From contig NW_025791658.1 in assembly GCF_921293095.1 (NCBI RefSeq), forward strand, positions 7,006,001-7,070,000: a stretch of DNA of 64,000 nucleotides, written 5' to 3'. This DNA is from Ischnura elegans. Lineage: Eukaryota; Arthropoda; Insecta; Odonata; Coenagrionidae. The notes under the pieces were generated by a model that saw nothing but the letters and a program-made list of their open reading frames with translations, was not told the DNA's origin and did no database searches. The position numbers were made by a program, and so were the translations under genes. Below are positions 1 to 64,000 of the stretch, piece after piece; position 1 is the stretch's first letter, and each line of letters begins with the position of its first letter.

Positions 1-66
1 CCGTGGTTTCATTCCTGGTCTGTAGGAATTTTGGCCCTGGGCAACAACTGTGATAGTTCACCACCC

Positions 67-1900
67 TTAACCTGGATCCGCCCAATGTAACAAAACACCC
101 TGTATCGCTCCACTGTAATGGCTCTTGCATCGCTCGGGCAAGGTATATTGTTAAGTTTTACACCTTATTAGAAAGAGGAAGCTAAGTGCTTCTATTCAGG
201 GTAAGAACTGTCAAGTTACAGTGTAGGCATATCTTTTAAGCAATCCTGGTACTTAGGTGCCTTCCCTAGGTATTAAAAATGGACGTTCGCTTTGTGTATT
301 TAATTTTTTTATTACCTATATGCCCTACAGCGACAATTTTTTGTATATATCAACCTAATAATACAAAATTATTAAGAAGTCAATAATATGTTTGGTATTG
401 CTTTCCATTTCTGTAATATTCTCTGATAAATTGTACGGTGACATAACTGTCACATTGGGCGGATCCCTATGCAAATCTTCAAAGTTGCGACTTGTATGCT
501 CTAGTTAGAATTTATTGTTATTTAAACGTTTTTTCCTTTGTATTCTCGTCAAATGATTTAATATTTATCAATTAATTGGTAAATTTGCATTTATTAATTT
601 TTATTCCGGTAGTTACTTTTGAATTAAAATTTTTAATATTAGTGATATCGATAGCTCAGAGATATTACACTGCGTGAAGCCAAAGAACTTCCGGAAAATG
701 AAGACTTAGACGAAATATAATCAATATACCTTGAGCCACCAGATGCAGCAGTTGTCGCTGATGAGGATATTGTAGATGACCAGGCTGGTAGACTTGTGGA
801 AAATTTAATGGGAAGACAACTTCGGGCAAGAGTGGAGCTTGTTTTGCGGCTTGATAATGAAAATGCTAATGACTTTCAAAAGAAGTCCGGAAGAATTTCA
901 GTACCAGTAACACTTAAGGAAAAGGATTCGAAGTCAACGAAGCTTATACCACTTCTCCAACAGAAAAAAGTAAAAAGAGAAGCAGCCACTTGGTCTTATA
1001 ATAAGATATAAGTTATCCCCTAGATCTTCCTGTATTGTGGGAAAAATCATGTGTACAATTTTTTTAAATGGTTTTTTTTGGATGACATTCTATTTTTTCT
1101 CACGGCAGAATCTGGTGATTATACTACGTTTATTGCTTTTTCACCTCCTAGTATCAGTATAGAGGAGATGAAAATTTTCATAGAAATTTTATTGTTATGG
1201 GGTTGTAACAGGGCTCCATTCAAGCGGTGCTCCTGGGAAGACTCTTGGGATGTTTACAACTCAATGCTTGCCGTAGCCAAGCAAAGGAATAGATTCCTTG
1301 TGATAAGTAAATACCTTCACTGAGCAGACAATATGATGCTTGCCATGAAAGACAAATTGTGGGAGCTACCCCCGTAGATCACTAAATTGGAAAAACATTT
1401 CAGGGAGATTTTTCCCATTGAGAAAACTCTCTTTTGGCAGGAGTATGATAATGTATTTTGATGTCCATCCTTGCATGCATTTCATTCGGTGGAAGACAAT
1501 CACTTTTGGTGGTGGTGGTGGAATATTTTTCCTTGGCTTTTGGATGTTGCTGTTCACAAGCAAAATCTGGTCCTTACATGTCACAATAAGAGATCAGGCG
1601 TGTAATAGTGCAAACATAACTGACCATACATCGATGCGAAGCCAAGTATAGCCGCCGTACTACTTCATTTTCAACAGAGGCAGACAGTGAAATATGTTAT
1701 AATGCTAATGATCAATTAGTCCCTTTTATACTAAATAAAATATGGTGTCGCCGTGCTGGAGAATGGAGCTGCGCTTCCGTCAAGTGCACTGCATGCGATA
1801 TTTGTAATATGGACAAATGTTGCTTTTCCACTTTCCACTCAAAATGTTACGTATGCACCAGCATTCAACTCTAAATCAACCTTTAGTTTATTTGAAACAA
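67..1900 (+). pseudogene. piggyBac-like transposase remnant
   Basis: This is a decayed DNA transposon of the piggyBac superfamily. A TTAA (67-70) is followed by a terminus-like sequence. The transposase reads in pieces: an N-terminal stretch at 796-1011, a block at 1051-1323 with the phrases LYNFF, DDI, EEMKIFIEILLL and RNRFLVISKYLH that resemble the start of the piggyBac DDE domain, a shifted block at 1418-1560 with HPCMHFIRWKTITFG (the region around the second acidic residue), and a Cys-rich tail near 1750-1850 with several CxxC pairs. Frameshifts and stops separate the blocks, and the region between the DDE core and the Cys-rich tail is much shorter than in an intact transposase, so it cannot be active. 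The 3' end is not clear. The superfamily call rests on family knowledge; the breaks are seen directly. Confidence 0.72.
74..466. repeat. 15 bp perfect inverted repeat at the piggyBac-like 5' end
   Basis: GGATCCGCCCAATGT at 74-88 has its exact reverse complement at 452-466. The outer copy lies 3 bp inside a TTAA, and the inner copy lies about 190 bp before the first transposase remnant. Terminal plus subterminal inverted repeats are common in piggyBac elements, so this is probably the 5' terminal region of the element. Confidence 0.6.
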
Positions 1901-2025
1901 CTTGTGTCAAATTTTATTCAATGTTACACTACATTACCCTCTTATGTGTTGTGACAATATTTTTCAAATATGTATTTATTTCATGTACTTTCCAAAATTG
2001 GGGAAATGCATGTTTAACTGTTTTC

Positions 2026-2151
2026 CTTATTAGCCATGTGAAAATATTATTTAAATGTACCTTTAACAAATCCATTGATTCATTGATCCACTGTTTTACT
2101 TATTAGCCATTAAAATATTATTTAAATGTACCTTCAACAAATCCATTGATT
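2026..2151 (+). repeat. Short tandem duplication (about 54 bp, two copies)
   Basis: The stretch 2026-2080 recurs with a few changes at 2099-2151. Both copies begin CTTATTAGCCAT and end AACAAATCCATTGATT. It lies in the AT-rich region after the piggyBac-like remnant. Bases 2160-2440 are AT-rich with nothing else recognisable. Confidence 0.85.
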
Positions 2152-2445
2152 GTGTAAATTCAAGGTGCTGTGATTTCATAACACTCTTGATGAAAACTTT
2201 ACATGAATTTAAAATAATTTTTCTTGATGTGTATTTGACAAGTTTATAATATAAACATAATAAATTTAAATATAATTTATATATTGTGGTGGAACGCCTT
2301 ATTTTGTATTTTGTTTTGTTAAGTGGTTTAATTTTATATTTTTTATGTATAAAATAAATTTGGTATCGATGGTATTGTATTACAATTCAAAATTTGTGCC
2401 TCGTTGAACAAGTGAAAGGTGAAAAAAGAATATAGTTCGCTCAGT

Positions 2446-2560
2446 CCCCACTAACGTCGTCAGTTTACATGTGCGGTGCAGACGACGTTAGTGCGGGGAA
2501 CGCTGGGTAGGGGAGGAGAGGATAAAAGGCCGTGCACGGGAGAGCACAGGTCTCAGACAA
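2446..2560 (+). promoter_or_regulatory. TATA + Inr core-promoter-like segment with an upstream inverted repeat
   Basis: CCCCACTAACGTCGTC (2446-2461) is mirrored by GACGACGTTAGTGCGGGG (2481-2498). ATAAAA at 2522-2527 is followed 33 bp later by an arthropod-type initiator, TCAGAC, with its A at 2555. The TATA-to-Inr spacing is canonical. No host coding exon follows. The downstream 2560-3350 looks like an untranslated leader, so a solo LTR or LTR fragment is a possible source, but no second LTR, primer-binding site or gag/pol was found. Confidence 0.4.
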
Positions 2561-3479
2561 AACAACGAACAAGTCAGCCGAGAACAGAACGGAGAACAGA
2601 GAGAACAAGGTGACGCACACTACGGCTGTAAACGCACCCGAGAAGGCTGAGGGCTGTGATTAAGCGGAAAGAAGGTTCCGGATCGCTGAGGGGTCGAATT
2701 TTGGAAGAACCACTGGCCACGTGTAGCAGACACAATCAGCCGGCTGCTGGCCCGAGTGGCTTCTGGTCTCGATCCCCGCCACCGAGTGAACGAGTAAGCT
2801 TACACGCCCCTATTTCCCTTCTCGTGCAACTGATCATTGCCAAAGTAGTGTGCCCCTTAAAAGAAACAAGTGAGTGTTTCGTGCTCTCTCTCCCCATCTC
2901 TCGTCTGAAGAAGAGGAACGATAAGTGATTTGTGTCAATTTCTCATTGTTTAATGAATCGTTAAAATTGCATTGACGATTAATAGTCCTTCTAAAACAAG
3001 CTGACGTTGTTCACGAGTGTTGATGTCATCATTGTAAGATATTTAAATTGCCTCAAAGACTAAAACACGGCTTTTGTGCTCAAAGGCATTACTGAATTAT
3101 ACGCCAATTCATTTTGTGATTTATATTATGTTCGATGGTTTATTAAGTGTTTCAATTTATTTGTGTTTAAGGGTATTATTTTTTGTGTGTTTCTTTTGGA
3201 GGAGTATTTCAAATGTCTATGGGGTTATTTCATTTTGTTGTATTGTAGTCGGTTCATTAAAAGTCATTTATGTTAAAAGAAAAAGAACCAGAACATAGTT
3301 TATTTAAGGTAGGAACTTGGTCCCCGCAGGTAGCGATTATTCTGCCCCCCACCAATTTTACTGTCTTAATAGCAAAGCCAACGGCGCTGGTCGCCCGAAA
3401 TCGACGAACCCTAACAATTTCTTACGTGTCGTCCCGTTTGCGCTTCCCACTCGTCCTAACGGGTAGCGGAGGAAAGGAG

Positions 3480-3576
3480 GTGGGGGGGGGGGGGGGTTTG
3501 GGCTAAACAAGACCCGGGAGGCGGGACCGGCACAATATATAATATATATAATAATAATAATAATAATATAATATGA

Positions 3577-3610
<34 letters not shown>
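3480..3610. repeat. Simple repeats: poly-G, (ATA)n and (TA)n
   Basis: A G-rich run at 3480-3496 is followed by a trinucleotide ATA/ATT tract near 3545-3575 and an AT dinucleotide tract at about 3581-3608. Confidence 0.95.
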
Positions 3611-3612
<2 letters not shown>

Positions 3613-3756
3613 TTTGAAATGTTCCTCGGCGAGGTAAATAACGTAAAAAAGACCCTATGATGGGCAGTAGAACACACAAGGTAAAGATACAAAACTAGCT
3701 GAATTTTCGGTGGCATTACCACCTTCCTCGGAGTTACGTGAAAGAAAGAGAGTTAA

Positions 3757-4200
3757 GTAGATAGGAGTTTTACATCGTCTGAGATTACCAATGCATGCAT
3801 GAGGCACAGAGCCCAGGGAAACATATCTTATTAATCGCCTATTTAAACTGCCTAAGATCTGTAAGTTTTCTTCGTTTGATAAGGTATTAATAATCCTTAT
3901 TTAAGCCAAGCGCTACCACGTAGCAGGGTACTCTGCTACCTTCTAGCATCCTGCGTCGTATCAGCGCCCAAAGCCTCGCCCCAAGGTCACCTCCCAGGGC
4001 GACAGCTGGAACCAGAAATATGTCACACGGACTTCTCCCAGCATTCATACTTAGCCGTCGCGTTTTCGCGCGCTTGAAAATTTTCACTTTTCATTTTATC
4101 GCGAAAAATGGATATCGTCATTTAAAAATTTAAATGCGTACTCCAGGAGTAATAATCTTTCGATTTAGGCAATAAAAAAGTAAGAGGAAACCACCCTATT
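3757..4200 (+). repeat. Repeat A copy, 5'-truncated
   Basis: This copy matches the inner and 3' parts of a repeat family seen elsewhere at 10601-14764 (split), 44248-47108 (split, minus) and 57627-58295. Shared landmarks are ATGCATGCATGAGGC, AGCCTCGCC, CGTCGCGTTTTCG, and a terminal CCACCCTATT. The first 190 or so bases of the family are missing here. Confidence 0.85.
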
Positions 4201-4654
4201 GTATGTATTGCTGATATCCTTGATTTTCGGATCGGTTACTTGATTTTCGGAGCCGGATCTTTTGGATCGGATATTTTCGGATCCAAATGCATTTTCAAAT
4301 TGCTGACGCTGTGACTCCCCCTGAGATGATTGTTCAATCTCTTGGGAAGAGTCACACTATGTGCCAGTCGTATTTTGTCTTTTTTATTTCTCACGGCTGA
4401 AATTCACCTACTTAACCTCTGCGAGAGCTTTCAAACAAAACGGTTTATGAGTAGGACAAGAATCGCATGCCATGGTGAAATTCGAAGATAGAATCGGAAC
4501 TCTTTCCACCATTATTGCATTGCATTTACTGAATCTATCATTCAAAATTTCGGATCCAGATCCGATGTCTTCCGCGACTTTGGATCCGACGTATCCGATG
4601 AAGGGCAATATCCGCGGATATTTGGATCCGAGGTATCCGATCTGACCATCCCTA
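4200..4654 (-). mobile_element. hAT-like MITE fragment rich in GGATCCGA motifs
   Basis: The right end, read on the minus strand, begins TAGGGATGGTCAGATCGG, a form common among hAT termini. The interior carries many variants of GGATCCGA, CGGATATT and ATCCGAT, as expected of subterminal transposase-binding repeats. No matching left terminus is visible, so the element is incomplete. Confidence 0.45.
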
Positions 4655-4667
4655 ACAATAAGTTAAT

Positions 4668-5480
4668 TGAGAATTCCCTGCGCTCTCCTCCCCCTACTCC
4701 CTTATTTGTGCCTCTATGAATGACACAGGTCTCTTCGGAACCATTTTAAGTGAGAATTTGGGTAATACAATAAACGCCGAGAAATAAGCGATGAGATAGT
4801 GCCGTTCCCTTGACCTCTCATTCATCAATGTGTTCGACAGCTCTCACGTTTTTCTCGTTATGCCTGTAAATAATAAACCATTAGAGCTAGACTCAAACAT
4901 TAGAGTTGCATACATTTTAGTTGACGTAGACTTCAAGTGTAAACGTTCTTCACGAGATTAACTCACCCATCAATTCCTATCACGCACTTTGACGGGACAA
5001 AATAGAGGAAGATGGACATCGGTGTCGTTTCGAAGAAATTTTCAAGAGCCTAAATTGTTTAATCTTCGAATCCAGTCAATCGCTATATGCTGCTGTAGTT
5101 TCAAAAAGGAAATGTATTTTCGTTCAGATTTATAGGGTCGAAAAGATTTGATAATGCCGCAGGAGAATCTCAAAAGATAGTAATAGATTCCTTTGATTAA
5201 ACTTTGTAAATAATTTTAAGAGTATAGATAATTGTATGCATAATAAGTCCATGATAATAAGTCCATGCATAATAAGTAATAATTGAGGATTCCCTGCGCT
5301 ATCTTCCCCCTAATTCCGTATCTGCATCACTTCAAATGAGAGTGGTCTTTTCGGAACCATTTTACGTGAGAATCTGGGTAATTGAGAAAATAATACCAGT
5401 CCCTTAAACTCTCATTTATCTAGGTGTTCCACTGTGCATACCTTTTCTTATCCTTCCTGCTAAAAAAAATAAACCACTGA
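4668..5480 (+). repeat. Direct duplication about 610 bp apart
   Basis: The stretch from about 4670 to 4880 (GAATTCCCTGCGCTCTC..., TTCGGAACCATTTTA..., AATAAACCA) recurs diverged at about 5285-5480 (GGATTCCCTGCGCTATC..., TTCGGAACCATTTTACG..., AATAAACCA). The unit is not recognised. The intervening sequence shows nothing clear. Confidence 0.75.
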
Positions 5481-5507
5481 TGTGCTGCATATTACGAAAC
5501 CCATGAT

Positions 5508-5974
5508 CAGAGATGCGTGGAAATCGCAAATGCGATTAATGCGATGTGCGCAAATAAATGCAACATAGATGCGATGATTGGACTTTTATGATATTTTTAC
5601 GCAAATTTGCCTTTTCGACGGCAAAATTCATTCATGCTGTGCCGAGCGCAGTTTAAAAGCTCCGCTGACACTCACCGCTTAAAGCATGTGAGCGACTGGC
5701 CAGCTGCTAGGTTGGCTGGGACTCTACGTGGCCGCGAACTGCAAGTGGGCGCGGGTAAGCTACACCTCCGCCACTATGCGTCTTATTCCTTAATTTATTA
5801 TTGTTATACAACATAGTTATTTAAATATTCTCTATAATGTCTAATAACTGAGTTTCACTACATGTTATCGTCATCTACCTCATTATGAAAATAAAAAATA
5901 GGCACCACAAATGCGATGAACATGTTGAAAGTGCGATAAAATAAAAATTAAAGTGCGATTTTCACGTATCTCTA
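5508..5974 (+). mobile_element. hAT MITE with perfect 8 bp TSD
   Basis: This is a 467 bp non-autonomous element. The left end is CAGAGATGCGTGGAAATCGC; the right end, inverted, is TAGAGATACGTGAAAATCGC. The target duplication CCCATGAT is exact at 5500-5507 and 5975-5982. Subterminal GCGAT motifs repeat inside both ends. The open frame at 5607-5816 lies inside and is unlikely to be a gene. Confidence 0.85.
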
Positions 5975-6589
5975 CCCATGATGAAACACTTAGCACATCC
6001 TGAACCCAATGCAGTCGAGCCTTGCCTACAATTTAGGAGTGTTGCGTTTTATAAGGATGACCACTCATGGCTAGAAATTGCAGGCCTATTCGTTCATGTA
6101 TTTTTTCAATGAAATTGTTCCCGTACCGCAAAACTACCCGTTCGACCCCTTAACGCCGTCATGCGTATCCATTACGCTTCCTGAACTTCTTTAAGTAAAA
6201 ATTTTTCTCCGTCAGATATTTTATTTTAAAAGTAATTTATCGTATGGTGAGGAAATTTTGTGGTGTACTTGAATTATCACTTAATTCATTTTGAGAAAGA
6301 AAGATTCCATTCGTCTAAGAAATGAAAGGAATATTTTGTGTTGCACTCATCAAAGGACAAATAATTAAAGCTATTTGCAATGAATTTAGTACATTTACAA
6401 GTAAGAATGTTTATGAAACTTACCACTAGTTGATCAGGAATAGAAGGCTTATGGTCCTCAACCAAGCCATTAAATTTTTTGGGTTTTGTCATTGCTATTG
6501 GTTAGTGTGCATTGTTTTGAATGTAGAATTCACCCTTGCATGAAGTGCTGTTGTTCAATTTTTATATTTTGGAATATCGACTTAGATTT

Positions 6590-6725
6590 CTCTATCTCAT
6601 CTACATCTACATAATACCCAGCGAGCCACCTCTAGGGTGTTTGGCAGGGGGTGATCAATCACCAGCATGCAGCATGCATTTGGACTCCCACATGCACACC
6701 ACACCGTCCAAAAAACGTCCCGTAT
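6590..6725 (-). mobile_element. LINE 3' UTR fragment (minus)
   Basis: Read on the minus strand this ends in GGGTATTATGTAGATGTAGA, the same 3' end and TAGATG-type tail as the LINE fragment at 33.7-34.1 kb. Only the untranslated tail is present. Bases 5983-6585 and 6726-6975 hold no feature I recognise. Confidence 0.65.
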
Positions 6726-6975
6726 AATAACAAACTCTACTACTATATGCTGTTAGAAATAGAATATAGAATAGATATTCAGAAACATACATTAAGTTTT
6801 ACATAGGTTAGAAGGCTACACTACAAGTCATGCAATCTATTTACGAGTTCTATTGCTGTCGTTATAATCTCTTATTGATCGTGGAAATAATCTCATGGTG
6901 ATTCATTGATTTTTTCTATCATATTTGTGTTTGTTCATCTTTGCTAAGTTATTGATTTAGTCAGTTTTAATCGTA

Positions 6976-7423
6976 CAGAACACTCCCTATTATCCGGGAT
7001 AATGATGAGATGAGGCGGCACGAATAGTCGGAAAACACGAATAATCCTATCTCTCACTGTAATATCATGTTATTTTCACAATTTACGTGAATCAAATAAT
7101 ATATTATTTTTACGCTCATTGTCTGCTGTTTTTGAAAGCTTCGCGGACTCACTGATTACTTTTTTTTACCAACCGCGATCTTTTTAGCGGATATAGCGTG
7201 ATTTTACTCGTATTCTCACTGGTCCATAAAATACTTGGTTTCTGTAAACCATACGTATGTGACTGCGAAATCACGCCCTCTGAATAGAGATTTGGGCCGT
7301 GATTTTGCACAGATGCTGCAAGACCACTGCGCGATGACGGAAACTTAACTGTCATTGTGTGAACACATGCACGGATAACCCGAAACACGAGTAAACCGTA
7401 GCCGGATAATCGGGAACCGGCTG
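6976..7423 (+). mobile_element. pogo/Tigger-type MITE with TA target
   Basis: The 448 bp element begins CAGAACACTCCCTATTATCC and, inverted at the other end, CAGCCGGTTCCCGATTATCC. TA flanks both sides (6974-6975 and 7424-7425). Termini containing ATTATCCGG are typical of the pogo/Tigger group of Tc1-mariner. An antisense open frame spanning 7149-7574 crosses the element boundary and is not a gene. Bases 7426-8281 hold no recognised feature. Confidence 0.75.
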
Positions 7424-8289
7424 TAATAATAAAAGCATTATTAAAAATGAGTTTTATGTAATATTTTTTCCATGGAAGATGATTGCAAGTTTTTCTTTCG
7501 GTATGAATATTTGACCTCACTTCTTGAGTGGATAATTGAGTATAAACTGGAGGTGAAGTACAAAAGGAATACATTCAAAAATTCCTTATCGATGGTTTGT
7601 ATTCAAATAAGACACCATTATTGAACAAAGGAATGATTTATGCCTTACTTTTGGCATTATTCTTAAATTTATTATTCTGGAAGGTAATGTAGTGAAATGA
7701 TAACAAATTTGTAGAACCAATCAAGTTACACGTTACCATGGATGGGGTGTGTATATACTAGTCAACTTTTGAGAAACGGCCTTCAGAATATACCCAGAGA
7801 ATGATCAGCAAGTCGCTCCTCGAAACGGAGGGAGAGATGGAGAACATCAACCGGTGGACAACCCGAGAAACTTTTCAGCGCCTGATACGCCGGGAAAACC
7901 AAAGAGCATGCAGATTATAAAGTCTCTTTTTTCATTCACCTAACTATGAATTTATAAACATCGTTCTTCGGCAGCACCGCACTTCGAATGCTTCGCACTC
8001 TTGACTTTTCCGCTGCTGTGAACTTCCAAGCCAAGCTCAATATGTAGCAGCTAATGAATTGTTTCCTTACTTCTTTCCTTGTTTTCTCAGCTGTGAGAAG
8101 ATTTTTATTTGCGCAGAAAGCCCTCTTCGACTGCGCTGTTCTACTGACTATTTCTTTCTTGCTCCGTCCACCGTTGGCAATTCTGCATCAGAGGTAAGAA
8201 AACTCTTTCACCTCTTCAAGCTTATGCCACCTTAGCAGCAGCGGATAAAGAAAAAACTCGAGGGGGGCGAAAAAGATATTTTAAGCTAC

Positions 8290-8549
8290 CATGGGTGCCG
8301 ACTTAGACAAATATTGGAGGAGCCCAAACCGGAGGTCTTGCCCCGGAAAGTTTTATAAGTATTGAGTTTTAAGTTTTTAAAGCATTTCAGAAGAGTCATA
8401 TGATCGACATTACAACCCTGATAACTTTAATCTCGATATCTGTACACTCCGGGGAAAATCGACAAGCCAGACACATTTTTTCCTCGCACCCATAACGAAT
8501 TTTTGAGGGGGCTTGGACCCCCTTGGGCCCCATGGAGTCGGCGCCACTG
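8290..8549 (+). mobile_element. hAT MITE with perfect 8 bp TSD
   Basis: The 260 bp element begins CATGGGTGCCGACTT and, inverted from its right end, CAGTGGCGCCGACTCC. TAAGCTAC is duplicated exactly at 8282-8289 and 8550-8557. It is the same family as 58340-58687 and the fragment at 15947-16165. Confidence 0.88.
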
Positions 8550-8689
8550 TAAGCTACCTTTACTTTTATCGTCATGAATAATAATCAAGTTACGTGCAAA
8601 ATTTTGGATACTTTTATTTCAACTGATCATGCACACATACAAGACAATACGATCTTATGATATAGAAAAAGTTACAATAGCGTTTTGGA

Positions 8690-8768
8690 TTGTTCGGCAA
8701 TGCGGGCAGCCCCACAAGGGGGGGATGGCCCCCCCTGCGCCCCCCATATGTATCCGCCACCGCTCCGT
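8690..8768 (-). mobile_element. hAT-type terminus fragment
   Basis: On the minus strand the sequence begins GGTGGCGGATACATATG and continues with G-rich sequence. This resembles the CAGTGGCGGA termini of another hAT MITE group. No second terminus or TSD is seen. The rest of 8560-9250 shows nothing I recognise. Confidence 0.35.
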
Positions 8769-9254
8769 AGGTTAATGTTTGTCTTAGCCTCCTCTCTTCT
8801 GCTGCGTAGTACTTATAAAGATAACAAAAACATATTCCACGTCAATGGTTCCTATTCAAAGACACTATTGATGAATAAGTAATGAAATAATTATTTGTTA
8901 AGAGTAGAGATAGTTATTAAATATGAAACTTTGTGTTTTAATTCACGTAACTGTGAATATCATTCCCATTAATGCCAATATTATGCAATTTAAAAAAGGG
9001 AATTAGGATATCTCTCTACGACCCCTTATATTTTCTATTCTCTTCTAGGGCCATCATATATTTTAAAGTGAGAGGGTGGCTCTTTTGACTGCTGCGGCAA
9101 ATTAATTCTGGAGGTATGTGCGGAATCAGTGAAGGGGTTCAATGGGAAATGGAAACAGGAAGGTGCGCGTGTGGAAGCAGCTGAATCCTGACCTCTCCTC
9201 TTTATGCCGATTGACATTCATGATGACAACGTTTTATTGATGTACAATGGATCC

Positions 9255-10250
9255 TTAAAGTGAAAAGAGATGAAAATGGAAAAAAATCAAGATACGAAGC
9301 AAAATCAGTCATCGGTCAATGTGCTCAAAGACAAGACTTGATTACGAAGAAACATATATGTCCCTCTTGCTTGAATGTCAACATCTACAGTTCGTATTCT
9401 ACATGTACGTTCGTATGTATGTATTCGTATGTTCGTAATTGTCTGTCATTATCCCTCTAGCAGTGGGAGTGCATGGTTTTAGCCACTATTCGGGAGAAAA
9501 CCAAGAAATTTTCATCCCCTGATCTAGGCGAGTGTATTTCAAAGAGTAAACTCTTACAATCTAGGGCTAGCCGTTTTTCTATCTATATGACCAACAGATG
9601 ATGTCCTACATTTGGGCACTTGCCGTGGGCATATTAACCCATTAATGCCCAGAAGATTTTTTTTTTATATTTTACTTTCGTTGCTTAAAATATGATTAGA
9701 TATAATATCTAATGCAGGAAAAAATGTTTTAAAACATCTTACAGCATTTGCATAGCACTTAATCCTATACGCATTTTAAGATACCCTGGGATCTTGAGTG
9801 GTCAAAAATGTACCCCATCATTCAAATGAATACAGGTTTTTGCTAAATAATCTACCACAAGTCTTCATTAGTAGTATTTAATATTAAAATATGAATTTTT
9901 ATGAATGTAATAATGTAATGTTGATAAAGTATTACCATGCATACAATATACAGAAGCATTTTGAAATTTTGTGAAAATAATTGAAATCACATTTATACTA
10001 TTATCATATTCTTTGGTCATATTTGGTAAATAAGTTGGATAAACCACAAACTTAATAGCATTTATGAATTTTTTAAAATATGACGTATCTAAAGATGCGT
10101 CTGGGCTTTAATGGGTTGACAGTGTGGAGCAGGAAGGAAGCATTAGGAAGTGCGATAGGAAATGCCTTGGGGTACCCCTGCCATATATGGGGGTTGACTG
10201 GGGAAAGTTGAGCCGCTTTACCGATCCCTACAGTGAGGGAAATAATACAA
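9255..10250 (+). repeat. Repeat C, copy 1 (interrupted by a MITE)
   Basis: Blocks at 9263-9633 and 10116-10250 align with 14865-15370: AGATGAAAATGGAAA, GAAGAAACATAT, GCTTGAATGTCAACATCT, GTAATTGTCTGTCATT and TAACAG. The MITE at 9638-10115 splits this copy. No coding capacity is evident and the family is unknown. Confidence 0.75.
9638..10115 (+). mobile_element. TTAA-target MITE (piggyBac-like) inserted in repeat C
   Basis: The 478 bp element starts CCCATTAATGCCCAGA and ends, inverted, CCCATTAAAGCCCAGA. The left flank is TTAA (9634-9637) and the right flank TTGA (10116-10119), one change from TTAA. The uninterrupted repeat C copy at 15.2 kb reads TTAACAG at this point, so it serves as the empty site. 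The TTAA target and CCC start fit piggyBac. Confidence 0.8.
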
Positions 10251-10368
10251 CACTATGATATGTGAACGATTATGTAGAAGTTATAGACAATGATGGACTG
10301 GTAGCATTTGCCCTAACAACTGTAGAGTATGTTGGTGGTGTAAGATTTTACACTTTCCCGGCGAATAA

Positions 10369-10571
10369 TATGCATAAACTCCTCTCGGGATAGCGCGCAA
10401 GTAAAATTTTGTAAGAGCACCGACGTGTCGGGTACCGACTCGTCACCCATTCTCACGGCTACACTAAAAAAACGTGACGTAGCCGTGAGAAGTGTAACGA
10501 GTCGGTACCCGAAACGTCGTCGCTCTTACAAAATCTTACCCGCGCGCTATCCCGAGAAGAGTTTATGCATA
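10369..10571. mobile_element. Snap-back MITE (203 bp, nearly full-length palindrome)
   Basis: Both ends read TATGCATAAACTC inward, and the inversion continues for about 90 bp per arm (for example GGGATAGCGCGC with its complement GCGCGCTATCCC, and GAGTCGGTACCC with its complement). The loop is about 20 bp around 10465-10485. The superfamily is unknown; a TA target is possible. Confidence 0.8.
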
Positions 10572-10600
10572 TGCTAGTGATGTACCAGTCATATTTGAAT

Positions 10601-11157
10601 AATAGGGTAGTTTCCTTCATCAAAGAAAACGAAAGGCATTGATTGCGATTCGTTGCCCACCATTAGTGTATTCATAATACACAAATTATTTGGTTTTTGA
10701 AATGCCGGTTTAGACGAATGGCAAGGGTCAAATTTTAACCTCATTTGAAAAAGGCCAGATTGGCGCCCATGCGATTCCACTCCGCATGACGTCACAAGGA
10801 CCTAGTTTCTACACGAGAGGATAGGAGTTATACATCGTCTGAGGTTACCAATGCATGCATGAGGCGCAGAGCTCAGGGAAACATGTCTTAATAATCACCT
10901 ATTAAAACTGGCTAAGTTCGGAAAGTTTTCTTCGTTTGATAAGGTATTTATAAACCTTTTTTAAGCCAAGCGCTACCATCCAGCAAGGTACTCAGCTATC
11001 CGCTAGCATCCTGCGACGTATCAGCGCTAAGCCTCGCCTCAAGGTCACCTCACCGGGCGGGAGGGGGAACCAGAAATACGATGTACGGAGATATTTCCCG
11101 GCATTCATACTTAAGCGTCGCGTTTTCGCGCGCTTGAAAATTTTCACTTTTCATTTA
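10601..11157 (+). repeat. Repeat A, full-length copy, left part
   Basis: This begins AATAGGGTAGTTTCCT and continues to the LINE insertion point. With the right part (14652-14764) it forms a roughly 670 bp unit whose ends are inverted (AATAGGGTRGTTTCCT). It is MITE-like, with no coding capacity. Other copies are at 3757-4200, 44248-47108 and 57627-58295. Confidence 0.85.
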
Positions 11158-14100
11158 CTTACTTACTCTTACTTACTCCCAGGGCCATACATATCTAAGT
11201 AGATATTTGGCCGCACCAACAATCCTCTTCCATCTATCTCTATTTCCTGCGTCCTCCTCGGTCGCTCCTAATCGCTCCAGGTCTACCTTCACTTGGTCCC
11301 ACCACCTTCGCCTTGGTCTTCCTCTTGGCCTTCTTCCTTTAGGATTCCTCATTATAACTTGTTTTAAATAATTAGTGTCCTCTCTTCTCAAAATGTGCCC
11401 AGCCCATCTAATTCTTCTACATTTAAACTCGCACACTACATCTGGATCCTTGTATAGCTCTCTTAATTCTCTATTGTGTTTTCTCCTCCACTCTCCTCCT
11501 TCAGAGATTGGTCCATATATTTTCCTAAGGATCTTATTTTAAAAAAACAATTAATTTTCTTTCTTCCTTTTTATCCAGTTTCCAAGTTTCACTTCCATAT
11601 AACAGTACGGGTCTTATGATTGTTTTATATATTCTGATTTTAGTAGTGCGTGATAGTAATTTTGAGGACATGAGTTTGTTGCAGGCGTAGAAGCATCTGT
11701 TAGCCAGATTTAGCCTGTTTTGTATTTCAATTGCTTCTTTGTTTTCTCTTGAAATAAAAACGCCTAAATACTTAAAGGAGTCCACTTTTTCAAATTTGTG
11801 GTTGTCTATGTAGAGAGGATTTTGATTTCTGTTCATTTCATTTCTTGTAAAGTGTATATATTTAGTTTTTCCATCATTTACTTTTAGTCCTAGATTAGCT
11901 GTTTCTTCCATGAAAAGTTTTGTAAGCCGGCGTATGTCGTCTAAATTTTCTGCTAAAATTACCACATCGTCTGCAAAAGCAAGTATATTTATTCTGGAGC
12001 CAATTGTTACGCCTTCGTCCATTTTTGCTACTTTTTGAAGAGCTTCTTCTATTGCTAAGTTGAATAGGATTGGGGATAGTCCATCACCCTGTCTTACGCC
12101 TGCCTTTATCCTGAAAGGTTCCGACACCCGTGCATTTATTCGTACTGAGCATGTGGAGTCTGTCATACTTGTTTTAGCGAGGTTTATTAGCTTTTTTAGA
12201 ATTCCGAACTTGTCCAACTTTTCCCACAGTCTCTCTCTATTAATACTGCCATATGCTTTTTGGAAATCGATAAATATTGCAAAAAATCTTTATTAAACTC
12301 CCAGTACTTCGATATAATTTCTTTGAGGATAAATATTTGATTTGTTGTGGACCTGCCTTTTACAAACCCTGCCTGGTGATCTAGAATTATTTCACATGTA
12401 TATTCCTCAATACGATTTAATATTATCTTAGATAGGACTTTATAAGGAATGCTAAGGAGTGAGATTCCTCTTAAAATTACTGCACTCTACTTTCTCTCCT
12501 TTCTTGTGTATGGGGACAACTATTGCTTCCCTCCAGTCTTTTGGCATTTCTTCTCTTTCCCATATTATTTTCATTAATTCACATAGCTTATCTATGACTA
12601 TATCTCCTCCCGTCTTCAATAGCTCTGCAGATATTTCATCCTAACCAGGAGCTCTACGGTTTTTTAGGGCTTTAACTGCTGCTTTGACTTCTTCTCTGGT
12701 TGGTATTTCTACTTTGGGTTGTACATGATAGTAGATATCTTCGTTATCGTAGTCAGGTGTGATGTCCACTCCTTCTTCATTTAATAGTTCATAGAAATAT
12801 TCTCTCCATCTTTCTACAACTTTCTGCGTCTCCGTTACCATAATTCCCTCTTTGTTCTTCACACCGTATGACTTCGGGGTGAATCCTTTTTTAAAGAATC
12901 TTACTTTTTTATAAAACTCTCTTCCATTATTTGCTGTCCGCTCTTGTTCTGCTTTTTCAATCAAACTGTTTATGTATATTCGTTTTTTCTTTCTTAATAT
13001 CTTGTTTGTTTCTCGATTTATGTCATTGTATCGTATTTTATCCTCTAAGGAATTGCTGTTCATCCAGGTTCTCTTCTTCTCCCTCCGTTCTGTTACCTTC
13101 AGCTCACTTTCTTAATCAAACCAGGGTTTTTTGTTGTTTTTTTTTTATTTTTCCCACACACTTCTCTTGCTGTTTCCAGAATATTTTCCTTAAAGTCGTT
13201 CCATTTTTTATCCACATCTTCTTCTTCTTCCATTGGCAGTTCTTGTAGAGCTTGAAACCTATTTTCCACTTTCATCTCGAATTCCTTTGCTACCCGTATA
13301 TCTTTTAGTTTTCCTGTGTCTATATTTGCATTACACTTTTCTTCTTTCCTTTTCTGAATCGCTATTCTTTGGGCTATTTTGACTAGAACTAGTACGTGGT
13401 CCGTCCCGCATTCTGCTCCCCTAACACTTCTTATATCTGTTATGCTACTTTTGTGGCGTTGATCAACTAGGACATGATCAATCTGGTTTCTTGTAGCCCC
13501 GTTTGGAGATGTCCATGTGTATTTATGTATATCTTTTCTTGGAAACATTGTGCTGGATATTTTGAAGCTGTTTGCTAGGGCGAAGCTTGCGAGACGAGTC
13601 CCGTTGTCATTTGAGTCCTGGTGAAGACTCTCTTTCCCTATGGCTGGTTGAAAAATGTCTTCTCTACCCACTTTAGCATTAGCATCTCCTAAAACAATTT
13701 TCATATCATAACTTGGTAACTTATCCACATGTTCTTCTAGAAGTTCATAAAAACTATATTTTTCTTCATCTTCTGCGTCTTCTGTGGGAGCATAAAAGCT
13801 GACTAGAGATATGTTTTTAAACTTTCCCCTTAGCCTAATACTGCACATTCTATCGTCTTTGGCTTCAAAATGTATCACAGATTCAGCAATTCTCTTATTT
13901 ACAGCAAAACCTACCCCCCATAGTATCTATTATCTTTCCGGCCACTATAATAGATAATATATTTTTGTGTGCTAATCGTTCCTGCTAAAGGCCACCTTGT
14001 TTCTTGTAGGGCTACAACATCCATGTTGTATCTTTCTAACTCCTGTCCTAGAATGTCACTAGCTCCTGGAGTTGCCAAGCTTCTTATGTTCCATGTACCA

Positions 14101-14636
14101 AATCGTAATATTTTTGGGCATTTCCGAGTCGTTATCCTTTTATTCCGTCCAGTTTCCGAGGCTTTTTGTTGGTGATACGTAACATTTGTGTTTTACAGGG
14201 CGGGTGGTTGGCCCAGCGCCCAACCCCCAACCTGGAGGACCAGGGGTTTGCTTTCGGAGTCACCTCCTCCTAGGTTAGCGGCTTTCACCACAGCTCTGAG
14301 ATCCTAACCTGACCTCGGTTTTATATCAGAGTTTCCTTCTCCTAGCCTTTGAGTACCCAAACCCTATCGTACAAGGCTGTACGGGCAGTGCTTATTTAAT
14401 GGTGGCACTTCCTCGCCATGACACAGCACTGTCATCGGGCCCTTGTGGAACTTAATTGAGTGTGATTCCGCCACAAATCACCCTCCCACGCCCTCTAGAT
14501 GCTGCCGCCTCGGTCCGGGGCTGCTTATTCGGGTTACCCCTTATTCACAGCTGTCCACCATATCTGATGGAGTGTTCGCTATCCGCCACCTGCGACCCGC
14601 CCAATACCTGAGGCTCGGTTCCCATAACAGGGTGGG
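11158..14636 (-). mobile_element. LINE (RTE-like), 3.48 kb, nested in repeat A with 15 bp TSD
   Basis: This is a non-LTR retrotransposon on the minus strand. The exact duplication TTCACTTTTCATTTA flanks it at 11143-11157 and 14637-14651. The 3' tail (low coordinates) is built of AAGT/AGTA repeats. An untranslated leader occupies about 14636-14110, followed by an apurinic-type endonuclease and reverse transcriptase. It copies itself through target-primed reverse transcription when intact. RTE-like clade assignment is by the overall layout and a GRPRRRW-type C-terminal motif, and is less certain than the LINE call. Because it interrupts repeat A, it is younger than that copy. Confidence 0.9.
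11173..14110 (-). pseudogene. LINE ORF: endonuclease-reverse transcriptase, broken
   Basis: The reading frame runs from about 14110 down to 11173. An endonuclease start with GTWNIRSL is near 14098, ALQETRW follows, then a frameshift near 13920. The next block (13878-13099) has FYAPTED, GDANAKVG, NQIDHVL and a TDH in place of the usual SDH. The RT block has RAPG followed by an in-frame stop near 12641, then GVRQGDGLSPILFNL and the catalytic FADD at 11966-11977. The C-terminal part (11436-11173) has RRIRWAGHILRR and GRPRRRWWDQ. Several frameshifts and stops make it non-functional, although all the domains remain in order. Confidence 0.88.
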
Positions 14637-14651
14637 TTCACTTTTCATTTA

Positions 14652-14764
14652 ATCGCGTAAAATAGATGTTGTCATTTAAAAATCTAAAAGCGTGAAATAC
14701 GTACTCCAGGAGTAATAATCTTTCGGTTAAAGCAATAAAAAAATAATAGGAAACCACCCTATTG
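14652..14764 (+). repeat. Repeat A, full-length copy, right part
   Basis: This continues the copy interrupted by the LINE, including TCCAGGAGTAATAATCTTTC and the terminal CCACCCTATT. Confidence 0.85.
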
Positions 14765-14864
14765 GAGCAGAGGAGTGATGCACCACTGTGTATGGAAGCC
14801 ACCAAGGAGGAATTATAATCACTGCAAGGAAATAAAACTTGGATACCCTGTGAATTTCCCGAAG

Positions 14865-15370
14865 GAAGACAACCCATTGATGCAAGTCCAACCTCCAAGG
14901 AGAAGAAAGATGAAAATGGAAACAAATTCAAGATGAATTCACTCGTGAAGGGATGCACCCAAAGAAAAGGACTTGATTATGAAGAAACATATGCCTCTTT
15001 CGCTTGAATGTCAACATCTGCAGTTCGTATGTAATTGTCTGTCATTTACCCTTTCGCTACAGGAGTAAATGATTTTGGCTAACAGCATGTGCGGGAGATA
15101 ACCAATAAACATTATTCCCTCTAGCCTTGCTAACAGTATCCCTAGGAATAAACCCTTATAAATCCAGGCAAACCTTTCTTTCTCTCTTACCAAAGGATGG
15201 GCCTACATTAGGGCACTAGTCGTAGGAAATTAACAGCATTGAGGACGAAGGAATCAATAAAAAATAGGAAATACCAGAAGCCACCCTGATAGGAGGGATG
15301 GCTTGGAGAAGATAGCCCACATTAGCATTCCCTAGAGCGAGGGAAAGTGCACTTGTGCCCAACCCGGATA
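14865..15370 (+). repeat. Repeat C, copy 2
   Basis: Aligns with 9263-10250 without the MITE. It gives the empty target site AATTAACAG near 15227. No coding capacity is evident. The 15380-15946 interval has a short AT-rich inverted repeat (ACGTTAGCTAATA near 15510 and 15565) and a short direct repeat (ATCCATAACTGGCGAT near 15490 and 15905), otherwise nothing recognised. Confidence 0.75.
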
Positions 15371-15946
15371 GTGATAAAAACTTTGGGAAACTACCGTAGT
15401 TAATCGAGCGGTGGTCAAACGCTGAAAAACGTTTTCCTCGCAGTCGGCATACATCGCGTTTAAAAACGGCCCCGCAGCCTAAGGGTAGATATCCATAACT
15501 GGCGATAACGTTAGCTAATATAAATGTAACGTTATTATTATTATATTAACATTATTATATTTACGTTAGCTAATAATCTGTCCATTTTATGTCGGCGGGT
15601 GAGCTTTCGTGGAGCCCGCGGGCACTCTGGGAAGGTTTCGTTAACGGGGTGGGGATAGTGCCGAGAGAGGGAAGAGAAGCGAACAGAACGTTGCCAAATA
15701 TACGCAGCCGCTGAAGTTTTTCACTGAAAATGTGTGAGTCATGGGTGGCCACAGGTAATTTGGCCCCGGCGCCGAGACAGCATATCTACTCAATTGTAAG
15801 GTATGGATGATAATAATTGCACAGAAGCCCATGAAATTGTCAGCTACCATGCTGATTGAGGCACCATTTGTAAAAGGTATACAAAGAAAACGCGTGAGGG
15901 TAAACATCCATAACTGGCGATATCGTAATCTAATATTATATTGTGC

Positions 15947-16165
15947 AGTGGTGCCGACTCCATGGGGCCTGAGTGGGTCCGAGCCCCCTCAAAAATTCGT
16001 TATGGGAGTGAGGAAAACAATTTTCAGGCTTATCGAGCGTCCAGATATCGAGATTGGAGTTATGAGGGTTCTAATGATGATCAGATGACTCTTCTAAAAT
16101 GCTTAAAAAACTTAAAACTCACTACTTATAAAACTTCCCGGGGTAAGATCCCCGGTTTGGGCCCC
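15947..16165 (-). mobile_element. hAT MITE fragment, same family as 8290-8549
   Basis: Starts CAGTGGTGCCGACTCCATGG and shows the inner landmarks AAAAATTCGTTATGGG, CGATATCTGG (inverted) and CCCCGGTTTGGGC of the 8.3 kb copy. The opposite terminus cannot be found, so the copy is truncated. Bases 16170-16436 hold nothing I recognise. Confidence 0.75.
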
Positions 16166-18903
16166 CCCAATGTTTTTTGCCAAATTGAAGAAAGAAGTGC
16201 ATTTTGCAAAAATTTCAATTTCATAAAACACGATATAACCACAAACGGAACCGTATATCTATGTCTATTTATGATGCAAGTTTTTTTCTGATTTCTTTTT
16301 AACTATCAGAAATACCAGAGTACAAATGGTGTATTCGTACTTTTTTCCAAATGTGGTTCTTTATGATAGTGATCATTATACGTCATCTCTCGAGAGGAAG
16401 CTTGCTTTATTTCAATTTTCGCCGACCCTTAGAGCTACTGCCCCAGCCAGCACAGAACAGGACGTTGCCCCTTAAATTACGGCAACTTTCCATCAACGAT
16501 AAAGAAACGGCTGAATACGTTGCTATAAACATGACGGCAACGAGGCAGCAACGAAGGGGCAAAAATGCCGTTAAATGTCGCCAACGATAAAGCAACAGTT
16601 TCTTTTCGGTGACGTCACAGACACAAGGGACACCTACCGGCACTTTCGAGAACTAACTGGGCAGCATCGCGACTGTGGCGCTACCTAGCGGGATTTTTTG
16701 ATACCACGTTGATACTGCTACCATGGCGGGGTATTCCAATAAATTCAAATAATATTGATAGGTCTGGGTTTAATAGAGAAATCAATCATTGACAGAATTT
16801 TGAAAATAAACTTTTATTTTCGCTGCAAACATTAAAATCCATTAGATATTCAAGCAAACGGTATTAAGAGGTCACAACAGCAATGATATCAAAAGCACCT
16901 AACACACCACAGAGCAACTGATTTTGTAATCAGAGCAGCCCCACCTGGGGAAATGACAGTTGGAAAAAACAATGAGCTACAGGGTAGTTCATAACCGAAA
17001 ATGGAAAGAAATAGGTCTCCATCAATACAAAACAAAATATAATGCTAACCAAAAGATAGCATGATCATTTTCAAGTGGAAATTATAGAATTACAGCAATA
17101 TTTATGTTAAAGCCTCAAGCACAATAGATCCCCCACGAGGAACAGTACGAAAAATATCAATCTCACACATGACTCCAATATCAAAATAGGAGAATAAACA
17201 AATTAGTTTTACATCATTAATTACATAGTAAGGGTTGAGGTCTTAACAGAAACTTGCATTCAATTTTTTGGAGTCTAGATTTAATTTACTTTCAAATTTT
17301 CTGTTGCAGCAGATCCTAACAGGCAGGGGATTGTTTTGTAAAGTTATATTTGACATAACATATTGAAGTCTTATTCCGAACATGGAGGCATGAAATGCAA
17401 TAGCAACACCAGTGTGCACTATTTAATGTGGCCTCTCATTTTAGTGGTCAACTACTTAATTACCATGGAACACAGCCATTTCATACAAGGACATACACAT
17501 TCAAGGTTGTGGTGACAGGGAACATTAGCATGTGGTAATTAGGAAATGTTATTTTTAAAGAAGTTTTCTTCATACAATGTACACATTCAGTTGTTCACTG
17601 CCATAGCAAGCACGATGCCCTATTATGAATGCCCTATTATTAAATTGCTGTGTTCTATGACAATAAGGAAGCTGATCACCACAAGCTAACACACCCTAGC
17701 GTTCCTGCAGCATTTTATGCCTCCATATATGGAATAAGACGTAAGCTTCACCACTCCATGGAGCTGTTTAAGGGTAGGGCATTCTATAGCATTTGAGCTA
17801 GGTTCACAGGAAAGAAATGAAGTAAAATTAATTTATTTCAGCTATACGAAAGGCTATTCAACCAAACTTGGACCTATTCCTAGCAGCATTTGGCATTTTG
17901 AAAAATCATAAAAAATAGGGCATTTAAGAAGGTGAAGAAACATTCCTTCTCCCTTGTCAGGCAAAAATCAAGGAGCATTAATGACATAGCTGTGTCTGTC
18001 GTAACAGTGATCAGTCGCTGACCTCACCTTATCCCACAATCATGTTATGAGACTACAAACAAAACTGCCTTTCCACACTGACAGGTTCTGAGATAGGCAA
18101 ATTGAAAGAATCATGTTTCTTCGAGATCCCCTTTGAGTTGCCTTTCAGAACACTTTCTCGTTTCTTATTCCCTTTCTCTGCTCTGTATTTTGAGGCCTGG
18201 GATCATTCCCTGATGCTTCTTTTCACACTGATAGTATCAAATCAGGCTTATTTTGGCTTTTACACTCCCTGCAAGGTAATCATAATTGGATTAGATATTA
18301 TGCTGAATATGAAATATGAACATATGCTGAAAAGCTCTTTTCATTCAACTGTATTCCAAGATAAGGGAAGAGTAAATCGAAAGCACCAATGATTAAAAAA
18401 TACTTACCAAATGAGACATTTATAATGGAGCTAAAATGCACTTCTTGTTTTCTGAGTGTCCCTTCAAACAGAAAGACACAGCTAACTCATTCTATGTTAG
18501 GGTAGAACACTTGTTTTTGACTTTTGTTAAGCCCAGTCCTCATTTGATTGTTCTGACTGCTCTTAAACATGATGTTCGAAGATCTTTCCTTCATGAAATA
18601 AAATCTGAAAAATGAGATGACCAGATAATTAATTATCTATGGTAATTGCTGAGAACCATTGAACATAGTGGCACAGCATTTTCAATTTCTAAGTACATCC
18701 CAGAGTTATCATAAAATTAAATATCAACAAGGAGGTGATGATGGTACCATAACTTAAGTTTAAGACTCAAAGTGATAATCTATACAAAGTACCATGAGCA
18801 TATTAACACTTAGGAGGCTATGAAGTCAAACAGTTGACAATGTAAATGAAATACCAACCAAATACTCCTCTTTCAGGTTCTTTCCCAGCAAACAATAGCA
18901 GTG

Positions 18904-19119
18904 AAGATTTCTCATGATTTGCACTGGATAAGGTCCTCCAGATCTCATTCAAACGTTTCGACAAGCAACTTACCCATCGTCTTCAGGGATTCAAGAACCA
19001 AACGATTTAGGAATCCAACCTTGGATTCCAGAATCCCTGGAGACGATTGGTGAGTTGCTTGCGGAAACATTGGAAGGAGAAATGGAGGACCTTACCTGGT
19101 GCAAATCCTGAGAAATCTT
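18904..19119. repeat. Snap-back repeat (about 216 bp) with 88 bp arms
   Basis: 18904-18991 is inverted at 19031-19119 with modest divergence (AAGATTTCTCATGATTTGCA against AAGATTTCTCAGGATTTGCA, AAGGTCCTCCA in both). It is probably a palindromic MITE inside the 5.1 kb segment. It overlaps one of the exon-like blocks, so some splice-like sites there may be accidental. Confidence 0.75.
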
Positions 19120-20264
19120 CCCCGATACCTCTGACCTCATTGGGTGCACCAAGTGCTAACAATTGGACTTCACTGATTCTTCAGAAATAACACTCCAATT
19201 CTATAGAAAAGTTTAAGGCTCCTTCACTCCAACATTGTTTGAGGAATCTTTAAGTGCAACCTTTCCTTCTTAGGAGGCATTCATGCAACTGAAAACAGAA
19301 TAGATAAGCTTTACACTTACATTTGCACATGATAAAGCACTCAAAAAAGCAAATTCTTATATGCAAACATTTACCAGGTGATGGTGGTTTCAGTATTCTG
19401 TCATCATCAGTCTCCATAGATGAAGAATTACTTACATCAGGATACTTTCAATTCTTTTTTGTCCTTTTCCTTTCCCAGTATTTTTTGATTTCAGTGACTA
19501 AAATGCCTCCATGTCTGTTCTCCGTCTTCACAAGTAGCCATCTCTGTTCAATAGCGACAGCTGCCACTACAGTCTCTGGAAGATGATTATTATAAAATGC
19601 CACCATTAGCCACACATTTCAAAGCATGAAGTCAATGTCAAAATTAACTAAAATAAAAATATTTAATACTTGGCTTAGAGAACTAGTTTAAAATGTACAA
19701 CCAAGTCAGTGCTCTCACACACACACACCATGAAACAACCCCTTTGAATACATTTAAAAGGCACCCTGCCCTTGCAAGTCAAAGATGTTAACCCTCCCTT
19801 TAATCAAAACAAATGCTCACAAATATTGTTGCAAACTCACCAAATGGAGGCATGCAGAACTTCACGCCCAAGATACCCCATTCCTCACTGAGTCGAGAGC
19901 CATTTTATGACCTGTGACACTGAAGACCAGTTATAGCCTAGGGTAATATTCAATAATCTTATCTCCATCCAATTTTACCCATGACTATGCAAAAGCCTGC
20001 ACTGTGAGGCCAGTAAATTTTTTTATGTGGAAGAAATATTAACACTTGCCAAGGCATCCTGAAAAAAAGAGGAAAAAAAATCATGACTATGAGGCGTTCA
20101 CTCTTCAGTTACTTAAAAACATGAGATCATAAAATTCCATTGAAAGTAAAGTTAATTATTGTATATGAAGACTAGTTAATAGTGATGCATTAAATGATTG
20201 CACACTCCAGTAATTGAGGAAATATCTCTGCGATTATGCTAAATTTTACTGCTCAACTCAATAT

Positions 20265-20385
20265 TTCAAGAGTGTTTGGTAGGGGGTGAGTTCTCACCAA
20301 CGTGCAGTACTGAACGTTGCACTCCATTGAATGAAAAACTTAAGCGTTCCATCGTGCACCCACAAACTCGCAGTATGAGCACCCA
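20265..20385 (-). mobile_element. LINE 3' UTR fragment (minus)
   Basis: Shares GTGTTTGGTAGGGGGTGA with the LINE tails at 6.6 kb and 62.8 kb. No coding sequence is present. Confidence 0.5.
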
Positions 20386-22673
20386 CCAGACATACATCGA
20401 TCCATACTATAGAAACACAACAGAACTAACTCAATGGTAATGAAAACTTAAGTGTACTGTTAATGAATTTCATAATGAACGACGGTAAACAGAGTCTAGA
20501 CTTACCTTTCACGAATCCTGGCGGAATACGGTGGTTGAACCCTCGAAGAGGCTTCTAACTTGCACTGCCCTAGCCAAAGCCAAAAAAACTTGTAACCACT
20601 GAACACTTTTTCTCACTAAGAACACGATTTAACAAGAGTTAAAATCACTCGCGAAAACTTAAGTTAGTGAAAATTACAAACGAAAATTCACGTCAGTGAA
20701 AATTAGGAATACAATAAGGTCAGAGTACGACGGGTGGACATGATAATCGGATATGAAGGTGAAATGAAATGAAAAGTGAAAATGGAGAAGCTGAAACCAC
20801 GCTAAGTTTGACGGATGAAGTAAATGAACAATTTAAGTAAAATTAAAGTTCTTGAAAAAATCTATTTACTAAAGGTTTGGTGAACGAAAACCGTCCCTCG
20901 ACCATTCAAAAAGGAGAAAAGCATCACGACGAACACAAAGCATTAATTCACATATCAACAAAGTTTCTATGGCTACCGGCAACGGCGGATAACGGGTTCT
21001 TCCCAAAGTGCATTTCGCATTGCGCGCACGATGGTTTCGCATGGCCTCGCTGTCGTGAGCAGACGATATGATCGAGCGTAAAATTTCATGCGAAGGAGGA
21101 AATCGTAATGGTACAGCCTTTAATTATCAATGGTATTTTAGTAATTTCACTTCGCCGATAATAAATATCCAGAGAATCGTCAACCTTGAGAGACGCTTAT
21201 TATATTATCTCAATCTTTTTCCATCGCCACCGAGTGACTTGGAGACATATTAATTTATAAATCCACAAAATAGTCGAATAAATACCACTTATCCCATAAA
21301 ACACATTATGCAAAGTTAATTGCGTAAGTCGTGAAACCTTTTATTTCTAGCAGATCGTTAATTAGAGCGAATGCATTCACATAAAATAGGATATGAAGCA
21401 GCCGTCCAAACTGAGCAACTTCACGGCAACGCGTTGCCGTCATGTTGATATCATCCACGGCGCAACGTCAAAGGATAAACTGTTGCCGCTTCGTTGTCTT
21501 GGACGTTTACATAAACGTCGGCGAGTGTGCTGGCTGGGGCTGTTCTTTCAATTTATACAATTCGTGAATTGAAATTATATTTATATAATAATAATAATCC
21601 GTATGAGGACTCCACTGCAGGGTATTTCAAAATGTCTATTTCTTCGGGTGCGCAAAAAGAAAAACGACGTAATCCTGCGTTCGCAAGATAACTAATAAAT
21701 TATTGAGTGTAATCAAGTCAGCCTTTTTATGGCTGTTTTGAAAAATTTAGTTCATATGATTCATCAAAGAAATTTTGTTACCTATCCACTTAGTCGAACT
21801 GCAAGGCCGTATGTACGTGCGTTTCTACGTAACTGTCATACTAGGGTTCAAAAATTCAATTTGAGGTAAATGGACCGTTCAAAGTCCTGACATGTTGTAA
21901 ATATTCCAAATTTTAATAATCCGTACCTGTTTCTCCCCATACTGCAACCATTTTTTACGAAAACGCCGCGGAATTGAGCTCTGGTATTATGTGAGCAAAT
22001 GATTCCGTTTACAGAGCCATTCTATTACTGAAAATTTCGCAACTAAGATAAGATTTTTCTGTGAAAATTTCCAGTTAACCATTCTCCCCAATCATGACTG
22101 TGTCTTACCAATCCATTTCATCAATACTTGAAAGTCAAATGTTCACGCAGAGGAATGTAACGCAACAGTGCGTCGTTTTGGTGTCAGTCAGTGACGATTG
22201 ACATACATTTTTTTCCGCTGACCAAAATCGAGGGATGCGGGAGATAAATCGTTTCGTATCCAAATCAAGTCCATCCCAAGGATGAAAGATCAGAATAAAA
22301 AAATTCCCCAGCATTCACCGTTTTTGTTCCTGAGGGCCGTGACTGACTGACATTTTAACCTTTGGTATTGCTCAAGTTTCAAATTTTGGTGCGTGCGCTT
22401 CATTGGCCCCGACTGGTACACTAAATTCGTGGCATAATATGTTCCTCGAATAATAATATTATATCAGTTTTATTGTTCTTGGTAAATTGTTTGTTTATGC
22501 AGCCGAGTATTTTCTTTTTTTGCCAATTGCTGACTTCGGCATGCCGCGTAGCACCGTCACCTTCATTGTCGTCGCGTCGCTTCGGTACGTTTGTTGTGAA
22601 AGCGGGACACAGGAGCCGAATGATTGTTGACATCTGAAATCCTTAATTGTAACTTATGTTAGAATTTATTAAG

Positions 22674-22775
22674 ATGACAAAGACGGGAGCAGAGAGACAG
22701 CGCAAGCATCGTGAGAGGAAAAAGCAAAGAGGTGAATGCGAGGAATTAAACAGGAAGAATAGAGAGCGGCAATGA
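22674..22775 (+). CDS. Small basic ORF, 33 codons, unassigned
   Basis: The frame starts MTKTGAERQRKHRERKKQRG and ends at TGA (22773-22775). The AERQRKHRERK phrase resembles a basic N-terminal stretch found in many insect proteins of unknown function, some of them transposon-linked. It may be an exon 1 or a broken copy: no donor site follows in frame and the stop comes early. The upstream flank carries no clear promoter. No function is proposed. Confidence 0.25.
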   Translation: MTKTGAERQRKHRERKKQRGECEELNRKNRERQ

Positions 22776-23154
22776 AGTCGTAACAGATCATGGCAAGGGT
22801 GGTGTTGATGTAGTTGGGGCAAAGGCAGAAACATGACCTGGGAAGCTTTTAAGTCAGGTTCTCCTGTAATAAATGCAGTGTGAGTGTGTAATTAAAACAG
22901 CATGAAAATAAAATTTGCAGAGATCCCTGTACACGGGTTTTCTGCCTCCAATGAAATGCTGGACTAACAGTGGAACGGCATTTCACCCTTACGGAACACA
23001 CTCTTTGTTCACCATGTGGAGTTAGTTGCTATAAATATAATTAAGATGTCTCCTTACGCAATAGATCAGTGCTATGAGTACTCACCATTATAAGCGAGAA
23101 TATAGAAATCGAAGCAAAATTAGTGGATAAAATACATACTATGTGCTTATGTTT

Positions 23155-23356
23155 CAGTGGGGTAGCCAGGAATTTCGTTCGGGGGGGGGGGGGGGTCTAA
23201 CACAGGGGGAAAATGTTTTAAAAACAGGTTACTAGGTAGACGGTTCTAAACTAATTTTAACACTTTTTTCTGAAGGCAAAAAATTGTGTTTTTATATTTC
23301 CGGGGGGGGGGGGGGGGGTCCGGACCCCCTGGACACAACCCCTGGCTATGGAACTG
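23155..23356 (+). mobile_element. hAT MITE with perfect 8 bp TSD
   Basis: The 202 bp element begins CAGTGGGGTAGCCAGG and, inverted at its right end, CAGTTCCATAGCCAGG. TTATGTTT is duplicated exactly at 23147-23154 and 23357-23364. It contains two G runs. It lies within the cluster of GTCAGTCAGTGACG motifs. Confidence 0.88.
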
Positions 23357-24291
23357 TTATGTTTCTTTTATATAAATTTCTGTGTTCAATATAGATATAT
23401 TTTGCAATGCTCATTCCATGAAAAAGAAAAGTTATCACGCATCAAATCACATGTGTCAGTCAGTGACAATTCCCGTCAGTCAAGTGACGCTCCATTTTTA
23501 TGGCCAAAGAGAGGAAACCATTACTTACACAACGATTTTGCATACGTTTGGGCAACACTTAGAACTATTTTATGTATTTCGTTGATTTTCTTTATCTTGC
23601 ATAATTTCAGAGCAATGCGAAGAAATGGAGTTTCATTTTTGTCAGTCAGTGACGACGACTTTGAAGTTTAAAATCTCCGGTTCTACTGGGGTCACAGGGT
23701 GGTACCACAGCCAGTGTATGCTTTCACTAACTTGTTTTTGGTGGAATCCTCCAGAAAGTTCCTAAATTGATTTGTACTTAGTCAAAGGGGAAATATATGA
23801 TCAAAAACTGGGTGTAACGGTCAGTCAGTGACGCGTAGAAACGCTCGTATATTCTTGCACTCGTGCGGCAACTAGAAATGCGCTTTAATTCCGTTCAATA
23901 CCGCATAATTAAGTTAAGTTTGTCAAATTAAATATTTTTCTGCTAAAAATCAACGCAAAAATGATACATCTTCAATGAAATGTCCTTATTCTTTTATCGA
24001 ATGGTAATTTCTAACTCGTATAGTAGGCCTCTTTACGTGTGTCTCTGGCGGTGAAAATAGTAACTAGCAAACCCTGAATCTAGAAGAATCTTTGGTTCCA
24101 TAGTCTCACACTAACAAAGAGAATGAAAGCCGAGGCATATCTGTTCGATAATCTGCGATGTTATTCTTGTTTTATTTTAAGTAATTGTTGTTTGTGAGCG
24201 ATTGCCTTCCACTATAAGCATTCTATATTTATTTAATTTCCATATTTCATTGAAGTTTTTGTAGCTTCTTCGTAGGATTTCGAGATTTCTC

Positions 24292-24296
24292 TCAGT
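24292..24296 (+). promoter_or_regulatory. Possible initiator (TCAGT) of the ZAD gene
   Basis: TCAGT with its A at 24294 lies 70 bp before the first in-frame ATG. No TATA box is at the proper distance and the downstream DPE position is not a good match. A TSS here is inference. Confidence 0.25.
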
Positions 24297-24355
24297 GCTG
24301 TGTTGACGATTTCGTGGACGAGTGAATTGTTTTGAGGATTGAATAAGTGATAGCA

Positions 24356-24364
24356 ATGAAATAA
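24356..24364 (+). promoter_or_regulatory. Two-codon upstream ORF overlapping the main start
   Basis: ATG AAA TAA at 24356-24364 encodes Met-Lys-stop. The last base of its stop is the first base of the main ATG (TAATG). A purine stands at -3 of this ATG. If the transcript starts upstream as suggested, this would influence translation by termination-reinitiation, possibly favouring the second in-frame ATG at 24394. Confidence 0.5.
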
Positions 24365-24531
24365 TGAGTCTTACTACCGCTATTTTCTCGAATATGTCGG
24401 AAAGGAGTTCTACAGCTATCCTATGTAGGCTTTGTATGCTGAAGAATCACAGTAATTTCAACATATTCACATCAAAGGTGGCCAGCCAAATGACCGTGGA
24501 GGATGCCCTACATGATTTAATCGGTTTAAGA
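24364..24531 (+). CDS. ZAD gene exon 1
   Basis: Codes 56 residues with the first zinc-binding pair, CRLC (residues 21-24). The donor is AGA|GTAAGT in phase 0. Two in-frame ATGs (24364, 24394) both have A at -3. Intron 1 is only 124 bp (24532-24655). Confidence 0.88.
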
Positions 24532-27500
24532 GTAAGTTGCGAGTAGCATTTTGTTTATTTTTTTGGTCATAATTCTTATTATATTCCATGTTATTAACGG
24601 AAATGCCTTTACGATTCCGAAACTCCTTGACGCATCGCGTTTTGATTGCTATTAGGTTGCTGCGGGAGATGGCCTGCCCACCACCATATGTCCACAATGT
24701 TTGAAGAAGCTCATGGAATTCTGTGATTTCAAAAAGATTTGTTATGAATCGGACTCAGAACTGAGAATACTCTTGTCGAGAAACTACTGCAGGGTGAGTG
24801 CAATACATTTCTTCTCATTTAAAGCTCGATGCATATTAAGTTTAGGAGAATGTATAGTGTCAATGTTGTGATTATGTTGAGAGGTGAAATCGAGGAAGAT
24901 TTATTTATTGGTGGACTCAACAGGTTACAACAGAATTTTGAAACTCAATACTGTAATCCACCAATCACTTGATGTCGCGAGGGGCAAAATATGTTGTATG
25001 ACTGCATAACAGCTGGTAAATCTTATATTTACTAAAGAAATCACTCTTTAAAGTAAAAAAATGGTGACATTATAGTTTCACCGAATCGTGCTTTCGTCCA
25101 CCCCAAGGATTGTTTAGAATGTGAAATACGTTGTATATACAATGTTTGGAATATGATTTACGGCGGAATTTGGTGAATCGATAAAAGTATGGATTTTTCC
25201 AAAAAAAATAATTGAGTTTACATTTCGTTTATCAGTAGTGTTAATGGGTATGAAAGGCCCTAATCCATGGTCGACAGAACAGTGACTCCAGTCCAACATT
25301 CCGCTAATTTTATTTACCAATCTGTGAATCCTTGTCAAGGTGTTGAGTTGAATTGCAGTTGGTATTTCAGTATCACGACTGAAGACGTTTTGTCATCAGG
25401 TTCAATTATATGTTTACAAATCATTGATAGCTATGAAAGTGGGTCGGCAACGGTATAGTTTTATTCACAGTAGCTTGTAGTTGTAGAATAGTAACTTGGG
25501 TGTTAGTCGAGTTTCTACAGGGAATAAAACGAAGTCGCAAAATGATTAATTGAGGTGTCGAAACCCTTGATATTTGCCGGAAAATAATGAACTGTGTGAT
25601 ACTTGTAAATTGGTCTGTTTGTTTGTTGCCAGGCTCAGGCTGTAATGCGTGAAAGCAACTTATTTATGCATTTATTTTGCTCTTGACTTTTTATCTAGGT
25701 TTAACTTTGAACTTCTAAGATTTATGCGATTTACAAGAAAAACTTATATTCCAACATTTCGGAAATTGATGTTCCATTTTCAAAGTTTGTAATATGAAAA
25801 TATTGTTAGAGCAATAATTTAAATAAGCATTCAACGCAAAAAATTAATGTTATAGTGCAAAAAAGACTGAAAAATAGATTTTAACAAATAGATTAATTAG
25901 TGAATAAACTGTTTTTAGTGTACAGAATGTAATGAATTAGTTGTTTGGGATTTTTTTTCTGTATGCAAGTTTCTAAGGTGAGATTTTTTTCATTCGAAAT
26001 TAAACTTTCTAAATGTTGATTCTTCCATTGTACTTACTTTTTATTTACATGGATGATGGGGTTTTAGTTTTGAATCTCTGTTTGATTTAAATGTTTCATC
26101 TACCAGACTATATAAATATAGCCGTCAGTATTCTTTATGGCTAATACATCAAGGAAAGTAGGTTCACTATATTTTTACATTTATGCTGAGTAAAGTAAAT
26201 GTTACAATCACAAATTTCTACGTCAAATGTACGAGGTAGTTCAATGTGATATCTTCTAGAATGGTTGCCACTAGGAATCCCATTTAAACTCCATTTTTAT
26301 TTTACATTGATTATCTTTGTATTGTACATAGCCTTGGTTGACAGTAGTATTGAGTAAAGAAAAGGTTCTTAATTTGAAATTGTGTTCTTTGATATTACCT
26401 CACAATTAAATTAGACAATCTTACCTAGTAACGCCAGTGGTATGTTTAAAAAAAATTTAAATATCTATTGAGCAAGTTTTGTGATTAAAACAAATTCTCA
26501 CTTGTTTCATCATTTTCTAAAAAAGAACAAATCTTTTGTGTTTTTTTACGTAAGTATAAAATAAACAACAATACTTGCTATTAATATAGACTATTCATCA
26601 GGAGGAATGTTCATGAAACTTGCCACAGGCCTTCAAGGAATATCATCAGGGCTATTCTACTAAAAGGGGCCATACGTATGGTTGGCCAAAAGTTTCTTAT
26701 GGCCTGACCCGAAATTACGGCCTATACCGATTCCATTCTCAAGGGGCCATATCGTATGGCCCAGCCAAAAGTCATTAACGCCCTTTCTGTGGGCAAATAT
26801 GAGAATTATAATTGGTACTATAAGTTGGGTTCACTTTTTTTTAACACTAGTCATTTTTTGAGAAGGAAGTTTGTTCCAACATGGATAAAAAATTAATTAT
26901 ATGTTTCTTAACTGAAATGGACTCTTATTAAATGATAAACTTCGATTTTCTTTAAACACTGTTCTGGCAGCAGACGCTGAATTGCTAAAAAAAAGTGAAG
27001 AACGCAAATCACGGACGAGAAGAAGCAGAAGAAATTTGTACATGATTGCTACTGTACAGTATTATAATATTCGTGAATTGTGCATGTAATGGATAGAGTT
27101 AGAACATGACATCCTATTGTAGTTCTAACCCCCTTTCTCTCCTTCCAATGGTGTAACTATTGTCTCAGGGCTGCAATCCTTTGCCCCCAAAAGCCTTAGA
27201 AATCCAGCAGCCAATGCACGAAATCTAAAGATGAAATTGAAACTTTAACTTTCATTAATTTTACTATCATAGGCTTATGTTTAGGTAGCTGTATAAAGTT
27301 AAAACATTAATATGAGACTATCATTCTTTCCTTGATTTGTGGACGACATTTGTCCTTTACGCATTGACTTACTTAAGATTGCCTTACTGCCAAAAAAAAT
27401 TTCTTGTCCTATGTTTCTTAGATATCCTCCCTCATGAACCGTAGTGCTACGAGAATCTTAAAATATAAAACATTTAGTAGCGGATTTTTCAAGCTACCTA

Positions 27501-30500
27501 CAGCTTTTCGAAACAAGTAAGAAATCTGCTAGCAAATGTAGCACAGAAAGCAAATAAAAGCCCGTTCCTCCATTCCCTTTAACAGAGCACCCATTTAAAT
27601 TATTTCTAACTTCTTAGGCCATTTTACACCATACACGGAATTGCGCAATCTGACGTATGTGCGAAGGCGCATTCAAAATTGCATCGTGTAAAGCGGTGAA
27701 TTGCTAGAACACATGCGAGAATGTGTGGATGCGAGACGTCAAAATAGTACTACTTCTACTTACTTCCTTGGGACTACAGCCCGTATGGGCTTTGGCCTCC
27801 CTCAAGATGCCTGTCCATTCTCTCCTGTTCTGCACTTTCTCCCACCATCTGACAATCCTCATAGCCTTTATGTCTTCTTCCATATCCTGCATCCATCTTT
27901 TCCTCGGTCTTCCTCTTTTTCTCTTTCCATCCATACTTCCATGTAGAATCTTCTTAGGCATCCTTTCTTCACTCATTCTTTTTACATAACCTAGCCAAGC
28001 TAGCCGTTGGGTCTTCACAAACCTCACTATGTCTTCGCCTCGGATAATATTTTCTATTTCCTTGTTTGTTCTTATCCTCCAAGTTACCCCATCTGTCACG
28101 GGACCATATATCTTTCGCAAAACCTTCCGTTCAAATATCCGCAGAGCATGCTCGTTTCCAGCGGAGATGCTCCACGTTTCTGCTCCATATGTCACGACCG
28201 GTCTGATAAGTGTCTTATAGATCTTGAGTTTCATCTCCTTAGATAGAAGAGTTGACTTCAGGAGCTTAATATTAGCAAAGTAAGCCCTATTTCCAGCCAT
28301 TATCCTCTTGTTGATCTCTTCTGTCATTGAGTTCTTACAGTTTAAATTAGTACTGAGGTAGCTGAAATATTTTACATTTTGAAAGTTGTACTGCCCAAAT
28401 GTAACGTTTTGAGTCCATCTTCTGTCTTCCGTGGTCGACATTCTCATGTATTTCGTTTTTCTCTCATTGATTCTGAGCCCTATATTCTTACTCTTCTGTT
28501 CTAAGATTTTGAATATGTTGTACTCTTAACATTTCTCCATGCATTGTCTCATTACAAAGATTTGGTCGGTTGTTCCTCTTCCCGGCCTGAAGCCACATTG
28601 GTATTCACCAAGGATTATTTCAGCATACGTGTTAAGTCTCCTCTGCAGTAAACAAGAAAGTATCTTATAAGTGACATTTAGTAATGTGATTCCCCTATAG
28701 TTGCTGCATTGCAATTTATCTCCTTTCTTGAATATAGGCCAAATTAAACCAATCTTCCATTTCTCAGGCATCTCTTCTTTCTCCCATATTTCACATATCA
28801 GTATATGTAGGTTCTTTGTTAAATTTTTTCCTCCATACTTGATTAACTCCGGTACAATTTGATCTTCCCCTGGAGCTCTCCCATTCCGCTGCCGTTTTAA
28901 CGACTCCTCCACCTCCTCAATTGATGGCCTACTAATATTGGTGTCCACCCTCATGTCCAACATTTCTCCATCCTCCTCATCTTCCTCATCTATCTCATTG
29001 ACATTCAGCAATTCCTTAAAGTACTCGGCCCATCTTCCCATTACTTCTTCCTCTGTTCCAACCAACCTCCCATTCTTATCCTTACATGCGTTTGTCCTCA
29101 GTTGAAATTTATTCGTCATCCATTTGATTGCCTGGTATAACTTCCTACTTTCATTTTGTGTGTTCAGTTCCTCAATAATTTCCACAAACCCTTTTAAGTA
29201 CTGTTTTTCTTTTTTCGTAGTATTTTATTTGCTTGTCTTCTGGTTTCCTTATGTCTTTCAACATTTTGTCTTGTCTCTTTCTGGATGGTGTTCCTTCGAT
29301 CTATATTCTTCCTTTCTATAGCTTTTCTGCACTCATTATCAAACCATTCTTCATTCCTTGTTCTCTTTCTTTCTCCTATGGTCTCCTTTGCAGCCTCTTC
29401 CATAGCCTTCTTTATACTAAGCCATTTTCTCTCTACCGAGTCATTGACACTCAGGTTCTCTGCTCCTTCTAGTTTCTTACCCAGGATTCCCTGATATTGG
29501 GCTACAGCTGCTGGTTGTCTGAACTTTTCCACTCTCCACTGTATTCTCTTGGGTCCTTTAATACGTCCCACATTCGCAATTCTTTCCCTGAGCTTGGTCT
29601 TTACCAAATAATGGTCTGAATCACAGTTTGGGCCTCTTGCAGACCTTATGTCAATGACTGAAGATGCATGTCTTCTGGAAACCAGAATATGATCAATTTG
29701 GTTGACCACTCCTGTACCTGCCATTTTCCATGTTCCCTTATGAATATCTTTTTGAGCAAAACAGGTACTTTTGATTATTAGCCCTTAAGCTTCTGCCAGC
29801 TGGCTTAGCATCATTCCGTTTCCATTTGTCTCAGTATGTAAAGAGTGTTTTCTAGCTACATGCTGCAAGAAGTCCTCTCTTCCTATTTTTGCATTTTTGC
29901 ATCTCCTAGGAGAATCAACATATCATATTTAGGTACCTTGCTGCATTCTCTGTCCAGTTGATCATAGAAGGTATTCTTCTCATCATCATTAGCATCTTCT
30001 GTGGGTGCATAAGCTGAGATGATAGATAAGTTTCTAAAACGTCCTTTGAGCCTTATCTTACACATTCTATCCCCCAGAGGTTCATACCCTAAGTAGCATT
30101 GCTTCATTTTGTTACTAAGGATAAACCCTGTTCCACATTGTCCAGTTCTCAGTTTAGGCCCACTATAGAACATTGAGTAGTCCTTCTTTCTAACTTTTTA
30201 GGCCAAAATAGTCCCTGTTCTAATTTCGTTCGTGCATTTGCAAAATTCACTCCACAGTCAACTGCCCAAATGGTTTTGCAAATGGTGGTTGAATTTCAAC
30301 AAATAAATAAGCGCGTAAGAATTTAATAGCCATGCAACATTCTATGGACCTATTGATAGCTATTTCGAAGTTTTAAGATCAGAAAAATGTTTACAGTGTG
30401 TGTGTGTGTGCAGCATCAAGTCATCCATCACTGGGACTTGATCCGTGGAACCTCTGATTCAAAGCATGATACTTTACCCACTACATCACCAGAACAATTG

Positions 30501-33500
30501 GATTGTAAGGCAGTCTCAATGCCCAATATATCGGCCGTGTCCATGATGTCCCGACGAGAGTAGATTCCATTGTAGGTGAGTCGAGGCCGAAGCATACTTC
30601 CGAGAATATGGCGAAGCATTCGTAGCTGGATCTTTTGTGCCTTGTCATAATGCGAGGGGTATGATTATTTCCCCAGTATAAGAGATATATTGCTTTTAAA
30701 ACTCCCGGTTGTATGAGAGCATTACGAGGGCAAAATTTTGGAAGACAAGTAGTTCCTGAACTGGCCGCTCTCAGATGCCAACGAGCTTTGCGTTAATTTT
30801 TTCCGCCACTGTACCACTAGTGACTCAAATAATTTAGGAATGGCTGAGATGTGATTAATGGACTGTAATTTCTTACATTGATTTTATTCCCTGATTTGTG
30901 TGCGGGAGTGGCATTACTGGTTTTCCTTACTTCTAGGAAGAAACCTGTTTTTAAAGATGCATTGTCATTGTGAAATAATGGAGAAGTAAGAGCTTATTAT
31001 TTACACATGTTTAGCTACAAAGGAGGAACGAGAATGATCTGGCAGATTTTTTAATGTTTGGCTTACTTGGGCCAGATACAATTTACTTTTATGAGATTGA
31101 TAAAAAAGATAATTAAAATTTGACGCTGGCAACTTGTTTATGACTGCTATCTGTTTTCAGATCGGTTTGATAACCTCGAATTTCAGTTTTCGAGGATGCA
31201 TCAGCAGCTTGTCGTGGCCTCATCCATAAAATCGCACATCCTGTATACCTAACTGTGACTAGAAGTTGAACGACCCATCAAAGTTCATCCTCCTAAATCA
31301 GCATCACCGTTGACATCCAGAAAACCCTCATCCACATTTCTTCAATAGACTATCCACAGATCCAATGTCCCTGCTATGCATCTGAAAGCTCACTTGACTC
31401 ATGCTACATCTCCTTGAGTTGGATTTTCGTGTGTCCTTGAAAGGAATCGGACACTTTATGCCAGGTCTGGAATTGTGCCCAGCCTCAAATTGGTACATCA
31501 GTTCTCCAGCGGCGGCTTGACCTTTTCAGGCTTCTGTTTACATCAGATTCTTTTATTCCTTCTTCCATGGGGGTTACCCTTGCAGTAAAAAAATCCGGAG
31601 TAGGTGAAAACTTTACTTATGTAAGATGAAAATATTTTGGAATGTGAGAAGTCTTCATTTCTGACACAGAATGGAAATAACAGTGTCAGGCCTCAGTTTT
31701 TTATAAATTGGCAAAAAAATATTGGTGAATGGTATTTTTTATATTATTATACTTCAGTGACCAAAATTTCAAGTTTATAGACCTAATACCAATATTTAGT
31801 CGTCATACACCTCATGCACAGCTATTTGATAGCTTTAACATTATTTATAATAAAATAAATTCTATATTTCCCCAGATGTTCCTGTAGCAAAATTTTGTCT
31901 TGGTCCTGGTGATTATGTATCCCACTTAGCTTTTCCTTATATTTAAATATAAATGTCCTTTTGAACAAATTGTGGACTGAATCATCCTACATAATTTTCA
32001 TTGCATCTTTGAAATACACCAATCTCAAAAAGTTTCAATTATTTGTCAATAGGTACTTAAAGACTAAAGTGATTTTTGACCAGCTTTTTTATTACGACTC
32101 ACTATGCGTTGTTGTCTATCATACCATTCCAGGAGAGTTTGTGCTGTTGTTGCAACAGGTGACATAATGGTGTTACCACTGGTTGACTTATTGTCTTATA
32201 CTTGTTTATTGACCCTCAAACGGACAACCTAAATCTAAGACTTATGTGGCACTTAATGAAAAAACACAATATGAAGTTACTATTTTAGATATCAATATAA
32301 TGTTTTTTTCATTTTACTAAAAAGGAATTATTTGTTGATTTTAATATGCTAATACATTGCATAAAGGATAAATTTATTTATTTCAGCAATATTGGTTTGA
32401 TAATCCGGTCTATGCTCGAGCTTGTGTATCAGCTCGTGGCACTTTTCGCTGGTGGAGCAGAAACCAACATATCTGCCCGTTGCACTAAGAGGGTTAAAAC
32501 TTAACTTAACTTGTTTATGTAGACTTGTTTCAGAGGCTGATATATCGGTCCTTGCTGGTTGTGCGAAAACTGCCACCACTGACTTATGACCGACTTATTT
32601 GACTTTTTACATTTCATGATTGTAGCCTTTTCATTGGCTGCCATCTCATTTATACAAGTGTGCTTTATCTCTGCTGCTTACTTACATGGTTTCACCATAA
32701 ATAATAAAATTAAGTATATTAAATAATTTATAGTCTGAAATCTTGCAAATTCTGGACCTCTTGGATCTCGTTGTGGTCTGAAGAACAGTGCGAACGAACG
32801 AAGCTCTCGGAGTGAGTTTTACATGAGCACATTGTTTAGCCATCATACAGTGGCACTGTGATGGAAGGGAATATCACATTAAGTTTAAAAATAGACAAAC
32901 TGTAGTTTTATGAAATAGCCGGAGCATGGGAAATGATTTGGTCTTGGTTTTTTTATTTTGTATAAATATTATCCATCATGTTCTCTTCCTGACCAAGATT
33001 TGGAGCAGTACTAATTTATTGACTTTTGAAGGAGGTGAGTTTTTATTAAGTGTAACTTTAGCTACAGAGTATCCAATGGGAGAGGGCAGCTGATGATTAC
33101 TTTGGGTCCTATGCTGAGAATGTAAAGGTTGTGTTGAAATGGTCCCAATTTTTAACTTTTAAGTCATATTATTTGTAGGATTTGTGTTGTTAAGATCTCC
33201 TTGCCTAATTTCATTCCCGTTATTTCCGTAGTTTTTGGGTGATTGAATGACAGACAGAGAGATACGATTGTATTTTATATTATAATAGTGAAATGATTTT
33301 TTTTAATTCTAATTCATCTAGATTAAGAGCATCAGTTATTTGTTGATTTTGGTTGGGTTGAGTTTTTTTATCAGTGTTACTTTTTCTACAGAGTATCCAA
33401 AGAGAGGGGTCAGTGGAGCCTCGTGATGAAACAAACGACTGCATTCGAGATGCGACTGAAGGCTCCTCACAGCTCGAATGCTCAGTCCAAAAAACTGAAA

Positions 33501-36500
33501 TATACATTCCTGTGCAAGACTGCCAATCACCCAGAGCCAATATGTTGGTAAGTTTTATTCTCATCTGCAGTGAAACCTGAATTGAATTACCTTCGGTTGG
33601 TCAAAATTCACAGTTGAACTACAAAAGTGGGTTTGTACTACCTTCTGTCAAATTACGACTGTCTCTTGTGTGATATGAGTTAAAAATAATCATGTATAGC
33701 ATCCAGTCACTCAGGTAAAATACAAAGGAAGGCTATGCTTTTTGTCATAAACCACTACGGGCGTACAGACAGCGTTACCCAGATGTTAAGCGAATCAGGC
33801 TGGGAGCCGCTGGAGACTCGGAGGCTGCGGGCTTGGCTTGGATTGTTTAAACAATTGAGAATGGGTATCTATAAGAGCAACACGGAATTAGAGCCACACT
33901 ATATTTCCAGATCTGATAGAAGCAATAAATTAAGAGAGATGTTTTGCCGAATGGATAGATATGGGAATTCGTTTTTCCCAATAGAACCATAAAGGACTTA
34001 AATAAATGCCTGTCGTTATTTCCTTCGAGCCAATCCATTTTATTTGCAAACGGCTGGTGTCCTTACACCCCCTGCCACACGTGTTTTAGGCGGCTTGTGG
34101 GGTATTATGTAGATGTAGATGAAGTAACCCTATTTCCTTGCCGGGAAGGTTTTTGCTTGTGTCCCAAAACACAAAAATGAAACGGCAAAATAGTTAATGA
34201 TCTACAGAATGGATTAAAACACTTTACCTACATTGTCAACGGGAAATTTGTCAATGTAAGTACACTCATGCATCAGGGTTACTGTAGGGTTTTATCCAAT
34301 CGCCAGTTTTTCTTTTGTGGCCACCAAATTTTGCATGTTTCTACTTTCTTAACAACCCTAGAAGTGTACCAATTAGTCTTCCCATTGTAGGATTAAGTAT
34401 AAAAAATTTACCTTAAGTTGGCTATTATCGAAAATAAATGCTGATTATCATTAAATGATGGGGAAAATAAGCAATATACGGGAAATATTAGTCTTTTGGC
34501 AGGATGAGCTCAATATTTGCTATTGCCATAATTTCTCAGTTGTACTACAAAAGTTGGTTTGTACAACCTTCTCTCAATTGTATGACTGTCAGTTGTGTGA
34601 TATGAAGCAAAAACAAAATTCACTAAATCTTCGTTTACTTTGTGGTATTCCATTATAAGTTTTTTCTGGACATACACAGTTACTTATACCACTTATTTTT
34701 ATCAGAGCGTGACCCGGGTTTCAATGAATAGTCATCATCTTCAGGCGCTAATTATGATTTGTTTATCTTATTGTTAGGTAGGTCGTGGGTTTGAATCCCG
34801 CCTGGGTAGGTGATCCCTCTCCAGGGCATGGATGTTTGTGTTGTACTTTGTTCATATTGGAAACCCTCGTTGTAAAAGGCTGTTATGTGCTGTTTACGGG
34901 GGATGTGATGAATAAATAAATAAATGTATCCGAATTGAGGAACGGGCTTTCCAAAAAGCACCCAACACCTCTTTGTAAGCATGGGAAAAGCAATGGAGAA
35001 CACAATCCATTGTATTCATGAAGTAATTAGCTTTGCGGTTGGCAATAACAACTTACGATTTTCATTCACTGTACATATTGACTGCATTGATGCTTTCAAT
35101 TGATATAATTAATATTGGAAATTTCTGTATTCTATTTTTATCATTTTGGGTATACTTTGTAAATCCTGAAGAGCTTGACTCTATGGAGGTGCCTTCATGT
35201 TTTTTTCCAGTAGTTGTATGAAAAGTTTTTCAATTAGAGTTGTTAAACAATGCATATGTAATGTTAATTATTAAATAATCCAAGCTGTGATTAAATCTAT
35301 AGGATTAGGTCAATAATTCAGATAGCATAACCTACCAAGTATTGTAATATTCAGTGATATTCCTTACCACTGTGCTCTTAACCCATTTAAGATGGTGGAG
35401 TTCTCATTTAGCATTACTGCTGTTCTGAGCCCTATGAGACTTTAATGTGCTCTCTGTACGGAGTATTTTTGCAGGAAATTCGTTAAGAAGGGTCTCTCAG
35501 AAAATCACACACTCTCAGCTCCAACCTTATTTGACCCTTCCTAGCGGGGATTCTCCATTATCTCCGACTCCTAGGGTAGTGGCACTCCCTTCTTTAGGGG
35601 TTTATAACCCTACCAGCGGCATTGGTTCATGGTCAGTCATGCTTTGTTTGTATGAATTATCTATATTGATAGTTTTTGCTTGACCCTAAATTGCAGACCT
35701 TGAATTGAATTCCTCGTTTTATTCTGAGAATTTTCAAATTTTGAACAAAGCTCTAGTGTCAATAATTACGAATTTTATGTAGCTACAATTTCATGTTGAT
35801 GTTTATGCTAAAATCGAGATATAATTTAATATTTATGGTGGAATTTCATTTAAAAATTGTAAGCAATGCTCAAAAGACATATGATTTAATTCTTAGTTTA
35901 TATTTTTTGGGATAATTATTTATTTGGAAAACTGACTGAACAATTGAATGACCACGGTCCCTTACTACAGAGAGGGGTAATATAAGATGAAGTGTCCTGG
36001 TAGCTGCTCCCAGATTTCAATGGTATGGCCCAAGTCCCGCTATTTTGGGTCCTGAAACTTTTGACTTTGGGAATCTGTGACCGTGATGAAAGGGGGAGGA
36101 CATGGAAACATATTTTCAGCATTGGTTTGCCTGTATAGAAAAATCTCTGATGAAAATTTCCAGCTCCCAAGTCAAGATATGCATATTTTTGTTGTTAATA
36201 GGGAAGGGGTTAACAAATAATATTCTCCTTCAATCACAGCCCTAACTTCCCTTCTATGTTGATTGTCATTCAGGGGAGGTACAATGTTTCATTTGTCTTG
36301 TGGTAGACTAAACTTCACTTCTACCTCAGAGAGAATTTCAATATGAAATTGAGTTTTCATAAAATAATGAATGAATACATTCTGGATATGTCATTTTAGT
36401 TGAAGCAGCAACTAGTATAGAGGAATCAATTTATTCTCAATATATAAAACAGTGTATGCGATCACAAGGAATATCATAGAAAACCTATTAATTGGATGGA

Positions 36501-39500
36501 TTTTATCTTCCTGAATAAAAATTTTACCAGACATCCCTAATTATTGCTTCTTTTCCAATGAAATTTGGATTGATCTTTTGTCAGCAACTCAAGTGGTGAA
36601 TTTAGGAAACCCTTTTGAAGCACCCTAGATTAGATAGTGTGACTTTTGGATTGACACAATGCAAGCCTTGCCTTAGATATTGCTTTGTTATCATCGGAAG
36701 CTTTGTTTGTCCTAGTTATGAAGGTTAGGGTTGACATTAACAACTGATGAACATAATTCATCCACTGAATAGGCATCGATAATGAGAAGTGAATGAAAAA
36801 GGATTATGTATTATAGGAGAAGCTTTTTCATAGCAGTCCGCCCAAGGATATTCTGTTATGATTGGAGGCCCTCGGATGGGGCTAATCCTGGGACCCATCT
36901 TGTGGGAGTATTCAGAGGTTCCTCCCGGAAATTTTTAGGACATTGCATGCTTAGAAATTGATTTTGATGCTATTCTAGCTCTTAAAAACTAGTTCAAAGC
37001 CAATCAAAAAATGGCAATTTCTATGAAAAAAACTGTGATAAGTGAGAATTTCACAGCTTTCAAATTAAAAAAATAATGTATGATGGTTCTATTAATTATT
37101 TAGTTTTATTTATTTGTGCAAAAAAATAGTCGTTTTATTTGGTGAAAGGCCACTATGTCGTAATGGGAGTAGAATGAATGCTATACAGGCATCAAAAGTG
37201 AGAAGTTTTAGCAAGGATTATGGATCTTGGGAGAAGCTTTTTCATTGTAGTCAGCCCAGGGGCATTCTGGGCTGATTGGAGGCCCTTGGCTGGGGTTCAT
37301 GATGGGGCATTCCTATCTGGAGGACTCGGGGGTCCTCCTCTGAAAAATTTTAGGAAATTGGATTCCTGGAAATGGATTTTGATGCTATCCTGGCTCTTTC
37401 AAGCTAGATATAAGTTAATAAAAATATCAATTACGTGATAAAAAATACTTTGAAAAATGAGAATTTCACAGCTTTGAAATTAAGTAATGTATGATGGTTC
37501 TATTATCTATTTAGTGAATATTTTTTTTGAAACTGCGCTGAAATCTAAAAAAAAACTAAAATAATCTTTTCAAATACCTCTTTCAAAAAAGCATCATATT
37601 CTCTCTGTTCTTCTGAAACCTTCATTTTATTTATCTTTCATAATTGTTTTCACCATGCTGTAAATTAGGCAGCAAATTTAATTTTAGAATTTTATAATTG
37701 CAAAAAATCTTTGGTTCAAGTAACCGGAGTGTTTTTATTAATTACATATTTCTTAAGGTGCGCTTACATTGTGTAACATGCTATATATTAACAATTTACT
37801 TGTAACATTTGTTTTATATAACATTTTTTTTTGTAACAAGAGTCCAGCAGAGCCAATGTATCATGTTACAGATTCAGTCCCAGCCCACCCGTCAACTGGC
37901 TATCCCCACCATGCACCTCACCTCTTCTCTGTAATATACATATGTTACACATTTTCCCAATTTATTGCTGGAAACAAAAAGCTTTTTTTACTACACGAAT
38001 TTTTGTTTTGTAGCATAATGTTACTTGTAACTTGTTACACAGATTTTTAACTTTTTCCTAAAATATGTTATATTTAACTTGTTTTTATAACATGGTTTCA
38101 GTTGCCCCCTCAATGGGGATGGCTGCAATCAGAGGGTGGGGATCAACCCAACACTCAAAGATCTGGCGAGAAACACCGGGATTACGTCAGGCAAAAACCC
38201 TTACAGGAGAGCTCCCTCCTAGACTCAAGAGAAGACTTCTCCTTATGAACAGAAGTCAATTGCAAACGGTAGTAGGCCTGCTTACGGGACACTATCATGT
38301 AATGAGACATATGCACCTGCTGGGGGTAACGGACTCAGATAGGTGTAGATGGTGTGAGATGGGAGAGGAAACAACCACCCATCTAATATGTGAGTGCCCC
38401 ACAATCATGAGGACTCGATACAGACACCTGGGCTCACCTTTTATAGAGCCCAAGGAAGTAAGAGATCCTTCTTCCCATTGGGGACCTCTAGTCCTTCGGT
38501 AAGGACATTGACCTCTATGGGTGATCAGTTATCGGTGGTTAGCACAATGGACCTTCAGGTATAAGTGCCCTGGGAGCTGATCCCCCACCGCATCATCAAT
38601 CAATCAATTAATCAATGTTTATATAGCATGTTACTCAGTGTAAAGGCTCTTTTATACATTTCACGATAGAGTTGAGCATTGTGTGGGCCCCTTAAGCTCG
38701 GGGCCCTTGGCAATCGTCGACCGCCAGCCGGATCACCCCTGAGTCAGTTGCAAGAGTCTTACGCATGTATATACAGTGGAACCTCGTTAAAGCGAGTATG
38801 GGCTATTGCAAGACCCCCGCCATTACGAAAGATAGCCGAGGCACCGTAAAAAAAAGTGATCTTCTTTTGTTCCCCGCCTATAATAAGCATGTTAAAAAAT
38901 CCCATTTTAACGAGGCCCTTTTGGTGTTGGCACTCGCCATAACGAGAGTCCCTAACGACCATAGCGACCAAGAGTCCCTAATCTCTCTCATTTCTTGCGA
39001 TCTGTTAGAAATGAAGTTAACATGGAGTGCTCAGTCTCAAATTCAAGTAGTAAACTTTCGTTGGATAAATAAGTAGTTCATTATGGTGAAAATATTGTGG
39101 CATTTACATTCGCGAATGCTTGATCTTCTCTTGTTCCTCGGACGGCAGAAAGCAGTCATCAGCATACCCGCGTGTCCGTGAATTGCGAGAATAGAAAGCA
39201 TTCAACGGCAGACACCATGGCCAAAAAACACTACACTCGTGAAAGCAAGAAAAAATAGAGTAATGTGAGAGTGGCATACTTAATTTATCTTCGTATTCGC
39301 TCTTCGCAATTTAAAAAAGCAAAAGCGCCCAAGGAATGCACATAAAAATTTAGATGGAGCTTTGTTCGGGCGGTTTTGCCCACTTCAATCTGCGGGAACT
39401 TCTGAGAAAGCTTCTGTGCTTAAGCCTAAGGCGGAGTATTTTGGGGATAGATTGCGAATCGAGAACTTCACGAGTTCGGGAGGTTGGTTATACTAATTCA

Positions 39501-42500
39501 AAGCACCCAAAGCGTTATCTCCCGTCATAATTGCTGGTGATGCCAGCGGTGTAAACACGAAGTGGTGGAAGAAAGGACTCCGATCCTAAGTATCTTAAGA
39601 AGTATTCCCCGCGTGATATATCATAGATGAAACGGAAATCTTTTACAACGTACTCCCCGACAAAACCCTTGCAGTACGAGGTATTTCTTGCAATGAAGCT
39701 TCTAGAGGTAGGTAGAGCGCCTTAGCGATGGTATAGGATGTACGATACAATGATACTCAGCGTGAATTGTCCGGATAGACGTATTTATTCTCTGTTGCGG
39801 TTACAAGTAATAGTCACGATCACAAGGTGCTATCTACAAGGGTAAACTATTCGCGTCAGTGGTCGGAGTCGTAGTAGCGCTCTCTAGTGATGGGTTGATC
39901 ATGAACGATTCGAGCAAAAAGATTGAATCACTATGTGAATCAAATGACTCATGATTCATTTCGTTAAACAAGTCGATCATCAATCACTCCAACTTCCGGT
40001 TTCATATCAATCATCTCAGTTTCGGGTTTGTTTCAAAATTTGGAACGATCGATGCTTGATCTCTTTTCTTCTGGGCAGAAATAGTTGTGAGAAAATTAAA
40101 TACTATGTTGTGAAGAACTGAATACATGTGTAATCTTTTTCTTAAATGTTTTCCAGCAGTTATCAGTATTATTAACACCAGTAAACGTAAAAGGAAAATA
40201 TTAAGATGACTCCTGTAGGAGAACGTTAAGAAGTAGAAGTTAAAGCTGGTTACATTTTACTGTGCTGTTCATAAAATTATCCTGCAGATCAGATCCATGC
40301 ATAGTGTGTGGTATATTTTGTGTTATATTTTGATCAACTATAGTTAGAAATTATTTTATTAGCGTTAAGAAACTGTGGCAGTTTTGCCTTCCCAAGTATT
40401 TTCATGACACTACTTCCTTCATTTTTGCAATCTAATTTACTCATCTAGGAATTCACAATCAAAATAGTATATGAAATGATAATATGGATAGCAATCAGCG
40501 TTACCAATGCTCTTCGCAGATGAGGCAGTATTTATTCGATTATTCAAAGTGGTTTATTTCATCCATTGATTGAGTCTTTTCGATCATGATTCCTTTTGAG
40601 TCTTTTCAATCATGACTCCTTTGAGTCATTTCGATCTTGATTCCTTTGAGTATTTTCGATCTTGATTCATTTGAGTCTTTTCGATCATAGTGATTGAATT
40701 AATTGATTGAATCACTTATGTGACTCGAGTCAAAATGATTGAATCACTAAAATGATCGACTTTGCCCATCACTAGCGCTCTCTTCCGTCACCCGGGCGGT
40801 CGAGCATCCCCTGGTGGCCGCCAGAAGAACTCACAGAACAACTCATTCTCGTTTGGTGCCATGTGATATGCATTCGGCGCCACCACAGATGGCATATGTG
40901 AAGAGCTGATGCTGCGCTTTTAGTTTATTTAATTTAAAAATTCTGCATTCCTTTTTTATGTCCCTCAGTCATTCTTTAGAGTGTTAAGTTAATAAATTCA
41001 TCCTCTTAAGTTTTTTTTTTGGCCTTAGGGCCCATCAGATGCGTATGCCTTCCCGTTTCTTTGCTGCAAATATTACCCATGTGAGTTATTTTCATCCCAG
41101 TTTCTTGCATGTTGCTTTTATTTTACTTAAGTGACATCAGCATAATATCTGCATTATATTTTTTCGCGAAATAATATCACGTTAATATATTTTCTAATAT
41201 TAACAATGTTAATTCAAGTCGTTTTTATTGCAGTGCCCTGGTAAACTCAGTGTGTTATTACAAACACGTCGCGAGCGTAACACTCAAAAAGGAACTTTTT
41301 TTAGCAACGGCAGTTTTGATCACATCATTTTGCATGCTTTGCAAACTTTTTACCATAGATAATGAAGACATTACATTATATGATAGAAAAAGTCTTCCGA
41401 GGCAGGATCGTCATGCAATCTTCTACCGTTTTCGTCAGCAGAAACAAATGCAATACGTTATTTCACTTAACTGCCGTTTAACGTACAGGAACAATAAACA
41501 TGCACCAATCAAAGCATTTGAGGCATTTAATAACCACGATACAGTTTTATCAGTTATTTTTGGAATTTTCAGTGGAAAATACCAACATAATAGAATGAAC
41601 ACGTAAATGCATTTATTAAGTACCTACCTACATAGAAAAATGCCATCGTTGTTTGTGCCTTGGCATAATGATTGACAAAGCAATGCTTTGCATGATTTTT
41701 AGTCATTACGGTGCTTATAAATTGTTTGAATAGTAAGTTGTTGTTGTAAGGAAATTTAGTGATGCAAAAAACATCGCCTTTCGTCTGGATTTATGCTTAC
41801 GTTTATTGGATAAAAACTGCTATGTTGCCGCACCACTCCTGTTCCTGTATAACTGTTCGCAATAGGTATATTGGCTATTATTTGCTCCAGCTCCGGTAAA
41901 GCGACAATTCGCTGTAGTGAGTGTTTATTTGATTACTGTGGGGTCTCGTTTTATCGAGTTTGCACTGCATTCAGCCAGCTTGAGTGGTTTTGGTTTCAAC
42001 CCTTCAGTAGGCACGTGGGCCACACTGTTTCAATCATGTACTGTTTTTCTGGTGATGGCATAATTTACATGTGATTTTCAGTAGCTACTCATTATTAACC
42101 CTGAAAAGCCTCACTTAGTTGTTTGTTTGTAATCCGCACAGGATAAGCAATAAATTGCGCTCAAATGGAAGCAGGCTTGCCCGGACCATGTATGTAGCCC
42201 ACGCCCCTAACTGTGTCACATTTTTCAGTTCGCATCACTTTAAGCTGTGCAGAAAATTTTTTATGTCATTTGTCTGCTTTGACATGTAAAAAAATATTTG
42301 GCATGTTTCTATTACTTTAATGGTACCTCGTCGACAGGTTGCCTGCTTTCTTCCCTCCCTCGCAGGGGATGGGGGTAAGGGTGCGTTTTGTGCCACCATT
42401 AATTATACGTTAGTTCTGGAGGGACAAAAAATTTACTGAAGATTTGCTAGCCCTTGCACTGTGATGACGAGTCTAGCTCGTCATTAACTTTCGATGCCAA

Positions 42501-45500
42501 ATCGCTACCTTGGTTTGACAAGGTTCTAACTGACATTTTTTGCAAAATTTGGTGTTTTCACTCAAGATAACTAAGTTTATGTTTCTCTATGTGTTGCACC
42601 GGTTTTTATTCCTCTATGTTATATAATAACAGATTTAGAACAGTGTCAAAGTTCCAACTGCAAGGAGAAAAAACTAATATTTGGTGTGACAAGGTTCTAA
42701 CTGCATTTTACTTATTTTATTACTCATACAAACATGTAAAAAAATAAAATAAATAACATAATTTCTTAAAGTAATAATTACTAGTGTATCTAGTGGATCA
42801 CTGGCTGGCCAAAAATCAAAAATAAATTCCTATTAATAATAGAAATAGAGCAGTTTAAAACTTTGACAAGGTTTTTCTCAAAACCAGCTGATGGTCAGAT
42901 AGAACCTTGTCAAACCAAGGTAGTGAAATGGTGCAATGACGAATGTATCTTGTCATTGGATATTCATAATTTTAGCACTATTTAGAGGAACAATATAATT
43001 ATTTTGAAAGCTTAGCAGTGTTAAAACATTCACAGCATACATAAATAATTCATATTTCATGAAACATGATGCATTTGCAGGATTAAAATAAAATTATAAG
43101 AGTAGCGATAGCTGTGTTCTCCATGTCCAATAATATTTTATTTCACGATTCTACGTTGATTACAAATTACAAAATATCATTTCATTGACCACCATTTGAA
43201 AGAGAACCACAGAAAAAAATAAATAGAGAATAGGAGAATACACCAAAGGATGAAGTTCGCCATTAGAAAAAATCTTTGACTTAGCCAGGATTCGAACCCG
43301 GATCTCCCACTTGCCGGTCTGGTGTGTTGGCCAGTCACACCACCAAGCCATTTCTCAGAGCGAACTTCGGGATGGGTTTTACCGAACAAGATGTTAGTGT
43401 CACGAGTCCAGACTGTGGCACATGTGGCAAGGGTCGTGCTTACTAAGCCACTGTCGGGGTGAAAAACCCTTATTTTTCCGCTGGTCTGCGATGACAAATT
43501 TCACAGCACTGCGGGAACATTTTTCATGGCGATCTTCATCCTTTGGTGTATTTAACTTTGCACTTGTGCGCGTGACTGCTTACAAAGTCACTTGTTCCTG
43601 CAGTGCTTTGAAATTCATTCAGTGGTTGTGGTATACATTCTTCCAAATGATTTTGCGCATAAATATTCGTGAAATGTACTCTTGACTGTTTATAGTACGA
43701 AATTTGTGCATCTGCTGTCATCACTCACAAAATCTCGTCATTGAATTTTCAAAGTTGAAGCACTATTTAGAGGAACAATATAATTATTTTGAAAGCTTAA
43801 AATGTTAAATAAAGTATACACAAATAATTCGTATTCGATGAAACATGATGCATTGGAAGAATTACAGTGATTTAGATCGAATAGCAATATCTATGTTCTC
43901 CATGTTTATAAATCACATTTTATTTCACATTTCTATGTTTATAACATGTTACAAAGTATCATTTCATTACCAACCATTTACAAGAGAATCACATAAAAAA
44001 TAAATTGAGAATAGGAGCACGACGTACAGAAAATTAATGGAATTGGAAGGGGTTAACAAAGTTCATAACACCTTCCAATTCCATTTTAATTCATTGGTTG
44101 TAAAAAAATTTTGCAAAGGGTTGAAAACATAAGGAAATAAAAAAATGAATTTGGGCCACCAAAAGTGTGCCTTGTTCGTTCAACCTGGTAATGAAATTTA
44201 AAGAGCCCACTGAAGGGTTGAAAAGAAGTCACAACTGACGGCCATACAATAGGGTCGTTACCTAATATTTTTTATAGCGAAAATGGAAAGATTATTACTC
44301 CTGGATTACATATTTCATGCTGTTAGATTTTTAAATGATGACATTTATTTCTCGTGGTTAAGTGAAAAGTGAAAATTTTCAAGCATGCGAAAACATGATG
44401 GCTAAGTAGGAATGCTGAGAAAATGCCCATTCTACATCATTCTGGTTCCCACTGCCGCAAGTGAGGTGACTTTGGGGTGAGGTTTTGAGTGCTGATATGA
44501 CGCAGGGTGCTAGAAGGTAGCAGAGTACCCGGCTAGCAAGTAGCACTTGGCTTAAATAAGGATTATCAATGTCCTATCAAACGAAGGAAACTTTCCGACC
44601 ATAGGCAGTTTTAATAGGTGATTATTAAGATATGCTTCCCTGAGCTCTGTGCCTCATGCATGCATTGCTAATCTCAGATGATGTAAAACTCCTATTTACT
44701 CGTATAGAAACTAGGTCCCTGTGATGCACAGTGGGCTGAAGTGGAAAAAAGCTGGCCAAAAATCAAAATATCGACTTTTTAATTTCGAACCGGGAATGGT
44801 ATATTATTATTTTAGAAGGTCCTGGGCATGTAAAACTGAATTTAATATTTTGTCAAAATTTTTTGCTTAATATTTATAGCCTGCCAAAAATCAATAAAAA
44901 TCAATGAAATTGTCAGTGTGCGATTTATACGTAACAGTTAAACGTTTGTTCCCCATGCAATGGAATATAGTTCATAATTCGGAATTTTCGAGCATATTTA
45001 TTGATAGAACCATTCTGTTAGTTGATTAGGAGTGAAATTTTGTTTAAGTCAATTGTTATTATTTACTTTAGAAATTGATAAAAATATCACTGTTTTTCGT
45101 TAATTTTTTAACTAATGCTAGGATAAAAGTAGTTACCGCCACTTGCCGCCCCTAAGATATTTACACCAAGAGTTAGACTGAAGTCTATATTGTAAAACGG
45201 AAAAGAAAAATCTTGCTCCAACTTGCTCCCCTTTTTTTTGTGGTAAAGCACAATGATGTCGGGCGTTTGTCGCTCCCTGTGACCCGCAATACAGGCACTC
45301 GGGAACTTAGGATGACATGCGTTGTAGTCCTTTTGAGAGACTGGATTTTCCCTTAAGTGTGAGTGCATCGTACTCAACTACTTCTTATTTGCTGTTATTT
45401 TTGGTTTGTGCCCTCCTCTGGCGATTATACCCCTGGGTCTTTCCACGAAAGCTGCGTGCGAATGGTAAAAACCTAACGGTTTGCGTGCTCTCCAAGCCGT

Positions 45501-48500
45501 TTGTCCTCTGCGCCTACCCCAATGCACCCAGATTTGTTCTCTTACTATGGACACGTGCAAGTGTTTCCATTCTACAAATTAGGTTTTCCCAAAATATGCC
45601 GTCTATACGATTGGCACGCTCATTTCTAGCCGAGTGTTCAGTATCTGTCTCCCTTCAGTATTCCTCGCTGAAGTGTGTGCCGAAGGAGGTTCACAGTTTA
45701 TTTGCCCAGTTATGGATACAGCATTAGTGACTTGCCAAGATTTACATAGTGTTATATTGGCAAATAGAAGGGGGACCATCAAGCAGAAGAAATTGTTAGT
45801 ACCTACTGGAGTTTTTATACTAAAACCTATTTTTGGGAGGAGATGAGAAATTAAAAACTTTGCTTGCGGCTTTCATTCAAAAAGTGTTTTTCATCAATTT
45901 TCTAAAGGGAGATGCGTTCACCAGAGTTAACCGTAGATGTCTGAAGTTGAATCATATTTGGATAAAACAGCCAATGACACTCCCTGACACTGTGCTAAAA
46001 TATCTCCCATTTTCATATCCTTTGGGTGTATGCCAATGTTTACGGATAAATGATAATATGTACTACACGCATATACATCTGCGCGAGTATTTCATTCGTT
46101 GTTGCCATAGTCCATGAATTGTAATTATTTCGTAGTAATTTGCCATTGTTTTCGGCTTAACTGAGAGCACTCCTCATGGAATACCGTCACTGCATTTTGA
46201 CAGTGCAAGTGAGAGGTCTAAACGTAGAAAAAAATAAAACTGAGAAGTCCTACTTCACTGGAGGAATTAAGTGTAGCAACTTCCATGGAATTCGCGAAAA
46301 ACACACCATGAAAATTTCTAGAATTGCCACAAATTATGACCTATTCCATAAGCTTCTGATTACGTCAGATCCACTTCTTGTTCTGCGGGGGTTCCCCGTA
46401 AAGTAAAAAATTTACCAGAGGAGGTGAAAAATCTTCTGGTGAAGAGCGAAAACACTTTAGAATATGAGGAGTCTTTATCCTCTAACTCAGAATAGAATTT
46501 AATGTGGCACACCTTTGTTCTGGGAAATTTGCAATAAAAATATTTGTCAATGGTATTAATTTTTATTATTACTCTTCAATGACCAAAATTTCAGGTTTAA
46601 AAGACTCAATAGCAATTTTCAATCATCATATCCCTTATGAGAACCTCCTAGGTAGCTCAAAAATAGTTGAATATGGAAGAAATTCTGAATTTCCCATGGT
46701 GTTCCCAAATCATAATTTCGACCTGCCCCTGGTAACTATGGTTCCCGCATAACTTTCCCCTATTTTTAAAATTCTATTGCCCTCATAAACACTGTTATGG
46801 ACTAAATCATCGTAAATAAGATTCATTGTGTCTATACAATACCCAATTCGCAAAAAGTTTCATTCATTTAGCAATACTTAAGGCTAAAGTGAATTTTGGC
46901 CAGCTTTTTTCGATTTCAGCCCACTGTGTGACGTCACGTGGAGTGGCATCGCATGGGCGACAATCTGGTCTTTTTCAAATGAGGTTAAATACACCATTAA
47001 CATTCGTCTTAACTGGGATTTCTAATACCAAATAATTTGCATATTATGAATACACTAATAGTGGGTAAAGAATGGCAATCAATGCCTTTCATTTTATTTG
47101 ACGAAGGTATCAAGCCTGTTGAGAGAAGGATGTTGAAACCCACTTTCTTAGATCAACTAAGAAATTTGTACAATGAAAAAACATTCAACTCAAGTTCTTT
47201 CTTTTAGAAATTTTTCTAAAAGTGTATTTTGACCTTATTGAGTGACACCAAGCATTCTGTTCTAGTTTTCTGTGAAAGTGGAGAAGGAAGACCATCTTGA
47301 TGAAGGGCATCATCCCGTGCCCTGCTCAACAGATCCGTCTGGAAGTGATGCCTTCGACCCCCTGGCAAATGATGAGATGGTGAGCTGCACAATTTTTCAA
47401 AAGTTGCCATGGGCATACAGAAATCATTGCACAGATGTAAAACAAATGAGGCTGGGAGCTGCCAGAGACTTGGTTGATGAGTTCTAGGCTTATGCTGCTT
47501 GAGCAATTGAGAATTTCTTTTATAGCATCACGGATAACATAGTATTAAAACACCGCTGAATATCCAGGTCTGTCAGAAGCAGGAAACTAAGGGTGATATT
47601 TTGCTGAATGAATAGGTATGGGAATTTCTTTTTCTGTTGAAAAATAAATGACATTAAGCCGTAGATCGTGCCGATCCATGAATGGGAATTAATGGGGGAA
47701 TTGGGGTTTGTCCTTATTTACCATTTTTGAAAGGTGTGTTGGATGATGGCAATGCAGATTTGTTGACAAAAGGTGTAAATGTTTGTTGCCTTATACTTGT
47801 TTTGGCCTACTTTGGTGAACAATTGGCATTGAGTGAAACAAAATGTGCTGGTTTCCTAGAACAGTTGAAGTCAACATTTTCCATCCACCAATGTTGACAA
47901 TGACTCCTGTCTCTCGAAAATTGCCTTAATTGGCTATTGTCTCAAGATGTGGCCTATTAGGTATTTCCTTCTGCTTTCTAAGGTGCATATATCTGTGAGA
48001 TAGCCTGAGCATTGTGAGCACTTTCACGGCTATAGCTTGTTCTAAAGCCTGATTGATATTCAGTTAAGATATTGTTTTCTCCCTTGCTTATTGCATTTCA
48101 CGTGTGTGTGCAGTTGCACTTAATATGCATGTATGTATGCATGTATTACATTTGTAAAACTTTGGTAACTCTCTCCGTTAAAACTACGCTGGATAAAATG
48201 AATACGCCATGACTTCACGAGGCCACAAAAAGAACGGCTTCACTTTATTCATAGGTGGCAGCACAATGCAAAAAACAAAATTCTCACTTAATGCCATTTC
48301 AACTGAATGAATATTTGAATTACTTACATTTCTTCTCATTAAGCTTCATCTGGCTTGATGTGAAGGCAGAATAATTTTTAGTTTTAAGTATACTGGGACT
48401 ATCTGCAGTGATAACTTTACAGGAGTCACCTGCAATGCACAAATCGTGCCAAAAATCCATATAGAAAAAATCATTCATCTTGATCAGGATTTGGACCCAG

Positions 48501-51500
48501 ATCCCCCCATTTCTAGTTGAGTGCTTTAGCCAGTTAAGCTACTGAGGCGTCATTCCTCCCTGTGGATATTTGAGGACACTACCAGACAAAGTGGTCAAGG
48601 CAAATGAATTTTTGTCTGTGGATATTTCGCACAGAGTAGAATACATAACTTCATGTGCCGTATCTTGCCACTCTTGTTGTTTGGTCCTCTTTCAAGAGGT
48701 CAGAATGATCAGGGAATTTTTAATGTGTACAGGCTCCTTGTAATTCATAGTTTGTTCATGATCACGTTTGATTCTTGTATCAATTGGTGAAAATTTGTAT
48801 CAATTTCATGTGAATTCTTTTTGGATTAGATTGTCCCGGAAACATGCAGGCCTACTTTTGTAAAAGAAGAACCGATAAGTGATGATGAAGAAGGTTATGG
48901 ACACAATGATTGCACTGAACATGCCTCTAATGAACTAATGCCACAAGCATCTGCTGATCAGGTAATGCCTTATATGAACTATTTATTGTCTATCAAACTT
49001 CAAATGCATGTGAACACCATAATAAATTATCAATACATACTAGGATTGGTTTCGCACAGCTTTTTCTCTCTTATCTGCTGATCTCTTCAACTTTTCTTCA
49101 CTTTTAAACCAGATATCTTTACTCTTGCTCCTTGTAGCATTGCTTATAGTGATCTGCTCATCGAATTCCTTCCTTTCCATATTACAGGCATCCTGTCTAT
49201 TCTGTTGACTTTAACCTGTCAATGCCCATGGGTACCATATGCCACCCAGTGCAGTGCTGAGCCAATACTCCTGAAATGCATTTAATATGTGAATTTTAGC
49301 GTACATTTCGGTGCACATATTCAGTAGAAGGTTTCCTTTATTACTCAGTCAGTTTGCATTATGTTCATTGTGTTAAGCTCATATGCATCATATGTTTTAA
49401 AAGTGAAATATGTGTGAGTTTATAAAAACTTTGGTCACTGACGGGTTAAGGTGTCATTTTCAAAAATGTTTCGAGGAGAGTATATTGGGTGGTACTGGCA
49501 ATTACTTTTCGGTAGTGGTATAACTGTACCCATCACTACAAACAAGCTTTTGTTTTGCAATGTTTGTCTTTACTCCTCAACTTCACGAATACAATTTACA
49601 CGCATACTTCCAATACAATTTACAAATGCTCCAGGGAAGGCATTGGGAGTGCTGAGTGGCACACTTGCACCTTTTTTTCACAGTCATGCTCCCCATTCTC
49701 TGTCCCGCACTGTCAACAGCAATTTATCCATCATAGTTTTTCTGTCCATTATCACCTGCTTTGGTGTCTTTCTCCCATAAATTGTTGCGTTAACATTCAA
49801 CTCAAAATTAATTGTTACAGTTTATTTAGAATTGTAGTAGGATTTTGGAATTAGTGTTATCCTTTGAGCTTTGCAAAATATGTGCAAATTATGGAGGATT
49901 ATCATGAACATTTTGATGATCTCAGAACATTATGAGATACACTTGAGGATGGTCTGTTGAAAAACCCTTAGAAGAACATTTTTCACCTTGGATGGATTCA
50001 GGTGCACTGCATTGAATGAGGCAAAAAACTTGCTGAATAAGTCACCAAATCATGACTGTAGCTTCTGCAGCATAAATTATTTGTGCATAATACTGGATGA
50101 GAACAAGCAATAAAGTCATCTTTTCTTCATGCTCAATAGCTTTCGTTGATAGCATTGGCTAGCAGAGATTGCGATATCTATATGCCTTAGTTGGACAGCA
50201 AATGCTACTATATTTTGTTAATTTATTACCATATGCATTTATAATTTACTACCATATACATATATGATTTACTACCATATGCAGTGAAATGTCTTTATAA
50301 CGAATGCCATTGTAACGAAATATTCAGTATAACAAAATTATTTTTCGTTCCGTGTAACGAAATTTCCAATATAATGTGTTCCCTGTATTTTCCTCAGTCG
50401 ACCGGTAAATCTGTGCAAATGCTTCTATATTTTGTGAATTTATTAATTTATATATGCATTCAGGCTCTTGTCTGTGATATTTGAGATCCCTACTCGCCCC
50501 TGCCTAGGTTGTTGGTCTACAAGGCTCGGAGAGAGGCTTTACTAAGTGGCTAGTCGAAACACTATACGGAGGAGTTTTCAAACGTTCTGGAAACCTGATT
50601 TCCTGGGTTTCAGGATTCTGGATTTGAGGTCCTCAACTGTAGGTCAAACTTCCAATATATATAGTGAGATGTCATTATAATGATTGTCATTGTAACAAAA
50701 TATTCAGTGTAATGAAATTATTTTCTGTTCTGTGTAACGAAATTTCCCATGTAACGTATTCCCCGCATTTTCCTCAGTTGAGCAGTAAATCTGTGTAAAT
50801 GCTTCTATATTTTATGAATTAATTAATTTATAAATGCATTCAGGCTCGTGTGCTCGATAATTGAGATCCCTGCATGTCCGTGGCTAGGTTAGCCTGTGTT
50901 CATAGCCTTTGCTAAATTCCATCTCACCCCAAAAAAAGGTTGGGAGAGTGATGCCATGAGGTGGCTAGTGGAAACACTACGAAGAGGACTTTTCAAACGG
51001 TTCGGATTTCTGGTTTTCCTGCTTTCCTGGATTCCAGATTTGAGGTCCTCAACTGTTCATTCAAAATTTTGAATTAGATGAATACAATGGGTACAGACCT
51101 CAGCCTCACAAGGGATTCCTCTGGCCTCCAACACTCCAAACTGCACGAAACTGCATTTGGAGCGATAAGTAGTCATAAACAGAACAGTGGTGTGTATCAT
51201 TTCTATCCAAAACATAGCATTGATTCTATCTCAAGTAAAATTTTAATTGGGAGACAGAAAGTAACAAGGTATCAATACCATAGGAAGGAAATTATACCTA
51301 ATTACATGCACAGTGTTATTTCTCTTCTTGATATCACTGCACTGTACACAGTTTACACAGTAGCTTGCTTGCGAAGTGATGGGCAAGAGTGATTGTTATC
51401 ACGCAGCTTGAGCTCTGGTTGGTGCAGCTAGACAATGCCACCTTATAATGCCACTAGCAGACAATTGTGGAGTTTTGCATGGAAATGGCACACACTGCTG

Positions 51501-54500
51501 TTGCGCTTATGATTGCTGGTCCGTGTGTGGATTTTTTTTTGAAAAGTTTGGAAGGGAAAAAAAAAACTAATTTGGATGTAATATCATTTAGAAATTAGTT
51601 CCAGTTAATCGTTAGCTAAAATAGTTTTAATTCCCATGTTCAGTCATGATTTATATGTTGATACCTATTTTCAGTCTACTTCTACGGTGAAGGAAGAGCC
51701 GGTGGAGAATTGGGAAATGGTCGATGAAACAATGGCGGAGGCATTGGGTGAGTGTTCTCAAGGATTTTCAAATAACTCCTTTCAAATATGGCTGCTATTC
51801 ATTTATGTTAAAGGATGAAACACCCAAAATTGCCTTGCATTTGTACATTCTCTACCTTTAAGGCCAGAAGGAAAGGGCTTAAGACTTAATCATTAACGTT
51901 TTGCTGGGTTGATTTTCAGGCTGGATGGAAATTAATTTGTTACTTCAATCTTAAAAGAACATGTATTCTCCATTTTAAAGATTCACTCACATTGAAAGTT
52001 ATGTTTTAAAAATCTACAAAAACAACAATGCGCATGGTAACGCAGAGAAATTAACATTGAAATTGCATTCACATATATATTACACCAACAATTACCTACT
52101 CCTATATGCAGTCCAGCCATAGAGTGTAGCTCAATGACAGGTAGAAGGGTTTAGTTCAGGGTTGGGGTCAAGGTTGCCAGTAAGAAAGGGAAATGCCCCC
52201 TCCACATGTCAACAAAAGGCTCCGGCGAAGGAAGGAGTGAAAAGGGACTATGAGCTTGAAGGGTCAAAAGGGAGAATCCTTTGTTTAGGTGATTCAAAGA
52301 GAGGGTTTGTTTTGGGGATTCAGGTTTGCTTCAGTGATTCATATACATGTGACAACGTTGTATGTCCAGTTGAGGGTATGAGATGCGTTTGGGGGACAGC
52401 AGTTGGCTGTAAACCATGGTGGTGCGCGATGAACCCTTGAAATTTATGCCGAAGATAGAATGGATTTAACTCATTAACATATTTTTCCCAATAAAATTTA
52501 AAACACATTTTTTCAGATACTTAAGGTCAAAGGTCACATTGTGTGACCTCTGAATAAAAAAATCGGTATCTCAAGATCTCACATTATTTCACAGACACTT
52601 TGTTCCTTTCGCTTTTAAATGAGACCAACGGGCAGATTCTACCACAGTTAATAGCAAAGTTATGCTTTATTTTTGTAGAGCATGTGAGGGAAAATTTAGC
52701 ATTTTTCGTCATGTTTGCAACCCTGCTGTATAAATTTCATGTATAGCCAAGGGTTAACATTTTGTGTATGAGTAGAATTTCATGTGCTTTAACTTCCTAC
52801 CAAATTTTAAGCAAATCTGAGATAGTTGGATGGAAAAGTCCATTTTTCTGTGATGATTTGGCATGGAATGACCTGTTCTCCACCCCTCCTTTTGCACTGC
52901 CATCGGTCTACTCTCACCGGCTGGTCTGTATAATACTTCCATTGCTACATAACTTCCTTTATGACTGTCAACGGATTCGGAAAAGGTAGATCTTGCGAAA
53001 TACAGCTCGTGCTCTTTCTCTATGATGTTCTAAAATCTGATGAATCAAAGAGACAAGTTGATGGATTATTTCTTGATTTTAAGAAAGCTTTTGACATGGT
53101 ACATCACAGCAAACTTTTGTACAAATTACAGTTATGTGGATTAAACGAAGCAGTGGTAAACTGGATATGCGACTTTCTCTGTGATTGTAAACAAAAAGTG
53201 GTTCTTGATGGATTTAGCTCTGATGTCGTAAAAGTTAATCAGGCGTTCTACAAGGAACCGTAATTGGCCCCCTTCTGTTCATTGTATACATTAATGATAT
53301 CGGCTCCTGCATTAGCAGTAAAATATGTTTAGCAAGTGCTGGGAAAGATAATCGGGATCAATGACATGAACTGTTATTTCACAAATGTAATTGACATAAA
53401 ATGCTAATGTACTAGTCCAGAAAAAGGACTGATAAAGAAGATTGAGAGTGATGGCATGCACCATTACTTCACAAATCATAGATAAAATTGTCCGGGGCTA
53501 TTACTCACCAAGATAAATCTGCAGCGACGACTCGTGCCTTGCCTCACAAATCAAAGTACACACAATGTGCGAACTCATATACTTATTATAATACTCCCTT
53601 TTCGTTTGTTTTGCATTGTTAATAAAAATTGTTGTTCATTTTCACGTGACTGTCATTGTTTCATTCCATCATCAACAAGAATTGTAACAGCAGGTTTTCA
53701 AATAATCTTTTGAGCAAAGATTTTTCTACTACTTGAATGTCTAACTATATTGTTCAATTGTTTGTGAAATGTGTCTTTATGGTACTGCAAAATGTAGTAA
53801 TTTTGGCTGTCAAATATTAATATGGAAATTAGAGCGGTCTTTTCAGCCAACATTTCACATTCACCTTCCTTTTAATGATCTCAGTTCTCTCATCATATTG
53901 TTGTAGCCACTTTGGAACTAACGCCTTTTTTAATTTTTAGAAAAAGTTAGAGTAACTATAAAATTTAGTATTTTTACTCTTTTTCTTGGGATTTCTTATG
54001 ATTGTGCAGGGGATCGCCTATGAAATTGAGTCATAACTCATTCCATTCACCCCATCATTTGTGTAAGTGGTCGGAAGTGGGCCACATAGTATATAGGTAA
54101 AAAGTGGCTCTTTAAAAACTTGATATAGAAAGCAAGTTTATGAAACATATTATGAAAGTATTGCACCGAGGAAGTTTTACTTGTATGGCTACTTGAGGTC
54201 ATTTGAAGCCTCTACCTGCCCGTTGAACAAATGACTTTGGCTTCATATTAAATGCCTTACAACTATTTGTTTTAATGCAAAATTCTTTTCTAGGGCTACC
54301 AGCTCCTGACAGAGTGCATCTGCCAACAACGTCAACTTCCTATCTGCTGGCCGAAAGACGGATAAGTATTGATCCAGGTGAGGACTGTATTGCTCTCTCA
54401 GTCTCAAAGACCCTCATTGAAACCAAGATTGGAGCTGCCCATGCAGGAGAAAGATGGAATGTGATGGATAAAGACAGGGAAAAATGTGGTGCTCTTCAAG

Positions 54501-55981
54501 CTGATGAGATAGCATTTTGCTCAATCCCTAATGATGGACAATGTTCTACAAAATACATGCCAGCATTTCCTGAGCCAGTAGTGGAAGACAATGAGGAGAC
54601 AGGCAAATGCTTGAGCAAAAATCCAGGGAATAGCTGCCGATCAAACGAAGATGCATGTCATTGCTCCAACTGCAGAGATGGATTCAGCACCAAAAATGAA
54701 CTCAACAACCCCCACGAAATCCATTTTGGTGTCGAAAATTTGGACGTAGATGCTGAATTGCCAGTGGGAAGAGATGAGTCTCATGATACCCTTCTGTCAT
54801 GTGGAGGAAAGGAGATTCCTTGTGAACCAACCACTTCCAAGACTGTAAAAGGATTGAAGAGGAAAAAACAGGATCTGAGCAAACCAGGACATGGGTATCA
54901 AACGGAAACCTCTGAAGGAATAGGGGAGATGAGAAATGCGAGAGGATCAAGTGTTGCAGAAGATGGTGAACTACATAGCCAAAATATATCCTCAAAATCC
55001 TCCACTTGTATTGGAAACACAGGCAGTGATGCGGGTGCTGATACGAAAGATGGATCTTGCTCAAGGAGTGTGTCTGAAAAGTTTGCCGCGGAGGAAAAAA
55101 TCCCGGACAGCCACACGGGTGGTATGCGTGCAAAAGGGAAGCAGTACACTTGCGACGACTGTTCCAAGTCTTTCTCGAAGCGTAGTGACCTCGTCAATCA
55201 CATCCGGACGCACACGGGGGAAAAGCCATTTTCCTGCGGTGCGTGCGAAAAGTCTTTCTCGAAGCGCAGTGACCTCACTTATCACATGCGCACGCACACG
55301 GGAGAGAAGCCATTTTCCTGCAGTGCGTGCGCAAAGTCTTTCTCGAAGAGCAGTGACCTCACCTATCACATGCGCATTCACACGGGGGAGAAGCCATTTT
55401 CCTGCAGCGCATGCGAAAAATCCTTCACTAGAAAGTGCCGGCTCGAAGTTCATATGCGCACGCACACCGGAGACAAACCTTATACGTGTGCAGTTTGCTC
55501 CAGAGCTTTTGCTCAGATTAGTGCGCGCAACGTACACATGCAAACTCACATAGGAGAGAATCTTTCTGCCCGTGTGGTTTCCTCCACTTGTACCAGAAAC
55601 CTACACAATGATGCAGGTGCTAGTGGTACGAAAGAGAGGCCATGCTCGTGCAGTGTGTGTGAAGAGGTTTCAACTGAGAAAGGAATCCTTGACATCCACC
55701 CAGGTATACGTCCGAGAGAGAGGCGTCACACGTGTGAGGTGTGCTGCAAGGCTTTCTACAAGACTTCTCATCTCACCAGCCATATGCGAATACATACCGG
55801 AGAAAAACCTTTTCCCTGCACCGAATGTGCAAAGTCTTTCCCTACAAAGGGACAGCTTCAAGTGCATATGCGTTCGCATACAGGGGAAAAGCCTTTTAAG
55901 TGTGGAATTTGCTCCACAGCCTTTGCTTATCATCGTCACTTTAAATCGCACATGGACAAGCACATGCTGGAGAAAAACTGA
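24364..55981 (+). CDS. ZAD-C2H2 zinc-finger transcription factor, seven exons, 822 codons
   Basis: Joined exons: 24364-24531, 24656-24793, 33392-33547, 47266-47379, 48830-48961, 51675-51747, 54294-55981; all introns are GT-AG and the reading frame stays open. The protein should bind DNA in the nucleus. The N-terminal ZAD has zinc ligands C21, C24, C68 and C71 and normally dimerises. Residues of about 103-544 are an acidic, Ser-rich linker with VKVE, VKEE and VKEE motifs that fit SUMO consensus sites, a KRKK basic patch, and one degenerate finger. Fingers 1-5 lie at about 545-679, fingers 6-8 at 739-817, most joined by TGEKP-type linkers; a second degenerate finger lies between the groups. The insect-specific ZAD makes the family call firm, but no ortholog name is supportable. 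The start could also be M11 (24394). Confidence 0.9.
24656..24793 (+). CDS. ZAD gene exon 2
   Basis: Codes 46 residues after acceptor ATTAG, with the second zinc-binding pair CPQC and the helix KKLMEFCDFKKICYESD typical of a ZAD. The donor is AGG|GTGAGT, phase 0. Confidence 0.88.
26663..26785 (+). repeat. Two-copy repeat with AAGGGGCCATA and CCAAAAGT motifs
   Basis: 26663-26705 and 26740-26785 share AAGGGGCCATA, CGTATGG and GCCAAAAGT; the first contains a short palindrome, CCATACGTATGG. Origin unknown. Confidence 0.6.
27749..30173 (-). pseudogene. LINE ORF with the reverse transcriptase core deleted
   Basis: Blocks in order on the minus strand: endonuclease start (30173-29883, with YAPTEDAND and LLGDA), a frameshift, endonuclease end (29724-29194, with VNQIDHILV and CDSDHYLV carrying the SDH motif), RT fingers (29185-28526, with GRAPGEDQIVPELIK, YRGITLLN and GFRPGRGTTDQIF), a stop, then the RT thumb and C-terminus (28447-27749, with ERKTKYMRM, LIRPVVTYGAETW, RLAWLGYVKRM and KRGRPRKRW). 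Compared with the first LINE, about 140 codons between the fingers and the ERKTKYMRM block are gone, including the catalytic FADD/YADD box. It cannot have produced reverse transcriptase since that deletion. Confidence 0.85.
27749..30203 (-). mobile_element. LINE (RTE-like), 5'-truncated, second copy
   Basis: This is a non-LTR retrotransposon on the minus strand, related in layout to the one at 11-14.6 kb but diverged. A candidate TSD, CAAAATAGT, is at 27740-27748 and 30204-30212. The 3' tail has the same AAGTAAGTAG style. The 5' leader and the start of the endonuclease are missing. It lies antisense in intron 2 of the ZAD gene. Confidence 0.85.
30395..30500 (-). mobile_element. tRNA-derived SINE head (minus) with CA-repeat tail
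   Basis: On the minus strand an A-box-like TGATGTAGTGGGTAAAGT (30471-30490) and a B-box-like GGATCAAGTCCC (30433-30444) have tRNA spacing. A (CA)n run at about 30399-30412 follows. It is not a functional tRNA: the stems do not form. Confidence 0.6.
31485..32107 (+). mobile_element. Transib-like element fragment (3' part)
   Basis: Aligns with 46340-46928 of the 2.2 kb element: GCTTCTGTTTACATCAGAT, GGGGGTTAC, GTAAAAAA, GGAGTAGGTGAAAA, TGACCAAAATTTCA, AAAAAGTTTCA and CCAGCTTTTTT. It ends with a degenerate terminus, CACTATG. The 5' part is missing and all frames are broken. Confidence 0.65.
33020..33127 (+). repeat. Duplicate of the exon 3 acceptor region; possible cassette exon
   Basis: 33020-33090 resembles 33345-33415: GTGAGTTTTTATTAAGTGT against GAGTTTTTTTATCAGTGT, and CTACAGAGTATCCAA in both. 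After CTACAG the phase-0 frame SIQWERAADDYFGSYAEN is open for 18 codons (33068-33121) up to GTAAAG. It could be an alternative exon before exon 3 or a dead duplicate. Confidence 0.5.
33392..33547 (+). CDS. ZAD gene exon 3
   Basis: Codes 52 residues of the linker, acidic and rich in Cys and Ser. Acceptor TTTCTACAG, donor TTG|GTAAGT, phase 0 on both sides. No domain. Confidence 0.8.
33600..34620 (+). repeat. Direct repeats (about 85 bp) flanking the LINE fragment
   Basis: 33605-33690 (ACTACAAAAGTGGGTTTGTA, TTGTGTGATATGA) recurs at 34532-34617 (ACTACAAAAGTTGGTTTGTA, TTGTGTGATATGA). The copies are too long and diverged to be a LINE target duplication; a local segmental duplication is more likely. 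Confidence 0.7.
33700..34130 (+). pseudogene. LINE C-terminus and 3' UTR (Jockey/CR1-type)
   Basis: The frame KAMLFVINHYGRTDSVTQML, ESGWEPLETRRLRAWL and YGNSFFPIEP (33735-33992) is the final part of a Jockey/CR1-type LINE reverse-transcriptase protein, where a conserved SFFPR-like motif precedes the end. The 3' UTR ends with TGTAGATGTAGATGA, a short hexamer tail. Everything upstream is missing. The same family left tails at 6.6, 20.3, 47.4 and 62.8 kb. Confidence 0.7.
34770..34925 (+). mobile_element. SINE with B box and AAAT-repeat tail
   Basis: GGGTTTGAATCCC (34787-34799) is a good RNA polymerase III B box. The body ends in (AAAT)n at about 34908-34924. The A box is not recognisable, so the head may be truncated. 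Confidence 0.55.
36815..37515 (+). repeat. Tandem duplication, units of about 290 bp, period about 410 bp
   Basis: 36815-37104 and 37226-37515 share GGGAGAAGCTTTTTCAT (first copy AGGAGAAGC), GATTGGAGGCCCT, GATTTTGATGCTAT, GAGAATTTCACAGCTTT and GTATGATGGTTCTATTA. No coding content is seen. Confidence 0.8.
37764..38095. repeat. Segment with recurring GTAACA/TGTTAC motifs
   Basis: GTAACA or its complement TGTTAC, with close variants, occurs about ten times in 330 bp in both orientations (for example 37772, 37801, 37834, 37863, 37942, 38022-38038). It ends where the LINE fragment at 38097 begins. It may be a MITE with subterminal repeats, but its termini are not clear. Confidence 0.4.
38097..38615 (+). 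pseudogene. LINE C-terminal fragment (Jockey/R1-type) with 3' UTR
   Basis: An open frame up to 38502 contains GLLTGHYHVMRHMHLLGV, then CRWCEMGEETTTHLICECP, a Cys/His pattern found after the RNase H region in Jockey and R1-type non-LTR elements, then GSPFIEPKEV. The 3' UTR ends in (ATCA)n-like repeats at about 38594-38613. The rest of the element is missing because of 5' truncation, the usual fate of LINE insertions. Confidence 0.75.
38774..39715 (+). pseudogene. Tigger/pogo-like transposase remnant
   Basis: TA (38772-38773) precedes CAGTGGAACCTCGTTAAAGC, a typical pogo/Tigger terminus. A start MAKKHYTRESKKK lies at 39218 and is followed by a stop. Later phrases are EKASVLKPKAEYFGD and, after a frameshift, IDETEIFYNVLPDKTLAVRG (about 39625-39680), matching the first catalytic Asp region of pogo/Tigger (CENP-B-like DDE) transposases. 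The second and third acidic residues and the right terminus are not found, so it is a truncated, dead copy. Confidence 0.75.
39885..40774 (+). mobile_element. Non-autonomous hAT element, 890 bp, perfect 8 bp TSD
   Basis: Begins TAGTGATGGGTTGATCAT and ends, inverted, TAGTGATGGGCAAAGTCG. GCGCTCTC is duplicated exactly at 39877-39884 and 40775-40782. The interior has many GATTGAATCAC and TTTTCGATCATGATTC motifs near both ends. No transposase is present. Confidence 0.88.
42505..42923. mobile_element. MITE with 30 bp terminal inverted repeats
   Basis: CTACCTTGGTTTGACAAGGT begins the left arm (42505-42534), and its inverse occupies 42894-42923 with one mismatch in 30. Partial GACAAGGTT motifs recur inside (42689, 42862). 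The target duplication is unclear and the superfamily unknown. Confidence 0.75.
42951..44020 (+). repeat. Direct duplication of a 285 bp segment split by a SINE-bearing insert
   Basis: 42951-43235 and 43735-44020 share GCACTATTTAGAGGAACAAT, TATTTTGAAAGCTTA, GAAACATGATGCATT, TGTTCTCCATGT and AGAGAATAGGAG. The stretch between (43236-43734) includes a tRNA-derived SINE and an inverted copy of its tail. Confidence 0.8.
43236..43352 (-). mobile_element. tRNA-derived SINE (minus)
   Basis: On the minus strand, TGGCTTGGTGGTGTGACTGG (A-box region, 43332-43351) is followed by GGTTCGAATCC (perfect B box, 43288-43298) and a non-tRNA body. The body's 3' sequence ATCCTTTGGTGTATT recurs in plus orientation at 43539-43553, pointing to a second, inverted copy or partial copy. 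Not a functional tRNA gene. Confidence 0.75.
44030..44092. repeat. Short hairpin
   Basis: TGGAATTGGAAGG (44038-44050) pairs perfectly with CCTTCCAATTCCA (44071-44083) across a 20-base loop; outer AATTAA/TTAATT can extend the stem past a 2-base bulge. The size suits a small-RNA precursor or a MITE core; no other evidence. Confidence 0.5.
44727..46928 (+). mobile_element. Transib-like transposon with RSS-heptamer-like ends
   Basis: The 2,202 bp element begins CACAGTGGGCTGAAGTGG and, inverted, CACAGTGGGCTGAAATCG; both arms continue with AAAAAAGCTGGCC. Flanks are TGATG (44722-44726) and TGACG (46929-46933); the unoccupied repeat A copy at 57.8 kb reads CTGTGACGTCACGTGG on the minus strand, so a 5 bp TSD of TGACG with one C-to-T change fits exactly. 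Transib elements have 5 bp TSDs and CACWRTG-type ends related to the RAG recombination signal heptamer CACAGTG. The superfamily call rests mainly on these ends; the decayed coding content is described separately. Confidence 0.65.
45300..46500 (+). pseudogene. Decayed transposase within the Transib-like element
   Basis: Open stretches are short and shifted. At 46210-46400 a frame reads GIREKHTMKISRIATNYDLF then HKLLITSDPLLVLRG, and the adjacent frame continues NLPEEVKNLLVKSENTLEYE. This pattern (an SR..TN.DL..LL..SDP.. block followed by a Leu/Glu-rich end) fits the C-terminal region of Transib/RAG1-like transposases as I know them. No intact DDE triad can be assembled by eye, and stops interrupt every frame. 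An open frame at 45317-45727 is Cys/Leu-rich and probably spurious. Confidence 0.45.
47266..47379 (+). CDS. ZAD gene exon 4
   Basis: Codes 38 residues beginning FSVKVEKEDHLDEG after acceptor GTTCTAG; ends ATG|GTGAGC, phase 0. VKVE fits a SUMO-acceptor consensus. Acidic linker. Confidence 0.75.
47408..47650 (+). pseudogene. LINE C-terminus fragment, decayed, just after exon 4
   Basis: Aligns with 33750-33995 of the Jockey/CR1-type fragment: GGCTGGGAGC, CAATTGAGAAT, GAATATCCAGGTCTG against ATATTTCCAGATCTG, and ATAGGTATGGGAATT. It starts about 28 bp after the exon 4 donor. All frames are broken. Confidence 0.65.
48430..48565 (-). mobile_element. tRNA-derived SINE (minus)
   Basis: On the minus strand, CCTCAGTAGCTTAACTGGC (A-box region, 48531-48549) and GGTCCAAATCC (B-box-like, 48487-48497) sit at tRNA spacing, followed by AAGATGAATGATTTTTTCT, similar to the body of the 43.3 kb SINE. 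Confidence 0.65.
48830..48961 (+). CDS. ZAD gene exon 5
   Basis: Codes 44 residues with FVKEEPISDDEEG near its start; acceptor GGATTAG, donor CAG|GTAATG, phase 0. VKEE fits a SUMO consensus, and the following acidic run strengthens it. Confidence 0.82.
49215..49445 (+). mobile_element. TTAA-target MITE (piggyBac-like)
   Basis: The 231 bp element lies between TTAA (49211-49214) and TTAA (49446-49449). It starts CCTGTCAATGCCC and ends, inverted, CCCGTCAGTGACC. No coding content. Confidence 0.65.
50281..51050 (+). repeat. Tandem duplication of about 375 bp with pogo-like motifs
   Basis: 50281-50645 and 50660-51050 share TAACGAAATTTCC (second copy same), TTTTCCTCAGT, GCATTCAGGCTC, GTGGCTAGT, GAAACACTA and GGATTTGAGGTCCTCAACTG variants. 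The repeated TATAACGAA/TGTAACGAA motifs resemble pogo-type termini, so the unit may derive from a MITE. Confidence 0.7.
51675..51747 (+). CDS. ZAD gene exon 6
   Basis: Codes 24 residues plus one base: STSTVKEEPVENWEMVDETM. Acceptor ATTTTCAG, donor TTGG|GTGAGT, phase 1. A second VKEEP motif. Confidence 0.8.
51748..54293 (+). other. ZAD gene intron 6
   Basis: GTGAGT...TTCTAG. It holds an RT fragment (53.0-53.35 kb). 51.8-52.9 kb and 53.5-54.29 kb contain nothing I can support. Confidence 0.75.
52961..53340 (+). pseudogene. LINE reverse-transcriptase fragment (Jockey/CR1-type)
   Basis: GFGKGRSCEIQLVLFLYDVL, VDGLFLDFKKAFDMVHHSKL and KQKVVLDGFSSD are RT palm and fingers motifs (LDFKKAFD includes the first catalytic Asp). 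A frameshift near 53240 shifts the frame to one reading SGVLQG, IGPLLFIVYINDI. The FADD box would follow but is degraded to LASA. Both ends are missing. Confidence 0.75.
54294..55981 (+). CDS. ZAD gene exon 7: linker and eight C2H2 fingers
   Basis: Acceptor TTTCTAG restores phase 1 and the frame runs 562 codons to TGA (55979-55981). Fingers 1-5 start at 55145 with 28-residue spacing, then a broken finger (CSVCEEVSTEKG, last His missing), then fingers 6-8 from 55727. Linkers are TGEKPF or close. Helix residues (-1,2,3,6) are KSDN, KSDY, KSDY, RCRV, QSAV, KSHS, TGQV and YRHS for fingers 1-8. An earlier degenerate finger (CSNCRDGF) has wrong spacing. Fingers 1-3 are nearly identical, pointing to recent tandem duplication. 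Confidence 0.92.
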
Positions 55982-56007
55982 AGATATAACCATGGTTTTC
56001 ACATGGA

Positions 56008-56013
56008 AATAAA
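56008..56013 (+). promoter_or_regulatory. Possible poly(A) signal AATAAA
   Basis: AATAAA 27 bases after the ZAD gene stop codon. This would give a very short 3' UTR; it is the first canonical hexamer after the stop, but use is unproven. Confidence 0.35.
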
Positions 56014-56038
56014 TGCAAGAGATAGAGACCTTAATCCC

Positions 56039-56150
56039 ACACGTACAAAGGAGAAACCTTATTCATGTGGAATAAGCTCCATAGCTTTCTCTCATCTTGG
56101 TGCCTTTAAACTGCACATGTACATGATGGAGATAAACTGGAGATATAATC
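56039..56150 (+). pseudogene. Decayed ninth zinc finger after the stop codon
   Basis: TKEKPYSCGISSIAFSHLGA and FKLHMYMM (about 56045-56126) match finger 8 (GEKPFKCGICSTAFAY...FKSHMDKHM), but the second Cys is Ser and the last His is lost. The DNA after both fingers is also similar: GAGAAAAACTGAAGATATAA at 55971 and GAGATAAACTGGAGATATAA at 56130. Confidence 0.65.
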
Positions 56151-56158
56151 TAATCATT

Positions 56159-56341
56159 GGGTGCTTTCCATTCATTGACGCACGTGGACACAAGTCAACT
56201 TGCGTCACGGTTTTCGTGTTCCATTCTTTGTGTGTCGCCGACTGTTGTGACACAAGTCAACAAATGGTGACGCACAGGAATTGGAGAGTTATAAACAGTT
56301 TCCATGAGTCGACGCCTGAGTTGCATGAATGGAAAGCACCC
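56159..56341. mobile_element. MITE with 17 bp perfect terminal inverted repeats
   Basis: GGGTGCTTTCCATTCAT (56159-56175) is exactly inverted at 56325-56341, and GACGC motifs repeat just inside. 183 bp, no coding. It directly follows the decayed ninth finger. Part of a 190-codon open frame (56003-56575) crosses it, which is therefore spurious. Confidence 0.75.
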
Positions 56342-56680
56342 ATAGTTGTCACGTGTGACCACACACAACAGAGGGATCTTAATTGCGCAGCTTCTGTTGG
56401 AAGCCTTTCACTCCTCCTTTTTGTATCCTCACCAAACATGCCAGCACAAGCGGTGAAGGAACCTTATGCTTATTGCATATTCACTATGTCCTCCACTCAC
56501 AAGGGGGTGTCCGAAAACAGTGTCTCTGATTTCAGTCAATCTTTGGTGTTGTTGTACATTGGGAACTGTCCATAATACACCTCCCTTATGAAGTTACATA
56601 GACAGTAGCTAAAAGAAAAAAACTCAGTTAAACATTTGAAGGTCTAATATATTTCCATAGATATGAGTTCCCTCATGTAG

Positions 56681-56755
56681 GAGTGGTAGCCAAGTGCTTA
56701 TAGCGTTCTACTCCTATGCGGAAGCCCTTGGTTTGATTCTCACATGTCACACTTT
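56681..56755 (+). mobile_element. tRNA-like SINE head
   Basis: TGGTAGCCAAGTG (56684-56696) and GGTTTGATTCTC (56730-56741) are A- and B-box-like at tRNA spacing. The acceptor stem does not pair, so it is not a working tRNA. Bases 56760-57620 show nothing further. Confidence 0.5.
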
Positions 56756-57626
56756 TGTTCATTATTTGTTTCTAATTTTTATTTTACAAAAGCCTGCTGT
56801 TCATTATAATTTCCACGATTTTCACTGAAAATTGTATTTTTCTGCAAGGAAATCTTTTCCTGCAATGCATCAGCATCAGATGTTTTCCCATTTTTTTCAA
56901 ACCTATGACCCCTGTGTAAGAGTCGAAAATTGTAACCACTGTAAAGGAACCCATTTCTATCAAAAAATTAGGCGTGTAAATGTTAAAATGCTTTTTTTTA
57001 AACTGTTGGTTATATTACTCTTAGGGGGCTATTATGGGATGAGTCGTGGACAGTTCCTAACGGACTACAACACTGATTGAAATGGGAGACCTGATTTTCA
57101 GACACCTTGTCATAGTTGTCTGTTCTGCAATATCACGTATAGATTAGATGCGGTAATGTTACAGCATTGCAGCAAGTCTCTTGCTCATTCTTGTAACCTT
57201 TACCTGTGCATCCCATTCATAGAATTAGGACATACATTTTCAAAGGTCAAATTTCATTCAGGAGAGTCCTTTTTCAAAATTCCAATATTAGATTAGCTTT
57301 TTGGTTTCCCTAAAGGATATGGATAAAAAATGATGGAATTATCTGGGAATTTTGAAACTGGATATCACATAACAAACTGGATTACAGTTTCTTACTGCCA
57401 TGTCAAGCAAGTGTATTCATGTAACCGGTGAATATAAAGACATTCTTCTGATGAAATATCTATTTATGTCGATAACTTCATGAAATGAAACTAAGGAAAC
57501 AAACAATGTAGAATATAATGAATAAGTTAATTTTCTGGAAAAGGCTGTAATGAAAGTGCAGAAATTAGGAGGAACCTTAGATGTGATTGTGTATAAATTG
57601 CAGTGAAAACACAATGTGAGATTCTC

Positions 57627-58295
57627 ATTAGGGTAGTTTCCTTCATCGAAGAAAGCAAAATGCATTGATATTGGTTCATTACCCACCATTAGTGTATAAA
57701 TAATATACAAATTATTTGGTTTTATAAATCCCAGTTTAGACGAATGGCAACGGTTAATTTTAACCGCATTTGAATAAGGCCAGATTGGTGCCCATGCAGA
57801 TGCCACTCCACGTGACGTCACAGAGACCTAGTATCTATATGAGTAGATAGGAGTTTGACGTTGTCTGAGATTAGTAATGCATGCATGAGGCACAGAGCTC
57901 AGGGAAACATCTCATATTAATCACACATTAAAAATACCTAAGTTCGGAAAGTTTCCTTCGTTTGATAGGGGAATAAAAATCCTTACTTAAGTCAGCCACT
58001 ACCTGCTAACAGGGTACTCACTTACCTGCTAGCAGTCTGCGTCGTATCAGCGCTCAAGCCTCGCCCCAAGATCACCTCACACACCGACAGCTGGAACCAT
58101 AAATACGTCACGCAGACTTTTCCCATCATTCCTACGCAGCCGTCGCGTTTTCGGGCGCTTGTATCGTTTCACTTTTCGTTTAATCGCGAAAAATAGATAT
58201 CGTCATTTGAAAATCTAAGATCGTGAAATGCTTGCTGCAGGAGTAATAATCTTTCGATTTCGTCAGTATAAAAAATAGTAGGAATCCACCCTATT
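57627..58295 (+). repeat. Repeat A, full-length copy
   Basis: ATTAGGGTAGTTTCCTTCAT at the start, GTGACGTCAC, ATGCATGCATGAGGC and terminal CCACCCTATT. Uninterrupted, so it gives the empty-site sequence for both nested insertions. Confidence 0.88.
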
Positions 58296-58339
58296 CAAAT
58301 TTTCGAATAATGTTTCCCATCAAATTAAAGCAATGGGAT

Positions 58340-58687
58340 CAGGGGCGCCGACTTGTAAAAAATATTGGGGGGGCCATATAGGGGGTCTTACCCCGGGAAG
58401 AGGTTAAATTCAAAGTGTGTCGCAGCACCGAAAAACTATCATAATGCACACTACTTGCTTTCAGTTAACCTGCTTAGTACCTTAAAATTATTTGTTTTAA
58501 CACATTATTGGATATATTTAAAAAGTTATATATCGTCAAACATGGGAAAATACCAATATAATTTTGGAATTTCACAAAGCATAATATAACTTAATTATTT
58601 TCTTGAATTATTGAGGGGGCTCCGCCCCCCCAACGAATCTTTGAGGGGGCTCGGGCCCCCTCAGGCCCCATGGAGTCGGCGCCACTG
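58340..58687 (+). mobile_element. hAT MITE with perfect 8 bp TSD
   Basis: Begins CAGGGGCGCCGACTTG and ends, inverted, CAGTGGCGCCGACTCC. AATGGGAT is duplicated exactly at 58332-58339 and 58688-58695. Same family as 8290-8549. Bases 58696-59400 hold no recognised feature. Confidence 0.9.
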
Positions 58688-59425
58688 AATGGGATAGCTG
58701 TGGATGTTACAGCACCATCTCTTTTGTACTCCTTAAATTCATTGTGCAAGCTCCTGCCATGCAAGGATTCAAAAGTCACTAGCCGAAATTACGTGTGAGA
58801 TCAATCGGTCTCTTGAGAAGGGTTATTCCAAATGAATATTCTACTATTTCATTCTTGAGTCTTCGAGTTTCCCTTATTTTCTACAAGGGTAGGAGACATT
58901 CAGAGATGTTGTAAACACTTCATTTTTCTGCATTTTTTCCATCAAAAGTAATATTTAATAGATGCATCCTGTAGATATGTACCACAAGAATTCGGATTAA
59001 ATTTCTTTTTTTGGATTTCAACGATTGTTTTCATTTTGCCCCTATTCGTCAATTGATGCTGAACTTGGATACACTAATCAGGTAATGTTGAATGTGTAAG
59101 TTGTTGTCTGTCATTCATGCATGGAATAGCTTTTAAGTTTTTCTAACAAAGGTCATGCTAGTGCCATGGAAGGAGGAGGGGAGGAAGCGCAGCTCCCATA
59201 AGTCTCGGGTATGAAGGTCGGTAAAAGGTCTTTTAATGACCTTGATGGGTATAAATTTACAGTTCTGCACTCTGGTGGCCAATTCCCCCTCAACGGCGCC
59301 AATTTCAAAATGGCTGACACCTACAGCGTACTACCTTTGTATTCAAAACGTCCAGTGGTGACATTTTACCAGATATGGACCACCGTGGTTTCAAAATAAC
59401 TACAAAGTTATTTATGAACTAAAGA

Positions 59426-59545
59426 GAGAAAAAATTAAAAATGTGACTTGAAATGCAAAATCCTTGTTATGAACGTGATTTCACGAACAAAATCGCGTTC
59501 ATAACAAGGATTTTGCATTTCAAGTCACATTTTTAATTTTTTCTC
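59426..59545. repeat. 50 bp perfect inverted repeat at the satellite edge
   Basis: 59426-59475 is the exact inverse of 59496-59545, with a 20 bp spacer. The right arm is the first unit of the satellite array; the left arm is a single inverted unit. Confidence 0.92.
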
Positions 59546-62209
59546 CCTTCGTAGTAAAATCGTGTTAATAACAAGGATTTCGCATTTCAAGTCACATGTT
59601 TAATTTTTTCTGTCTTCGTTGTAAAATCGCGTTAATAGCAAGGATTTTTCCTTTCAAGTCACGTTTATAATTATTTCTCTCTTCGTTTTAAAATCGCGTT
59701 AATAACAAGGATTTTGCCTTTCAAGTCACATTTTAAATTTTTTCTCTGTTCGTAGTAAAATCGCGTTTATAACAAGGATTTTGCATTTCAAGTCATATTT
59801 TTATTTTTTCTGATTTCACGAACAAAATCGCGTTCATAACAACGGTTTTGCATTTCAAGTCACATTTTAAATTTTTTCTCTCTTCGCAGTAAAAACGCTT
59901 TAATAAAAAAGATATTGCATTTCAAGTCACATTTTTAATTATTTCTCTCTTCGTAGTAAACTCGCGTTAATAACAAGGATTTTGCATTTCAAGCCACATT
60001 TTTAAATTTTTCTCTCTTCGTAGTAAAATCGCGTTAGTAACAAGGATTTTGCATTTCAAGTCATATTTTAAATTTTTTCTCACTTCGTAGTAAACTCGAG
60101 TTATTAACAAGGATTTTGAATTTCAAGTACATTATTAATTTTTTCTCTGTTCGCAGTGAAATCGCGTTCATAACAAGGATTTTGCATTTCAAGTCACATT
60201 TTGAATTTTTTCTCTCTTCGCAGTGAAATCGTGTTAATAACAAGGATTTTTCAAGGAGAAACAATTCAAGTCACATTTTAAATTTTTTCTCTGTTCATAT
60301 TAAAATCGCGTTCTTAAAAAAGATTTTGCATTTCAAGTCACTTTTTTTATTATTTCTCTCTTCGTAGTAAACTCGCGTTAATAACAATGATTTTGGATTT
60401 CAAGTACATTTTTAATTTTTTCTCTTTTCGCAGTGAAATCGCGTCATAAACAAGGATTTTGCATTTCAAGTCACATTTTTAATTATTTCTCTCTTCGTAG
60501 TAAACTCGGGTTAATAACAAGGATTTTGCATTTCAAGTCAAATTTTTAATTATTTCTCTCTTCGTAGTAAACTCGCGATAATAACAAGGATTTTGCATTC
60601 AAGTCACATTTTTAATTTTTTCTCTGTTCGTATTGAATCGCGTTCATAACAAGGAATTTGTCTTTTCAAGTCACATTTTTAATTTTTTCTCTCTTCGCAG
60701 TAAACTCGCGTTAATAACAATGATTTTGTATTTAAAGTACATTTTTAATTTTTTCTCTGTTCGTAGTGAAATCGCGTTAATAACAAGGATTTTGCATTCA
60801 AGTCACATTTTTAATTTTTTCTCTGTTCGTTGTGAAATCGAGTTCATAACAAGGATTTTGCTTTTCAAGTCACATTTTAAATTTTTTCTCTGTTCGTATT
60901 AAAATCGCGTTCATAACAAGGATTTTGCATTTCAAGTCACAATTTTAATTATTTCTCTCTTCGTAGTAAAATCGCGTTAATAACAAGGTTTTTGCATTTC
61001 AAGTACATTTTTAATTTTTTCTCTCTTCGTAGTAAAAACGCGTTCATAACAAGGATTATGCATATCAAGTCACATTTTTAATTTTTTCTCTGTTCGTTGT
61101 GAAATCGAGTTCATAACAAGGATTTTGCATTTCAAGTCAATTTTTTAATTATTTCTCTCTTCGTAGTAAACTCGCGTTCATTACAAGGATTTTGCATTTC
61201 AAGTCACAATTTTAATTATTTCTCTCTTCGTAGTAAAATGGCGTTAATAACAAGGTTTTTGCATTTCAAGTACATTTTTAATTTTTTCTCTTTTCGCAGT
61301 GAAATCGCGTCATAAACAAGGATTTTGCATTTCAAGTCACTTTTTTAATTATTTCTCTCTTCGTAGTAAACTCGGGTTAATAACAAGGATTTTGCATTTC
61401 AAGTCAAATTTTTAATTATTTCTCTCTTCGTAGTAAAATCGCGTTAATAACAAGGTTTTTGCATTTCAAGTCACATTTTTAATTATTTTTCTCTTCGTAG
61501 TAAACTCGCGATAATAACAAGGATTTTGTATTCAAGTCACATTTTTAATTTTTTCTCTGTTCTAATTGAAATCGCGTTCATAACAAGGATTTTGCATTTC
61601 AAGTAACATTTTTAATTTATTCTCTCTTCGGAGTAAAATCGCGTTAATTACAAGGATTTTGTATTTAAAGTACATTTTTAATTTTTTCTCTGTTCGTAGT
61701 GAAATCGCGTTAATAACAAGGATTTTGCATTCAAGTCACATTTTTAATTTTTTCTGTGTTCGTTGTGAAATCGAGTTCATAACAAGGATTTTGCTTTTCA
61801 AGTCACATTTTAAATTTTTTCTCTGTTCGTATTAAAATCGCGTTAGTAACAAGGATTTTGCATTTCAAGTCACATTTTTAATTTTTTCTCTGTTCGTAGT
61901 GAAATCGCGTTAATAACAAGGATTTTGCATTCAAGTCACATTTTTAATTTTTTCTCTGTTCGTTATGAAATCGAGTTCATAACAAGGATTTTGCTTTTCA
62001 AGTCACATTTTAAATTTTTTCTCTGTTCGTATTAAAATCGCGTTCATAACAAGGATTTTGCATTTCAAGTCACATTTTTAATTTTTTCTCTCTTCGTAAT
62101 AAACTCGCGTTAATAACAGGGATTTTGCATTCAAGTAACATTTTTAATTTTTTCTCTGTTCGTTGTGAAATCGAGTTCATAACAAGGATTTTGCATTTCA
62201 AGTCACATT
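59496..62209 (+). repeat. Satellite array, 67 bp period, about 40 units
   Basis: Units read like AATCGCGTTAATAACAAGG, ATTTTGCATTTCAAGTCAC, ATTTTTAATTTTTTCTCTCT, TCGTAGTAA. Spacing between successive TCGTAGTAAA-type marks is 67 bp at the left end (59551, 59618, 59685, 59752). Variants (TTCGTTGTGAAATCGAG, TTCGTATTAAAATCG, AAGTACATTTTT) recur in the same order, showing higher-order structure. Open frames in it are by-products of the period. Confidence 0.93.
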
Positions 62210-62213
62210 TTAA

Positions 62214-62435
62214 CCCTCCGACTCCACCTGGGGTCTTTTTCGACCCCAGGGTTGACAAAATGCCTGGAATTTTTTACTCAATTCAGATAATCTTTCCATG
62301 TTACAGATATGCCTTCCCGCATGTTTTGCCTTTAAATTCATAGTAATTTTAAAATAAAATTTTGAGTTATTCATGGATGGGAATTTTTTTACTGGGTGGG
62401 GTCAAATTTGACCCCAGGTGGAGACTGTGTAGGTA
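62214..62435 (+). mobile_element. TTAA-target MITE (piggyBac-like) at the satellite edge
   Basis: TTAA at 62210-62213 and 62436-62439. Ends share CTCCACCTGGGGTC (62222-62235; inverse 62411-62424), and each has a GGGGTC...GACCCC palindrome. The left TTAA lies in the satellite phrase CACATTTTAAATTTT, which resumes briefly as TTAAATTTT on the right. Confidence 0.7.
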
Positions 62436-62756
62436 TTAAATTTTGAAACGTATATCTATGGAAATATAATTGATAAAACGTGTTGAAAGGTAGATAATCC
62501 TTATGTAGGTTTTCATGGTGGGATGAAGATTCAGATGCAAAATTTCCGGGTTATACACCGCGTGTGTCTTTCTTCATATACAACAGTTTCGCCGGCATTG
62601 CAGCTAGCATCTTTAGGTCACCAAGTGCAGAGTGGAGGTAGAGATCGTCTTTTGTATCATTCGTTCAAGTCTGGGCTCATCTCATTGGTCAATCCTTCCT
62701 CGTTTTTTCCTTTTTCCCCTATTATTTTTTTCCGTATTTTGTTGGAGCATTCTGTT

Positions 62757-62850
62757 CAACATCTATATCTACATGATAAACTCCTAGCCACCTCTAAGGT
62801 TTTAGGCAAGGGGTGAGTATGTTTTACTCAACGTGTACTATTTTCCATGA
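62757..62850 (-). mobile_element. LINE 3' UTR fragment (minus)
   Basis: ATCTATATCTACATGATAAA, GCCACCTCTAAGG and AGGCAAGGGGTGAGTA match the tail family at 6.6 kb and 34.1 kb. Bases 62440-62756 and 62851-63540 have nothing else I can support. Confidence 0.55.
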
Positions 62851-63540
62851 GTTGGGTACCTGGTTCCCGTCTTTCCTGCTGAAGATGTTTGTAGAATCCA
62901 ATATCTTTTCCTCCGTTTAGAGCTATGTTTTGAATATAAGGTATCACAGATATTGTAACGTGGGCCCAGTGAAGATGGAGTGAAAATAGCCACCGCCTGC
63001 CTGAGTTCTCTCGGAGGGTATCATGTTGTAGTATTATCCTCATATTATTCCATGTCAAAGACTTATAATTTACACTCATGAAATAATAACAGCATGTAAC
63101 GCCTATGCTGAAAGCATTTAACGCCTATGTCTAAGGCACTATTTGGCATCTTCGAGCATTATAACCCTATGTCATCAGTGGGTGCATTGAGAGAAGGAAA
63201 AGAAAATACTCTGGGACAATTTGCCTCAACTGTGATGGTGATTCATCACCTTTACTTTGTCGCAGGATTTCCCCTTCCTCCTCATTTTCAAACTGTCCAC
63301 CGCTGTCTTTCACACAACTCTCATGTCAAGGAGGACAGGCCTTATTTTCGTTGCAGCTCCTATAGCATAGTCTATATTGCAAGCGATTTTGTGGGATCAG
63401 TAAAAAATTGTACCTTCAAAACATTGTAGTAAATATGTATATATTTTCATTTTGATTGATATTTTGCCATTATATTTCATTGATATTTTTCAAGTGATAT
63501 CCAAAACATTAATAAAAATATAAATATGTTACTTTCAGCT

Positions 63541-63845
63541 ATCTAAATGGGTGGATCTGAATATCATCGAGCTAAATTCTTTCCTTAGTCTTCTGATTAT
63601 GTCTGGTGTTTAGAAAGGACGAGGAAAGCCGCTACCAGAGTTTTGGTCTGCAGAGTATGGCTTACCAATATTTAGAGCTAAGAGGTCTTGTCACCGGTTT
63701 CAAGATATTATTGGGTGTCTCCGATTTGACAATGAGACTCGTGCGGCTAGGCAAGAGATATAAAAAAATAAAGTGGAGGCAATAAGAACTGTGTTTGAAA
63801 TGTTTACGGAGGCCTGCATTTTATCAGAGTCCTCTAGATGGCAGT
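63541..63845 (+). pseudogene. piggyBac-like transposase fragment, second family
   Basis: One frame reads IELNSFLSLLIMSGV, stop, then KPLPEFWSAEYGLPIFRAKR, SCHRFQDIIGCLRFDNETRA, and EAIRTVFEMFTEACI. The GLP.FR...S..RF..I...LRFDN phrase is diagnostic of the N-terminal part of piggyBac transposase domains. Two stops interrupt it, and the DDE core is absent to the window end (63846-64000 is unrecognised). Distinct in sequence from the remnant at 0.8-1.9 kb. Confidence 0.78.
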
Positions 63846-64000
63846 TCTCTACACTACTCCCTCATAGGGTCGAGTCGTTCCATACACTTCCACTATGGGA
63901 ATTGAGACGTCCGCCATTTTAGTTCTTCCGTCTCTACAGAGTCTTATGGGAGAAAGTGATATAATGCCAGTTTTTTCATAAATACGCGATTCCTGTCGCA

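What the first reader, a model, noticed from the sequence alone, without database searches (positions are those of the whole stretch)
44727..46928. Transib-like transposon whose ends start with the exact RAG signal heptamer CACAGTG
Seen: both ends of a 2.2 kb segment start CACAGTGGGCTGAA, run into an A-rich block ending in GCTGG about 20 bases in, and are flanked by TGATG/TGACG; an intact repeat A copy at 57.8 kb shows the unoccupied TGACG. Known: Transib elements make 5 bp target duplications, have CACWRTG-like ends, and are relatives of the source of RAG1 and its recombination signals. Inference: this is a Transib family whose heptamer equals the RSS consensus, with an A-rich block placed like a nonamer.
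Basis: partly seen in the sequence, partly recalled or inferred. Interest (0 to 1): 0.75.

Follow-up and report, generated by a model that had tools for sequence, protein, structure and literature searches.

The report
Defective Transib transposon with RSS-like ends
This is a 2.2-kb broken copy of a Transib jumping gene, a relative of the enzyme that cuts antibody genes; longer relatives with an apparently intact gene sit elsewhere in the same genome, so it is a new family member of a well-known kind rather than something new.

Summary
Window 44727-46928 has 39-bp inverted ends (36/39 identical) starting CACAGTG, a 5-bp duplication with one change (TGATG/TGACG), and two empty sites in other repeat copies. 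Of 39 copies fetched from the window's genome, 28 show both ends: 23 have an exact 5-bp duplication and none an exact 3-, 4- or 6-10-bp one; 63 of 67 ends read CACAGTG. The target is C-R-N-Y-G in 22 of 23. The window copy makes no working transposase. It is an internal-deletion form of a 4.15-kb element with nearly identical ends (37-38 of 39), which encodes a predicted five-exon, 531-aa transposase matching Helicoverpa zea Transib at E=5e-122, 45% identity, with the three catalytic residues aligned. The deletion took all three from the window copy; movement in trans is inferred. The exact RSS heptamer is not new: two papers say some Transibs have it (passages). New member of a known kind.

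The parts
44722..44726 (.). left copy of the 5-bp target site duplication, TGATG (one change from TGACG)
   Evidence: sequence; empty sites read TGACG
46929..46933 (.). right copy of the 5-bp target site duplication, TGACG
44727..44765 (+). left terminal inverted repeat, 39 bp, beginning with heptamer CACAGTG (44727-44733)
   Evidence: 36/39 identical to the right end
46890..46928 (-). right terminal inverted repeat, 39 bp, beginning with heptamer CACAGTG (46928-46922)
44756..44764 (+). nonamer-like CCAAAAATC, 22 bp after the heptamer (7/9 to ACAAAAACC)
   Evidence: spacer chosen after looking; shuffle P about 0.013 for spacers 22-24 and 0.127 for any spacer 8-39
46891..46899 (-). nonamer-like CCAAAATTC, 22 bp after the heptamer (6/9)
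44727..46296 (+). 5' part, colinear with the first 1582 bp of the 4.15-kb relative, reaching just past the predicted start codon
   Evidence: 86% identity to L068 (reverse complement 394-1975)
46292..46296 (+). deletion junction: about 1.93 kb of the full-length element missing; CGCG present at both breakpoints
46292..46928 (+). 3' part, colinear with the last 639 bp of the 4.15-kb relative; holds the end of transposase exon 5 (to about 46495) and the 3' flank
   Evidence: 86% identity to L068 (reverse complement 3910-4548)
46161..46403 (+). open frame that carries the C-terminal transposase remnant, downstream of the lost catalytic Glu
   Evidence: PDB top hit 6pqn HzTransib transposase E=0.0045; profile of 17 sequences gives it as the only hit, E=0.0033
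31518..32106 (+). older relative of which only the 3' part aligns, about 72% identical; ends CACTATG followed by CGTTG
57816..57820 (-). empty target site TGACG in another copy of the host repeat
10790..10794 (-). second empty target site TGACG in another copy of the host repeat

Best explanation
A non-autonomous Transib DNA transposon, inserted into an older repeat. Shown: it is an internally deleted relative of a 4.15-kb Transib in the same genome with nearly identical 39-bp ends, which carries a predicted five-exon DDE transposase gene, open in two copies. The deleted part holds all three catalytic residues. Inferred from established Transib/RAG biochemistry: a full-length transposase binds the CACAGTG ends, nicks at the heptamer border, cuts by hairpin formation on the flanks, and inserts the excised element into a 5-bp staggered C-R-N-Y-G target, moving the defective copies in trans.
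For: Ends, duplication and empty sites. 23/28 exact 5-bp duplications and 63/67 ends with CACAGTG. Target C-R-N-Y-G in 22 of 23 sites. Transposase remnant in the window copy. Three full-length relatives (L068, L069, L071) and a partly deleted one (L070), each with an exact 5-bp duplication. Five exons with GT/AG introns and an open 531-aa frame in L068 and L071. HzTransib match E=5.1e-122, 202/453 identical. D142, D244 and E454 align with chain residues that at a constant offset of 17 are D126, D225 and E436, the DDE motif given in PMC6941560 (passages). 6 of 19 group-1 copies lie within 1.0% of that group's consensus, which suggests recent movement.
Against: No activity was measured. 5 of 28 copies lack an exact duplication: L010 and L036 have one mismatch; L009 has TGGCG on both sides if one extra base is allowed; L018 and L021 share flanks and have none; the window copy itself has one mismatch. 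Pfam found no family in the 531-aa protein at E up to 10, so the assignment rests on the PDB match. The exon model is predicted without transcripts, its exon-5 acceptor was chosen after another failed, and an upstream exon is possible. The full-length copies fetched are 85-86% identical to the window copy, so the exact master of this family was not seen; they were picked for their long frames (4 of 150 matches).
Confidence: 0.97

Rival explanations
1. A member of another superfamily (for example an hAT variant with 5-bp duplications) that happens to have CAC ends.
For: From the ends alone, 5-bp duplications and CA-type ends are not unique to Transib (recalled, from no call). Pfam gives no transposase match in 10 frames of the window copy.
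Against: The remnant's top PDB hit is HzTransib, and the full-length partner with nearly the same ends matches it at E=5.1e-122 with the three catalytic residues aligned.
Confidence: 0.01
2. A RAG-like (ProtoRAG-type) transposon that also carries a RAG2-like gene.
For: CAC ends and 5-bp duplications are shared with RAGL transposons (PMC7204232 passages); amphioxus RAG1L is the second PDB hit (E=0.03).
Against: The transposase is 45% identical to HzTransib and only marginally matched to RAG1L. The gene spans bases 1570-3724 of 4155; 6 of the 12 other or overlapping frames of 80 aa or more in L068 were scanned and none matched a Pfam family below E 0.5. What the first 1.57 kb does is unknown.
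Confidence: 0.01
3. Same element, but all partners are dead too, so nothing moves now (not exclusive of the family assignment).
For: The window copy is 5.3% from its group consensus. L069 has a 1-bp frame disruption in exon 4 relative to L068 and L071.
Against: L068 and L071 keep the whole 531-aa frame, and 6 of 19 group-1 copies lie within 1.0% of consensus.
Confidence: 0.35

Closest known systems
Hztransib of Helicoverpa zea (structures 6pqn, 6pqr, 6pqu, 6pqx, 6pqy, 6pr5)
   Same: Transposase 45% identical over 453 aligned residues with the same DDE residues; 5-bp duplication, GCTCG in the described copy (PMC1852546 passages)
   Different: 4155 bp here (L068) against 3518 bp. This family's ends start CACAGTG; the Hztransib heptamer letters were not seen in any call
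hopper and transib2 of Drosophila melanogaster
   Same: 5-bp duplications at a palindromic GC-rich target, CCANTGG (PMC3276498 passages); here C-R-N-Y-G in 22 of 23
   Different: Centre is CGNCG in 13 of 23 and CAATG in 3 of 23
Transib families compared with RSSs in PMC8355894 and PMC6941560
   Same: Heptamers identical to RSS ones are reported for some (passages); symmetric 20-22-bp spacers for one set, as at 22 bp here
   Different: The 12/23 asymmetry reported for a few is not seen here.
ProtoRAG of amphioxus and vertebrate RSS
   Same: CAC-type heptamer and 5-bp duplications (PMC8289069 passages)
   Different: Transposase far closer to Transib; ProtoRAG's heptamer is CACTATG

Membership tests
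Transib superfamily | 5-bp target site duplication | tested here: met
   23/28 exact in the 2.2-kb family; 4/4 in the longer copies fetched; window copy 4/5 bases
Transib superfamily | terminal inverted repeats beginning CAC, heptamer-like | tested here: met
   63/67 ends exactly CACAGTG, 66/67 begin CAC; longer copies 7/8 CACAGTG, 1/8 CACAGCG
Transib superfamily | Transib transposase | tested here: met
   full-length partner: HzTransib E=5.1e-122; window copy: C-terminal remnant only, E=0.0045
Transib superfamily | DDE catalytic triad | tested here: met
   D142, D244, E454 in L068; in the window copy the three codons fall in the deleted part
Transib superfamily | cut-and-paste with flank hairpins | not testable with these tools
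   reported for Hztransib (PMC6941560 passages)
RSS-like end (heptamer, 12 or 23 spacer, nonamer) | heptamer CACAGTG | tested here: met
RSS-like end (heptamer, 12 or 23 spacer, nonamer) | nonamer ACAAAAACC after exactly 12 or 23 bp | tested here: not met
   at most 4/9 at 12 bp and at most 5/9 at 23 bp; 6-7/9 at 22 bp
RAGL (RAG1L-RAG2L) transposon | RAG1L and RAG2L gene pair | tested here: inconclusive
   transposase is Transib-type; 6 further frames of L068 show no kelch or PHD family in Pfam, but no spliced RAG2-like gene was specifically sought

The most novel reading that the evidence does not exclude
A living Transib whose two ends each carry the exact RSS heptamer and a 7/9 nonamer after 22 bp (close to a 23-RSS), as in L068 and L069, with an intact transposase in L068 and L071, so that its ends might be cut by vertebrate RAG1/2 and its transposase might cut a 23-RSS: a natural halfway case for testing how RSSs arose from transposon ends.
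Probability: 0.08. Interest if true: 0.5.

Novelty: new member of a known kind. Interest (0 to 1): 0.22.

Why it matters
It gives a clean Transib family with many defective copies, some young, and apparently intact full-length partners, whose heptamer equals the RSS consensus. That makes it a usable test substrate for Transib/RAG end recognition, but it changes no established view: RSS-identical heptamers in some Transibs are already described (passages).

Tried and rejected
Pfam scans: 10 of the 21 frames gave two unnamed-function families at E 0.086 and 0.093; 17 remnant sequences gave five unrelated families, best E 0.0046 in one member, no transposase; the 531-aa protein gave none; 6 further frames of L068 gave one at E 0.5. 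The remnant profile used the window frame and 16 of the 33 copy frames listed. Read-through of the other two forward frames against the PDB gave no transposase; the reverse frames were not searched there. Viral contigs: no match to the end pattern; 22 stretches matched a peptide pattern but none was a relative of the remnant. A copy count by end pattern did not complete, so copy number is a lower bound. A search for relatives of the 31.5-kb copy did not complete. A first exon model for L069 with the strongest exon-5 acceptor gave stops and another acceptor gave an open frame; L068 and L071 have one more base in exon 4, and in them the strongest acceptor gives the open frame. The idea that the A-run at 19-24 is the nonamer was rejected as placed. 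Group 2 is simply the 8 copies not in group 1 and is mixed (L028, L030 and L034 are 8-9% from its consensus). Kapitonov and Jurka 2005 is not held. The script stopped with an error after printing the column counts used here; the duplications were tallied again.
Full report
WHAT IS THERE. Window 44727-46928 is a 2202-bp insertion with 39-bp inverted ends, 36/39 identical, each starting CACAGTGGGCTGAA. It sits inside an older repeat (44243-44726 and 46929-47124). Two other copies of that repeat, at 57.8 and 10.79 kb, lack the insertion and read TGTGACGTCA across the site, whereas the occupied site reads TGTGATG-[element]-TGACGTCA. The simplest reading is that 5 bases were duplicated and one left base has since changed.

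GENOME-WIDE COPIES. I fetched 39 places with flanks. 28 have both ends. Exact abutting repeats of 5 bp occur in 23 of 28; of 3, 4, 6, 7, 8, 9 or 10 bp in none; of 2 bp in 13. The five without an exact 5-bp repeat: L010 and L036 have one mismatch; L009 has TGGCG on both sides if one extra base is allowed; L018 and L021 share the same flanks and show no clear duplication. The 23 duplications follow C-R-N-Y-G in 22; the exception is TGACG. CGNCG accounts for 13 of 23, and 16 of 23 are palindromic around the centre. Of 67 ends, 63 are CACAGTG exactly and 66 begin CAC. Among 27 full-length copies including the window's, 19 form group 1 (0.8-5.3% from its consensus; the window copy is 5.3%); the other 8 are a mixed rest (1.6-9.0%). 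Six group-1 copies lie within 1.0% of the consensus, to which they also contributed.

WHAT IT ENCODES. No scanned window frame matches a Pfam family below E 0.08. The read-through of forward frame 1 has HzTransib transposase (6pqn) as its top PDB hit at E=0.079. The 81-aa frame 46161-46403 alone gives E=0.0045, with an unrelated second hit at 0.35, and a profile of 17 sequences gives HzTransib as the only hit at E=0.0033. On their own these are weak but specific.

THE FULL-LENGTH PARTNER. A protein search of the genome with that frame gave 150 matches (150 of 1393 candidates scored), including diverged ones in open frames of up to 164 aa. Three hold a complete element of 4150-4155 bp (L068, L069, L071) and one a partly deleted element of 2604 bp (L070). 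All four have exact 5-bp duplications: CGCCG, CGACG, CGACG and CAACG (L068, L069, L071, L070). Seven of their eight ends start CACAGTG; L070's right end starts CACAGCG. L068's ends match the window's at 37 and 38 of 39. L068 and L071 carry a predicted five-exon frame with GT/AG introns encoding 531 aa without stops; L069 is one base short in exon 4. The reading starts at an ATG inside a longer open frame, so an upstream exon is possible. The protein matches HzTransib at E=5.1e-122 over residues 38-495, across all four predicted exon joins; the next hit is amphioxus RAG1L at E=0.03. In the printed alignment 202 of 453 aligned residues are identical. D142, D244 and E454 fall on chain residues 109, 208 and 419, which at a constant offset of 17 equal D126, D225 and E436, the DDE motif given for Hztransib in PMC6941560 (passages). 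Six other frames of L068 matched no Pfam family below E 0.5.

HOW THE WINDOW COPY AROSE. Its bases 1-1570 align to L068 394-1975 (reverse complement) and 1566-2202 to 3910-4548, at 86% each. About 1.93 kb is missing between, with CGCG at both breakpoints. The codons of D142, D244 and E454 start at 2386, 2772 and 3881 in L068, all inside the missing stretch. So the window copy cannot make an active DDE transposase; it keeps both ends. That a full-length transposase moves it in trans is inference from nearly identical ends and from young copies.

RSS RESEMBLANCE. The RSS consensus heptamer is CACAGTG and the nonamer ACAAAAACC (PMC8289069 passages). The heptamer is exact. On the window's two ends the nonamer match is 4/9 after 12 bp, 5/9 and 4/9 after 23 bp, 7/9 and 6/9 after 22 bp; 8 of 10 genomic ends scored have 7/9 at 22 bp. 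In 20,000 shuffles of one end, 7/9 or better at spacers 22-24 arises in 1.3% and at any spacer 8-39 in 12.7%; the spacer was chosen after looking. PMC8355894 describes one set of Transib ends with symmetric 20-22-bp spacers, and a few asymmetric ones with some heptamers and nonamers identical to canonical RSSs (passages). PMC6941560 says that some Transibs have heptamers and nonamers identical to the RSS consensus with various spacers (passages). Against the nonamer reading, PMC8289069 says that symmetric Transib ends such as Hztransib's have little or no similarity to the nonamer (passages). So the exact heptamer is not new. A search for papers holding both Transib and CACAGTG listed 3, none on this family by its title (listing; one of the three is PMC8289069, read in passages).

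VERDICT. It is a non-autonomous member of a Transib family. I did not find the family named, but no transposon library was available to check. Host taxon was not determined. Interest is low to moderate.

Noticed in passing
31518-32106: An older relative of the same Transib family of which only the 3' part aligns; its end reads CATAGTG from outside and is followed by CGTTG, which fits the C-R-N-Y-G target.
   Followed up: partly
59489-62211: Tandem array of about 41 copies of a 67-bp unit, 85% matches.
   Followed up: no
43276-43350 (-): tRNA-Ala (GGC) predicted by ARAGORN, and a tRNA match in Rfam, about 1.4 kb from the element; gene or tRNA-derived repeat not decided.
   Followed up: no
54227-55981 (+): 584-aa open frame with repeated HTGEKPF-type zinc-finger linkers (label recalled), partly a tandem 84-bp repeat.
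   Followed up: no
11173-13926 and 27704-29784 (-): Broken frames that look like non-LTR retrotransposon reverse transcriptase and endonuclease (label recalled, not tested).
   Followed up: no
L071 (reverse complement) 4905-5501: The repeat that hosts the window insertion also lies about 280 bp beyond the end of a full-length Transib copy on another contig.
   Followed up: no
L018, L021: Two near-identical copies on different contigs with the same flanks and no clear target duplication, as from a duplicated segment.
   Followed up: no
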